Shown here in pieces: positions 1-64,000 of a stretch of 64,000 bases of DNA (position 1 is its first letter; the number at the start of each line of letters is the position of its first letter). The stretch comes from Phialocephala subalpina (Eukaryota > Ascomycota > Leotiomycetes > Helotiales > Mollisiaceae): contig FJOG01000004.1 in NCBI GenBank assembly GCA_900073065.1, positions 1,670,712 through 1,734,711 on the forward strand. Direction: 5' to 3'. Both the position numbers and the translations under genes were made by a program. Under the pieces are notes generated by a model, which saw only the letters and a program-made list of their open reading frames with translations, was not told the DNA's origin and ran no database searches.

Positions 1-735
1 GATCCCTCCTGGGTCTTCCATGCGGAAACGGGCTCTGAAATTGCAGTTTCTGACGTGTCAGATTGTGTGGTTGAAAAGCATCTTGTTGTCGATGCACACT
101 CCCGAGACTTTCTCGGCAACGCAAGTGGCCGTTGAGGAAGATGTGTTTGCTTGCTCAGGCTACGACATTGTACTCGTACTCTCAAGCACGACCGTCCAGG
201 GGTTGCAACAATGGACTGGATGGTCGAGAGGCTGCTGGATACGGCCCTCGTGTTCAGTCGAAGGAGATCCATAGTTGTCGAGTCGTCACGTGCCCCTTGC
301 TCGTACGACTGAGGATGGAGACCAACAGATGGTGATGCCGACTGGAAACTCGGTCAGACAGTACCCAGGAGAAGGTAGGCGGTGCCACGGGTCGGCGGTG
401 AGATAGGTTACAGGGCGAGGGCGCAGGCCGTGCCGTTGTTCGTTGATGCGATTGAGCTGAGGTGGGTTGTACTGGTGAACTGGAAGAAAGGAGCTTTGAG
501 GCTCGAGAAATTTTTGGTCGTGATGCTTGTCGACTCGGCTCGGCAGCACAACCCCTGATCAGACCCACCTTTTTATTCAGCCTTCTCTGTCAATTTATGC
601 CAGCCTTGCGATCGCGAGGCGTTGTCTTTGCACCAAGAAGTCGCCGACCATCCTTTTCAACATCCTCTCCCCAACACACACCACGCATCCACATCTTCGA
701 ATACACATCAGTCCGTGCGAAGAATTGACAGATGC
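1..735. other. Intergenic, 5' side of TPC1
   Basis: No convincing gene. Short overlapping frames occur on both strands, without recognisable motifs or splice structure. The last 150 bases, up to the TPC1 start codon, are pyrimidine- and CACA-rich, as is usual for a fungal 5' untranslated region. Confidence 0.5.
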
Positions 736-1852
736 ATGTCTCGAGGCGGTGAACACCTCAAGGATGAGGTGTGTACACATCTGCTCTTATCTCGAATTCT
801 TACGCTGACTGACTACTGTAGGGATCCAAAACCCAGGTAGTGACTGCTGGTGCTATTGCGGGCTTGATCGCGAGGTATACCTTCCGCCACTTATCAACTT
901 CGCACCTATTGACATTTCTTGTCCAGATTCGTTATCGCTCCTCTCGATGTCGTCAAGATCCGGCTCCAACTGCAAACCCATTCGCTTTCCGACCCTCTCT
1001 CCCACCAAGACCTCCGAGGTTCTCCTATATACAAAGGCACTCTCCCTACACTCAAGCATATCCTTAGAGAGGAAGGCATTACTGGATTATGGAAGGGCAA
1101 TGTCCCTGCGGAATTAATGTACGTCGCGTACAGCGCGATTCAGTTCACAACCTACCGATCCGTCACTTTGGGATTGCAGGGTATATTTGAAGACCATCAG
1201 TTGCCTGCAGCAGCAGAGAGTTTTATTGCCGGAGCGAGTGCAGGTGCTATGTCAACGACTGCGACATATCCTCTTGACCTCCTCCGAACACGATTTGCTG
1301 CTCAGGGAACGGAGAGGATTTACAGCTCGTTGGCAGCCTCAATACACGACATCGCCCGAAATGAAGGCCCAAAAGGTTTCTTTCAAGGTTTGGGAGCAGG
1401 CGTAGGCCAAATCATCCCTTACATGGGCATCTTCTTTGCGACTTACGAGACCTTACGGAGGCCAATGGGTAATCTTCAGCTACCATTCGGATCTGGGGAT
1501 GCTACTGCAGGCGTCCTGGCTTCTTTGGTCTCCAAAACTGCTGTCTTTCCTTTGGATCTTATCAGGAAGCGTCTGCAGGTCCAAGGTCCGACAAGGTTGA
1601 AATATGTGCATAAGAATATACCAGTGTACAAAGGAGTCTTTAAAACGATGCAGAGCATATTGCAGAAGGAGGGTACACGAGGACTGTACCGCGGATTGAC
1701 AGTCAGGTATGTGGTACCCAACAGCTGTATCTGCAGTGCTGATATTCCACAGTCTTTTCAAAGCTGCTCCAGCCAGTGCCGTCACCATGTGGACTTATGA
1801 ACGAGTTCTTCGAATCATGATGGATATGGAAATGGCTGCCAATGGACCATGA
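736..1852 (+). CDS. TPC1: Mitochondrial thiamine pyrophosphate carrier
   Basis: Member of the mitochondrial solute carrier family in the inner membrane, importing thiamine pyrophosphate into the matrix. Four exons (736-768, 822-874, 927-1706, 1753-1852) join in frame to 321 residues, normal for the family. The start ATG at 736 gives [11 protein letters not shown], matching the N-terminus known for fungal TPC1; an ATG at 732 is out of frame. Three Solcar repeats are seen, each with its PxD-x-x-[KR]x[KR] signature: [10 protein letters not shown] near residue 35, [10 protein letters not shown] near 140 and [10 protein letters not shown] near 235. The last exon restores the expected ending ([15 protein letters not shown]), which the unspliced frame loses. 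Introns are 53, 52 and 46 bp. TPC1 identity rests on whole-length resemblance to fungal TPC1 as I know it, including the shared N-terminus. Other carriers share the repeats but not that N-terminus. Confidence 0.93.
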
Positions 1853-2607
1853 CCGTATCATGAAAGAGAGTGACATCAATCAGCATTTGGCATTTGCTCG
1901 GGACTCTCGTGTTTGATATCGGGTCGACTGTATTCATGAACCCATAGAATAATGACACGATAGTAATTATGAGGCTGAATGGCCATGTCCAATCCTCCTG
2001 CTTGCCTTCCCCACTTCCTTAATCTATATAAAGTGCTTCGGTAGACATATAAAGGTGCCGAAAAATCGATGGTCGCCGAGTTGAACTATTTCTCATACAA
2101 AGGCATTAGATACTCACGTTCTTAACCATATTCTCAAGCAATTAACAGATAGAAATGCAAAAGGAAATTTCAGTCATTGCTATGAAGGTTGACGAACAAA
2201 GAACAAATGTACTTTGCACTTGAAAACATGCGAAAATTAGAGCTCAGCGAATCAAAGCTCGAAACCCCATGTCAGAAAATAACCCCCATATGGTTTAGCC
2301 TCCGCTGCACGACGCCCGCCCGCCGCCAGCGCCAGCATCTCGGTCCAAAGGAGCGTACGGCTGTCATCTGCCACCACCAAAGGAAACATGGATACCACAA
2401 TCCCTCACCGGACTGCTCGAGATATTTCGTGAAACCTTCCTTTTCTTCTTTCCTTCCTTCTCCGTGTTCCATTCTATTCTACATTCACACAAGCACTGCG
2501 TTTCCTTTAATCACCGACGATCCCTCACTTGAAGTCTCGCGCGCGCATCACACTTGCATGTGATTGAAGGATTCTACAACAGCATCAACACATAACATAA
2601 CGCAAAC
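1853..2607. other. Intergenic
   Basis: No gene seen. A CT-rich tract at about 2435-2470 and a CACAAG/CATAAC-rich leader just before 2608 look like promoter and 5' leader of the downstream gene. A 124-codon frame at 2189-2563 has no recognisable motif. Confidence 0.5.
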
Positions 2608-3792
2608 ATGAAGGCGCCGATTCTTCCCCCGAAGACTGAGCAGCTCTTGGGACCTCTACTAGCATCTCTGCCAGCTGCATCAATTTCTCCATCGCCTCCA
2701 ACCGCCCTCCTGCCTCTCCTCTCTCCCATCCTCAGACAACGAGTCCAGCTCTTGTCAGCCTCGAGTCAGGAGCCATGGCTACCACTCCTCTGTTACGATA
2801 CCACGAAATCCTCAAAGCTAGAACAAGTCGTCAAGAACGAGAGATTCGAACCGCACCCAGTATCTGGCGAGGTAGAGATTGACTGGGACTATGATGTTGA
2901 ACTGCGCTATATGCGAATCGACGAGGAGACCCTACAGTCACTTGCCTCTCTCCGCGACCTAGGCCTCAGCGTAAAGCTGGTATGGTGCGTGAATGATGAG
3001 ATAGGTGGTGGAGACGGCTGGAGGATCGGAGAAGTAGGTGTGTACGAACCCGGCATCGACTCGAATTGGGGACAAAGCAACATTTTGCAAGCAGAAGAGG
3101 CACATGAGAACCGCGGAACTCCTCTCCTAAGCTCCTATAACCGATCAAATGGCACAAACGGACTCCTCACTCCCGACGCGGATGTCATGGACGAAGACGA
3201 CGATGACGATTACTGGGCTCAGTACGACAACACGCCCGCACGAACACCTGCGCCAAAAGACACTGCCCCCGCTCCTATGACAAGCTCAACAGATCAACGA
3301 GCCCATATTGATACTGATGACGATGAAGCGAGCTATTACGCTCAATACTCGTCAGTACAACCTGCAATGGACGATCACGATCCCGACGAGGCGGAACAGA
3401 ATGGCACAGTCGAATCTTCACTGGGTAGAGACGAGATCGCGAAGGAACTACAAAACAGCCTTGCTCACGACCCCGATCACTCTTCGGCATCAGCATGGTC
3501 ACAATTACAAGAACCAGAGGAAAATGCCTTGTACAACAACGGCGAACTAGCACATCCTCGACCGGGATCCAGCACTGGTTCAAGCGGTAGCGACACAGTT
3601 GCAAAACTAGAACGCGGGGCAGCAGCCTCAGCCGCGCAGGAACAAAGTGAAGTAGGCATCAAGCAACATATTGGCACGAGCGTCAAGAGTTTGTACAGGC
3701 TAGCCAAGGTCGCCGGAATCGAGAGAGCCGAGTTCGAGAGGATTGTTAGCACCGAGTTGGACTGTCTCGGCTTGATGGATGACGAATTGTAA
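2608..3792 (+). CDS. Conserved fungal protein of unknown function
   Basis: Single-exon gene of 394 residues. The N-terminal half (1-160) looks globular: a Pro/Leu-rich start, then a stretch with WDYDVELRYMR and LGLSVKLVWCVNDE that resembles hypothetical proteins found across Pezizomycotina. I know of no assigned function. Residues about 165-320 are low complexity and acidic, with two blocks of D/E followed by YW/YYAQY (DEDDDDDYWAQYD and DTDDDEASYYAQY), which look like a degenerate internal repeat. The C-terminus (about 345-394) is predicted helical, with VGIKQHIGTSVKSLYRLAKVAG. No signal peptide or membrane segment is visible. Codon use and the long open frame make it clearly coding. Confidence 0.85.
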   Translation: MKAPILPPKTEQLLGPLLASLPAASISPSPPTALLPLLSPILRQRVQLLSASSQEPWLPLLCYDTTKSSKLEQVVKNERFEPHPVSGEVEIDWDYDVELRYMRIDEETLQSLASLRDLGLSVKLVWCVNDEIGGGDGWRIGEVGVYEPGIDSNWGQSNILQAEEAHENRGTPLLSSYNRSNGTNGLLTPDADVMDEDDDDDYWAQYDNTPARTPAPKDTAPAPMTSSTDQRAHIDTDDDEASYYAQYSSVQPAMDDHDPDEAEQNGTVESSLGRDEIAKELQNSLAHDPDHSSASAWSQLQEPEENALYNNGELAHPRPGSSTGSSGSDTVAKLERGAAASAAQEQSEVGIKQHIGTSVKSLYRLAKVAGIERAEFERIVSTELDCLGLMDDEL

Positions 3793-4825
3793 ATATGCAT
3801 ATGGGAGATTGGTTTTTGGCATGGTTTAGGAGCCGGGAGTTTGCATTGGCATTGGTTGGCATTTGGTGCATCTTGTATTGCATTAGTAGCCTGTTTGAGT
3901 GAGTGTGTGCTTGTCAGGACTAGGAAATTGAATGAACGTCCCCAAAACAGTTCAAAATCATGGTTTGCTTGCTCGCTGTCTTCAAGTCGCTATTAACAAC
4001 GAATATTGGATCTATGGGTCATATCCATATTATCTGTTCAACCTGTTCTACTTCAGTGACGCAGTCCAGATCTGCCTTGAAAGTTCATTTGAGATATATT
4101 ATCCGAAATCGCAATGTCACACCCATCCCAAACCTGCAAAAAGTCCGAATTCCTGAAATGATCAAATAATAATCCACTTAGCGTACAATTTCCGAGATCA
4201 CACAATAGCCGTCCTAACTCTTAAGATAATATTCCTGGAAATTGTCTCGGTCCCAAGAGAAATGTTCGAGATGCCTTTGGCCTTCACGCAAAGCCGATCA
4301 CATGTCAGACAAAAAAGAGCGTTCTTACTGGCTCATGGTCGTTTTGTTGCATGTCGTAGGAAAAAATTCGACCTGTGCTGACTGCGTCACGGTAACGTTC
4401 CTAGGCCTCGGACCGTCTTCAGAACCTCAACTTCGCCATCATCAACTGTGTGGAATTCTCATCCGAGATATCTTTATTATTACATCTCTTCCTGAGTCAA
4501 TCTCGCAAAAGCGGTCCAACGTAAGGAGTGAGGGTAGTGTAATCGATGCTGAATTCATTAGATGCAAAGCAACCTTACTCCACAAGCAGCACAGAATGTC
4601 TGGTTTTGGGAGAAGCTGTCTCCATCGTCATCTAGCAAAATTACATGTGTTACAGGAACACGACCGTGGCATTCTTACTTGCATAGAGACGAAGAAAATC
4701 CATTTCCAGATATCTGGGTGTCGATATTTTACATATGCAATCGCTAATCGCAGACACAACCGACGCGCCGACTCCCTATTTTTATTCCACTCCCAAGTCT
4801 ACCACCTGATCGATACAATCTTCCC
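3793..4825. other. Intergenic between convergent genes
   Basis: AT-rich 3' regions of two convergent genes. Frames of up to 202 codons (4242-4850 +) run antisense into the mannosyltransferase 3' end. They have no motif, splice context or coding-like composition, so no gene is called. Confidence 0.5.
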
Positions 4826-7251
4826 CTACTTCGCAAAGTGTAAATCATAGCCCAGCCATTTTCTTGCTTGGACTTGAGGCACCGTGAGGCCTGGGTATCC
4901 ATATGTCAATGGGAGGAAGAAATACCAGCCTCCGATAACAATGGCCAAGAGGACACCGAGGGCAGCCCATGAAGTCATCAGGTTTTGGCCCGCAAGCTTC
5001 TCGCGGGCTGGTAGGTGCTTCTTGACAGTCTTCTTGCCATTCTTAATGAAAGCGCTGTCATCGATGACGGGCTCGACGTTGAAGATGAATTCAAGAAGAG
5101 CACCTGTGACGAGAGCAGATGCCAAATGAGCTGGCAGGTAGTGATGAAGGAACAATTGACGGCCCATGAGATAGAATGGAGCGTAATGCATGAGCCATGC
5201 AAGGAAGAAGAATCCAGTGGAGTTGTACAATCGTGATCGAGTACCTAGAACAGATCAGCACTTGTAGTTTTAGTATGTATCAAAAAGCTTACGGTCATCC
5301 AAGGCGTCCACACCACGGCGAAGAGACAACTGATCAGCGGCAAGGATACCAGCATAGACAGCGAGAAGACTGCTTGCCAACCACCATCCAATGGGGTTAC
5401 CAAGGAAGTAGATTTGCTGACGAGTATCGTTTTGAGTCCAGAAGCTGACACCACGCAACAAGAATGGCCACATGTAAGGATCACTAGCATATGGATGGCT
5501 GCTAGTAAGAGCATTGTTGTGGAAGAACATAGCTCTTTGAAGCTCAAACCACTTCTTAAGGAACGGAACACTCTTCACTTTACGTGGCGTCTTGACCAAG
5601 CGTGGGCTATCAGCTGGAATCGATGGAATTTCATCAACAAACCAGACGTTCGAGCTCTGAGCAAGGTTCTTGTTTCCGTTGATTTCCTGTTGCTTGTAGG
5701 CCCAGTCTGGAAGTGGTGTGGTGTGTGTCCACATAGCAACCTTGCTGGGGTTGTGAATAAGCTTGAATTGGCCTGAAAGACTCTTAAAGTCTTGTCCTGC
5801 CTTGCCGTTCTCGATTCGGATCTCGAAGAGAGTGTCATTGAATCTGTCGGTCAAAGCTTCTTCCATTGGGACAGTAGTAAATTCCTGGTTGGTGGGGTAA
5901 TATGGAGAAGCAACATCGTGCGAGAGGAGCATGGTGTTGGTAACAACATGTCTCAGTCGGACGAGTTCGTTGTTTTTAACGTGGTGTCCCAGAGCTTGGT
6001 CGTCCTTCAAGGGAATGATTTGCCAATGGTTGTTGGCATCGGCGTATGGGTAACCTGTGACTTGCTGACCTTGGCTGGAAACTCTGCCATCATCGTATCT
6101 CAATGGATATCGGTCTGGGTGACTGTGAAGGAACCCGTGAGTTTCCTTGTGCTTGATCTGAATGTTATCGTAATAATCGATTGTGACTGCGTTGGCGAGC
6201 ATGGCATTGTCGCTTAAAGTTTCCTGGAATTCAGGAGACATGAAGTCGTCACCTGGACCAGAACGGGTCAGGATGGCGAAATGGACCTGGAACCAGAACA
6301 AATAGAAGAAGAATGGGATAACAATTAGTCCGACAGCTCGAGCAGTGAAATGCTTGGCGAAATCAGGCAGGCTCAAAGATCCTTGGCGGCGGTTGACATC
6401 CAGGAGATCCCATAGATCAATTGCAACTGCAGAACCAATCGTGACGAAGGAGAAGACACCAACGTATTTGGTCGAGATAACACAGCTCAGAGCGAATCCA
6501 GTCAACAAAAGCCATTTCCACCATTTCCTTCCAAATGGCTCATGTCTCTCCTTGTAGAATTTGACGTAGCACAAGAGAGTGCAAGCCATGGCGAAGACAA
6601 GGGTGGCATCGAGGAGGATCAGGCGTGTCTGTCCAATGTGGGCGTTATCGAAGAGGACGAGTCCAGCAGACAATATGCAGGCAGGAAGGGTATATCCAGA
6701 TTCCCACATAATGTCGAAAACCACTGGAACGGTAAGAGCTCCAAGAAGAGCTGGCATAGCACGGTATGCGACATATGGCACCTTGTTCGCGATGTACGAA
6801 TCCCCAATATTCTCGAAGTGGAAGCTTCCATCGTATCCCACAAACCAACCCATCAAGGCGAAGAGGAGTTTTCCGAAGGGAGGATGGACATCGAAGAAGT
6901 AGGTTCGCTGGAGATAATATGAGGCAAACTATGACGACCCAGAGGTAAGCTTGTGCAATGATTGTTTCTGTGGCTTCTTACCTTTCCAAAATGCACCTCG
7001 TCGAAGACGACTTCATTCGGGTGGCTAATGCCCCAGAACCTGGTAACGAAAGCCAGCAGTGTAATGACGGCCAGAGCAATCCGGAAGTCCCATTCTGGAG
7101 CTTTAGTTTTGTTGTCCGACTTGGCGGCTTTGATCAGAGCATCGAGGTCGGCATCTCGAGGAGCTGCAACGCCCGTTGCCGAAGCATCCTTTGCCTTGGG
7201 TGGAATTGAATTATCCTTGCGCTTCCGCACTGAGCCTTGTTGCCCAGACAT
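4826..7251 (-). CDS. PMT2: Protein O-mannosyltransferase, PMT2 subfamily
   Basis: Dolichyl-phosphate-mannose:protein O-mannosyltransferase of the ER membrane (GT39). It transfers mannose from Dol-P-Man to Ser/Thr of secretory proteins, normally as a PMT1-PMT2 heterodimer. Three exons on the minus strand (7251-6982, 6928-5293, 5244-4826) join to 774 residues, the usual PMT2 length. The cytosolic N-terminus is followed by the first membrane helix and the luminal loop with FDEVHFGK (catalytic Asp-Glu of the family). The exon junction then restores FASYYLQRTYFFDVHPPFGK. A MIR region lies at about 340-530 (HSHPDRYP, GYPYADANNHWQI, LRHVVTNTMLLSHDV). The last multi-helix part contains QIYFLGNPIGWW and RSRLYNSTGFFFLAW, which are PMT2-like. 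Introns are 53 and 48 bp. PMT1 or PMT4 assignment is less likely. Confidence 0.92.
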
Positions 7252-7906
7252 GGCGGATGAGTTGAATTAAAGAAAGGGAAACTGTGGATGGAGTTTGTCG
7301 TCAGCAGGAGCTCGAGGGGAAGCTTGGGTGAGCTCAAGGCTCGATTGGGGGTGAACTGATTGTGGCACTCACACCAGAATTTAGGGGTCTTAAGATCAAG
7401 AATCAAGGAGTGTAAGAAAGGGGCATTGATCGAAGGTGACCAAGAGGCGCGCCGTTGACCTTGACTACCTTGACTACGAGAAGGAAGAAAGAGAAGCGAA
7501 GTCAAGTGAAGTTCGTGGACAGAAAATGTTGGTGAAATGGACGATGCGGATGCCCAGGCCAGCCGCGTGTGTGGTGCAAGGAGGCTGCGGTTAGGTTAGG
7601 TGTCTTTTTCAAGCGCGACCATCTTTGACCACCTTTAGCGTCATCCGTCGAAGTCAGGGGCTGCACCAGAAACACTGCACTCATCTCCGGCTGCACATGT
7701 CTGATCATTCAGATGGCAGCTCTTCAGAAGCCAAGATTATTCCCAGTTCTTAGTCCTATGGCCTCGACATGTTGCACTTTGCTGTTCAGGGGCTGGAGAA
7801 TGTGTCGAGTCACGTGACCGAACTGATCCTCGACGCCGCTGTCCCCCACCTTCCTTTCCACAGTTCTGTGCATAAGAAGACCCGTTGTCTCCGTCACACT
7901 TTCAAA
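7252..7906. promoter_or_regulatory. Shared divergent promoter region
   Basis: Separates the divergent PMT2 (-) and RidA-type (+) genes, so it should hold both promoters. No gene is seen, and no specific binding site can be named with confidence. Confidence 0.4.
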
Positions 7907-8495
7907 ATGTCACAATTCATAAGAACCTTTCCCAAAGCTACCAAACCTTTCAAATCTCAACCCTTTCTAGCTCTCACCAGACGCAACTTCCAGTCTCAAC
8001 CGCGCAAGATGTCGGACATGACCCCTATTCTCACCAAAAACGCCATGCCTCGTAAGTTCTTGTACTGGTGTCGAGATTCATTGATACCTGGTGACTAACC
8101 TAATCCAGCTGTCGGGCCATACTCGTATGAATGACCCAGATCATACCGAACATACTCAAGGACTGACCAGCTTCAGTCAAGCTATCAAAACACCACATGC
8201 CATCTACTGCTCTGGCCAACTTCCAGCAGATGCACAGGGAAACATAATAGAAGGAACGATGGGTGAGAAGACTGCTGCAGTTCTCAATGCTCTCTCGGCT
8301 GTTCTCACTGAGGGCGGCTCCTCCCTCGAAAAGATTGTCAAAGCGCAGATCTTCCTCACAGACATGAACGACTTTGCTGAGATGAATGTTGAATATGAGA
8401 AGTGGATCAAGCACAAGCCAGCGAGGAGTTGTGTAGCGGTCAAGCAGCTACCGAAGGGGGTGAACATTGAGATTGAATGTGTAGCTCTGCCTTGA
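7907..8495 (+). CDS. RidA/YjgF/UK114 family enamine/imine deaminase
   Basis: Reactive-intermediate deaminase that hydrolyses enamines/imines released by PLP enzymes; the yeast counterparts are Mmf1 (mitochondrial) and Hmf1 (cytosolic). Exons 7907-8051, 8109-8124 and 8177-8495 join to 159 residues. The middle exon is only 16 bp and restores the core start PPVGPYSQAI. Also visible are YCSGQLPAD, the dimer/trimer core and ARSCVAVKQLPKGVNIEIE, with the conserved substrate-binding Arg. The first 34 residues are rich in Arg, Lys and Ser (RTFPKATKPFKS, ALTRRNFQSQPRK) and look like a mitochondrial presequence. An internal ATG at residue 35 (MSDMTPIL) would give a normal-length cytosolic protein, so dual targeting from one gene is possible. 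Confidence 0.9.
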
Positions 8496-9890
8496 AGGAC
8501 GTCAGGCTGAGGATTAACGTAATACATCGAGTCGAATTTAGATACTCCCTCATCTGGCGTTCACGTTCAACCTTGAGCTTGTCTGATTTGTCATGCAAAC
8601 TTTGTGTTATTGTTTGGCTTTGGAAAGATGCATGAGTTGATAGCTCCCGAGACCTTCATGAGTATGCTAGGTACCGTGATGGGTAACTTGGCTGCTTTAG
8701 CTGCACGGCTTTGGAATGTTGCGTCGTCAAAGTAATTCCTCACCCAGACAAATACTCCTCTGCTGTTGCCTTATCTGCCGCGAATTTTCCAAATCAATCA
8801 TTTGGTACCCTGGTACCCTCGCCGCCGTTCGCGTTTCCCTCGGCCTTCTCAGCAGATACATCTCGACTCTTCTCTAACTTAACCACCTTGTGTTTCCTAC
8901 ACGGCGAACCTCTGGCATCCTTGTGGTAATGGCTCTCGATGGTCCTAGCCATGAAAACCAACAGATTGAAGGATGTCTCGCTCAACATCTCCACTTTCAA
9001 GCTAAGCAAGGTTCCATGCCACTTGATCCACTGCATCGCTGTAGAATCCGACTTATGACCATGACCACAGTTCTGGCATTTTTGGCGAGTGCCAAAGAAC
9101 TGCATCATCGCGATGATCCCGATGCTCCATTTCTCGTAGAGCTCGATTTTGCCAACAGATTCGAGGATGTGGGCTCGTCGAATGCTGTAGACCTCTTGCA
9201 TGTGTTGTACTTGGGCAAATGTGATGGGTGTGGTTGAGATCTTTGCTGCTGGAGATAGGCAGAAGGTGTTCGCGCCGTCGTTGACTACGTTTCCAACAGG
9301 TGTTTCATCTATCGTGTCGAGGAGGGTCACGAGGAGTGGTAGAAGCCTGACCGTGCGAAGAGAGATCATGTTGGCCGAATATCAGATCGTCCGACTGGCG
9401 ATTGTGTCTCGTTTTCTCTGAAGTGGAAGCTGGCGTGCGAAAGTTCGACAAATTCAACAGCATCCTTTTTGTACCCCAACAATCAATTCTTACTGCCAAT
9501 AGAAATCCACGATCAGAACCCTTTCAATTTCATTTGCCTCGTTTGAGTTTATGCGCATTTCTTTCGTGATGCAGGAGTTCGTTAGATGCCATCATTGTAC
9601 AGAACTTAGTGCAGTATCCGTTTGCTTCTCCATCTAGGCAACGGCCAGCCACACGGAGACGGAACACAGTCATTTCGCGGCGTCAAAAATTCTGCATATA
9701 CGATGCCTAGTTCCCTTTGAAAAAGACTGGAGGTTTGAATTCCGTTCAGATTCAAGTGGACATCCATCAGCATTTTTATCCAGCCGGTATCAAAATCCGC
9801 AGACTGGGACATCATACGAACTACCTTCTACTCCCCTTTGCCTTCAGTTCGACCCTCGTTTCTGCCATCTCTCACACCAGTCCAAATCCT
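8496..9890. other. Intergenic, no secure gene
   Basis: Contains the weak minus-strand frame 9369-8794, listed separately. Otherwise only short frames on both strands, with no recognisable domain. Confidence 0.45.
8794..9369 (-). CDS. Possible hypothetical protein
   Basis: Open frame of 191 codons without recognised domains. It starts with a short hydrophobic stretch (VRLLPLLVTLLDTI) that could be a weak signal or anchor. The middle has one CxxC pair (CQNCGHGH) and the end is basic. Nothing in the flanks proves expression, and the frame could be chance. Kept as a low-confidence candidate because it is by far the longest frame in this interval. Confidence 0.2.
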   Translation of the reverse strand: MISLRTVRLLPLLVTLLDTIDETPVGNVVNDGANTFCLSPAAKISTTPITFAQVQHMQEVYSIRRAHILESVGKIELYEKWSIGIIAMMQFFGTRQKCQNCGHGHKSDSTAMQWIKWHGTLLSLKVEMLSETSFNLLVFMARTIESHYHKDARGSPCRKHKVVKLEKSRDVSAEKAEGNANGGEGTRVPND

Positions 9891-11262
9891 CTACCACCCT
9901 TCTCCTGCACTATCCCAGGTAGCATCCCCACTGCTGCCACCATTGTCCCAGCTATCTCCTGCACTCGCATTGCCACCACCCCACTGATGCACCACTCCTC
10001 CTCCTCCCGCATCCCCACCATAACCCGCATTGCTGCTATGACTGTTTGCCTCAAACTCTTGGTCGGTATTTGCCATTTTGCAACGGGACGTTGACTGATG
10101 TCCCATTTCTCCGCAATGAGGGCACTGGACTCTGCTCCAGTCTTTTGGCTTGGGGCACTGATTGAAGTGGTGGCCATATTTGTCACAATTTCTACACTTT
10201 TGATGACGCGTTCATTCGGGCATTCCTAACGAATAAGCACAAATCTCAGCTCAGATTTGGAGGAAGCAACGCGAACAGAGAAGGAGACCAGAAGCTCCAG
10301 CCTCGACCGAACGGAACGGCCTACCCATTTACAGTACCATGACCTCCCCGGCCACAGCTGCAGCATTCCATACCACCTCCCCTCTCTTTGGCATCTGTTC
10401 GTCCGCGGTCTGTTTAATCTGTCCAGTTTCGATCCGTATTTGCCTGCTGATAAAAAGCTCGGCGTGAATTCTCCATTTCATTTTCCGCGGGTAATCTGTT
10501 GATTCAGTCACGATTTGTCCCTTTGGCATGAATCGACCCCTCGTCCTTGTTCTCGTTCTGTAGTTGTGCTTTCCCAGCCACACCTGTACCACTAAATCCA
10601 AGTTAGCATGGAATATTCATCTCAGAGCATAATGAGTCTTCTCTCGAGCCGCGGGGCAAGGAACTTCCTGCGCCTTTACATTTTCATTGCAAAGAAGAGG
10701 AGTCATCAAAAGTATCCGACTTACCTGAGACTTCTTGTCCACAATAACTGCCTTCAACCTCTTTCTTGTACATATTCACTCTGTCTACCCATCTGTGGAG
10801 CCATTCCTGTAGTTTCTTCATACCAATCCCACTTATCTCGCCTTCCTGTTTTTCCATCCACTCAAAGTCGCTACATTCCATCCTGCCTTCAAGTCCTTCA
10901 AAAGCCAGTTACTTGGGTGGTTCCGGTAATGCTGTCGCAGTTGGCACAGTCCATTGGTGCCACTACTACATCGTAGAACTTCTCGCAAATCGTACCCCAA
11001 TCCCTTCTGGCTTTAGTGTAGTCTGCGAGTGTCGTAGCCACATCATGCCAGTCAAGGGATGCCACGGGGGTTCCTGAGGGAGACAAGATTGATCCCTGTT
11101 CAGACATTGTTCAAGATCGCGAATAGTACCAGAAGTGGGAATATTGAATTCAGAACGGAACTCTGGCAATAGACCGGGCAAGGGAGAAGTCAGGAAGGAG
11201 CCATCGTCTATATTTCTTTCCCTCACGATTCGCGACTTCCTGAACAAGAAACACGGCATCCC
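9891..11262 (-). pseudogene. Decayed CCHC zinc-knuckle protein gene
   Basis: Coding-like blocks lie in order on the minus strand but in different frames. About 11262-11100 gives a block with FRKSRIVRERN and EFRSEFNIPTSGTIRDLEQCL. About 11107-10898 gives SLDWHDVATTLADYTKARR and CANCDS. It changes frame at a TTTT run near 10900 into about 10895-10700 (GRMECSDFEWMEKQ, LQEWLHRWVDRV). About 10480-10340 gives a knuckle-like CCSCGRGGHG, with an in-frame stop upstream. About 10200-9891 gives two clear zinc knuckles (CRNCDKYGHHFNQC and CPHCGEMGHQSTSRC), then a Gly/Asn/Ser-rich tail ending at 9891. The tail resembles the C-terminus of fungal multi-knuckle RNA-binding proteins (CnjB/Gis2-like). Ordinary introns do not reconcile the frames, so I infer a frameshifted relic. 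Assembly indels or unusual splicing remain possible. Confidence 0.55.
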
Positions 11263-11306
11263 GCATCTATGCTTCTTGCATTTTCTTAAAATTACATTCG
11301 TCGCCT

Positions 11307-12232
11307 TTACAAATTCTTTGCCACCGTCGTATTCACTAGCAGAATAAACTTTCCGTTCTCGATATCCTCCACAATCGTCACATTCGGACTCAAGAACCCC
11401 TCAACCTGCGCGCTAACCCCACTACTCCCCAGAAGCCACGAAACCATATTTCTAAAAAGCATATCACCCGCTGCATTCAAATGTGTGGTATCTCCAGCGA
11501 TTCTATCATACAACCTCGCATTCGTTTCCCCGATCCCATTCAGGTATGCCATTGATGCTTTGTTTAGGTCGATAAAGGGGAAGCTGTTAGCCGAAGCGAC
11601 TGAAAGAGCGGCATTCACAACATCTGTGGGATCTGGCTTGATGAATCTGGTGGAGACGTATTTGCAGCGTGATAAAGAGGTCACTAGGACAGGAGTCCCA
11701 CCTGCGGTGAGAACATCTTGGGCCATGGATTTTAGATTGGTGGAGAATTCTTGGATGCTAATGTTTGCTGTGGTTTTTTGGTCGTTGTGTCCAAACTGGG
11801 AAGTGTTAGCCAAGTTCTTTCATCCTTCGGCAATGTGGACCTTTGTTATGAGGACGGAAAATAATTTCTGATTGGCAACAGAACGAGAAAAAAGTAAGCG
11901 TACCTGAATGGTCACAAAGGGAGAGTATGTCGATTTGTATTTTGTGACGGAAGCAAGGACCTTCGCTCAATCGCCTCCACTGACAAAGCTCACGGTCGTA
12001 GCTCCATTATGGCCAAAATTTGTGCCTATTGCTCTATTCACGAGAGTGCCCAGGAAACCATTGCCCCAAACCCCACCCCCCAACTTCATGGAGGCGCTGC
12101 ATTTGTTGAATCTCCTGCCAGAAAGAAGGCTGCTGGTTTGTTGATTCGCTCGAGAGTGCTGAGAGGCGATGGCGATGCCACGGAAAGAAGGGCAAGGCAA
12201 TGGAGGAGGCAATGGAGGAAAGTGATCTTCAT
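11307..12232 (-). pseudogene. Disrupted rhamnogalacturonan acetylesterase-like (SGNH/CE12) gene
   Basis: The intact family members are secreted esterases that remove acetyl groups from rhamnogalacturonan. ATG at 12232 opens a signal peptide (MKITFLHCLLHCLALLSVASP) and the block I motif FLAGDST. The frame then stops at 12086. The continuation GGGVWGNGFLG...GTNFGHNGATTVSF is in another frame, with no GT donor between, so a 1-nt frameshift lies near 12095-12125. That second frame hits TGA at 11969-11967 where family members have GGDW (a TGG-to-TGA change). After a GT-AG intron (11903-11796) the exon 11795-11307 is open and carries the block with FGHNDQK, VTSLSR and the catalytic GDTTHLN. With one frameshift and one nonsense codon it should not make a full enzyme. 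It neighbours another relic just downstream. Confidence 0.8.
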
Positions 12233-12835
12233 GACTACAGACTTTGAAGTTGAGAAAATGCCTACGAACCAGAAGAAAAAAAAAGCAACTTGGGGAGGCT
12301 CATGCTCTGGATGGGGTTCATATAAGGCTGCTCGCGGTACTCGGAACACCGAGTCAAGCTTCTTTTTACCTCTACTGGAAATTTTCCGAGATACAGGAAA
12401 GTAATGTGCTTATATTGCCATTCAACTTATCGTGGAGAAAGGTTTTCACTCAAAGCGGATGTTTCGATCGTGATTGGAGCAGAAATTTGGTCCTCATGTG
12501 TTGCAGATTGAGAGGAAAGGCTAAATAGGTGAACAGGCTTGGCATGCAATCCCGAAAGACAGATCGTTGACTTCGAGCAAATCTGCAGCAGGTTGGATGG
12601 CTTGACATGAATAATCTTGAAGGTAGACATGATTTTATTGCGTGAAGCTTGTTTTGCAAAGCATGATCTCGGACAGAGGGAAAGGAAATGAGCACACGTG
12701 ATGCACGAATAAAGTAATCACTAATCTATATCAAAGAAGGACCACAAAGAGAATGAACATCAATAGCAAGGCGATTTTCTGTACATGAAATTTCATCCAG
12801 AAAATGAACGTGAAAGAAAACGAGACAGAAAAATA
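12233..12835. other. Intergenic
   Basis: No gene seen. AT-rich, with a poly-A run near 12270; only short frames. Confidence 0.5.
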
Positions 12836-13299
12836 TTAGGATTCATCCTCCCGCTCCCCCGAATCGAGGAATCTCCTCACCTTATGACCGACCGACCATA
12901 CTAGCAGAAGAATCAAGACCAGCTCGACAATCCCACCAAAGATCTCTCCCAGAATTAAAAATACAACTGACATACTTAAAAGTCCCAAGAAGACAAAAAG
13001 CCACTGGAACATCTCGGCCTGCCAAGTCAATGAGCCTCTCGTTGTCTCTGGAGCGGGAGCGGGATCAGGATCGAAACCTACCCTCGAAGCTTCTGTCCGA
13101 TGGTCCAAATTTTTGGCACATATGCGGGTTTGGATGACTTAGGTTTGGAGTCGGGGAATCGATAGCGTTGGCGATATGAGTTTCGATATGCCTCTGCGTC
13201 CGAAGGCTGGGTTCTGTCCCATGGATACGGGTTTACTCGGAAACTGCGAAGAGGGTCACTTTCCTTTCGAAGAAATAAGTTGATTGTCTTTGATGACAT
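12836..13299 (-). CDS. Hypothetical small membrane protein (gene model uncertain)
   Basis: Two overlapping minus-strand frames look coding. The first, from an ATG at 13299, is hydrophilic with SDPLRSFRVNPYPWDRTQPSD and a basic Tyr/Arg/Pro-rich run, ending at 13078. The second (13108-12836) starts with an acidic Pro-rich part and continues into two hydrophobic helices (WLFVFLGLLSMSVVFLILG and GGIVELVLILLLVWSVG), then a charged tail GEREDES. I could not find a splice that joins them in frame, so they may be two exons with an unseen junction, two genes, or one frameshifted gene. No family is recognised. The two-helix hairpin suggests a small membrane protein. Confidence 0.35.
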
Positions 13300-13846
13300 A
13301 CTGACCAGCAGCTTAAAGCAAGATGATAGAGGAAAAAAGTTAAGGACTTTGAGTACAGAGGAGACGCCTGCGTCTGAGAAGGTATATTCTTTGTTCGAAG
13401 ATGATGAGTATACGAGCTGTAACGATATACAATGTAATTGTTCTCTTTGGAGGAACAGTTCTTGAGATATATAGACTCGGTCCTTTGTCGCGACTCGAAT
13501 GAAAGGGGTCTTTGTTCCGCGAATCGATAATAGACTTGTTAATGATAGCTCGATAAAGGAGAACAAGATCGAGAACAAGATAAACGGCGGATAAACTTCG
13601 CGTCCGAAAAAAAGAACAGCCCAAAAATAGGGAACAGTACGTTGTGCGTCGCATAAGGCCTCTCACACTATTCCTATTCGGTTCTCCCTTTAACATTATC
13701 ACAGAACAAATACATCCTCAAAAACTCATTAACCCTCGCCTCGCACATCGCATCGCTTCCTACCTCTACATTACACCTGCTTGACTCGACACCAGGCTCG
13801 CTTTATCCCAATAACCACCGAGTTCTCCAACCTTCTCGACCGCACC
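13300..13846. other. Intergenic
   Basis: Nothing recognisable. It is the upstream region of the + strand gene beginning at 13847. A CTCGCC/CATCGC-rich leader lies just before that start. Confidence 0.45.
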
Positions 13847-15678
13847 ATGTGTGTTTGGAGCACTATCTCCTTTGGCTGCGGCCATCATCATGAAACCAAC
13901 ATCAACGCATGTCGTAAGAACAGGANNNNNNNNNNNNNNNNNNNNNNNNNNNNNNNNNNNNNNNNNNNNNNNNNNNNNNNNNNNNNNNNNNNNNNNNNNN
14001 NNNNNNNNNNNNNNNNNNNNNNNNNNNNNNNNNNNNNNNNNNNNNNNNNNNNNNNNNNNNNNNNNNNNNNNNNNNNNNNNNNNNNNNNNNNNNNNNNNNN
14101 NNNNNNNNNNNNNNNNNNNNNNNNNNNNNNNNNNNNNNNNNNNNNNNNNNNNNNNNNNNNNNNNNNNNNNNNNNNNNNNNNNNNNNNNNNNNNNNNNNNN
14201 NNNNNNNNNNNNNNNNNNNNNNNNNNNNNNNNNNNNNNNNNNNNNNNNNNNNNNNNNNNNNNNNNNNNNNNNNNNNNNNNNNNNNNNNNNNNNNNNNNNN
14301 NNNNNNNNNNNNNNNNNNNNNNNNNNNNNNNNNNNNNNNNNNNNNNNNNNNNNNNNNNNNNNNNNNNNNNNNNNNNNNNNNNNNNNNNNNNNNNNNNNNN
14401 NNNNNNNNNNNNNNNNNNNNNNNNNNNNNNNNNNNNNNNNNNNNNNNNNNNNNNNNNNNNNNNNNNNNNNNNNNNNNNNNNNNNNNNNNNNNNNNNNNNN
14501 NNNNNNNNNNNNNNNNNNNNNNNNNNNNNNATTTAGGCAACCCTTTCTGGCACACAACCCCATGCGACTTTCAGGAAGCTCATGTAGAGCAACCCAAGAG
14601 CTGTCCGCTCTGCACGGCGAAGATCCAGGCGGCTATCGCCAAAGGACAGCAACACCGTCATGTTCTGGGACAAGACCCTCGGGATACCCTGCCTTCTCAA
14701 ACTGGCAGAAAGATCCAAGGCGCAACAAGTGCTGGGCCTCGCCCTCTACCACCACCTAGACTTGCAGACCTCGTAAAGAAGCGCAAGAATAGACCATGGA
14801 AAGCATCCGCGGAAGCAACCGCTCTCGAATGGGCTCGATTGAGCGCGCTCGGCGACAATATCAGTCCAAGTGACGATACTTCCATCCTCCCTGCTAACGG
14901 AATCGTCAAGCTCGTCCATAGTGACTTTTCTTCCTTCCTCCCTGCTAACGATATTGGCAAGGATGGCACGGACGACGATACTGACGATTCTGAGCACCTC
15001 TGGGTCACGGCTGCTGCGCATCGACGAATGTGCGCAAAGAAAGACCAGCAGAAAAGAGTACAGGATAGTATCTCAAGAAAAGCAATCCCCCAGCAAGAAC
15101 TCCGAACGAGAGATAAGACTGGGACGCTTCGAGAGGCATACAGAGCTGCTGAGCCTGGCCAGCAAAGCTACTCTGCCGGTACTCTCCTTGGACTCACTGC
15201 CATTGGAGAGCCATTTCCCGCTACCCCCACCTACACTGCAAATCAAGGGTCTGCCGAGATGTTCTTGAACTCGAAGCAGGATACCGAGGCGGAGAAGCTC
15301 CCCTCATGCCTCGTCGCTGGTAGGCCCAGCGCCCGCCTCTCCCAGCTATCCGCAGACTTCGACGCTGCCCGAACCACACGCCGAGATATCCCTATACTCC
15401 CAGCAGGAAGATACCAGGCACTCAACGCTACTGAGGCTCATGGCAGAGTTGCCAACATCCCGAGCATCCTTATCAGCATGTTCGACTCCAAGAAGAAGCA
15501 GCAAGTCGCTGCTCCGGTGAAGCCTCCTAGTGTGGTCATGATTGCATCCAAACCGGATGCGAACAAGCACCAATCCCTCTCCTACCAACTGCCAATCTCG
15601 AAGCGAATCTCAACTCTTCACTTCGAGGGCACCATCCTTGAGTCCCCCCCGGTGAGATCAAGTGATAGATTGACATGA
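13847..15678 (+). CDS. Fungal protein of unknown function, interrupted by assembly gap
   Basis: The ATG at 13847 starts MCVWSTISFGCGHHHETN, a start seen in many small and medium fungal proteins with a Cys/His module (CGH, later CPLC). The function of that module is unknown to me. The frame enters the N run at 13926. After the gap, the frame that stays open (from 14533) begins with PFWHTTPCDFQEAH and KSCPLCTAKI, and runs to a stop at 15678. It is basic at first, then low complexity and rich in Ala, Ser and Asp. A short imperfect duplication occurs at about 14876-14900 and 14932-14955 (both encode LPAN). No membrane segment or enzyme motif is seen. Continuity across the gap and any introns inside it are assumed. 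Confidence 0.6.
13926..14530. other. Assembly gap (605 N)
   Basis: Run of 605 unknown bases inside the coding region 13847-15678. Confidence 0.99.
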
Positions 15679-15978
15679 CATTATAACGAAAGGAATGATA
15701 ATAGGGAACGGAGAAAACATTGCAAGATAACGACGGAGAAGTGTAGGAAAGTAGTATCTAACGCGCAGCAGGTCTGCAGCGATCATCAGATATCCTATCT
15801 ATACATAACGACGTACATGCTTTTGCATCCTTATACAACGAATATGTTTATGATTTTATGCAGATAGACAAAAGTATCATTAATGAATCTTTGCAGTATT
15901 GGTACCAACCAAACCTTGAGCGCTCAATATGCTGTGATGCGACTCCGTGACGCCATGCAAAATGATAGTACAAAATGT

Positions 15979-18810
15979 TCAAGCCTCGATACTTGCTCTT
16001 TTCTTCTTAGAATCGACCTTCAGAGGAACCGCATTTGCTGTTCGCAGCCATTCTCCATTGAAGGCATTTATCAGCCAGTTGTTCAGCTCTGCAAATAGGT
16101 TAGTGGGTAGCTAGTTGACAAAGAGCTTGTACTTACTGTCATAGACAATCCGGTTGGCATTGTGAAAGTAAATCCCGTGGTCCGAGTCGGGGAATACATG
16201 GACATCGTAATTCTCGACGCCGGCTAGATCTAGCTTGTCTAACAATGTCAACGAGTTCTGCATGTGCACATTGTCGTCTGCCACGCCATGCATGACCAAG
16301 AACCTGACATTTTGATGCAAAGCAGTCATGTTGTTGATTGTTGAGTTATCGTAACCATTTGCATTATGCTGTGGAGTGTGCATGTATCGTTCAGTGTAAA
16401 TCGAGTCATAGAATCTCCAGTCCGTCACAGGAGCGACAGCCATTCCATAATGAAAAGTCTGCCCAGCATCTTGCTCGAGGGTCTTCAAGGTCATGAAACC
16501 ACCATATGACCAACCCCAGATAGCCATTCTTGAAGCATCCACATATTTCTTTGCAGCCCAGATCTTGGCTGTCGCGATTTGATCGTATGCTTCATAATGA
16601 CCAAGATTTCCACGGATGATCGTGCGAGCTTTTCGTCCTATAAATCCGGTACCTCGTCCATCGACAGTGACTACAATGTACCCAAGGTTTGAGGCAATGT
16701 ATGACTGGAAGTCAACAGTGAAGCCCTTGGTGACAGTCTGAGATCCTGGTCCACCATAGAGATAGAACAGCACTGGGTACTGCTTCTTCTCGCTGAAGTG
16801 GGGTGGTCGTCGTTCAACGACATTGAGATCGTACCCATCAATGTTGACCGTTGAGTAGATCTTGATGGGCAATTCGTGCTTCTTCGCCATGTCGGCAAGA
16901 CCTGGGTTCTCCTCAATGATATCCTCATAATGAGTAGTAGTGCTGGGAGTGCTAATAACTTTCTGCCACGGGATGTTTGGCCCATCGTAGTTCAAGAGAG
17001 CATAGCCTGCACCGCTTGAAAACGACACGCCATAGTACCCCTCCTTGCTCGTATCAGTCAAGGGTAGTGGCTCGGAACCGTTCAAATAGACACTGTAAAC
17101 GTGTCGCTGAATTGATGATTCTTTGGTTGCCACGAAGTAGACCAAGTTGTTCTTCAGATCCACCGCCGACGGAGCATTTACAACTTCCCAGTTGCCAGAG
17201 GTAAGTAAAACTGGGTTTGGATTGTCGAGTGGAGTGAAATATCCCAGATGGTCGTAGTTCCCATGAATGACTGTGTCGATATATCCATCCTCTGGGCGGC
17301 CATTTGCTGGATCCGCTGGAACGTATCTGGTGTTCTCAGACACTTCAAACCAGCCACCATCGAGTTTTTGGACATCTTCATTTCGAACAGTCTTGCCCGT
17401 TCTTGTAGCAGTATCCACGAGAACAACTCGCAAAATGTCACTCTCTCTGTTCGTTTCACGAATCAGAGCTTTGCCCGTCGATCCTGCCCAAACGACTTCT
17501 GTGATGAGTAGATCGTCGGGAGGGAAAGATCCTTCCACCTTGACCTCGAAGACATCTCCCTTTGCAACATCGTAGAATTGCAGATCAACAGTTGGATTTG
17601 GGGCTCCAGCTTTGGGGTACTTGATCTCTCTGACTTCAGGATAATTTTCCTCCCCCGGTAATGGTTGTTTACCGCTTGGTCTGGAGACGAAATACTGGAT
17701 GGGATATTCAGGAACCTCGGTCTCATTTGTTCGGAGGAAAGCGATGTATTTTCCATCTTGAGCCCACCAGGTCGCACTATTACCGCCAAATACTTCCTCT
17801 TCGTATACCCAATCTGGTACGCCATAGAACAGGTTCGTTCCTCCATCAGTGGTGATTTGGGTGACCTTGTTTGAGGATAACTTTCGCAGATACAAGTTCT
17901 CGTCTCTCGTGAAAACCACAGCGTCGCTCTGGGGGCTCCAGCTTGCCAATTGAATTCTGCTATCAGGATTGGCGGCATCAAGAGCCTGTGCAGACTGCGA
18001 AGCGACATCGAAGATCCAGTATTTGGCAGTGAAAGAGTGTCTCCAGTTCGATTGATAATCAGTCGCAATAAGAACCTTCTTCAGATCTTTGCTTGGGTAT
18101 ACTCTGCTGGGCGTAAGTCCCCGGTCTCCAACTTGAAAATATCCTTGCTTCATCAAGGTCTTCGAAGTCATTGCACCAGCTTCAGATTTAGTACCTCTGA
18201 TATCTTCCACCACGAGATAATCTTTGCCTGCCGCGCCTTGTTCTAGCAGGAGCCCGTCTTCGCCATTCGCGCCCTCTATCCAGCTTATGTCGTGTTTTGT
18301 TGCTCGCCATTGTCCGCCCATCACCTCGTCCAGTGTCACCTTCTTCCCACTTCCTCGAACTGAAGTCGCAGTAGGGTCATGCGGTGTATCGGATGGATGT
18401 TGGTATGATTTATGTCCTAGATACAGCACCGCTGACAGAAGCCAGGCTCCGATGAAGACACCTCCAACGACCCATATTAATCTGCGGAACTTCTTATCCA
18501 CCGTCTTGTCCGACGCCTTCTGGATGAATGGTCCACTCTCGAGATCGTAATCATCCTTCTCTTCGTCCTCGAGATGTGCGTTCTCGTCGTCGGCGTATGG
18601 CAGAGAGTCGCCTCGGGGTGGGAACTTCGGAGTAACCATCTTCTTCCCATTCCCGTTCATCAACTTCTCTTCTCCCTCGACCCGTTCGCCAATGCGCTCG
18701 AATACTAGACTCGTCGTCGAAGCAGAGGAGACAGAGTCTTCTGAGTGTCGAACTCGATCCTCCTGCTCGAGTGGCAGGAGTTGGGTGGCTTCTTGGTTGT
18801 GCCCAGCCAT
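15979..18810 (-). CDS. dapB: Vacuolar membrane dipeptidyl aminopeptidase, DapB/DPP IV type
   Basis: Type II membrane serine peptidase (S9B) that removes X-Pro/X-Ala dipeptides in the vacuole. Exon 1 18810-16137 and exon 2 16088-15979 join across a 48-bp intron to 927 residues. The unspliced frame stops early (YKLFVN), whereas splicing gives the expected [15 protein letters not shown] ending. The N-terminus is acidic and cytosolic. One membrane anchor lies at about 110-130 ([21 protein letters not shown]). A beta-propeller domain follows (DPPIV_N, about 200-600), then the alpha/beta hydrolase domain. The catalytic triad is visible: Ser768 in GWSYGG, Asp845 in HGVADDNVH and His878 in [10 protein letters not shown]. 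The tail is basic (KKKRAS). Length and layout match fungal DapB. Confidence 0.95.
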
Positions 18811-20462
18811 GATCCTCCGATTCGGGTTTCACGCGCCGCAAAAGAAAGTCAATGCGAGCGTGTCCAAGGTGACATTTATGTTGTTTAGATGTGCATCGTG
18901 AGAGGGAAGATATGGCACAGAGTATACAGCTTCAAGAAAACATTGTACAGGTCGTCTATTGAGAGCTTCTTTCGGAAATTGAGTGCGGCCTCAAGGTGTC
19001 GTCTTTGTCCACAGTTTGGCGAGCTTGTAACCTTAACCTACGGCGATTGTTGCTAGCCTGTCACTCTGCATTACACCACATAAACTCTGCACCCTTCATC
19101 TCATCTCAACATCACCGATAATTATCTTCAGACGATGGGTACTAGGAGGAGACTCGACAAAACCCGTGTTGCCTTGTCTGTAGACAAGCTATGGCGACTT
19201 CTTACTTCTTACTGGATGTCCAGAGCTTCTTCGCATCCATTGACACGTGACTCCGAAGGCACCTCGACGGATAGTTTACTTCTCCTCAGGAAGGAAAGAC
19301 ATTCATGACGCTTGCGGAGAAAAATATTGTAAGGAATGTACAGAGAATGGGCACTGCTGCCTGTATATGGTTGTTCGTTTCTGCAAGCTCTGGTTTATGC
19401 GCACTCTGTCTCCCATCTTGCTGCAACCATCTTCAGTACATCTGTTATTCTTGTCCAGACTCCAACCCAGTCTAAATCCATTTCATGTTGAAGCCATATC
19501 ATCTCGCAGACACACTCAAGAAGGCATCAGTCGGTCGGTCTCAAAAGTCGTGAATTGGATAGTTCTTTCAGGTAAGATTACAAAAAAATTCGTTACTCGA
19601 GATTTGGTCGAATGACCGTCCTCAAGAAAGCTCTACTGTAGTCGAGAGAATGTCTGTCTTGGAACCACGCCTTCTGTTTGAAAGCGATGCAAACTTTCCG
19701 ATGTACGAGTTTACAATGTAACCTCATGATCTTCTTCACTCTTCCTGAAAAGCTTGGCTTCGGCGCGAAAATGTCAGGCTCTAGTAGACCATGATGTCCG
19801 CATCGGGTGTTTAATGACATCCTGCATATCAGTGAGCAGTGGTATCCAACTCACTACTTTCCCGATGTCACATACTGAAAAAGAGTGATGTGAAGTAGAT
19901 TCAGGGCCTCCAGAGACTAGTTGATGTTTGCGATAAGTCGTCGGCTCAGATCAGAAAAGAAACACAATGGACTTCATAACGGCGTGGAAGAAGTCGAAAT
20001 CCTTTTCTTTGGGAAGGTTCGATGTACAAATGTACAATGCTACGAAGTAGAGAGCGATCAATTCAGCACACGGCTGCGACGGCAGCTCATCATTTCTACA
20101 TTCAGTTGGTCATTGAAACGCGCTCAATCGCGATTCGCGACTCACGCGTAGTCACTCCACCATCTCAAACCTCAGAAGTACCATCTGAAAAGATAAGAAG
20201 TAAATTGTTATGTACAAAATAGTATGTTCTAAAATAAACAGCCAAGTGGCTCACATCTGAGACCTCACAATCAGATGAAACAGCAAGTCGTCGCGAAAGT
20301 CTAAAACCAAGATCTTCACTCTTCCCCACAATCACCACGACTGCCTAATCATCCATGATCTCCCCGGTTATCAGATGTAAATGAAACATCATAAAGCCAG
20401 CTGCGTTATTTTTGTTACGCTCCACCATGCGTTGCCGGCACACACTGCTTTCATTTCTGCGC
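18811..20462. other. Intergenic
   Basis: About 1.65 kb without a supported gene between the DapB start and the polygalacturonase 3' end. The longest frame (19247-19615 +, 122 codons) has no motif. Confidence 0.5.
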
Positions 20463-22453
20463 TTATGAGGGGCAACCTGTGCTTGGGAAGTTGCAAGAGG
20501 AAGTCTCTCCGCCTCCGGTGATAGAGACATCAGTGAAAGTGAAGTCTGAGCAAGAATCACTACCGCAAAGGATGTAGTAATTGTACGCATCTGATGTTGC
20601 AGTTCCGGAGATATTTTCGAAAGATACACCTAGAGTTGGGACATCAGCAATTGCCCATCAAAACATGTCTGGGGGGAGTAGGAGAGGGGTTTATCCTCTT
20701 TCTACATACCTGATATAGTAACACCATTAGTTGGGTCACCAGTAGCCCCGCCATTGAGATAGTCTTGTTGGACATCGATGCCATAGTCGGAGATCTCGGA
20801 AAGGACGATGTTCTTGTAGACAATATTCTCAATGGTTCCGGTGGTGTCGGCGTTGGACTTGATTCTGCATCCATTCTCACTGTTGGAGACCGTTGAGTCG
20901 GAAAAGGTGACGCCCGAGACGACGTTGTTGCTCTTTCCTCCTACGGAGCCAATGCTCAATCCACTGCAAGCAAGGTCAGTCAATGTTCCATCCATATGCG
21001 AACCTTTACTTACTGTCCTCCGGAGCAAGTCATGCCGGTAATTGTGAGGTTGGTGCCGGATGTAACGGCGACGCAGTCATCCTGGTTCATGACAACGGTA
21101 TTCGACAAAACGACGTTGTCGCTTGAAGAGAAATCGAATCCATCCGAGTTGTGAGCAGCGGCCTTGCCATCACTAGCCGAGTTGGCGGCGTCACCAGCAG
21201 AGTTGTTGAGCGTCAGGCCAGCGATCGTCAAACCATCACATCCAGTCACGTCGAAGCAGTGAGTGGGCCAGTTTTGGATATACAGATTCTGGATGACACC
21301 ATTGATCATCTTGTCCAGGACAATGAAATGGTCAGGCTTGTCGGTTCCACCATTGGATCCCTCTCCGTCCCAGTACGCCTGTCCATTACCGTCGATCACA
21401 GCACCATCGGCCCCAGTGATTGTAATGTCGGTACCAGCGATTTCGATGGGGTTGAAATCGGAGTCCTCAGTGTAACCGAAGGTAGTTTCACCTGCAAATG
21501 TGACGCTGGATCCATCTTGAAGACCGGTGAGGTCGATCATGGAGGATGCTGGAGCGCTGATGTTCTCGAGAACGACTATAGATGAATTAGTATGCTATTT
21601 GAAGTATGATTTGGGAGTTGAGGAGCTGAGGAGCTAAGGAGCCGAGAGGAGCCGAGTCCGCAGTACTCGCGAAGAGCTCGGTTCTCCATATCTCTTCAAA
21701 TAAAGGGCGCATTCTCACGTACTGTTTGTGCAGGCGGCAACGACTGAGGTAATTTGGGCGTATTCGGTCGCCGTGCAGGAAGCTGGAGCAGATCCGACGG
21801 CCTAGAATCATGTTGTCAGTACAATTTTTTTGGGTTTCAGATTCCCAGAGTTCTGAAGTCGGAGAACGCGTCTCTTGAGAGGAGAGAATTTTTGAAACAG
21901 CCTCTTTGCAGATTTGGAGACTTACAACAGTAGTAGCAGCTACAGAGGCAACCGAGGTTGGAGCCGGAGCAGCAGACGAAGTAGCAGACGAAGAAGCAGC
22001 AGAGGCTACGCTGGACGCTGCAACTTTCGAGGAAGAAGCTTTCGTCAATGTCGAAGTGGCTTTGGGAGAAGACGAAGAAGTCGAAACCTTTAATTGAGCG
22101 ATTGAGGTCGTATTTAAGTAGGTTGGCACCTCAGTCGCGACACCAGACCCACCAATTCCAGTTCCAGTTCCAGTTCCAGTTCCAGTTCCAGTGGCCTTGG
22201 CCGATGTTTGTAAAGTGGTGGCTATATTGAGACATGAACAAGCACTGGAAAGTTTCTTGGGCTTGCTTGAGCATGCAGTAGCCCAAGTGGGCAAATCTGT
22301 AGTCGCTGTAGATGAAGCAGTGGTATATGTCGCGCAGAAAGGAGAAGCAGAAGCGGCTGAAGCAGTCATGGCGAAGGCGCAGGCATCGTTGTCTGGGTTA
22401 TCGCAAGCAAAAGCAAAAGGAGCAAGAACTCCAAGTAAAATGAATGAACGCAT
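20463..22453 (-). CDS. Secreted endopolygalacturonase (GH28) with Cys/Ser-Thr-rich N-terminal extension
   Basis: Hydrolyses alpha-1,4 bonds of homogalacturonan in plant cell walls. Five exons (22453-21926, 21801-21723, 21575-21014, 20963-20710, 20629-20463) join to 529 residues. Signal peptide is [16 protein letters not shown]. Residues about 17-75 hold seven Cys, ending SSACSCL. About 85-178 is a Thr/Gly then Ser/Ala-rich linker, with a TG dipeptide run encoded by a 6-bp repeat. The catalytic parallel beta-helix starts near 185. All GH28 active-site motifs are present: NSDGFD, NQDDC, GHGLSIGS (restored exactly by splicing exons 3 and 4) and CRIK. Typical fungal endo-PGs are about 360-380 residues, so the first 180 residues are extra. 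Introns are 124, 147, 50 and 80 bp. Confidence 0.93.
22155..22192. repeat. 6-bp tandem repeat (GTTCCA)n in polygalacturonase linker
   Basis: About six copies of GTTCCA on the + strand, encoding alternating Thr-Gly in the linker. Likely length-variable. Confidence 0.9.
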
Positions 22454-24298
22454 GATGCCCAGCACTTCGTGTTCAATGAAAAAACAAAAAAGAATGTGCG
22501 AAAGAACGTCAAGAATTGTTGCTGCCAAACGGAACGAATCTCACCTGAGGCCTTTGATCTATATAGGAGGCTCCATCAGATAAGATTTGACCTACTCTTC
22601 CACGTTGATGAGATTGCAGGAGGTGATGGATGACTTGAGGGGCGAAGAGAGTACCATAAACGTCATTTAATCTATATTATGGGGATACTTCAGCGGCATA
22701 TGCCTCGAAAAGAATGAGGTGAGATTGAGGTTGAATAGACGGCAGGGTCGAGAACAGTCTCGGGGGCGTCTAACTAAGTAACTGCGCCTGGGAAAAGAGG
22801 GAACGACCCGGAAGATGGCTCAGGACCAGCAGTCTCGGAAGTCAGCCGAAGATTTGGAAGGGAACTTGACCGAATGAGGGAGTCAAGGGGTCCAAAAATG
22901 ACCTAGTGTCTGAAGGACATTGACAGAGAGGCGGGACGACGCCACTTATCAGGACCCCGCATTTCGTGGCGTTGAAGTGGCTTCTTAGTACGAAGCTTGG
23001 AAGGTCTTGGGAAGCTTACCTCGACCTTTTGTCTCCCAGAATAGCACGTTAATCGGTTCCCATCATTTCCATTGACAAGTCCAAAAGTATCTCACGCCTA
23101 GCATCTTGGCTTCTTGGACATCAATCAACGACTCGGTAGCCAAGGCCTCGATATGAAGCATCTCTTGAATGTTTTCGGACCCCTTGCGCTATGTTTCACA
23201 TACCTGGTTTGAGCACTCTCGCTTGGAAAAACGAGTGGAGTGACTTGCGTGGCAGCGGGACTTCTCGCGAATTGTTTCCCCTGCTGGCGCTGAGCCTCAT
23301 AAATTTAGACGTTACAGATCTTCGCGACGAACTTTACTTCAAACAGAATCTTCAGGAAACCTTCCCGCTTCGGTGCCGATATCGGGTGGATCTTGGATTC
23401 AAGGTGGGATGAGTTTCATTGGCTCAGTGCGACTTCACATGAACTCGGAGAATCGAAGAAACAAACCGCAATGTCAGCCTCAAAGCAGCTTACATCCTTC
23501 AACATGTCGTCAAACTCGCTGCAACTTTCAAGAAACAATATTTCGAGTCATCATCGTGCCCAATCCACTTCTTTCATGCCTCGAAATATTTTCGGTCGGC
23601 ATATCCCAAAACATGGAAGCAGATCCTGACAGACCAATCATCTGATGTCCACCAGGTTCCTCTCAAGTTTCCCAACAACAAACGTTTCGGAGATCTGGAC
23701 CCAACCACCGGTCACCAACCACAAAGACCGTTTGATCCTCGAGCTGATCGTTGCACAAGAATAAACGCCGCACCCGTTAGCGAAACTCATCGGCTACAGT
23801 ATCCTCCACAATGCCCTAGGGAAGTATGATGTGCACGAAAGATGTGCCGCATCGTGGATTTTTTCCTGCAATGATCTTACGTGGCGTTTTATCGAAGGCG
23901 ATCAGTCTGAATTCTATGCACGCATTCTTTTTTTATCCTCAAAACGTCCTGACCAGATGTTCGGCCCAAGCTGGGACAAAACATCAAACTCAGCATAGAC
24001 GTTCCATCGTGGTAGGGCTTGACGTGTGCTAGTCCTTGGCGGTAGTTGCTGTCGAGGAACTGTGGGGATATTGAGGCAAAAGGTAGACTTTGTATGGAGG
24101 TGGCTGGGAAGCTTGGTTGTTCGCCAATGTGCATATAAGGATCGTGTGTATCTACTTCAAAGCACCATCTGGAAATCACCCCATCATCTTCATCATCTTC
24201 ATCCATTACATTCTTCTTCGGCCGGTCCGTTTTATCTTGTACATTCTACCCCCATTAAAACATTTTTTGCACATCTTCAATCCTTTTCAACCGCCAAT
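22454..24298. other. Intergenic between divergent secreted-protein genes
   Basis: About 1.85 kb without a supported gene. It holds the promoters of the polygalacturonase (-) and the GPI-type protein (+). A TATA-like CATATAAGG lies near 24131, about 165 bases before the 24299 start codon. A CATCTT-rich leader follows. Confidence 0.45.
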
Positions 24299-25006
24299 AT
24301 GCAATTCTCCAACATCTTCTTCACCCTCCTCCTCTCCACTGCCGTCGTGGCCAAGGGCAACAAGACTACCAAGGCTGTCACCGACAAGAGTCTCTGCAAG
24401 CAGATGGCTAGCCTCGAGGCAACTGTAGCTCTTGCTGCCAACACCACTAAGTTGGACGCAAAGACCAAGGGCAATGCTACTAAGGCCGCTGAGTTCCAAG
24501 CTAAGGCTTCGACTGCTGCCACTGAGCTCTCTACCATGCAAAGCAACACCACCCTCGTCAGCACCTGCGCTGTCATCTCCGCTGCTCAAGACACCGAGGA
24601 TGCTTGCTCCCAGATGAGCGCTCTCTCAAAGCTCGTCGCTCTTGCCGCAAACACCACCGAGGTCGACGAGAAAACCAAGGGTAACGCCACCAAGGCTGCT
24701 GCTCTTCAAAGCAAGGCCTCTGCTGCTGCCACCAAACTTGCCGACTTGCAATCCAACACCACCCTCACTTCCGCTTGCGCTACTATCAAGACCGCCAAGG
24801 AAGCTTCCAAGGCCGGTATGTTCTCCAGTATCCTATGCTTGATTAGACACTGACATTCCACAGAAAAAGCTGCTGCTGCTTCATCCACTTCCTCTTCTGC
24901 CGCTTCTGCCTCAAGCACGGCCAAGAGTGCCGGCAGCGTGCTCAACGCTCAGACTGGTGTTCTTTCCACCGTCATCGTCCTCGCTGCGGGCATGATGATG
25001 TTGTAA
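24299..25006 (+). CDS. Secreted GPI-anchor-like protein with two exact-length 70-residue repeats
   Basis: Exons 24299-24815 and 24864-25006 give 219 residues. The signal peptide is MQFSNIFFTLLLSTAVVA. Residues 33-102 and 103-172 form a tandem duplication with a period of exactly 70. Cys33/Cys103 and Cys90/Cys160 correspond, as do ANTT at 47 and 117, TKGNATKAA at 57 and 127, and SNTTL at 82 and 152. Each unit is Ala/Lys/Thr-rich, helical and carries N-glycosylation sequons. A Ser/Ala linker follows, then a C-terminal hydrophobic tail (VLSTVIVLAAGMMML) without a charged end, typical of a GPI-attachment signal. No domain is recognised. A surface or cell-wall protein is inferred. Confidence 0.85.
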
Positions 25007-25205
25007 AGATGACGAGATATAGAATGGTAATGAATATATGGAATAATGAGGATTTGGGGTCAGGATCAGTTGAAGGGCTTCTTGGGGCTAGAGTACGATG
25101 CTTTATACATCTAGATAGGAGAGCTTTGGCGAATGAACTTGATGCTGCAAAGATCTGAAATTTTGTGATATGATTTCCATTGACTTCTCCCCAGCCTCGC
25201 GTCTG

Positions 25206-25242
<37 letters not shown>

Positions 25243-25691
25243 ATGATTGACATGATCTTCAGTTGTCCGTCTCACCCGACTGCTGAGAGGCTTGTTTGTT
25301 CGCTAAGAACACATCTTTCCCAGCCGTGATGGATCATACGAAACTCTTAAAAGGATCCCTAAATACCATTAAGTCCCCCGGAGAGACTGTAGACCTGCGT
25401 TTTGCACTGGTCGACCAATGGTACGGAGCGGGAGCGCATGCAGAGAACCCTGCAGGTGGTGTAAGCGAGGCCTCTCCTTCACGTCAAACATCACGACTAG
25501 TACGAACCCATTTCACATCATCACCGCATCACATACTTGCGAAAGGGCGAGGATATAGGTATAATAATTACCTTCCTAACCCTATCGCTATTCTAATTAC
25601 TGATCCTCAACAGACTGTCATCTCAACTCCGAGGCCCCTTCAGTTTGTGCCCATCACGTGGACTGCCTCAAACACAAATATCACTCACCTC
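25007..25691. other. Intergenic with CT microsatellite
   Basis: No gene. Holds a (CT)n tract at 25208-25237 and a stretch with weak frames leading into the hydrolase relic. Confidence 0.5.
25208..25237. repeat. (CT)n microsatellite
   Basis: About 15 perfect CT units. Confidence 0.97.
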
Positions 25692-26466
25692 ATGTCAAAA
25701 ATCACCCAAATAAACGCCCCAGATGGTCTCTCCTGGCACGCAACTAAGCAGGAAACGTCACCAGCACACCACTAATACTCACCCCCTCCGGCGAAGGCGA
25801 CAGCCACATTTTTACCCAACTCATCATCCACCTCTCCCCCTACTTCCACATCACAACCTTCGATATGCCCGCATTCTCCCGTACCACCGGCTCCTCCGCC
25901 CTCACAGATCTCTCCTTCAAGAAGATCGCGGCCCAAATTGTTGGGCTCGTGCGGAATATCGTCGTACATGAGGTGCCGTTTGATGGAGCACCTAGCGTCT
26001 ATGTGTTGAAAGGCCAGGACGGTGAGACGATTGTGAAGACTTGCAAGATTTTGTTTCGGGAGGTGATGAATGAGGACCAGGCGGCTTGGGATGCGTTGGG
26101 AGAGGAGTACCATCAAAGGCTGGGTAAGGAAGTGTCAGTGAGTTAATGTAGAAACTGCTGACTTGATAACATAGCGAAAACTTCGTGACATGGGTTTGTG
26201 AATATATCACCGTCTTCGAAAATGGAGACTGGGAAGGCGTTGTGAAGGCGAATGCGACGATAATTTCATGGGGTGTAGGGGGACAGATGCCCATGGGGTT
26301 CTTCTTCAAAAATGCGGTGCTTGCGACTAAATATGAGGTTCAAGTGGAACTGTCGGACTGCAAGCATTTCCCCCAAGTGAGCATTCCAGAGAAGTTGGCG
26401 GAGTGGATCAAGACTTGCTGTGAGAAGGCGGAAGCAGACTGTTGCTTCACTGGCTCTTGGGATTGA
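25692..26466 (+). pseudogene. Relic of an alpha/beta-hydrolase gene
   Basis: The ATG at 25692 gives MSKITQINAPDGLSW, typical of small fungal alpha/beta hydrolases. The frame then slips by one base near 25750. The continuation TPLILTPSGEGDSHIF and YFHITTFDMPAFSRT is the strand-3/oxyanion region of the fold. After a short stretch (SFKKIAAQIVGLVRN) the text jumps to IVVHEVPFDGAPS, which in relatives follows the nucleophile elbow; the G-x-S-x-G segment and about 20-25 flanking residues are missing. A normal-looking intron (26124-26174, with CTGAC branch) joins in the wrong phase, so the last exon (WVCEYITVFENGDW ... KHFPQVSIPEKLAEWI) is out of frame. With two phase breaks and no catalytic Ser, it should be non-functional. 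Family placement is inference from motif order. Confidence 0.65.
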
Positions 26467-26748
26467 ATTCAGAATTGGGCAAAGTCACCCGATCAACGTT
26501 TGGACGTGGCAAATCAGAGAATATATATTTATTGCTTGGTTGCTGGCGCTGGTACTAGGACCAGAAGCCTGATCACATATGAACATGAACGCAAGTACTG
26601 CAAAGGACCACGATCCACCAGTATCCTCCCGCAAACTAATTCATCAATGCTGAAACGCTAGCAGAATTACCAGCATCCACGGAAAACTCGATCCACCAAG
26701 CCTATGCTTCCCACTAGCAAATCCATCAATACTCAGACGCCAAGAACA

Positions 26749-29371
26749 TTACCAAAGGCTACAGCGTACTCTCTCACACCTAGAGGCACTCTGCGCAATC
26801 GAAACAGCGCCCTTGTAAGAAGTAGGGAAGAAGTTCTCCGTCTTCGTGTCGTTTTGCTCCTTCGAGATCGGTACCTTCCATACACCGACTCGCTCCCACA
26901 ATCCGCGATCTCGTGCATGCTTCATCAATATCAACCCATTATAACTCCAATGCACCCTCTTCTTCGTCTTTGAGCCTTTGCTGTAACTCTCCTTGGCAAT
27001 CAATAGCAAGAGTAACCCCCTCCTGGCCTCTTCTGACGTAGGATAGAAGTCCAGAGCTCCATAGATGTATATTCCGTTAGGATGGAGTTTGCAGATCCAG
27101 CGCGACTTGCCAGCTTTAATGCTCTCGTGCAAAGTTATAGGCTGCCCGAGATAGGTCATTTCGATGAGTTGGCCCCGCAACGTTACGTGGGCAGAACTGA
27201 CAGGCCCAAATCGATCATTGCCAATGGGGTATGCCACCATTTGAAGCGCTTCAGCGTACATCGTTGCTGGATTCCTGTGCACTCTGTTTGATAGTTCCGA
27301 AGTTGGACCCGGTTGGCCAGAGTCAAGGCTTGGTACGTATGACTTGTGGGGATAAGCAATGCGTGAAGCCTATGACCACTAGATGTCAATAACGTTAAGA
27401 GGCTAGCGTGAGAACCCTAAAGGACCCTAAAGGTTAGGTGTGGCTTACCGATGGAGCTACGTATTCAATTGGCCTGGAACAGCTGTACGACGCTTCCAAA
27501 GTAAGTTTTGAGGCGCGTTGTTCTTGAACATGCCAACTACATACGGAGATTCCGGAATAAAGTGATGAGACTACAGAGTATTCCAGGCTCCTAGTACGCT
27601 GTAGTCACGCTATCTCACCACCAAGACACCCCTAAGCACGCTGTATATCTAGACTGTCAACCTTAAAAGCCTTCCTGGAGATCTTTAGTTGCTCCAGCGT
27701 CTGTGTAGCCTATACAGTCTCGGCGCTCCCTGTTCGCACTTTATCTTAGGCACTATTCCTTGCGGTCGCTTTATACCGTTTCGGCTGATAGGTGTTAACC
27801 CCCTGGAAATACAAGGTATCCATTCGCTTACAGTCCTCTTCTTAAGCGCCTTATGGCGACCTCGTTACCCTGAGAACGCTATTTCAGGGGACGATACCCT
27901 GTAGTCTCATCACTTTATACCGGAATCTCCGTACTCGCCTGCGCCAAAATTTCCTCTGTATCTGACGGGCCAATGCCGAGATCCTCAGAAGAATGTCGGA
28001 ACCTGAGGGGAAGGTAAGACTAGTGTATTTGCAGAGCATGAATCACCAGAATTTGTATATTTCAACGCCAGCATCATGGTCTTGGAGTGTGCAACCTGTG
28101 AGACGATTGTACCAAGCTTTGAGGTATAATCTATTGCCAAAGCCGCGGGAGCCTGGTGTGCACTGACAAGCTACTCGACATCTGTACTCCCATATAAATT
28201 CGCTGTCTGTATAGTGTACCATGCGAGATGAGAGCAATTGGTCCTGTAGATCCCAAAACCAGGACAAGTCGTACTTTACTGGTCTGAAGGTGCCGCAGAC
28301 ATTACCATGGGATTTTCTGAGGAGACGTACCTGCACAGCGTAGGAACCATATCTATGGTAAATGGTCACATTGTTGTACATGTTCGGATCAGGAAACAGT
28401 CCGGAATCACCGATCCCGTTCTCAGCACGAGCGCCAATGACGAACCGGGCTTGGCGAATATCGATTCGTATTGCCTGATGTTGTTCGCACGATCGGCCTC
28501 GTCCCCTTGAACCACGCAAAGAGACCCAATCCACAAGTATCGAATGCCTAGGCCTCAGGTAATACATACGGTATCTCGGAAGATTGGGTGCGGCAAGCCA
28601 AATGAGTGGATGCCGTCGATGTGGTCAGAGAGGTTTTCCGCAGTTGTCCTGAGAGCACGCGGCCACTTAGGTGAGTGGCTCAGGACGACATAGGCTCCAT
28701 TGTCCTCACGAGTCTCGTACAATCGAAGCGTGGGCGACTTTAGTGTTCCAACGTCAATAACTCTGGGAGGCAACGGTTGTAATTGCGGACCACATCGTGG
28801 TAGGTTTTGAAAACATTCCCAGAACCAACTCTGAATCATGGTGGCATGCATAATGCTCCCGTCTTCCATGAAGGCTCGGTCGATACCAACATGAGGCAAC
28901 AAGTATGCAGCGTCGAGAGATGAATAGAGCTCGGTGGTGAATGGAGACTTCCATGGAAAGAACGGCATGCTGGAACTGTTGATCTGCTCCGGGAGTCGAC
29001 GATGGACGTACGTCATGAATGAGTTCTGAAGGTAGATATAGGAATGTACCAGATTTGGAAAGACATCAACCTCTCCTGTGATCCTAACGATAGCTCGCCA
29101 TCGAAGATGGTACATATCGCATGGAATTTGGGCCGCATAGTGGAGCAAGGAGTTTATGGACCCCTCTTTCTGACCCTGATCGATCGGCAGATCTCGCACC
29201 CGACATTCTGGAGGCTATTGGAGGATGTAGAAGATGGCGAAGTCCAGAAGACCTGGGAGATTCAGGGGACCTAGCAGAAGAAGTCGAGCCGGTTGGCGCT
29301 TGTGTGGGAGATGCGTTCTCCAATTCGACGCGTGGAATATGTTCGTCGTCTGTAGGCAGGTTGGGTTTCAA
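26749..29371 (-). pseudogene. HET (heterokaryon incompatibility) domain gene, multiply broken and split by a MITE
   Basis: HET proteins trigger cell death after fusion of unlike fungal strains. Pieces in order: a GCEIC motif near 29200; a long frame 29199-28555 with YVVLSH and TTAENLSDHI, ending at TGA (28557-28555) where relatives have Arg in ITRGLGIRYLWID. The same frame continues past the stop as RYLWIGSLCVVQ, then slips near 28460 into ARFVIGARAENG and on to 28043. The frame recovers near 27950 (GNFGAGEY), where the element 27931-27544 is inserted. Beyond it come VVGMFKNNAPQNLLW, a slip, YVAPS, a 70-bp intron (27448-27379), W-S-stop (TAG 27372-27370 for the second Trp) and an open C-terminal frame to 26749. 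Several independent lesions make it a clear pseudogene. The original start is uncertain; an ATG at 29371 is the best candidate. Confidence 0.85.
27544..27931. mobile_element. 388-bp MITE with 33-bp terminal inverted repeats, TA target duplication
   Basis: Left end 27544-27576 and right end 27899-27931 are inverted repeats of 33 bp with one mismatch (position 13, A versus T). Both start CGGAGATTCCGG at the outer edge. TA flanks each side (27542-27543 and 27932-27933). Removing the element with one TA joins the HET codons for GAGEY to VVGMF in frame, which independently confirms the insertion boundaries. The interior has no transposase frame. TA duplication fits the Tc1/mariner/pogo superfamily. 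I do not recognise the terminal sequence. Confidence 0.92.
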
Positions 29372-30054
29372 ATGGAAGTACAGTACTGTATGGATGCAGG
29401 ATCGCAGACTCGCAGACTCGCAGAATGAGTGAACCGATAATAGATACGGCGGTGTTGATTATTGACTGCTTGGTGGATTGATGAATGAATGAAAAGAGAC
29501 AGAACTGAGTTGCTGAGTGACACTCGACCCATGGTGAGTGGAGAGGGAAGTCGCGATCTGGTCCATCACCCTGCACTGACAGGTATAGGCAGGTGCGAAC
29601 GAAAGTTACCTAATCGAGGAAGGAACAATCAATTGAAAGAAATACTGGCAGCTACTCCAGTCTCTCGTTCTCTTATTGAAGCAGCGTGAAAGGTACCACT
29701 TGGGGATTGATTCGCGGACAACTCCAAACTCAATACTCTTAAAAGTCCCGGAAAATGAGGGACTTCCATACTGGAAAGAAATACACCGAATACGTGGTGA
29801 TCAATGTTCGACATAAGGCACTCGACGCTCAATGTTCCACGAAGTCTGTGACGTTCTGGAGATGAGGATGAGGATGAGGATGAGGATGAGGATGAGGACG
29901 AGGACGTCGACGTCGTTGAAAAATTTGCGACAGCAACAGCGGGAGAATCTCCGCCGCAAGGGTGACATCATCCGATAAACAGCTACACCAGCTGCAAATA
30001 CAAACAACAGCTTTTCTCTCTCTAACAAACACAACAACAATTTCCTGCGCCCAA
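29372..30054. other. Intergenic with hexanucleotide repeat
   Basis: No gene. Contains a small CGCAGACT repeat near 29402-29425 and a (GAGGAT)n tract at 29861-29905, then a CT/ACAA-rich leader before the downstream gene. Confidence 0.5.
29861..29905. repeat. (GATGAG)n tandem repeat
   Basis: About seven 6-bp units, the last ones degenerating to GACGAG, about 150 bp upstream of the start codon at 30055. Confidence 0.92.
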
Positions 30055-31191
30055 ATGTCCGCAGAAGCACCCAAGATGTCGCAAGCAACAAGAGATATCC
30101 TGATGAAAGTCAGGAAAATGGTTCCTCCCATGCTCGAGAAATTCCATAAAGGTAGCTTCGCTCGCCCCGCCACGCAACTCCGGAGCTCAATTCTAACCAC
30201 AACCAGGACAAATGGGCCGGATAGCAGTCATAGGAGGCAGTGAGGACTACACCGGAGCTCCCTACTTCTCTGCGATGGCCTCCGCGCGACTAGGCGCTGA
30301 CATGGTACTCCTCTTCTTCCCCTCCCGCTCCATCAACTGACCAAAATCAGAGCCATGTCATCTGCGAACCTCAAGCAGCACAAGTAATCAAAACCTACTC
30401 CCCGAACCTAATGGTCCACCCTCTCATGCGACAAGAAACCCACGCCTCCAAGAGCGAATCACTCGATCAAATCGCCCAAGGCGTCATCGACATGCTACCC
30501 CGCCTCCACGTCCTCGTAATCGGCCCCGGACTCGGACGCGATCAATTGATGCAAGATACATGCGCGAAAGTTATCGAAGCTGCGAAGAAGGAGAATATGC
30601 CGTTTGTGCTGGACGCAGATGGATTGAATCTCGCGCAGACAAGACCAGAGTTGGTGCAGGGGTACAGGGAGTGTATATTGACGCCGAATGTGGTGGAGTT
30701 TGGGAGGTTGTGTAAGAGTAAGGGGATTGATGTTTCGGGGTTGGATGAGGGAAAGGGGGCAGAGAAGTTGTCGAAGGCGTTTGGTGGGGTGACAATTATT
30801 CAGAAGGGAGCGAAGGATTATATTTCGAATGGGGAGAGAACGTTGGTTAGTGATATGACAGGAGGGTTGAAGAGGAGCGGTGGGCAGGGCGATACTCTGA
30901 CTGGAAGTCTGGGGACGTTCTTATGCTGGAGAAAGGCATATATGGATAAGTTGTGGGATCATGATGGGGATTTGGATTCTGCGGAGTTGCTGGCACTGGC
31001 GGCCTTTGGCGGAAGTGCCATTACGAGGGTGAGCCGGCCATGATGTTGATTATCAAGGCGCTGACAGACAATAGGAATGCTCTAGATTAGCATTTGCGAA
31101 GAAGGGAAGAAGTTTGCAGGCGAGCGACTTGACGGAAGAGGTACATATCGCATTCACGAACTTGTTCGAAGGCTCTGGACCCAAACTTTGA
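30055..31191 (+). CDS. ATP-dependent (S)-NAD(P)H-hydrate dehydratase
   Basis: Metabolite-repair enzyme (NNRD/CARKD, ribokinase-like fold) that converts damaged hydrated NAD(P)H back to NAD(P)H, using ATP. Exons 30055-30151, 30207-30304, 30351-31028 and 31075-31191 join in frame to 329 residues, normal for fungi. Motifs seen include [19 protein letters not shown] near 35, PGLGRD near 130, VLDADGLNL near 160, [10 protein letters not shown] near 185, IQKGAKD, and the nucleotide/catalytic [15 protein letters not shown] near 245, with the conserved GD. The fourth exon supplies the expected ending ([19 protein letters not shown]). Introns are 55, 46 and 46 bp. No partner epimerase gene is seen in the window. 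A short hydrophilic N-terminus gives no clear organelle signal. Confidence 0.93.
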
Positions 31192-32745
31192 ATCAGCTTG
31201 GAGATTTCAACATCGAACAAAATACGCGAAAAGAAGACCAAGCTTGGTTATAGTCTGCAACAGTTTGCCGGAGTGTCTGAAAGGAATCGAGGATCTGCCA
31301 CGATGATATGCCCTCCCAGGAACCCGGACAATCTGCCTTCCCCACTAATGTACGATACTGAGAAGGACATACGACGCTCAACAATGTCCTACCGCAGGAT
31401 GGAACAACGAACGATTGTATATACAAGATAATGCAGGACAATTGACGCTCAGATATGTTCTGGCAATGGTGGGACACTCAAGTTCGGGTGCATCTGCAGC
31501 ATATGATTCGTCACTCATCTGAGGTAAGGTTTTCTGATCTGTTGGTATACGAGTAGTAAGGTCACACAACCTCGGAGTTTCGAGGTTCAGACTACAGCTG
31601 AGTTCTCTGGTATTCTTATGGTCCCTTCTTTTCAGCTTGCACTCATGTATGTAATACGTTGCCATGTTTTCCGAAGTCTGTTGTATCATACAACAACGCT
31701 CAAGATGTAGCCCCTCCCCAGCAACTTTACAAGAAATCACTTTTCTGTACTCATACTCCTGAAGCAGTCCCAGCCGCAAACAGAGTGCGTTTCTGCTACG
31801 TTGAAGTAGAAATAATTATTCCAAGAGCCTTTCTTTATCTTCTCTATCAAGCCTGCCTAGACACTTCATGCCAAGAGAGAAATGCACAGACTATGACTAA
31901 TTAATTGTCTCTTCCGGCTGCAGCATGGTGCTCCTCTCTGAATTCTCAATCCAGAATCTCCAGAAAGTGTGCGACGTGCAACAAAGGATTATCACCCAAT
32001 GAGAAAGCTTCCGCTCATTTGCCCTCCCGAACCCCTGTTCTCCAATCCAATCTACCAAAGGCACGTGTTCTGTTTGCATTTTTGAGAGTATCTAATCTAA
32101 TCTTCCTCAGTCTTCTCCAACCCTTCTTGCTCTCCATTTCACGACCATGATCTCGGGACCGATTATCTTCAAGCTGTTCATCTCATCTTTTTACCATCCC
32201 ACTGCTCTCGAATGTTTGAATTTACAGCGCTTCTTCGCGATTGGACAATTCAACAACCAACGCTATGTAATGTAACGTATTCCTTGGCACCTGGGTCTCC
32301 CTGGGTCTCCCCGCACTCTGGCAAACCGGCCGGCAAACTAGAATGATGTCCGAACATTTGACCGGAAGAGCTGCCAATCACAGATACGTGCCTGACAGCG
32401 ACGATCCCTGCGTGCCGATATCAGTGGTGATATGATGCAGCGGTGACAGGAAAATCTTACAACTGCGTTCGTCTCCCCCGCTTGACAAGCAGATCTTGGC
32501 CTGGAACCCCGACGCTATGGGACCTGCAGCCAGGGCAAAGATCATAGTAAGGTTAAGATGCCTACTCTTGACTCGTTCGCCGAGGTGGCGCTGTTAGCAA
32601 GGTGGGATTTAATAAACAGAGATAACGGCGCCAGGTGAGCTCATCTCGATCTGTCGCGTGGTTTTTCTTTTAAAGGAGTCCATGTTCCTGGATCTCGATT
32701 GATCTTCTGCGCGTTTTCTGGGCACTGTCTTCCTGCAGCTTCACC
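31192..32745. other. Intergenic
   Basis: About 1.55 kb without a supported gene. The longest frame (31779-31378 -, 133 codons) has no motif. The last 100 bases include a CTTTTAAAGG element and serve as upstream region of the next gene. Confidence 0.5.
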
Positions 32746-34636
32746 ATGTTCTCACTCACCAGAGCCATTCAATTGGCTTCACTCCTCGCCATTCCAGCAG
32801 CATGCTACAATAACTCGACGTCCTATGTATCCACCCTTCCCAAGAATGCCCAGAGCCTCTTCACCGAGTCAATGTCCTGGCTGGATGGGTACTATGACCC
32901 TTCCGCGGGGTATCTTTTCGACGAGAGCTCTGCGACTGCTTTGAGACATGAGACGAGAAGTTCGGCTTGGTATGCCATTGGATTACTGGCACGGAATGAG
33001 GGCAAAGATGTCGAATATGCCATGGATATTATCACGAACGTAATCTCTGGTCAATTCAAGGATCCTGCAGATCAATGGTAAGCCCGCTTCTGAGTCCTGG
33101 AGGGTGAAATACTAACGAAGGCCAGGTATGGCGACTACCAGCAGGAGCCCGAAGAACCCACGGTAGGAACTTCATACTACCCGGAGAAGCTGTATAATTC
33201 ATGGGATCCCAATTGGCGTGGGTTCATCGGAACAGCCTTTATTGTTGGTCTGGAAGAGTTCGGACATTTGATCACGCCTGCCGTCACCGAGCTCCTGCTC
33301 GAGTCTCTGTACAACGCCACCAAGGGCGATGAGTACCGAGTTGGCGGTGTCGACGGAGACAACTTGTACCCTGCATACACCAATCCTGTATGTCTCATTC
33401 TCCCAGCTTTGCCTGGATATCCACTAACCCGAGAAGTCTCTCATGCGAGCATTCACGGCAGGATGGACTGGCAGAAAGCTCAACGACTCAAACATGACTC
33501 TCTCGGGCGAGAACTATGCTGCTGCCGTCCTGGATCTGTTCAATCGTGCAAACACTCTGTCAGAATTCAACAGTGGTACCTATACCGGTGTTTCGCTGTT
33601 CGCACTCAGTTTGTGGAGCAAGTACCTTCCTGATGACAGTGTCATGAAGCAAAACGGACCACGAATGATGAAATACACTTGGGAAGCTGTTTCTGAGCTG
33701 TGGCATCCCCAGCTCAAGAATATTGCTGGACCATGGGATCGATCATATGGTTTTGACATGAACAGATACCTGAGTCTGATGGCCCTACACTTGTGGAACA
33801 TTGTTGGGAAAGACAACTCTTCCATCATCCCTAAGGTAAGAGCTGCTTTGAAGGACATCTTGGTTTCTCGCTGACATGCCGAAACAGACTCCAGCACTGT
33901 CCCATGTCGCCGATTTTGCTTACGGACCTCTCTTCGCCATTCTTTCCGAATTCCAGAACTCGTTGATCCCATCCGACGTCGTGGCAAGACTCACCAACTT
34001 CACCGGAGAGCACACCTTTACCTCATCAGCCTTCTCGCCACCATTTGACATCTACCCACGCAACATCACAGCCTGGCTCGCACCGAACATCAGTATCGGA
34101 GCTGAGACCTTCAACGAGACTGTCATCGGTGGTCCAGCTACGAACCCCAATACTTTTAACCCAGCTGTCATCCAGTGGGACACTGGAAATGGAGTTGGCT
34201 GGTGCAATGTAAGACCCTTGATCCGATGAGGCGTTCGAGATACTAATGGATGTGCAGCTTTATGCTACCGAGTCGTATATCACAGCAGTCGCTAGCGCAA
34301 ACACCCTCAACCTTACGTACCCGCTTGGAGATGCGAGCTCGATTTTCTCTTTCGTCGTTTCGCCATTCAAGGCGAAGAGAGATGTTCAGAGCTGGGATGA
34401 TATCCAAGGACTTTCTGTCCATGTGTCGGGGAATGTCAACGCCACATACACAGTCGGATTTGCTGGATCATATGGAGGTGCTTATTCAGTCATCAAGTAG
34501 GTCTCAACTTGTTCTGATGATGCTGGGAAAATACTGATTGGTGAATAGCGACTTCGAATTCTGGAACTTCACCTACACGATGCCTGCCAACTTCTCTGGC
34601 ATTCCAAGCTTGACCTTGGAGCTGGAGCTGAAGTGA
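32746..34636 (+). CDS. Secreted protein of unknown function
   Basis: Six exons (32746-33077, 33126-33387, 33437-33835, 33888-34208, 34258-34496, 34549-34636) join perfectly in frame to 546 residues. Signal peptide is about MFSLTRAIQLASLLAIPAAC. Many N-glycosylation sequons occur (NNST, NATK, NMTL, NFTG, NITAW, NVNATY, NFTY). Residues about 30-380 are helix-rich with aromatic/acidic patterns (SWLDGYYDPSAGYLF, SSAWYAIGLLARN, WYGDYQQEPEEP, NWRGFIGTAF, GPWDRSYGFDMNRY), suggestive of an (alpha/alpha) barrel. The last 150 residues look beta-rich. I do not recognise a named family; a distant relation to alpha/alpha-toroid enzymes such as glycosidases or linalool dehydratase is a guess. Introns are 48-52 bp. 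Clearly a real, intact gene. Confidence 0.88.
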
Positions 34637-35478
34637 TGAGTGGATGATTTACGACTTCATGATATGAAAAGCGGGATGAGAAAACCATAGAAGAAAGAAT
34701 AATGTATCCGTTTTAATGTCCGACGATGCTCAATTGTTTTGCTTCCATCCTAAACTCAGGTGTTCAATGATATTCCCGGAGCAAATGCTCACCATGCAGA
34801 ATTCATAATCGCTTTCTCTTCTTCTAATCAAGTGTGGTCTCCCATGTTCCCGAATCTGAACACGCATCTCAGGCACATCGCTCTGTCTTCTACCCCTCTT
34901 CACTCTGAATCTGGCTTGTTGAGTTCGTGTTCCTTCAACTTCTGGAAGCATCGCCTGCTGCATCGGTCTGAGGCCTTGGTATCCAGCCACGTGACCATAA
35001 ATGAATGATCACGAAGTGCATCCCCCTTTTGCTTCATCCGCCTTATTACCATTATCCTCATCGTCCATCGTATATTCATTACCAGAGGAAGGTATTCCGA
35101 GGAGTTTCAAGCTATGAAGTCCAAGCAATTCAAGCCAAGCCATGCAGCTAGCCTCATCCGTCAAATCACATCTCCCCGCGGCTGTGGGGTAACTCGCCAA
35201 TTATTGGTGCGGAATCGCGACGCGCACCCCTCATTCTTTTGGGAGCTAGATAGAGCTTCCGTTGCTCCTCAATGCCGTGCTACCTCAATGAACCCCTCAT
35301 GACGTTCTTGGCTCGAGTCGATTGTTTGGGAGTACTTAGGGAAGAAGCTCCCATCCGGATGTTCCTTCCACTTCAGAAAGTTAAACCTAACATCGTGCCT
35401 TCCTACTAATTGTAGCTTATTAATTACTGCTCAATCTCTTCACTCGAATATACATCATTCAAGGCGGGCATAAACACC
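34637..35478. other. Intergenic
   Basis: No supported gene; the minus-strand frame 34990-34730 has no motif. Upstream region of the SDR gene. Confidence 0.5.
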
Positions 35479-36496
35479 ATGACAAGCAACGAAAACGGTA
35501 CGACGGTAGCCAAGCACCAGGGCAAGAGGACGGTGATAGTCACTGGGTCTGCGAGGGGAATGTGAATTTGTGCCACCTCAATCACGAGTTTTGGCTAATA
35601 TGGAATCAGAGGAAAAGCAATCGCTCTCCGGCTTGCAGAAGATGGTTTCGACGTATGCATAAACGATGTAGCTGCAAACAAGGCTGGCATCGACGAGGTA
35701 CGCCTCCTTTCCTCGACCCTTCCTCCTCTCTTCTCCTAAAAACATGCTGACACCTTCTCAGACAGTTAAAGAAATCCAATCCCTCGGCCGCCAGTCCTGC
35801 GGCCACGTCGCAGACGTCTCAAGACTCTCAGAAGTCGAAGCCCTGATCGAAGCCTCAGTCAAGAGCCTCGGTCCACTCAATGTCATGATCGCAAACGCTG
35901 GAATTGCTCAAGTCAAGGCATTGTTGGATTTGAGTGAGGATGATGTGAGGAGGATGTTTGAGGTTAATGTGTTTGGGGTGTTTAATTGCTATAGTGCGGC
36001 TGCGAAGCAGATGATCAAGCAGGGTGGTGGAGGGAAGCTTATTGGTGCTGCTAGGTTTGTCTTCCCTCCTCCTTCCATGCTCGTTTGAATGCGTGATCTG
36101 GGCTGCCGTTGGATATCTACTAACGAGAAATCAAACAGCATCGTAGCATACAAACCATTCGCCCTCCTCTCCCATTACAGCGCGTCCAAATGGGCAGTGC
36201 GCGGCTTCACCCAAGCATTCGCGATGGAAATGGCCGAGCACAAAATCACCGTCAACGGCTACGCTCCAGGCATCGTCGGCACCGCGATGTGGGATCTCAT
36301 CGATGAAGAGCTGGGGAAAAAGACTGGAGCGAAGAAGGGAGATACGATCAAGAAGTATACGGATGATTTGATTGCGTTGGGACGAACGAGTGTACCTGAG
36401 GATGTCGGAAAGACGGTGAGCTTTTTGGCGAGCCCGGATAGTGATTATATGACGGGACAGACTTTAATCATTGATGGCGGGATTATCTTCAACTGA
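35479..36496 (+). CDS. Short-chain dehydrogenase/reductase, diacetyl/acetoin-reductase-like
   Basis: Classical SDR using NAD(P)H. Four exons (35479-35561, 35610-35697, 35762-36054, 36139-36496) join to 273 residues. The cofactor motif TGSARGIGKA is created by splicing exon 1 to exon 2. NNAG is present as IANAGIAQ near 105. The active site shows Ser in GAASIVAYK (created by the exon 3/4 junction) and YSASK near 170. The C-terminal part (YAPGIVGTAMWDLID, LGRTSVPEDVGKTVSFLASPDSDYMTGQ) closely resembles bacterial and fungal (S)-acetoin-forming diacetyl reductases and butanediol dehydrogenases. Substrate is inferred only. Introns are 48, 64 and 84 bp. No pathway partners are next to it. Confidence 0.88.
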
Positions 36497-39329
36497 GGGA
36501 TGAATGCTGGAATGGGGGTTTGAGCCCTGGTGTTGTACTAATCTAAAGTGTTTGCTTCTATCTTGTTGGTTAGAGGGTCACGCGGGCTGCCCCGAGAATG
36601 CTTTACTTTGATTGAGATGTAATGCAAGCCAAGTCTGCTTGTTGAATTTCATTCCAAGTTGACTTGTGACAATTGCGCAAGCCCTTAAGCAATTTGCTCA
36701 CCTGAACATAAAAGGTGACGTTCTATAATGCTGCTGTTGTCTCATGTCCTGCGTGCATGCTCAATTATCGTGCTCGACATCGAAAGTCTTTTACTTCTAG
36801 AATTGAAGTAGAAATGTATAGTCCTGGATTGTATGCACACTCTTATCTATGTACTCTTCTTATTCCTTCTTGATTTCCTGTCTCGTACTTAAAAACAAGA
36901 AGCCAGTATGAGTTCCCAAAGAAAGATGTGTCTCATGGTCGAGGCTTCCCATCACCATCGCCAGAACGACCTCGCAAATCCCAACACTTACACTAAAACA
37001 ACGCAAGCAGTAAGTAAGAAAGCTGCTATAGGGTTCAACATCGTATTAGACATCGCTGGTGATGTGCAGAATTCTTACGCTTTGCACGCCCAAGGCTTCC
37101 TCGAAGGTGTGAGGTGGGATCGATGTTTCGAGGATGGGTCGGGAAGGCTTCCAGCATATGACATTGTTGACACCATGCTTGGATTTGGACACTTATTCTT
37201 GTAGGAATCTAGCACGTCCATCTCTGGTTTGTTTGAATGCGCTGCTCATCGCCGTTCGAGCAGCAGGAGAGAGCCATATCAGAACATTCCCGCATCAGAG
37301 TGAAAATGATGTTTCTTGCCTCCGATGATAGAACCCTTCCCCAGTGTTGCAAAGGCCTGAAAAGTATGTAGGCTTCAAAACAGCACAGTGTAAAGGAAGA
37401 GGAAAGCATCGCATCCCGAATTGCTTTTCCAAGGGCCTGTGTTATGAGCTGGGAAGGTATGGGGAAAAAGCACAGTCTGCCCCTACTCTAAAACTAGCAC
37501 ATGCTACCAAACACTCCTGTAGAATACGGCTGAGGTTTACTCTGTCGCAGAGGAAGAGGCTGGGGATGGAGGAGAGCCCGCCATTCTTCCCCAACATCAG
37601 ACGAAGTCTCTTCTGTTACCAGCATATCTTCTGTTGCTTCGAACCTCCGAGGTGTAGAGGAGAAGGAGAACCTAGGAAATAGCGAGTAGAGGTGCGGATG
37701 AGAGATGTGAAGACTAGGGGAGATCTTGCTGGAAGAAGTAAAAGCATGATATTGTATGCACATTTTATATACGTGCAAATCAATTCATCCGAAGTCTTCG
37801 AGAAACTGGGTGATCTCAAGCGAGCAGGCAAGCGTGTATATAAGCCAAGTCTCCCCACGATCCCTCGACTTCGCAGAAACACTTTGACAACGAACGCAAA
37901 CCACTTTTACGAAGATAATCCCAACCTAAAGAACCTCCGATCCAGTAAGCATACCTATCGTTTGCCTTTTGAATCTATCCTCACCATTATGCGCAGCGTT
38001 GCCAGATCGGTTGCGCGATGCCTCGCTACTCCTCGACTTGGCCAATCACAGCTCTCGGATTCCAAATCTTCCAAGTTACGCCTTCCTGGACAGTCATCCA
38101 TCTTTTAGAAGAGCCATCTAGTTTGCCCATTAAGTTACAGAGCTTTCTCCGGCGCAACATTCGAAGAATTGTCTCTCCTGACAAACTTCCTTCTCTCGAC
38201 ATCAATCCTTACGACAAGAGTTATGATGTTTTCAAAAAGGCTTCTCCTCTTCTTCACCACCCTCCCTCAATGCATCTACCCTCATATCAAGTCATCCGCT
38301 ACTCACTATGCTACCACCAAAGATCTCCAACAACTCAACAATTACGAACAATGTGTGGACAAAGCCCCTTGCACCTTTTGCGCACAGTCTTCGCTCTTCA
38401 TTCTCTCGCAGATAACGTCTTTAAGAACAAAAACCTCTGGGCTTAAGCTGAAGGGCTAAGTATGTTCTTGGAGACGGATCGTGCTGCGATGCTGACGAGC
38501 CTTGCCAAGAATCTGGCGGACCACGATCTTCAGAGACGCCAAAATGTTGCCAAAGCCATTGAAGTCAGAGATGAGATGCGAGAAGTGGCTAAGAGACAAG
38601 ACGAGAGAACCGAGGAGGAAGATGACCAGGTCCCCGGATTGTGACTGCTATTACTGTCAGTGGTGCGAGGCATTAGGCGTTGGACGACCAGACCGATTTT
38701 GAGGCGAAGGGAACCTGTTTCGTAGTGCAGAAATGAATTTGGGTCTCTTTTAGCAGTATGGAGCACATGAAACTGTAGGGAAGTCTTTAGGGGCACTGAT
38801 GCCATGGTTAAGAAGCTTTTTTGGAGTTTCACATCGTTGGTTTTGGTCCGCCAATAGGTTTAGAGTAGCAGCTATTCAAATGCACTGCTCTTCTACCCCA
38901 AGCCCCCCTTCTTACTAGTATTTTCTATCCTTAAATCACTTATCTTGAAATGTATTATAAATTCTACGTATACTATGCTTACGTGCTGAACTCGGCGTTG
39001 GTTTCTTTGCCAACCCCTTTTCATCAAGCGAGTCACGTGGATTAGAGGACCTTGGCGGCTTCAAAACTTCAACATAGATCGGCGACCTTTCCTCTTCTCG
39101 GCTCTCAAAGATAAGTTCTTTCAGACACCAGGAAAATGTTCTAACTTTTCTAGAATATTGAAGAATCTCAGCTTCACTACAAGCATAAGAGGACATTTGT
39201 GTTTCGCGAAGTCGACCTAATGTCATGGTTAGTCCCTGATCATGGTCATCCAGCAGCGATCTGTGGCCTTCAATCTCTTAGCTTTCGGATAATTTCCCCA
39301 AAGCCATTATACCTGTTATCCAGCATGAC
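36497..39329. other. Long intergenic stretch with possible coding remnants
   Basis: About 2.8 kb without a secure gene. Weak coding-like pieces are a 97-codon frame at 36908-37204, a frame at 38018-38446 followed in the same frame, after a stop, by 38462-38644 (highly charged, AKAIEVRDEMREVAKRQDER), and a minus-strand frame 39226-38936 with KELIFESREEERSPIYVEV. None shows a family motif. Confidence 0.4.
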
Positions 39330-39336
39330 AAAGGAC

Positions 39337-39900
39337 ATTCTCACTTTTGTTGTTTTGCATCTCACCTTCTGCCGCGGAGCGGACCTTAAGCACAAGTCGA
39401 AAGTCACACACTGCAGATGTTCTCCACCACATCAACTCTGACTACTTCAAATGACATCGCTCTTCATGTCTGATGTCTTAAGGGACATCTCTGCTTTTGA
39501 CACATCTAGTATCACTTGCCGCCGCGGAACGCGGAGAGGACATCCAGCGGCTGGAGTTTTCACTTGGCAGATGCTCTCTTTTCCAAGACGTTGAGTATCT
39601 TCTGAAGATATTACGTTGATGTCCGGTATTTCTGAAGACACTTTCACCTCCAACATACTTCTTGTCACCTGCCGCCTCGGTACGCGGAGCAAACATCAAG
39701 CACTCGTCGAAGTCTTCACTTGACAGATATTCAGTCGCCCGAGGTTCCGAGCTTCCTTTGAAGAAATTAGGTATCCGGCGCTCTAGAGGACATTCTCATC
39801 TTCATCACACTTCCTGTCACCTGCCGCTCGTGGAGCCCGGAAGCAGATATTAATCATCGGACCAACTCTCCTCCCGGCAGATATTCTCCACCACTATAAT
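39337..39900. repeat. Four degenerate tandem copies, period about 154 bp
   Basis: Anchors recur at regular spacing. A CAGAT core after a CTT/CCC-GG stretch occurs at 39414, 39568, 39724 and 39878 (spacing 154, 156, 154). A GCCGC...CGGAGC core occurs about 45-55 bases upstream of each. The minus strand of all units can be read with related residues (LRVPRRQV; APRTEAAGDKK; SPRSAAASDTR), so the array may descend from a repeat protein of about 51 residues per unit. Confidence 0.75.
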
Positions 39901-39997
39901 TCCTTCCCCGCCAAGTCCCGACTTCAGCTTCAACAACATCTATTACCTCAACCTCCGCCAGCAAGACGAATATTCTTAAGCCACAAAGAGACCAAAA

Positions 39998-40524
39998 GTG
40001 AACAATGGGGAGGACGAACATCGCGCAAGCCAGCATGGAAGCAGGTCAGGTGGTAAGAAGGCACCCCCTTCGCTGAGCACAAGCGAGTGTGCACGGAGAG
40101 TTGATTTAATAAGCGAAGGTGAGCTGACAAAGTCCCAAAGTCCGTCGAACATTCTCCGAAATCAGCCACCCAAGTCGTGCCTACCAAGCCCACCAAGTCC
40201 ACCGCCACCGTCGCCACCACCACCACGACCTTCTCTTCAGTTGCCTCAATGTACCAGACCGCCGCGTACAAGACAATAGCCCAATTACGCATCAGGAAGA
40301 AGAAAGGTGTAATGCAGAATCGAGTTAAGGGACTTGGGCAGTATACTGGAGGAGTTGATGAAGTCACGCTGGAAAGACTGGGTATCAGAACATCTCATAC
40401 ACCTGTCACTTGGCGCGAGCAACTACTGAGGGAGGGAGGAAAGATCCAGAACTATTGCTATAGAGCGAGCAAACTGCGGTGGGCATGGACTATAATGGAG
40501 GGAGAGAAGGAGAATGATGTGTAA
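39998..40524 (+). CDS. Hypothetical small basic protein
   Basis: Proposed two-exon gene: 39998-40118 and 40166-40524, with a 47-bp GT-AG intron that keeps phase exactly and gives 159 residues. The N-terminus is hydrophilic (MNNGEDEHRASQHGSRSGGK), the middle is Thr/Pro-rich (PTKPTKSTATVATTTTTF) and the C-terminal 75 residues are basic and likely helical (TIAQLRIRKKKGVMQNRVKG, TWREQLLREGGKIQNYCY). No domain is recognised. It begins just after the 154-bp tandem repeats. Coding support is moderate: the long second exon plus a well-formed intron. Confidence 0.5.
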
Positions 40525-40990
40525 AGGGTGGTTGTTGTATATCTACAGACTTCTGCTGGGGTGAGGGGTTACATGCTCGCGATGCTTTTACAATTTCCCA
40601 GCCACATGGGGACAATCTAATTACTGGGTCTCCACCATCACTTTCTCTCATAGTTTAGAAGCCTATGAAGCATCAATTGATCATTTGGAGCTGTATTGGG
40701 GTAGGATTTGAGTTTGGACTATCGTGCGGGCCGCCCCGGGTGACCGGGACCTAGCCCACTTCGGTATGTTAGGCACATCCACATTGATTTGGTAGTTTTG
40801 ATCAGACTGACAAGCGTATTTTGAATAGGACTGCCCCAACATGAAGTTCAAACAGTATAAGGCCTCGCTTTCTTCTACTCGTCAATACTCAACACATTGC
40901 TTCCCTTCGCATCCACAGCCACTCAAGCCAGCAGAATAATCACAACCTCAATCCGAAACCAAGTGAGCCGCTGGCTTCCTCAAGATTGAT
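40525..40990. other. Intergenic
   Basis: No gene. GC-rich GGGCCGCCCCGGGTGACCGGG patch near 40730. TATAAGG at about 40857, 130 bp before the next start codon. Confidence 0.5.
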
Positions 40991-41892
40991 ATGGCGTTCA
41001 ACGAGAGTGTTCTTCGAGCGAACCCCAAGTTTAGTTGGGCTGAGGACGTTGAGGCTTCACACGAGTCAGGAGAGCTGTCGGATGAATTCACGCAGTCTTC
41101 TGATGGCTCTTCAAGAGCGTTTTCTCAAGCAGAGAGTTCTTGGAGTAATGATACCGCACCCAAAGTCTTCACCAAAGTTCAGTTAATTGAGTACTCAACG
41201 GAGCTTTCGCCGGAGCTACAGCAATCTGAGGATCCTCAACCAACCGACTTAGGCCCAACAACCAGAGGCAACGTTCTCAATAACCCATCCATCATTTACA
41301 TGGGCACGAGCTCCAATGTTTCTTCTGTTCAATGTGGAACTTCCAGCACAGAGGTGAGTACCGCTCTAATTAGGCAGTTGCTCAAACCCAACTAATTTCT
41401 TCTAGGACAAGACAAATATGGGCAAACTCGTGACTGGTATGACTGACAAATTTCAGGAGAAGGTGGGCACTCCTCTACCCAGCTACTTGATCGTGACTAA
41501 AACGAAGCAGGAGAAGAAACATTTTGCAGATCTCCTGGAGAGGCTGAAATTTCCGAGTCCGATCGTAGTTTCTTCAAACATGGGATCCTTATCTAGACAA
41601 AGTAGAGAACCTGAGCACCTCGCAGCTGGTATTTTGCATACTCCTGAATTCACCAGACAAGATAGTCCCTCGCACTCAACCACCATTGGACGTCAACAGC
41701 CCAGATCCGGCTACCAGCAAGCTGCGCCTTTCCATCCTCGAAACCGACAAGAACTTGATCAATGGCATTGCATGTATCCAAGAACTAGTCTCGATCATAT
41801 GCCTCACCTCCCGTTCACTGTCCCGCCGATCAAGTGCCCCATTCCGCTGGCGACCCTTGGATCTGCACCAAACGCCTAGTGCCTTATTTTGA
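40991..41892 (+). CDS. Hypothetical protein, three exons
   Basis: Exons 40991-41353, 41409-41601 and 41657-41892 join in frame to 263 residues, with introns of 55 bp each. The second intron is inferred from a GTAGAG donor and CACCAG acceptor, because it links two coding-like frames. Residues 1-120 are acidic, Ser-rich and probably disordered (SHESGELSDEFTQSSDGSS). About 125-185 is more ordered (TPLPSYLIVTKTKQEKKHF, LLERLKFPSPIVV). The C-terminal part contains KLRLSILETDKNLINGIACI. No family is recognised. If the last intron is not used, the protein would end at 41879 in another frame. Confidence 0.5.
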
Positions 41893-43453
41893 GAGGGTGT
41901 GGAATTTGATCAGGACGCAGGAGTTTGACCGAAAGCCCTCGAATTTGTTAGCAAAGAAAATCTGTACGGGGAAGTGTTATGATTATTTAGGAACATAACG
42001 AGAAGATGACGTTTGTCACAATGAAAATTTGAAAAAACATACTCACCATTTTTTATTTGATCTATTATGAGGACTTTCAGTCTGCTCTCTTTATTGCTTG
42101 AATCCATAGCCAATAATGGCCTGAATCTCCAAGACTTGGCGTCGCTCCAAGTCGACTTCCGTGGAGGCCACGAAATATAATTAGCAACACCATTAAGCAC
42201 GCCTAATAAGGCCATCGCAATAAAAATACTCAGCATCTTCACAAGCTTGAGCACCCCTAGGTCAATTATTGTCTTTCCACGCGCCATAGGAGTTCCTGGT
42301 GAGCCTTTAGCAGCTACTGCAATTGGCGTATCCACGCAAGCTGATCTTCAATCATCTCCCAACAACTCCTTGTCGTCTTCTCACGCTAATACAGCTTCAT
42401 TAGTACTTGCCACGCCGGCTCCTAAAGACACCCTCTATTTCTATGGCAACGGCGTGCTGACCACCTTTTCTTTCCCTGATGAACCATATGTCCCGTCTTC
42501 GAGACATATCGTTGCAACTGCTGACCGGCACGGATCCACTTTCTTTCCCGACATATCGTCCAAGCACGTCTAGATGCGCCATAATTATCCAAGCAAACGC
42601 AGGTGATTTCGAAAGAGGCCGTGGAACAAGGACATGATAAGAAGCACATCTTTGACGTTTCTGACTTTCAGAGCAGCATCTCAATGTCCGTTGCTGTTAC
42701 TTCGGGTTCACAGGAGCATCTTTCTTTATAACTGCTTGAGACGTGTGCTTGGGCTCATTGTTGCTACCCAGATTACACTTACACTACTGCTACAAACTCA
42801 CAGCAAAAAGGAATAACTTCTTATGTGTGGCTACAATGACGCTTAGCGCACCCGGTGTCAAGAGCGTAGACCCTTTCGCTGTGAGAGTGCCCACGTGACA
42901 CTTATCAGTGTGAGTCGATGAGGTACATCACATTCCCAGCGGAATGGAGATACACATGCTGTACTCGTGATGATCTATTTGAACGTTTCTTAGCATTGTT
43001 GCGTTGCAGGAGATGAAAATCTGGCCATGCATGGATCTTGAGTGCAAAGGCACCATGAAAGGTGCTGGGAAAATGTTGGCCACCGCAATAAGATAGAAGA
43101 GAGTGGTATCTTCTGGGAAGCATTGAATGAGAGTTTGACTTCACGCTATCTTTGTCAAGCCTCTCATTTGCATGCCGTGGTTGAAAGGGCGCACGTTCTC
43201 ACGTTACTGCATAATCTTTGTGTTCTATTGTGACTTGAACAGGAAGCGACGACTTTCCAGGAATTCACCGAATTGCTCTTGCCTGTCTTAGCGCCTCGTT
43301 TTCATTTTCTTGATTTTTTTTGAAGGGCTCTCCAATTCGCGAAGTTGACGTTTTGTCGTCCTGGAATTTTATTTAAACCTCAACTCGCGATATACGCTTT
43401 CGCTTCGAAATGTCCTCGATCTCAACGACATCTTAAAGGGTCATCAAAACACA
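41893..43453. other. Intergenic
   Basis: About 1.56 kb with no secure gene. A minus-strand frame 42335-41910 has one hydrophobic helix (SIFIAMALLGVLNGVA), and the overlapping + frame 42247-42573 is Ser-rich. Neither can be extended by sensible splicing. Confidence 0.4.
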
Positions 43454-44152
43454 ATGCCTCCAATCGATAGCAACTCGTCGCACAGCTTTGCGCAACAGTC
43501 TACATCACCTAAAAGTGATATTAGGGTCCCCCAGAGCCAAGTCAAACCGGAGGTCGCGTTCACAGAACACGTCGAAGACGTCCGCAACCGCGAGGACTAC
43601 TCAACGCAACTCGAAAGCGACGCGCCCACCCAACCACGAGTCAACCTCCCCAGCCAAGATAACTACGGTACAACTACTACAGAGAAAAATCGAGAGGATT
43701 ATTTGGAGGATGGAGAGATTGACGACGTCAATATCAATCGATTAGACGGGACTGATATGGGCGAAATGGACCTGGATGATTTGCTGGAGTTGGAGGAAGA
43801 CGAGGCTGACGATATCGATGTCTATGGTCAACTGGACTCTGTGTTGCCAAAGGACCTTGTTTATCAATCCTGCGACAAGATACGAGAGTCAGGTCCTCAA
43901 CGTGCAGCAGAGGCTGGTGGATTGCGCACATCGCCACTCTTCTCCCAAGCGACTCCGACCTACCCCCCCGGCCTCTCGCCTCCTGATCCATGGGTTGAAA
44001 GACTTGATGTTTGGCTTACGGGTCCAGAGTATCTGCTATATGAACATCCACAGTTGAAGAAGTGGAGGGTTAAGAGGCCTTCAAGACTGAGGACATGCTG
44101 GATGTTGAAGGTGGAGGAGAGCAATGGCGAGGATGAGCGAGCAGTTCTCTGA
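43454..44152 (+). CDS. Acidic hypothetical protein
   Basis: Open frame of 232 residues starting at an ATG preceded by a typical AAAACACA leader. Residues 1-135 are hydrophilic with many Asp/Glu (EDGEIDDVNINRLDG, MDLDDLLELEEDEADDIDV). The later part has SPPDPWVERLDVWLTGP and EYLLYEHPQLKKWR. After about 44060 the best coding-like text moves to other frames (EAFKTEDMLDVEGG, then MSEQFSEHGRDVVDGYERH up to about 44255), so the 3' end may be frameshifted or contain an unrecognised intron. W/F spacing in the C-terminal part is loosely like the family at 46.5-59.6 kb, but I cannot claim homology. Confidence 0.5.
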   Translation: MPPIDSNSSHSFAQQSTSPKSDIRVPQSQVKPEVAFTEHVEDVRNREDYSTQLESDAPTQPRVNLPSQDNYGTTTTEKNREDYLEDGEIDDVNINRLDGTDMGEMDLDDLLELEEDEADDIDVYGQLDSVLPKDLVYQSCDKIRESGPQRAAEAGGLRTSPLFSQATPTYPPGLSPPDPWVERLDVWLTGPEYLLYEHPQLKKWRVKRPSRLRTCWMLKVEESNGEDERAVL

Positions 44153-44910
44153 ACATGGGAGAGATGTCGTGGATGGATATGAAAGACACAATAACGCGAC
44201 TGCCCTCTATAATCTGCTAGGCTGTGGCGGAGGAACATGGGAGCAAGAAGCATAGAGCCGATCTCGGACATTTCGAGGCCATCCTGGAATGGCATACCGG
44301 AGAAAACCGATTGAGAGAATCGTCAAGCAACTCGCAGACATTCGCAACTGACAGGGGTGAGTGTGGAGCGATGATGATGGTGCACCTCTCTGATATCTGC
44401 CAGCAAGATGGGAGGAATTCTTTATTTGGTTGCACAAAAGTTCAATGCGCTATCATTTCCATACTATCTTACTCGGAAGCAACAATGAATTTGTGATCGT
44501 TTCCGCTCTCGTGATCCGCACCTAGTGTTTTACTGTGAAGAGGACTGGATGGGCGCGAAATTTTTCTCTTCAATGTTCCGGAACTCCTGGGACATTGGTG
44601 TGTGGTGCCTTGATAGGCTGGCTACAGTACCATTTCAAACTGGACTGGTAAGTCTGGCGGCTTCAAAACCATAACTCCCACAAGCCTTTTCCTTCCAAAT
44701 TATAACCGTGATGAAGTATACTTTATACCTACAGATATCACCATCTGCAAAGATTTTCTGTATAAAATCACCTGCAGAACCTTTCTTGAGCTCTCGAAGT
44801 GGACCACTCGCTTCTCGCTGCAACCCAACTTCGACCATCCGACTGTATCTACAATCAACTACTTGAACTGCTGCAGCTACAACACCTATCTGTAATCTGC
44901 CAAGACCAAC
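44153..44910. other. Intergenic
   Basis: The first 100 bases may belong to the preceding gene (see above). No other gene seen. Confidence 0.45.
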
Positions 44911-45621
44911 ATGTCCACTGAAAGGGTCGAGACGGCTAAAGAGGTGAGTGTGGAAACTGGAACTAGTCACGCAGTAATGGCGGGAACGACAAGTAATGAA
45001 TGGGACATCATGATAGGAATGGTACGTTCTGCCCACATCTTTCAAAAAATGGAGAGAAGCTGATAACCGAACAGGAAAATTTGACACCGGAGATGGCCGC
45101 AGGGACAAATTCCGTTACACATACGTCTAGCGACGAAGTTTCTCCTCATCTAATCGACGCAGGCTATATATCAGGAAAGCCCAACGAGGACGAAGTTGTA
45201 GATCATCTTGATTTGGACCAAGCTATTCGCCGAAACTTTCTCGACTCAGGATTCATCGACGAAAGCTTTTTCGACGGAGAACCATTCGACGAACAGGATT
45301 CTGATGATACCATCCGCCAGAGAATTCTTGACTCGAGATACTTCGACGAAAGCTACTTTCAGGATGAACTCGATGATCATTTAGAATCAGAGTCCGGAAC
45401 TGTCTCAGAGTAGGTTCACTGACCCCCCCGATTCTTCAGTTGCTGACAATAGATTTAGGAACCGAATTGAAATGACTTGGCTCGAGAGTGTGACGCCAGA
45501 TAAAACAAGATCTTCTCGAGAATCGATGGAGCGTAATGAAATACGCGCTAAGTGCATCAAGGAAGGCAATCTGCCGCCACAATTTTCAGTCCATATCTAT
45601 GGGCCGAAAGCCGCCAAATGA
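44911..45621 (+). CDS. Hypothetical acidic protein with internal repeat
   Basis: Exons 44911-44943, 45075-45409 and 45459-45621 join in frame to 176 residues (introns 131 and 49 bp). Exon 2 encodes an imperfect duplication: IRRNFLDSGFIDESFFDGE followed about 30 residues on by IRQRILDSRYFDESYFQDE. The protein is strongly acidic. The annotated stop follows GPKAAK. However, an overlapping frame continues to 45811 with good coding character (PPNEKQQFEADFLFPSLPVWE, NIEINEALIEEGFMKKR), so the true C-terminus may be longer through a frameshift or an unrecognised intron near 45610. No family is recognised. Confidence 0.45.
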
Positions 45622-45811
45622 GAAGCAACAGTTTGAGGCGGACTTTTTGTTTCCAAGTCTCCCAGTCTGGGAGAAACGTAAGTACTGGGACCTGAATATT
45701 GAAATAAACGAAGCGCTCATCGAGGAAGGGTTTATGAAAAAAAGGCATCTAGATATCGGCGAACCACGCCGCTACCTGACTGGTAGTATAGATGCATTCC
45801 GAGTCCTTTAA

Positions 45812-46560
45812 GAAGGGCTTACAATTGGCGGAATCCGATAGAATAAAATGTTTGACCATTGGCGTGAACAATTTTGCAATTTAATTTACTCCGAACTTGC
45901 CAAGAAATGAGTCTATCTTTTTACCAGTGGTCTTCAGTTTCCTCCCAAATGATGCGATTAATCCAATGAACACCATTTTGGCTCTGAACATGGAGTCTGC
46001 ACCATACCTGATTTATGTCTCGACAAAATCATCCACTCCTAGAAAGAAAAACAAAACGGCGATCTGTGAGAAATTTCACAACCAAACGGAGACAGGACGA
46101 GATTTGTGATGCACGGCCAGACAGAACTTGAAGTTGTGATCCAACAAGCAGCAATGAGATCTCTACGAGGTTGCATTCGAGTCTCGGCCCCACTCTCGCT
46201 TAATGAAAGGGGGGAGAAGGGAGTTATATCTATTTACGTCGATCATGAGTTTCATATTGCAGACCAGCCCTATGAGCTTGCGCATAAAAATACCAAGCAG
46301 AGGGCCGAAAATATTTTTTCCCCTTCGACAACCTTCACTTCACAGACCTCACTTCGTTGTCGGCGGCAGATATTTCCGGATCACGTGAAGTCAACACGAG
46401 AAGCAGACGGAAATTAGTGGAGAATGCAAAGGCCTGGTGGGCCTTCCTCTCTCTTCCTATCTCCAATGCTCCGCATTTTGACATCCACCTGAGCAAACCA
46501 AATCTGTCGCAACCACTCAATAGCTGCACAACCAGTCGTAAGTTCCTCCTACCTCTATCA
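45812..46560. other. Intergenic
   Basis: No supported gene. Probably the upstream region of the decayed locus that follows. Confidence 0.45.
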
Positions 46561-48515
46561 TGATCTACTACCCTTGCGCGCCTCATACCAAGGCTCCGTC
46601 CTATCGTGGCGGTGATCAAGATACTCCGCGGATAAGTCTCTACTTGCGCGTCATTGTGCATGGTATCTGGAACTGATACTGATCGACATACAGACGTATC
46701 TATCCTCCGAACACCAGATCTTGGGTTGGGGTGTATCAAGGCGCTCAACATGGATCCTCCCCTCCCCCTCCTCCTCCCAATGGGGGCCCTGGCTACGTCG
46801 ATGGTAGTCAATTTCATAACTGGTACCAACAATTAGGAGCCGGATTTTGTGGAAGTCAGCCCGCACAAGACGTTGACGGGGACATCCAGCCACCCCCACC
46901 CCCCCTTCTCTGGTAAACTCTAAATTGTTAGACTTTACTTAGGGAAGAGGCGGCAGTTGGAAGAATAACCCGACGCTCGATAACACAAGGTTGTTGAGAA
47001 GAGATAAACAGCTGGTAAGTAAGTATAGACCATTTGTTTTAATACATCCAAAGAATCATGCTAATAATTTGCTACTCGGCTATTGGAAGAGAAGATCTAT
47101 ATCCCTCGATGTATTCGCTAAGCCCGCAGCTACAGGAAGGCAGAGTTGGGTTATCTAACCACCGATATCCGTCTGTTCCCAGTATACCAAAGAAGCATAA
47201 CAGTGGATACTTTCTAGTATACGGAGCAAATGTTTCCTCCGGATTCTTGGACGCTCCTTCTTCCTTCTATCCCGGCATCATCATGAATACGCAGACCTTT
47301 GCGTCGAATACCAACAAAGACTTCTTGTAGCTTTTAACATCCTCCACACAGATCAACTTTTCAAATGGATCTCATGGAGTCGAGTATAATTTCCAGAATC
47401 TCAATAGACAGGACTTACCCCATGTATCGAGTTATGGTCAGTATACCGAATCGGTGACACCCACCCGATGGCCTTTGCAACATCCTGCGTTCTCTAACGC
47501 TTTCGTTCCACGACCCGGCCTCCAGCCACCGCACACCTTTGGCCCAATTCATCGGGATTTATCTTCCAACACACGCGACACGTTACCTTACAAAGTTTTC
47601 GAAGACCAGTCCTTCACCCCAAATGTGCAGCGTTATGCAGCGTTATGATCAACATTTTAGCCACGACTAAGCCCGTAACTCCGCTCCGTAACTCGGTATC
47701 GATCCCTACCAACCATTCGAAACTACTCCAAGACACACTCCACCTATGTCGCACATAGAATCATCTCAGAAGCGTCACACTCCGAAGACACCTACTTGTA
47801 CACCGACCCGACCAATACCCACATCTGCCAGAATTAATTCGGACAGAAGGAGCAGACATCCTACGACTCCTACCCCTACAAAGATCGGAAAGTGCAGTTC
47901 TGGAGTCAGGTTGAGTACACCTCGGACCCGCGTCCAGAGCGTCCAGGCAAGAGAGCACTCCTCGCTCACGAGGTCCGGCTCCTGAAGAGATTCTTTCCTA
48001 TTGCCAAGCCATCTACTCCCCATTTGAGCACTAACGAAGAACTTGAGATATGGTTTGACTCTTGGGCAATTGTGAGCTACAACGAGGATCTCTACAAGTC
48101 CTGGGAACGCTTTCGCAATGAGAATTCTACAGCAGCAGAGAAATCCTTGTACGGCCAATCTGTCGACGAACATGAAGCAGCTGTCGCCAACTTTCCAATC
48201 GCTATGCGAGCTTGGAATAAACATAACAATGTCTCTGCTCGACATGATTCTAATCTTAAAGCTGCCCAAGAAGCCCAAATTGAAGAATGGGGGGAAACTG
48301 AAGAGGGGAAACGAGAGAAATGGAGACTGCACGGGCTCAATGCAAAGGACGCGGCGGAGGTGGCAACATGGCTAAAGCCTATGCGCGATCAAAGATTACA
48401 AGCTAAGCTGGTAAAGAACAAGTCTAGGATCACACAGAAGAGAGGAATGCTGAAGAGGTTGAGGAAGGAGATCAACATTGATTGGACTTTATTGGGACTG
48501 GTTAAAGCTCGTTAG
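46561..48515 (+). pseudogene. Decayed member of the local L-x-H-E-x-R-L-L family
   Basis: From 47058 to 48515 one reading frame stays coding-like throughout but holds five premature stops: TAG 47328, TGA 47646, TAG 47658, TAA 47676 and TAA 47835. Each is one C-to-T step from CAG, CGA, CAG, CAA and CAA. The N-terminal part is rich in Tyr, Asn, Ser, Gln and Pro, like a prion-like low-complexity region (SYGQYTESVTPTRWP, SSFYPGIIMNTQTF). The part after 47892 is open for 207 codons and carries the family module (LLAHEVRLLKRFFPIAKPS ... WFDSW ... YKSWERFRNEN ... DEHEAAVANF), then a long charged helix. Poly-Pro text upstream (46731-46916) belongs to the same frame, but the link is not resolved. The intact 3' part could still be expressed from an internal start. 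Confidence 0.65.
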
Positions 48516-49603
48516 TACTGAAGTTTTGCCATAGGTCATGAGGCTTGGATACCTTGGACAATTGGCACGGACTCATTTTCCTGAGTTGACTGTCTTTCAA
48601 GACAGATGGTGTTAGATTTCTAGACCCTAATTCATCAATGCAACGGAAAATCCCGCCTAGACACCCCGGCTTCAAAATGACTTGCAGTATTTTGACTGAA
48701 ATGCAATTTCGAAGACTTTGTCTTGAAACCCCTAATTTGTGAAGCCTTGCCCTGAGAAATCACTCGATGGAACCTTCAGAGGATTACCTCCTCATAGATG
48801 TTCTTTCATTGTGCGTAGGACTGTCACCCATATTGCGTTCATCCAAAAATCGGTGTGTATGCTAAGGGAAACCATGGCGAATAGTAATCGAGAAGCCCGT
48901 TGCTCCCTGGACCATCAATCCTCTTTCGAAAGTGTTTTTAATTTTAATAACGGCTTTTCATATAGAAATAGCCTTTATCTATCCAATTTAATTGGTATTG
49001 TATCACGAGTTGAGATAATAAAGTCTCCTCTACGTGACTCACGACTTTAAGTTCCTTGACCTAAAGACATTGAGAGGCAAGATAAGTCAGGAATTATTAA
49101 CGGATATATGTATTTATATATATATACAATTCTTAATTTACACACAATTTGTTTTCCTCGCTTTTGTCCAAACCTTGTGCAATTACAACATGGAGATAAA
49201 AAAGACGTTCTACGTTGCATCATCTTCACAAACTTTCGAGACCAATTCACCCGCACTTTTCAACTCCCCACGAAGCATGAATAGAGGCCACACGAAATGA
49301 AAGCCAAATCTTCCACAGGATAACACCTTTCTTATTCTGATATCAATAAGATGACCGAACCACAAGCCAATACGTTGAGTCCAGGGATGATATTTAGGAC
49401 TACTACTTGCAGAATCTAGAGGATTCCCAGCAAAAGATCGGGCAGGCAGCTTCCAAAACTGATCAGTCTCGATATCCAACTGAAGTTGAGAGTTCACAAT
49501 CGGGCAACACCTGCGGAGAAAAGGGACACGCTCGGGGTCAGGGTAAGTCATATTGCTCAAATACTTCGACCAGTGGATGCTAATTACTTAAGCTCTCGGC
49601 ACC
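48516..49603. other. Intergenic
   Basis: AT-rich, with no secure gene. A TATATATATA run lies near 49115-49125. The minus frame 49560-49210 has no motif. Confidence 0.5.
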
Positions 49604-50356
49604 ATGTCAGAACCCTTGACTTTTCAAGATCCAGCTGCCCACCCGACCCAGCCATGGCCAGTCCCAGCCAATCTCGATACTGTTGCGAATGATCCCGTCC
49701 CGCGTATGCATCTTCCAGAGAACCCACATCCTGTCTCAGCAAACGCTCAAGGCCCTTTACTTTATCACTACATGCCAAACGAAGGACACACTTCTATTCC
49801 CTCAGCTCCGAACAAAGATCCGAGCAAACAATCGGCCGCGGTCATGCAAGCATCAAGCATCGGGTGGGAGAACAGTATATCAGATGCGGATTATGCCTTT
49901 GCAAATCTCAATGCCGAAGACACTCAATATCTCTCAATCTTCGCCGAAACTAGAATCCTACCGCTAAATCTCCAAAACATTTCGTACACTTCCACGGGCG
50001 ATAGCGATCCACTAAGTCTATCAGACATTCCGCAAACCTTACAAAAGTCTGAAATACCACAAAAGCCCGAGCCAAGAAAACCCCTCGATCACGAAATAAG
50101 ACTCCTTGGTGCGTTCTACACAGTACTCAACCCTCTCGATAGCATTCCTGGAACGGACACAGATCTTCAAAACTGGTGGGGGTCAAAGAAGCAAGATGAG
50201 GATATCTGGACACAGTGGAACAACTTTGTTGAGAAAAGAGAGACGGAGGACGAAAAGACGCTGAGGTATGAAGCTATCGCTAATCATCAGATGCTGAATG
50301 CAGATTATCGCAGAGAAGTTCGAGTCTTAGAGATAATGAGAACGGCAGGGGCATAG
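49604..50356 (+). CDS. Local family protein with L-x-H-E-x-R-L-L C-terminal module, intact
   Basis: Single-exon gene of 250 residues. Residues 1-155 are Pro/Asn/Ser-rich and probably disordered (MSEPLTFQDPAAHPTQPWP). From about 158 comes the module shared with 46561-48515, 55467-56549 and 57359-59617: PRKPLDHEIRLLGAFYTVLNP, then an acidic loop, LQNWWGSKK, DIWTQWNNFVEKRETEDEKT and EAIANHQMLNADYRREV. The shared positions are the H-E-[IVF]-R-L-L helix, paired W-x2-[WF] elements and a later A-x-x-x-H motif. No signal peptide or membrane helix. I do not recognise the module from any named family. Function unknown. Confidence 0.65.
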   Translation: MSEPLTFQDPAAHPTQPWPVPANLDTVANDPVPRMHLPENPHPVSANAQGPLLYHYMPNEGHTSIPSAPNKDPSKQSAAVMQASSIGWENSISDADYAFANLNAEDTQYLSIFAETRILPLNLQNISYTSTGDSDPLSLSDIPQTLQKSEIPQKPEPRKPLDHEIRLLGAFYTVLNPLDSIPGTDTDLQNWWGSKKQDEDIWTQWNNFVEKRETEDEKTLRYEAIANHQMLNADYRREVRVLEIMRTAGA

Positions 50357-51377
50357 ATTGGATTCTCTGTCACGGATGGGGAGGTGGGTATTTTCGAGCT
50401 TCACAGCAATTGCTCGAAGGACGAAATCGCGGTGAGATGTCTGGAAAAGATGCAAATCACAGTCTTGGGACTAGATTGGCTATTATTCTCAGGATAACAT
50501 ATTCAGGAAGGCAGAGATTACAAATAAAAAGCATTACATTTTTTGAATTATAAATCAACTTTGTTCTCCTATCAGACATCCAGTCGGTAGTTTTGTGGGA
50601 GCTTTCTTCATGGCTTGGACAGAGCCTGACATATACCTCTTCGTAGACTGGTATAAGTTGTAAATCAACATCGTGTACCTGTAGCAAATTTCTATTGGCT
50701 TTCAAAGCAACAACCTCCGTTGATTTGCTTGCCATACCCGTATGCGTACGAAGGCAGGGTTCGTCGCCAGTTAAGCGAGACTGCCCCTCGATCCTGGATT
50801 GAGATTTTGAGAATTCTATACATACGTTGGTGTGGATTTTTATCAATAAGTCGAGTAAAGCCACATGAGGAGAATAGGATCTCTTCGTTGTATCATCGGA
50901 ACTTCTTTCACAACTCACACTGCTGCCATCACGTCATTGACTGGAATGCCAAAATATTCCACGTGACTTTGTTTGGATCAAGCCTATGTTGTTTGCCGGT
51001 GCTGAAATCAGAAGATGCTGCAAGGGACTCCGAGAAGGCTGAACTTGTAAGGTAAACTCTCAGCCTCAGTGGATAATTCTGAAATCTGTCTTGGAAGATG
51101 GGAAGAGAGCCCCTCGGGGGTGCGGGGAAAATCCGGTGCGAGTGACTTCCTATTGGCTAAAACTGTCCATTGTCCCCGGAAAAGGAAGCTTTCGCCGATT
51201 GTCGATTGCGGTCATGTACGAACGCGATAAGAGTCGTCCTAAGTCCTGACTGGATGGTAACTGGGAGGAGCATGTGTCTCCAATCTAAGTCTATTTAACA
51301 TGGTAGCAGACTCACAGAAACCGGACCAACGATGACCCCTTCCCTCCAAAGTATAACCTTCTGTCGCTTGAGCCAAC
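50357..51377. other. Intergenic
   Basis: About 1.0 kb. A minus-strand frame 50918-50457 (153 codons) has no motif and no splice context. The rest is upstream region of the oxygenase. Confidence 0.45.
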
Positions 51378-52823
51378 ATGTCTACAACCATGACTACCAT
51401 TGAAGCCCTTGACGAGAACTACTGGTGTGGGAATAACAAAATCAACGGCAGTTTTGGCACGAAGACTGTTCTCTCGGAAGATTCTATTGTCGGAGATTTT
51501 GACACGATCCCACTTATCGACGTGGCCGGTATTTTCAGCCCACAGATCTCGGAACGCGAAAAGGTCGCGGCACAGCTTTACGATGCGTGTACGAGAGTTG
51601 GATTCTTCTATATCCAGAATCATGGCATTCCACAGGAGTTTGTTGACGCCGTTTTCGATTGTGGGAAAGAGTTCTTCGATTTGTCCTTCGATGACAAGAT
51701 GGAGGTGTACATTAATAATACACCACACTATCGTGGATTTACTCCACTAGGAGGAGCTGGGTCACCCGGTAGTGATGGGCAAGGCAGTGAGTAGCTTTTT
51801 GTTGCTGGTTTTGGTTACACGGTCTCGCTCGGCTCTTAATTCGTCATCAACCTAGTCATTCGGCAAGATGCTAACCAAAGATCAGACATGAACGAGGCTT
51901 TCGACTGGGGACACGATAGCAAGCTCAACGATGACCCCAATGATAAGTTCGTCGACCCGCATATGCGTGGCGAAAACCCATGGCCTCGACAATTGCCGAA
52001 ATTCGAAGCCGTACTATCAGACTACTACAAGAGGATGCGAGCATTCGGGAGAATTCTTGCACGAAACGTTGCTTTGTCGCTTGGCCTGGAGGAATCCTAT
52101 TTTGAACCACTCTTGACACATCCAGGATGCAGTGCCTTGGTCGCTCACTATCCGCCGCAAGAGATTGGGTCCAGAAAGTTCGGCCTCGACGGGCACACCG
52201 ATGCAGAATGTGAGTTACAAGGACGTAGTATTTCGGTGACTGTTGCTGATACGACGCTCAAAGTCTTCACAATTTTAGCAACTGGGGATGTTCGTGCTTT
52301 GGAAGTCCTCAATAAAACTGGTCATTGGGTTTCTGCGCCTCCAAGAAAGGGCTGTTATATAGTCAATGTCGGGGACCAATTGCAAACTTGTAAGTGCTTC
52401 TACCTAGAAAATGAGCCTGACGGTCGTTAACCTTTTAGGGACAAATGGATTGTATGTTTCAACGATGCATCGTGTCCTCAACTACTCGGGACAGGAGCGA
52501 TACTCAGTTCCGTTCTTCTTCAGCGCCAACTTTGAAACAATCATCAAGGCATGTGGATTTCTGCAACTCCAGTACCAAATTGATAGAGTTGTCAGAACTG
52601 ATGCAATGAATTGAAGCCAATTCCAGAGATGATAAAAGATAGTATGGAGGTCTCATATCCCCTGTTGACGGCAGGACAGGTCAGTATTTGCTTGCCCCTC
52701 CATTAGACTCCTATTCTAAAAACGGCCCTGCAGATGTACAAGAACACCATGACTTCGTTCCACCGAATTGCAGAGCGAAACCCTACACTTATCAAGTACT
52801 ACAAGAAGCCTATTGAGGCATGA
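51378..52823 (+). CDS. 2-oxoglutarate/Fe(II)-dependent oxygenase (isopenicillin-N-synthase-like)
   Basis: Soluble dioxygenase using 2-oxoglutarate, O2 and Fe(II); substrate unknown. Six exons (51378-51786, 51886-52209, 52264-52389, 52439-52548, 52617-52679, 52734-52823) join to 373 residues. The DIOX_N part has TIPLIDVAGIF and RVGFFYIQNHGIP near 45-85. NMNEAFDWGHD is created by splicing exons 1 and 2. The double-stranded beta-helix core carries iron ligands His and Asp in DGHTDAE, the distal His in TMHRVLNY and the 2-oxoglutarate Arg in RYSVPFF. The fourth intron (52549-52616) has a GC donor in an AAG/GCATGT context. Using it restores the expected C-terminal helices (PIPEMIKDSMEVSYPLLTAG, then YKNTMTSFHRIAERN). 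The 54-bp second intron is a multiple of three and contains no stop. Confidence 0.9.
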
Positions 52824-54116
52824 CACAAAGACAGAGGAAGGGAGTAGCGGTGAAATCTTTTTCTCTCACTGTGAATACAGTCTTGTATCTATACCTGACG
52901 GCTGCTTGATGCTTGAATTGATGTCAGGACCCAGGGTATTTACATCTCCAGTCGCCTTTATCGAATGACTGTTATAATTACCTGAATAAGTTGGAATAGT
53001 AAAAAATATTTGCATTTGAATAGCTCAGGAGCATTGAAACTGGTGATACTTGAACACGTTAAGGATTTCAAATTTTGATATTCTCCCGAAGTACCCGCCT
53101 CCAGTATTTTATTCAACACAGAATCTGTATGATTTAATCCGAGCCCCATTGTAACCCTCGACGAGACATCGCATTTAATGGTTTACGCTTCCTCCCCAAA
53201 TTTTCATCTCTTGTCTATCTGGCATTTGAGAAAATGCCATGAAACTAGGTAAAGAGAGCGGCCCAAGACACTTTCTCCGCACAATATTATTGGCAACTGC
53301 CCTCCTTTTCCACTTACAACGTGTCCCCTAACCGCTTGATAGTCACCCTACTCGTCTCAATCATCTCGCCATCGAGGTGATTCCACTTACAATATTAATT
53401 GGGAAAACTTATGCTTCCTTGTGGAGACGGTCCAACTTGCTAATGTTTAGCATTCCAATGACTAAAACTGGAAATTGTAGAATTGAGTTCAAAGCAGATT
53501 TGGCAGCTAATGTTCAACGTATAAATGTATCAACCACCTACTCATTTGACATAATCTATAATCGGAGGTCATGTGCCCAGGGTGTTTTCCTCGAAGCTTT
53601 TCACCGATTTGAACACCTCACCGCCCAGCTTGTATTAGCGCCAGCTGCCATCCATACGCAACAAATCACGACTTGACACTTAAAAATTGTAGACCTCGTC
53701 CAAACAGAACTTGCCTTTCGTTACAGCTCGCAAGCTGCAAAAGTTTTGGTAATTCCTTCTTGATCGCACCATCGATTAACACATTGTGATATTGCCTTTG
53801 CCAAGCAAGGAGAGCTACTACTTTCTGCTATTGATTGCGTAGACTTGAATTCGGACAGATTTTGAACGATCTCCAAGAAAAAGGTACGTCCCCTGGTTAT
53901 CAGTAACGCGCAATCTTCTTCTACGCGTCGAGAGTCACTGGTCAATGGGTCTGAATATTTCGGGGAGCAAATACAAGAGGACAGAAAGTTTATGTTTTAC
54001 TCCCAGGAATCTATCTGACGAGCGCGCCTGAGATATTTTGAGGAAGATCGAAACGAAAGCAAACTTCCACACACCATTAAACGGAGTCTAAGATCTGCGG
54101 CAGAAGAGCCACCGAA
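52824..54116. other. Intergenic
   Basis: About 1.3 kb, AT-rich. Short frames only (53377-53676 + has no motif). Nothing recognisable. Confidence 0.5.
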
Positions 54117-55342
54117 ATGTCTTCCTTGCACCCAGACTTCGATTTTGAGGAGTACAATACCTCGTTGTCGCAACTGTCGCAACCTGCTCAGATGAGTGTC
54201 TCTGGCGCTATCTGGCTTGCCAAAACCTGGATACAGGTGCCTTGGTCTACAACCTACTGGACGGCATTAACGGCGATGATGACGATAGTAACGGCGAGGG
54301 CGATGGATCCGACCGTTTCAGCGTCAGTCCAGAAGAAATTCAAGCTACAGGTAAGCATCACAATCACCCAATGGCTTCAGGCGTCTTCATATCTAAGCGC
54401 TAGCAGATACTATGGAGGAAGACGAATTAGGAACCCCTAGAAGCCTTCGAAGCCCTGAGGTCATTGATTTAGACGAAGTACAGGGCCTTCCAAGGAATGA
54501 CAACCAGGCTATGGACCAGAGACTGCACAAGCGGAAAAGGAACACTCTGTCTAGAGTAGACGATAGAGAATCTCAGGCGAAAAAGAAGGCCCCTATGACG
54601 AGAGAAGATAACTCCAGGGATGTTGCAAGCCAACGCACAGAGAAGAATTCAGTCATCCCGAGCTTGTCTATAGATTCGAGCTAGGTGTCTGACAATATCC
54701 TCCAAACAAGTTCGCACACAATTTCTGAACCTACCGCAGCTCGTCGCCGGTCTGCAAGTGTTCATCTTGTCAGAAATCAACTTCCTTCCCGAGATTTGGA
54801 AACCCCCGGCTTCGACAACATATCTTCTTCTTTCTCAGCCGACTCTCCTTCCATAGATATAGCTTCAGAGCTCGGTGTTGTAAATAAACTTTTCAAATCT
54901 CAAATGAACCGAGGTGAGTGGTTCGATCTTGTTAAATAAAGTGGAATTACCCTAACAATATGTAGCCACCGGCCAAGATGAAAGGTCGGTTTATTAGGGC
55001 CAGCTCTCTGGCAGTTTGCGTATTCATAGAACATCTGCCAATCTGGAAGCTCCTGCTCGGACTCAACACCTACGAAACGTGTATCTTGAGAATTCTCAAT
55101 CGAACTTCTCACATCTTGCACCCGCGAATGCAAACGCTGGATAATGGGGCAGCGACTGTCCCCCAGTCCGCAACGAGCTTCAAATTGGCATGACACCTTT
55201 CTTTCAGCCTATCAATCGTAGTGATAACGGCTTCAATCTGGGCTACCTGCCACTGATTGACAACGGAACTTATTTTTTCCCAAATACTTTTATGAGTAGG
55301 GAACCTATCGGAACAAGGGAACAAGAACTTAACCGAGCTTAA
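54117..55342 (+). pseudogene. Decayed acidic/low-complexity protein gene with in-frame nonsense codons
   Basis: The ATG at 54117 gives MSSLHPDFDFEEYNTSLSQ. A short intron (about 41 bp, near 54193-54236) would lead to YNLLDGINGDDDDSNGEGDG, and a GTAAGC...GCAG intron (about 54351-54406) to EEDELGTPRSLRSPEVIDLDE. From 54412 the frame is coding-like to 55342 across one further intron (about 54914-54965). It is broken by TAG at 54682, TAG at 54995 and TAA at 55142, all possible C-to-T products of Gln codons. Text between stops is not random (TGQDERSVY, LRIHRTSANLEAPARTQHL, FFQPINRSDNGFNLGYLPL, GTYFFPNTFMSREP). No domain is recognised. I infer a recently silenced gene. Readthrough or mis-assembly is less likely. 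Confidence 0.55.
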
Positions 55343-55466
55343 CCCGATTAGGCAACCAAGTGCAAGAGAGGCCTATAAAGGCTCTCTTACACCTGCAATC
55401 TCTTAGAATCTACACCTATTTGCAACAACATCAGAACAAGGGTATACTCTTAATAGGCCAACCCCT

Positions 55467-56549
55467 GTGAAACCAAAAGAACCTCAAGGGATGTTTATGG
55501 AGCATGACGATCGCGAGAGCTCGCTCTCAATTTCACGTCCTGCCCGACAACAACAACAACAACAACGAGTAAACCTAGACTACGAAAGTGGGATGACTTC
55601 CACAGCTCCCACGAAGTCCAAGTCCAGACATATCATCAATCCAGCAAACTCGAATGCGCCTAGGTACCTATAAGCCCCTGGCGCTTCTTAGGACGCTCGA
55701 ATGCCTATCTCGAACCCATACCCCCCGACAACTTCCGCCCCAGGGCATGGGAGCCCTGAACCACGATCCCCTCCTGTCTCGATGGAGCCCCCTGTCTCTA
55801 CGGCTGGCAATAATACCACAAACAGTACTCCAAAGAAGAGGAGGTTCCTAGGTGCCACACACGCAGGCATGAGAAAACTTCTCCCTNNNNNNNNNNNNNN
55901 NNNNNNNNNNNNNNNNNNNNNNNNNNNNNNNNNNNNNNNNNNNNNNNNNNNNNNNNNNNNNNNNNNNNNNNNNNNNNNNNNNNNNNNNNNNNNNNNNNNN
56001 NNNNNNNNNNNNNNNNNNNNNNNNNNNNNNNNNNNNNNNNNNNNNNNNNNNNNNNNNNNNNNNNNNNNNNNNNNNNNNNNNNNNNNNNNNNNNNNNNNNN
56101 NNNNNNNNNNNNNNNNNNNNNNNNNNNNNNNNNNNNNNNNNNNNNNNNNNNNNNNNNNNNNNNNNNNNNNNNNNNNNNNNNNNNNNNNNNNNNNNNNNNN
56201 NNNNNNNNNNNNNNNNNNNNNTCGTTTCCATCAACAGCTCAACCCCTAAACCGAGATGCCCCAAGATGACAATGCTTGGAGGAACTTTCTGGCTTTAAAC
56301 GGTCAGGGATGGGTGGAGTTCCTGCAAAAGTATGAGACCCCTCAGGAGCGAAATGCAAGGCAAGCATTGTTGGACCAACATAAGGCTGCTATTATTCGCT
56401 TTAAAAAGGGCGAAGAAACTCGTGGGTGAGAGAGACAGCGTGAAGGTGTAGCTCGTGGTGAAGCAAAGATCGAAGCTATGACCCAGGCAAGTCTCCAAAA
56501 ATGAAGGGACAATCCTGATATGTCTTGGAGAGATCTCACGCAAGGATAG
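55467..56549 (+). pseudogene. Decayed copy of the 57359-59617 gene, interrupted by assembly gap
   Basis: Upstream of the gap a poly-Gln piece (55489 on; ARQQQQQQRVNLDY) and a Pro/Ser-rich piece ending STPKKRRFLG resemble the region before the module in the 57.4-kb gene (RTPRKRKVLEA). After the gap the frame 56223-56549 aligns along its length with residues about 540-640 of that gene: FHQQLNP, AWRNFLALNGQGWVEFLQK, TPQERNARQALLDQHKAAI, KGEETRG, KIEAMTQASLQK and NPDMSWRDL. It has premature stops TAA 56247, TGA 56427 and TGA 56502. The last two sit where the intact gene has Arg or a similar residue, again C-to-T type. The final TAG at 56547 matches the normal end. Confidence 0.7.
55887..56221. 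other. Assembly gap (335 N)
   Basis: Run of 335 unknown bases inside the decayed family copy. A repeated family would explain why the assembler failed here. Confidence 0.99.
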
Positions 56550-57358
56550 TAACTGGATGGGGAAGATGGGTATCAATGTAGGACCTGGTAACAAATTTGG
56601 GATGCTGTGAAATCGCGGTCTGATGAGGATGCGAGGGAGGAGATAGAAATGGGGATTATTGAGAGGAGGACGGTATGGTGGTAAAATTGCCATGAATGTC
56701 TCTCATGTTGACGACTTACGAAGGTCTCTCTGGAATTCGAGATAACTTGGTTGGGAAGGCAGTTTGGCATCTACTCGACCTTTATAAATATGAAAACGTC
56801 CTGTATTACGTTAGATGTGCCTTCTGAGAAGTGAGACATACGGAGATACTACACAAACCTAATGAAGTAGTGCAATGGTATCTCATTGTGCGGATTGGCG
56901 ATTACGTTCCCCACTTTTTCCAGGACCACCCTCGATATCCCAATAATTATAAGGATAGCCCTAGCTTTGCGAAGAAAACGATTTTGAGTGCACAGCTCTC
57001 ATTAGACAAGACTACCTCAGGGAATTGAGATGCGCTATTGGCTGCCGCACCTTTTCCAGGCTGCTTGCGTCACAATCCACCCAGCGTTTGGCCATTACCA
57101 TCATGCAACATTACCAAGCGATTACCTTTGCTTGACCGCAGAACGCGCCTTGAGATACGAATCGGATACTCCCATCACATCGAGTCTACGCATTGATCTG
57201 CTGTTCTCTATCCTCCTTCCCAAGCACTAGATAGCAATTCAAATTGCGCCTGGACGATCTTGTGGAACATTATACTACTCTGCCTGAACTACCCCATTGC
57301 TCCCTAGAGAATCGATTCCTTGATCAAGATTAAGACTTTCGCACAATAGAGAGGCGCC
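56550..57358. other. Intergenic
   Basis: No gene. Short + frames at 56831-57028 and 57030-57230 have no motif. Promoter of the 57359 gene. Confidence 0.45.
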
Positions 57359-59617
57359 ATGGACCCTGCACGTTGGGAAGAGGCGGGCTCCGCTCATGTC
57401 GACTGGAATAGTGCTGTCCACGACGCCAACAAGTCGGAGGCTCATCCTAATATCAACAAAGCCTCAAAGACCCGCGCAAATCAACAAATTGAGTTGGAAT
57501 CTATTGCCGGCAGTGACAATTCAAACCCCTACGGTGGGCAAGCATTTGGTGAGCACAAGTCTGAAACTTATTTAGGAGATTCGGATTACTGACAAGGACT
57601 AGAGTCGATGCACAACAGCCGCAAAGCTTCGTACGAACCTATACCTGTCGCAAAAAGTCCCTACCACCTCTCAATTATGCGCACCAACCACCCCGATCTT
57701 GCCATAGAGCTCAGCGAATTCAATATACCCGAGTCTGGTCATCCATCCAGCTTACCCCACATGGACCCGACAGGACCGCAAAGCACACTTTACGTAGCCC
57801 AACTTGATGATATAGGCTTCGAAACGTCATTCCAGGAGGCATACTCAAGTCAGTGTTATTATCTACAATCTCCTATCAGATATATCCTAACTATTCATAG
57901 TGAACAGTGCGAGTAAACCTCGCATGGCATCTCACCCGCTGGGAATGGTGCCTGGCAGCTCTTATGATCCACAGCAGTCGATCCATATGGGAAAGCTGGA
58001 CGCTGGCTGGTATGAAAACTTGCCAACTCCAAGCTCCCAAAATCGTCATCCGATTCAAGAAGGTTATGGAGCATCTGGTGGGAATAATTCGAGAGAGAAG
58101 AACCATGAACGGTCAAGCGGCTGGTCTCCGAACAAGTTTGCCTCAAGCATTCATCCTTTTGAAGCCCACAACTATCCAAGGGAATGGAAGGTAGCCAGAC
58201 ACGGCTTTACTCATGGAAATGAACCTCAAAGTCTACCTTTATTAATGTCTCGAGACTTACAAGGACTTTCGGTGCCGGCCGAATCAAGTCGTAGTACGAC
58301 TCTTTCAGCATTCGCTCGTCCTGAAGAGGGAAACCCATCCTTTTTGAAGCCAGGCATGAAACGTAAGCCAATTTCTCTTGATGCAGAAGAGTCTCCCGAG
58401 CGTCAGAGATTGGACCCCAGCCCTACAGCAGCCATGGCTGCTCAAAGTATCGGGGCAGGCATCACAGGGGGAAAGAACACTTGGGACTCGGTACTAGAAG
58501 GTGAAGTTAAGGATAATGAGAAGCTGTATAAGGGCATTCTCTGGACCAACCACTGTCAGAGGCTAGGTATCATTTTGGAGTCTGCCAATCAGAAAGATAT
58601 TGACCTAGCCTCTGGTGCTGGAATCATGGTCCGCTGCGATGAGGCTATTGAAAAAGCCGAACGATGGATATTTGAGAGTGGGTTGGAATATCACCTTATC
58701 CTTTGGAAGGTTAACTGACCCCTTTGATAGACTCACCTGTGGCAGAGGCGAGAAGCGAGGAATCTCGAACGGAGAAGCCTCTACTAGCCCCTGGAGTCAG
58801 AGCCTATCTTGAACGCCCATTGCTGAGCCCCAAGAGAATCAAACTGGACTCCAATACCAGAACCCAGCTTAACACTCCTCAAATTTCGAGACTCACACCC
58901 CCCTACCGTTCGGGACCATCTCTCAACCACGTTACCCAGCACCTGGCTGAACTTGCTTATGACGACCCAATGGACTGCGAGTCTGACGGCGAAAATGAAT
59001 TGGCACCAGTCACCGACATTGAGTTTCGCAAGCCGTCAACCGTGGGTTTAGCCCTCCCTGCAGCAGCGAAAGCTCGATTGGCTGCTGCGGAAGCTCGGGG
59101 GAATCGCTTCACTGCCGCTAAATTTCTGGCTTCTTCCACCCAAACTTCACCTCACCTATCCAAAGCTAAGGAACAGTCATCGGCACCAGCCGTTCGCACT
59201 CCCAGAAAGCGCAAGGTCTTGGAAGCACAAGATCCAGGCCCAAGGAATTTCCTTGAGCACGAATTCAGACTTCTGCATGAGCTTCACCATCAACTGAAGC
59301 CAGGTGAGAGCAACCCTTCTGACCGACAAGGATGGAGCGATTTCCTGCTCGAGAACGGCCCTACTTGGAGGACTTTCCTCAGCAGGAATGAGGCACCACA
59401 AGAGACAGTAGCCAGGCATAAAGCAATTGCAGAACACAAAGCGGCTGTCGAATATTTCGAGAAGGGAGAGAAAGCTCGCGGGCGCCAAGCACATAGAGAG
59501 CGCCAACACGCGGCTACGGCTGCCAGTAAGGCGAAGCTCGATGCCATGACCGAGAAGAATCTGCAAAAGCGGGCAGAAAATCCGGATGTACCATGGAGAA
59601 ATCTGCGACAGGCATAG
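57359..59617 (+). CDS. Local family protein with L-x-H-E-x-R-L-L module, full-length intact member
   Basis: Best model: exons 57359-57548, 57603-57848, 57901-58500 and 58731-59617, giving 640 residues. The third intron acceptor (58730) has an ideal CTGAC branch site. Its donor is uncertain: GTGAAG at 58501 fits AAG/GTGA best; 58565 and 58613 also keep phase. Residues 1-480 are hydrophilic and probably disordered (Ser, Pro, Asn, Gly). Basic nuclear-signal-like runs are GMKRKPISL and RTPRKRKVL. An Ala-rich helix (LPAAAKARLAAAEARGNR) precedes the module at about 535-640: RNFLEHEFRLLHELHHQLKP, GWSDFLLENGPTWRTFLSRN, ARHKAIAEHKAAVEYFEKGE, then a basic helix and PDVPWRNLRQA. A nuclear or nucleic-acid-linked role is a guess from charge only. 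Confidence 0.7.
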
Positions 59618-62600
59618 ATTTAGAGTTGTGGCTTCACATCGCAAGGAGTCTGTGAAATTGGTCGTCAGGGATTCGGAGGTGTTTGGTTGGGTGGTGATTT
59701 CATTTGGATCAAACACTGGAATGGAGTTTGGGACGATAGAAAGTAGAAGTATACTTCTTCTACAGGCTTCTGCGGTAGCATGGGAAGAGTAGTTGGTTTT
59801 TAGCAGCACAAAATTTCAATTTTCTTGGAAGCACTCAGGCAGGATCTCCCCCCTTATTTCATTACCCCGCATCTAAGCGAATGGCGGGAAAGTTTAGACT
59901 GTCACGTAGATAATACAACCCAAAAAAGCTGTGAAAGCACCTTTTGGCAACCCGATGGGTGACCTTTGAGTTGTGACATGTGGGAAACCCGCAAAACTGA
60001 TGAGCACACCATGCACAAGCTTTACTCGACACATCACCTGGTGAATAAGTCACGTGATACATCGCCACCTCCGAACTTGACCAGCTTCCAGGTTCTGATG
60101 ACTTGATTGTCAAACCCGGTGACATGTTCGTTAAAAGCGCTGATAATGTAAAAGTGGCTTGCTTGGTCCTCGACGCACAAGACCATCTTTATGCAAGCAG
60201 AAGCGTCTTGTGACGGATATTGGACGAACTGCTCGGAGGTAGCGTCGGTATAGGCTTTCAAGTGAGTAAACTTGGTGAGAAGCTACCCTCAAATACGGAT
60301 AGAGCTCTGCAAACATGACGACAAGCAGAGTGAGTTTGATTGTACAGTGCAATCGAATGGTCAGGCAACATTCGATTGCTTCATGTTTGGCTAGGTTTGA
60401 AGGCGGTATGAGAGAATGACAACTTGTAGCAAGTTTTTTGCCTATAGTCTATGCAGGATATCCGCACGACAGTATCACAAGGTAATGATCACGTACGGTC
60501 GCAAGCATGTCTACAGAATCGTTCGTATGAAGGGCAAGCTGAGGCATAGGTGATTGCTTTTCGGTGAAGTTTCTTGGCCCTATAAAGGAGCACTGTCTGG
60601 CCCTCAAATGATTCTAACATATCTGAAAAAGGCATGCGCTAAAGTTTCATCATTTAGGCCCGAGAATCGTACACCGGTGAAATTCATTGGTACCTTGTAG
60701 AACTCTTGTGATACCTTTGAAGACACACTCTAGCCCGTCACTTACATATCGTTGACTGGCCAAGCCGAAAGCAAAATTCCCAGTAGTAGAAAGTTCCCTT
60801 CTGACTGTATCATGAGTATCACTATCAAAGAGAGAAGATTCAGCTTTTTTCAGGACATTAAGGATCGAAACACAATTGACTACGAATGCGAAAGGATGTC
60901 GTGGAGGTTATCAATCCCGAAGATCTTGTTTAAAAATTCCACTGCATTTCTGGCCACCTCTTTTCGACACGGATAATTAGAAGTGTGAGTCGTCAGAGGC
61001 TTTCGCAATGTCCTTTTGCTCGATCATTCTCGTGCCTCTACCTTGAGAACGTGTCTGCCTCCGGGTATACAAGTCCAGCGGATTACTTTTGAGATTCAAA
61101 TGTCTTGAATAGCTGCCGGTCAACGGGAAAGCTCTCACATGAAATCAAGACAGTGATCTCGAAATGCATCAGAAAAGCTGCAATATACCTGTGTTAACTT
61201 GTAAGTATTTGGTCAGAGTCTTTGGTCTTGGCCGGATTCTTTACCCACTATTCTACCAGTATTTGATTCCTAGACACTAATTTTCACGTTCAAATGTCCT
61301 GGAAAATGACAGAACAATGGGAGCGGGTTGAGAGCGAAGGCGAGATTATGCTGGCAGGCACGTGAGTCGCTCCGATACCGAGAGTAGGTACCTAACCTCG
61401 CGGCCTTGCACGTCCGTAAGCCAGAACTACCAATTATTGCAGAAGGTTAGCCATACTCCAGGAGATATTGTGAGGTTGAGAACAACTTTCGGAGTGAAGG
61501 TGAACTCTTGGAGACTTTTTCGACCAGCTCCGCTCGCCAAAACCTTTGCGAACTTCTTGCAATATTTCTCGGAGACAGCAAAAATTTCAATCGTCACTTC
61601 CAAACCCTGTTTCGAATCTGCGATCATCATTTGCCACAGATTGCGACGACCAGCTCCGGGAAGGTGCATTCATTAGCATGTCGTCACGTGCAACCGCAGC
61701 TCGCACCTTCCTTCTCAGTCCAACAGCCAGAGCACACGTCCCGAACGGATTCGACTCCGTTCCTCTCCGTTCGGAAACATCCGTATTTGTTATCACCACA
61801 GTTGGTCGAAAATCCTCAACGAAGGACATCGATGACCAATTCGCGGACATGGTTGCATTGTTGCAGCCGTCACACCTCCAGGATTCTTATTCCCATGAGC
61901 AGTCTTCCTCAGACTTCGATTTTGGCATTGTTGAGTCCTATACGAATATCACCCAGCACCAAAAATCGAGCCCACAAATAACTGGACGATCGCTTTGCCC
62001 CATTTTATGACTCGCCGGATTGCGAGGGAGGACGGAATTGGCACTAGGTAGCATCTACAAGCGATTTTGTTTACACGTTGCGAGACAGGAGGCACGTGGG
62101 AAAGTGCGGGGTAAATAGGAGGTCGCTTATTTAACGGCGCCATTCACTTCAGGTCTTCGGGTGATCAACAGAAGCTCGCGTTCTGATTGGATGGGCGATT
62201 TAGAGCAACTTGGGAGCATTTGGATTCGGGCTACTGCAGCTACTTCGTTCTTGGGCAAATTGGCATCAAAAAATTTCGTTCCAGTGCAGTGGGCACCTTT
62301 CTTGTATTTCGGCACTTCTTTTTTTCCCCCTAGAATGCACAGTCCCTCTGGACACCGACATTGACGAATCAATGCTGATTAGAAAATGGCATAAAAGGCA
62401 ACTCATCCCTTGAACCCTATGTTTTGAGCATCTGGGTTAAAGATGATTTTATATTTTATACATGTGAAGGCCTAAAAGTAGCAGTGCAAGAAACAACAAA
62501 CAAAGGATATTAGATTTCAAGAATGCTTGTCGGAGCCGCACCCTTAGACAAAGAACCTTCATCCAGTTCCGGCGAGCCTTTGAAATTAGTAGAGCCTTCA

Positions 62601-64000
62601 TGGATTTTTCGTCCCTCCAAATACTTTGAAAATAAGTTGATAAATGCCTTCGAGATGTAAGAGACGCAGTTGTCAGTTTCGCAGATCAATGCATGCTGAT
62701 TTTGCCATTTCCCCAGTTGACCCTTCATTGCCTGGTCGTGCTGTCTTCCGCCCGAGCAATACATCAACCAAAATGCTGTCATATTTTGGCATCCCAAGCA
62801 AGAGATGACTGGCTTTCAGAGGTACGTAGCTATTTGCTCAACCAATTGATCATCGCCGATGCTGCTGCGAGTACCTCCCATACTTCGTACGACTGGTTCA
62901 GAGTCTAATAGATTACAGTGTCAACGAATCTTGAAGTATTCACTTCTTCCATGATTCGAAACGAAGATGCCAGCACACCGAGAATACCAACACGAATCTC
63001 CAATCTCAAAGAAAATGTTTGCTGTTCAAGCAGATCTCCTCCAGCGACGCTATAATTCTGTCAGGTGAGCATCACAGGACCCCAAGGGGTAGAAAATGGC
63101 AGCGATCGGTCGAGTTGAGGGCCTGATAACGGAATGGTAGAGAGTCACGGTTAGCTCAGTTACTCACACTCAATAGAACAGCTCACTCAACTTGGAAGGG
63201 TCTCGTAATGCGGATAAGGTATCTAATAAGAAGGAACTTTGGTGCGAGGTTCTGCTGCCGGGAACCCCTGTCAAATTTTGATCAGAGGTGTCAATCCCTC
63301 AGCCTTGCCTGAACTTTGCGGTCAACTGTATTCTGCCAGAATGTTTCATTGGTCGAGAGGACCACCCAGCATTGACTGAGAAATTCCAGCCAATGCTGGG
63401 CAATTGAAACCACTGTTTGCAGGTATCCAGATAGCAGATGAGGGTGTGATCGTAGGTATTGTGCAAGGCAAGCCAGCCCAGTATTCCTACACCAATAGTA
63501 GATATTTGGGACCGGGAGACTTAGATGCACGAAGAGCTGTGCCATTTAGAACAGCCAGAAGTAACTTACAAACATAGCAGCACAAGTCATGCCTTAATTC
63601 CGTATAAAGAGTTACCTCCTCTGGAGTTGGCACCTGGAAAGCTCTGCCAACCTAGCCACTATTATTTTTCACTTCGAGCTTGAGAAAAACGGTAAGGAAG
63701 TTCGAAGACTCTACAGGAAAATCAGAATGTGCCGATGAGAATCTCTTGCTCTGCAACGACATTCACGTTTCTCGTTTCGTCAAATATACTCGAAATCATA
63801 ATTGACATTCAAAATCACAGCGCGATTTGGCTCGCACTAAGACTTTCCAAGATCAACACCGATCAGCCAAGATTTCCGGTAATGCTACACTTTCAAGCAT
63901 GTCCTTCCGGGATTGTGCTGTACTTATGACAGGAATTCTTAGCTAATATTCTTCAAATGCAGGTTCGCCATCCCGCTACCCACCATTCTATCCCAAAGAC
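59618..64000. other. Long gene-poor stretch to window end
   Basis: About 4.4 kb without a supported gene. The minus frame 59809-59177 is antisense to the preceding gene. A 111-codon piece at 61678-62010 (+; MSSRATAARTFLLSPTARAH) has an Arg/Ser start like a presequence, but no other support. Other frames are short, and no repeat units, tRNA or rRNA were noticed. Confidence 0.45.

What the first reader, a model, noticed from the sequence alone, without database searches (positions are those of the whole stretch)
46561..59617. A local, apparently undescribed protein family with a shared C-terminal module
Four loci within 13 kb (47.9, 49.6, 56.2 and 58.7-59.6 kb, all + strand) encode the same order of signals: L-x-H-E-[FIV]-R-L-L, a Pro-containing loop, two spaced W-x2-[WF] pairs, then an A-x-x-x-H segment followed by a charged helix. 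N-terminal parts are different, long and low complexity. I recognise no named domain. Two copies are open and two decayed. A tandem, fast-changing, lineage-restricted family with a variable disordered N-terminus fits a conflict, regulatory or selfish role, but no function is shown.
Basis: partly seen in the sequence, partly recalled or inferred. Interest (0 to 1): 0.85.

Follow-up and report, generated by a model that had tools for sequence, protein, structure and literature searches.

The report
Local orphan fungal gene family
A root-living fungus carries, at one spot of its genome as far as could be searched, one apparently working gene and three shortened or broken relatives that share a small helical protein part matching no named family; it is a real but fairly ordinary lineage-restricted gene family of unproven, perhaps nuclear, function.

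Summary
The four-copy family is real. In the six-frame window copy D finds C, B and A (E 1.8e-25, 1.8e-6, 0.0024) and B finds A (9e-10). Three searches of the 68 Mb genome show only these places. My spliced model of D (57359-59617, three introns, 699 aa) is identical to PAC_03900 of the root endophyte Phialocephala subalpina. One other protein was found, in Acephala macrosclerotiorum: 79% identical over the shared module, 36% over residues 1-337. No Pfam, NCBIfam, PHROGs or PDB match is significant. AlphaFold gives a confident helical module behind a mostly unstructured chain. D alone has good evidence of function: C has three in-frame stops, B is open but lacks the tail, A has an open module and no convincing upstream coding signal. 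No signal-peptide-like stretch or mobile-element flanks were found, so a selfish or conflict role has no positive support. Most likely D is an intracellular, perhaps nuclear, adaptor, and A-C are old duplicates being lost. A weak structural likeness to HMG boxes has no sequence support.

The parts
57359..59617 (+). Gene D = PAC_03900, 699 aa; exons 57359-57548, 57603-57848, 57901-58677, 58731-59617; introns of 54, 52 and 53 nt
   Evidence: consensus-like splice and branch sites where the frame has to change; 4 of 16 tried site combinations keep the frame open, the first one used; identical to P0001, a deposited Phialocephala subalpina protein
59228..59614 (+). Shared module of D (residues 571-699): helices 580-593, 603-612, 614-624, 627-687, then a conserved tail NPDxPWRxLRQA
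   Evidence: AlphaFold, 10-residue blocks at pLDDT 71-94 (module alone); 102 of 129 residues identical in Acephala
59198..59215 (+). Basic stretch TPRKRK (residues 561-566), candidate nuclear localisation signal
   Evidence: residues 557-570 identical at 13 of 14 positions in Acephala; similar TPKKRR before the gap in C; the NLS role is inferred
58970..58999 (+). Short acidic motif MDCESDGENE (residues 485-494) in the unstructured part, candidate binding motif
   Evidence: 9 of 10 residues kept in Acephala (alignment); place; role inferred
57903..58676 (+). Exon 3 of D: fast-changing chain with a short, partly helical, moderately conserved block (about residues 338-396)
   Evidence: single match in the genome; 27 of 53 aligned residues identical in Acephala; low model confidence
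49604..50356 (+). Copy B: open frame of 250 aa, module at 50051-50353, shorter at the C-terminus than D; no deposited protein found
   Evidence: no hit with the three-ORF alignment; no tail in the three downstream frames
47838..48515 (+). Copy A: open frame of 225 aa with the module and its own C-terminal extension; no convincing coding signal upstream
55692..56549 (+). Copy C: broken. Part of the N-terminal side with TPKKRR, then 335 N's (55887-56221), then the module with stops at 56247, 56427, 56502; end at 56547-56549 in the place of D's stop
   Evidence: divergence from D by codon position 0.41/0.31/0.66

Best explanation
One functional orphan gene (D, PAC_03900) with three old local duplicates. 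SHOWN: D has a four-exon structure, a predicted mostly unstructured chain of about 570 residues, and a predicted helical C-terminal module which, with the basic stretch before it, is far better conserved between two genera than the rest. A, B and C carry the same module in shortened or broken contexts. INFERRED: D is an intracellular protein, more likely nuclear than not. The basic TPRKRK stretch directs it to the nucleus; the module (short helices packed on one long charged helix, plus a conserved W-R tail) docks on one constant partner, a protein complex or chromatin; and the chain carries short binding motifs such as MDC[ED]SDGENE. It would thus work as a regulatory adaptor or scaffold. The extra copies arose by local duplication, diverged and are being lost; B may still make a module-only protein.
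For: Gene model equals a deposited protein. 102 of 129 identical residues over the module and 13 of 14 just before it, against 117 of 328 over residues 1-337. Helical module and low-confidence remainder in the full-length model. No signal-peptide-like or membrane-like stretch by hydropathy. Codon scores against base composition are best in the right frame for the modules of all four copies (0.072-0.104) and negative in two intergenic controls. Third codon positions differ most between D and C (0.66 against 0.41 and 0.31), as past constraint would give. Copies found only at this place.
Against: No localisation, expression or partner data. Short basic stretches are common. The comparison between genera rests on one protein, and the average identity of other genes between the two species was not measured. 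The codon score that uses synonymous choice alone does not separate the frames (for example A, B and exon 3 of D). Helical models from three or four sequences can look confident without being right: the five module models ranged from pLDDT 63 to 85, pTM 0.56.
Confidence: 0.5

Rival explanations
1. The module is a very divergent HMG-box-like DNA-bending domain, and D is an architectural or transcription factor.
Confidence: 0.12
2. A conflict, selfish or incompatibility locus with rapidly diversifying copies.
For: Clustered, lineage-restricted copies, some broken; fast-changing N-terminal part; mild RIP-like bias at 47.4-48.0 kb near A.
Against: One internal locus, no mobile-element-like flanks, module conserved between genera, no Pfam domain in A, B or D.
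Confidence: 0.07
3. Only D matters; A, B and C are all non-functional relics and B's open frame is accidental. (A stricter form of the best explanation, so the two confidences do not add up to one.)
For: No deposited protein for A or B was found by the three-ORF alignment. B lacks the tail; A lacks a convincing N-terminal part.
Against: B keeps 250 open codons, and its frame scores 0.038 (N-terminal part) and 0.072 (module) with the other two frames negative.
Confidence: 0.45
4. B is a natural module-only competitor (dominant-negative partner) of D.
For: B carries helices 1-2 and the start of helix 3, without the basic stretch and the tail of D.
Against: No expression or interaction evidence; 28% identity to D over the module may rule out shared partners.
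Confidence: 0.08

Closest known systems
PAC_03900, uncharacterized protein, Phialocephala subalpina (699 aa)
   Same: It is gene D itself: identical over 699 residues to my spliced model.
   Different: The deposited name gives no family or function.
BDZ45DRAFT_752473, hypothetical protein, Acephala macrosclerotiorum (708 aa)
   Same: Probable ortholog of D: similar length and layout, module 79% identical, the stretch before it 13 of 14.
   Different: Only 36% identical over residues 1-337 of D; no function given; its genomic place was not seen.
HMG box (PF00505)
   Same: Three-helix order; best structural rows with one of two models.
   Different: No sequence similarity by HMMER or profile comparison; longer; the other model does not favour it.

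Membership tests
HMG box (PF00505) | Sequence profile match above the curated cut-off | tested here: not met
   P0001, P0002, A and B: no HMG_box listed up to E 10; profile comparison probability 0.1, positive control 99.2
HMG box (PF00505) | L-shaped three-helix fold | tested here: inconclusive
HMG box (PF00505) | Minor-groove DNA binding and bending | not testable with these tools
   needs a binding assay
Taxonomically restricted (orphan) gene family | No detectable relatives outside a narrow clade | tested here: met
   2 of 70 candidates, both Phialocephala/Acephala; 0 of 4432 candidates and 0 of the 7998 scored in the two other searches; the method needs shared 5-residue words and a length window, so distant relatives may be missed
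Taxonomically restricted (orphan) gene family | No known domain | tested here: met
   no significant match; sub-threshold rows: NtA E 0.22 for P0001, YlbF/YmcA E 0.027 at 14.6 of 223 bits for A, Mex67-type chains E 0.13-0.6 in the PDB
Selfish or mobile element | Terminal or flanking repeats, or copies at other places | tested here: not met
   in 40-62 kb two direct pairs and one inverted pair of 20-24 nt at 81-85%, no arrays; module copies only at this place; one spacer stretch, 52600-54100, has a single match
Secreted effector-like protein | N-terminal signal peptide | tested here: not met
   highest 12-residue hydropathy in the first 51 residues: 0.06 for D, -0.02 for the Acephala protein, 0.20 for B; hydropathy only, no dedicated predictor; A and C not tested

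The most novel reading that the evidence does not exclude
The module is a newly arisen or extremely diverged nuclear domain confined to the Phialocephala-Acephala root endophytes, with an HMG-like L-shaped fold reached without detectable sequence relationship, and the locus expanded into module-only competitors of the main protein.
Probability: 0.1. Interest if true: 0.55.

Novelty: new member of a known kind. Interest (0 to 1): 0.3.

Why it matters
It defines a small uncharacterised domain with a clear boundary (residues 557-699 of PAC_03900), a strong conservation contrast with the rest of the protein, and natural truncated copies. That makes it a tractable example of how lineage-restricted proteins in abundant root endophytes gain and lose function. 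The genome paper counts 4,233 species-specific proteins among 20,173 (PMC5148876, section 5), so such orphans are common there; this one does not stand out among them by anything shown here.

Full report
What was checked. The window is a stretch of an unnamed 68.1 Mb genome in 119 contigs. It can be named, because the spliced product of the gene at 57359-59617 is identical over 699 residues to PAC_03900 of Phialocephala subalpina, Mollisiaceae, Helotiales, a root endophyte (PMC5148876, abstract). The published assembly has 69.7 Mb in 205 scaffolds, so the held version differs somewhat.

The observation. Four + strand segments are homologous. In the six-frame window D finds C (1.8e-25), B (1.8e-6) and A (0.0024), and B finds A (9.1e-10); the weak links are A to D (0.042), A to C (0.063) and B to C (0.17). 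Over the whole genome D lists 4 places (4 candidates scored; A at only 0.68), A lists 2 (4 scored) and B lists 3 (3 scored), which are these same loci; the tool calls its counts lower bounds. The relations are two pairs, C-D (44-46%) and A-B (28-29%), so the duplications are old.

Gene by gene. D has introns of 54, 52 and 53 nt with consensus-like sites where the frame must change; 4 of 16 tried combinations of nearby sites keep the frame open, and the first of them gives the deposited protein. B is a single open frame of 250 codons; its module stops after the first part of helix 3, and none of the three frames just downstream shows the tail. A has 225 open codons including the module and a longer tail. 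Three stretches upstream of A (47058-47835) have negative coding scores like two intergenic controls, although in two of the three the tested frame is the best of its three; 46561-46916 was not scored. That upstream DNA also has a mild RIP-like bias at 47401-48000. C has three in-frame stops; the part before the N's contains TPKKRR, resembling the TPRKRK before the module of D. The N's may be an assembly gap, since the published assembly used 454 paired-end data and gaps are described (PMC5148876, section 18), or a withheld stretch; I cannot tell.

Coding signal. Codon scores against base composition favour the right frame in the modules of A (0.104), B (0.072), C (0.084) and D (0.076); exon 3 of D is barely positive (0.014). 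A score from synonymous choice alone does not discriminate. Codon-position divergence is 0.41/0.31/0.66 for D-C and 0.50/0.49/0.66 for A-B, so constraint shows in D-C and hardly in A-B.

Relatives elsewhere. With the full-length protein and the module as scored region, 2 of 70 candidates matched: D itself and a 708-residue protein of Acephala macrosclerotiorum. Earlier searches with the last exon of D (0 of 4432 candidates) and with an alignment of the three ORFs (0 of the 7998 scored) could not reach a 699-residue protein because of the length window. They do cover proteins of B's size, so B seems to have no deposited protein (inference). The search needs shared 5-residue words, so remote relatives could be missed. 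Identity to the Acephala protein is 36% over residues 1-337 (117 of 328 aligned), 93% over 557-570 (13 of 14), 79% over 571-699 (102 of 129). The conserved unit is therefore about residues 557-699.

Mechanism. Shown: a predicted helical conserved module behind an apparently unstructured, fast-changing chain, no signal-peptide-like or membrane-like stretch, a conserved basic stretch before the module. Inferred: nuclear localisation, docking by the module, motif-based recruitment by the chain. The duplicates look like losses in progress. B as competitor of D is a testable side idea without evidence of expression.

Why not conflict or selfish. One internal locus as far as searched, no mobile-type flanks, a spacer with a single genomic match, no Pfam domain in A, B or D, and a module well kept between genera. 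Lineage restriction alone does not point to conflict: about a fifth of this species' proteins were called species-specific in the genome paper (4,233 of 20,173; PMC5148876).

Verdict. The more dramatic reading is not borne out. Interest is moderate to low.

Noticed in passing
43454-44152 and 45000-45413, + strand: Two acidic, low-complexity open frames without a Pfam family above cut-off (the first has a sub-threshold row, Fungal_virus_P2_C, E 0.025, 13.9 of 26 bits); one genomic match each apart from a 27-residue fragment of the first on contig C51 (67%, one stop); both have coding-type codon scores.
   Followed up: partly
54117-54965, + strand: A possible orphan gene remnant just before copy C: apparent frame change near 54190 and an in-frame TAG at 54682-54684, with consensus-like introns around it.
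   Followed up: partly
51372-52430, + strand: A 2OG-Fe(II) oxygenase gene (DIOX_N E 2.3e-24, 2OG-FeII_Oxy E 1.9e-9) lies between the A-B and C-D pairs.
   Followed up: partly
13926-14530 and 55887-56221: Two runs of N (605 and 335 bases), each inside an apparent gene; assembly gaps or withheld stretches.
   Followed up: no
27001-28000 and 47001-48000: The only 2 of 64 1-kb bins of the window with RIP-like dinucleotide indices by recalled thresholds.
   Followed up: partly
16111-18828, - strand; 21010-22540, - strand: By eye, a dipeptidyl-peptidase-like gene and a polygalacturonase-like gene with a nearby cysteine-rich secreted-type frame (recalled resemblance, not tested).
   Followed up: no
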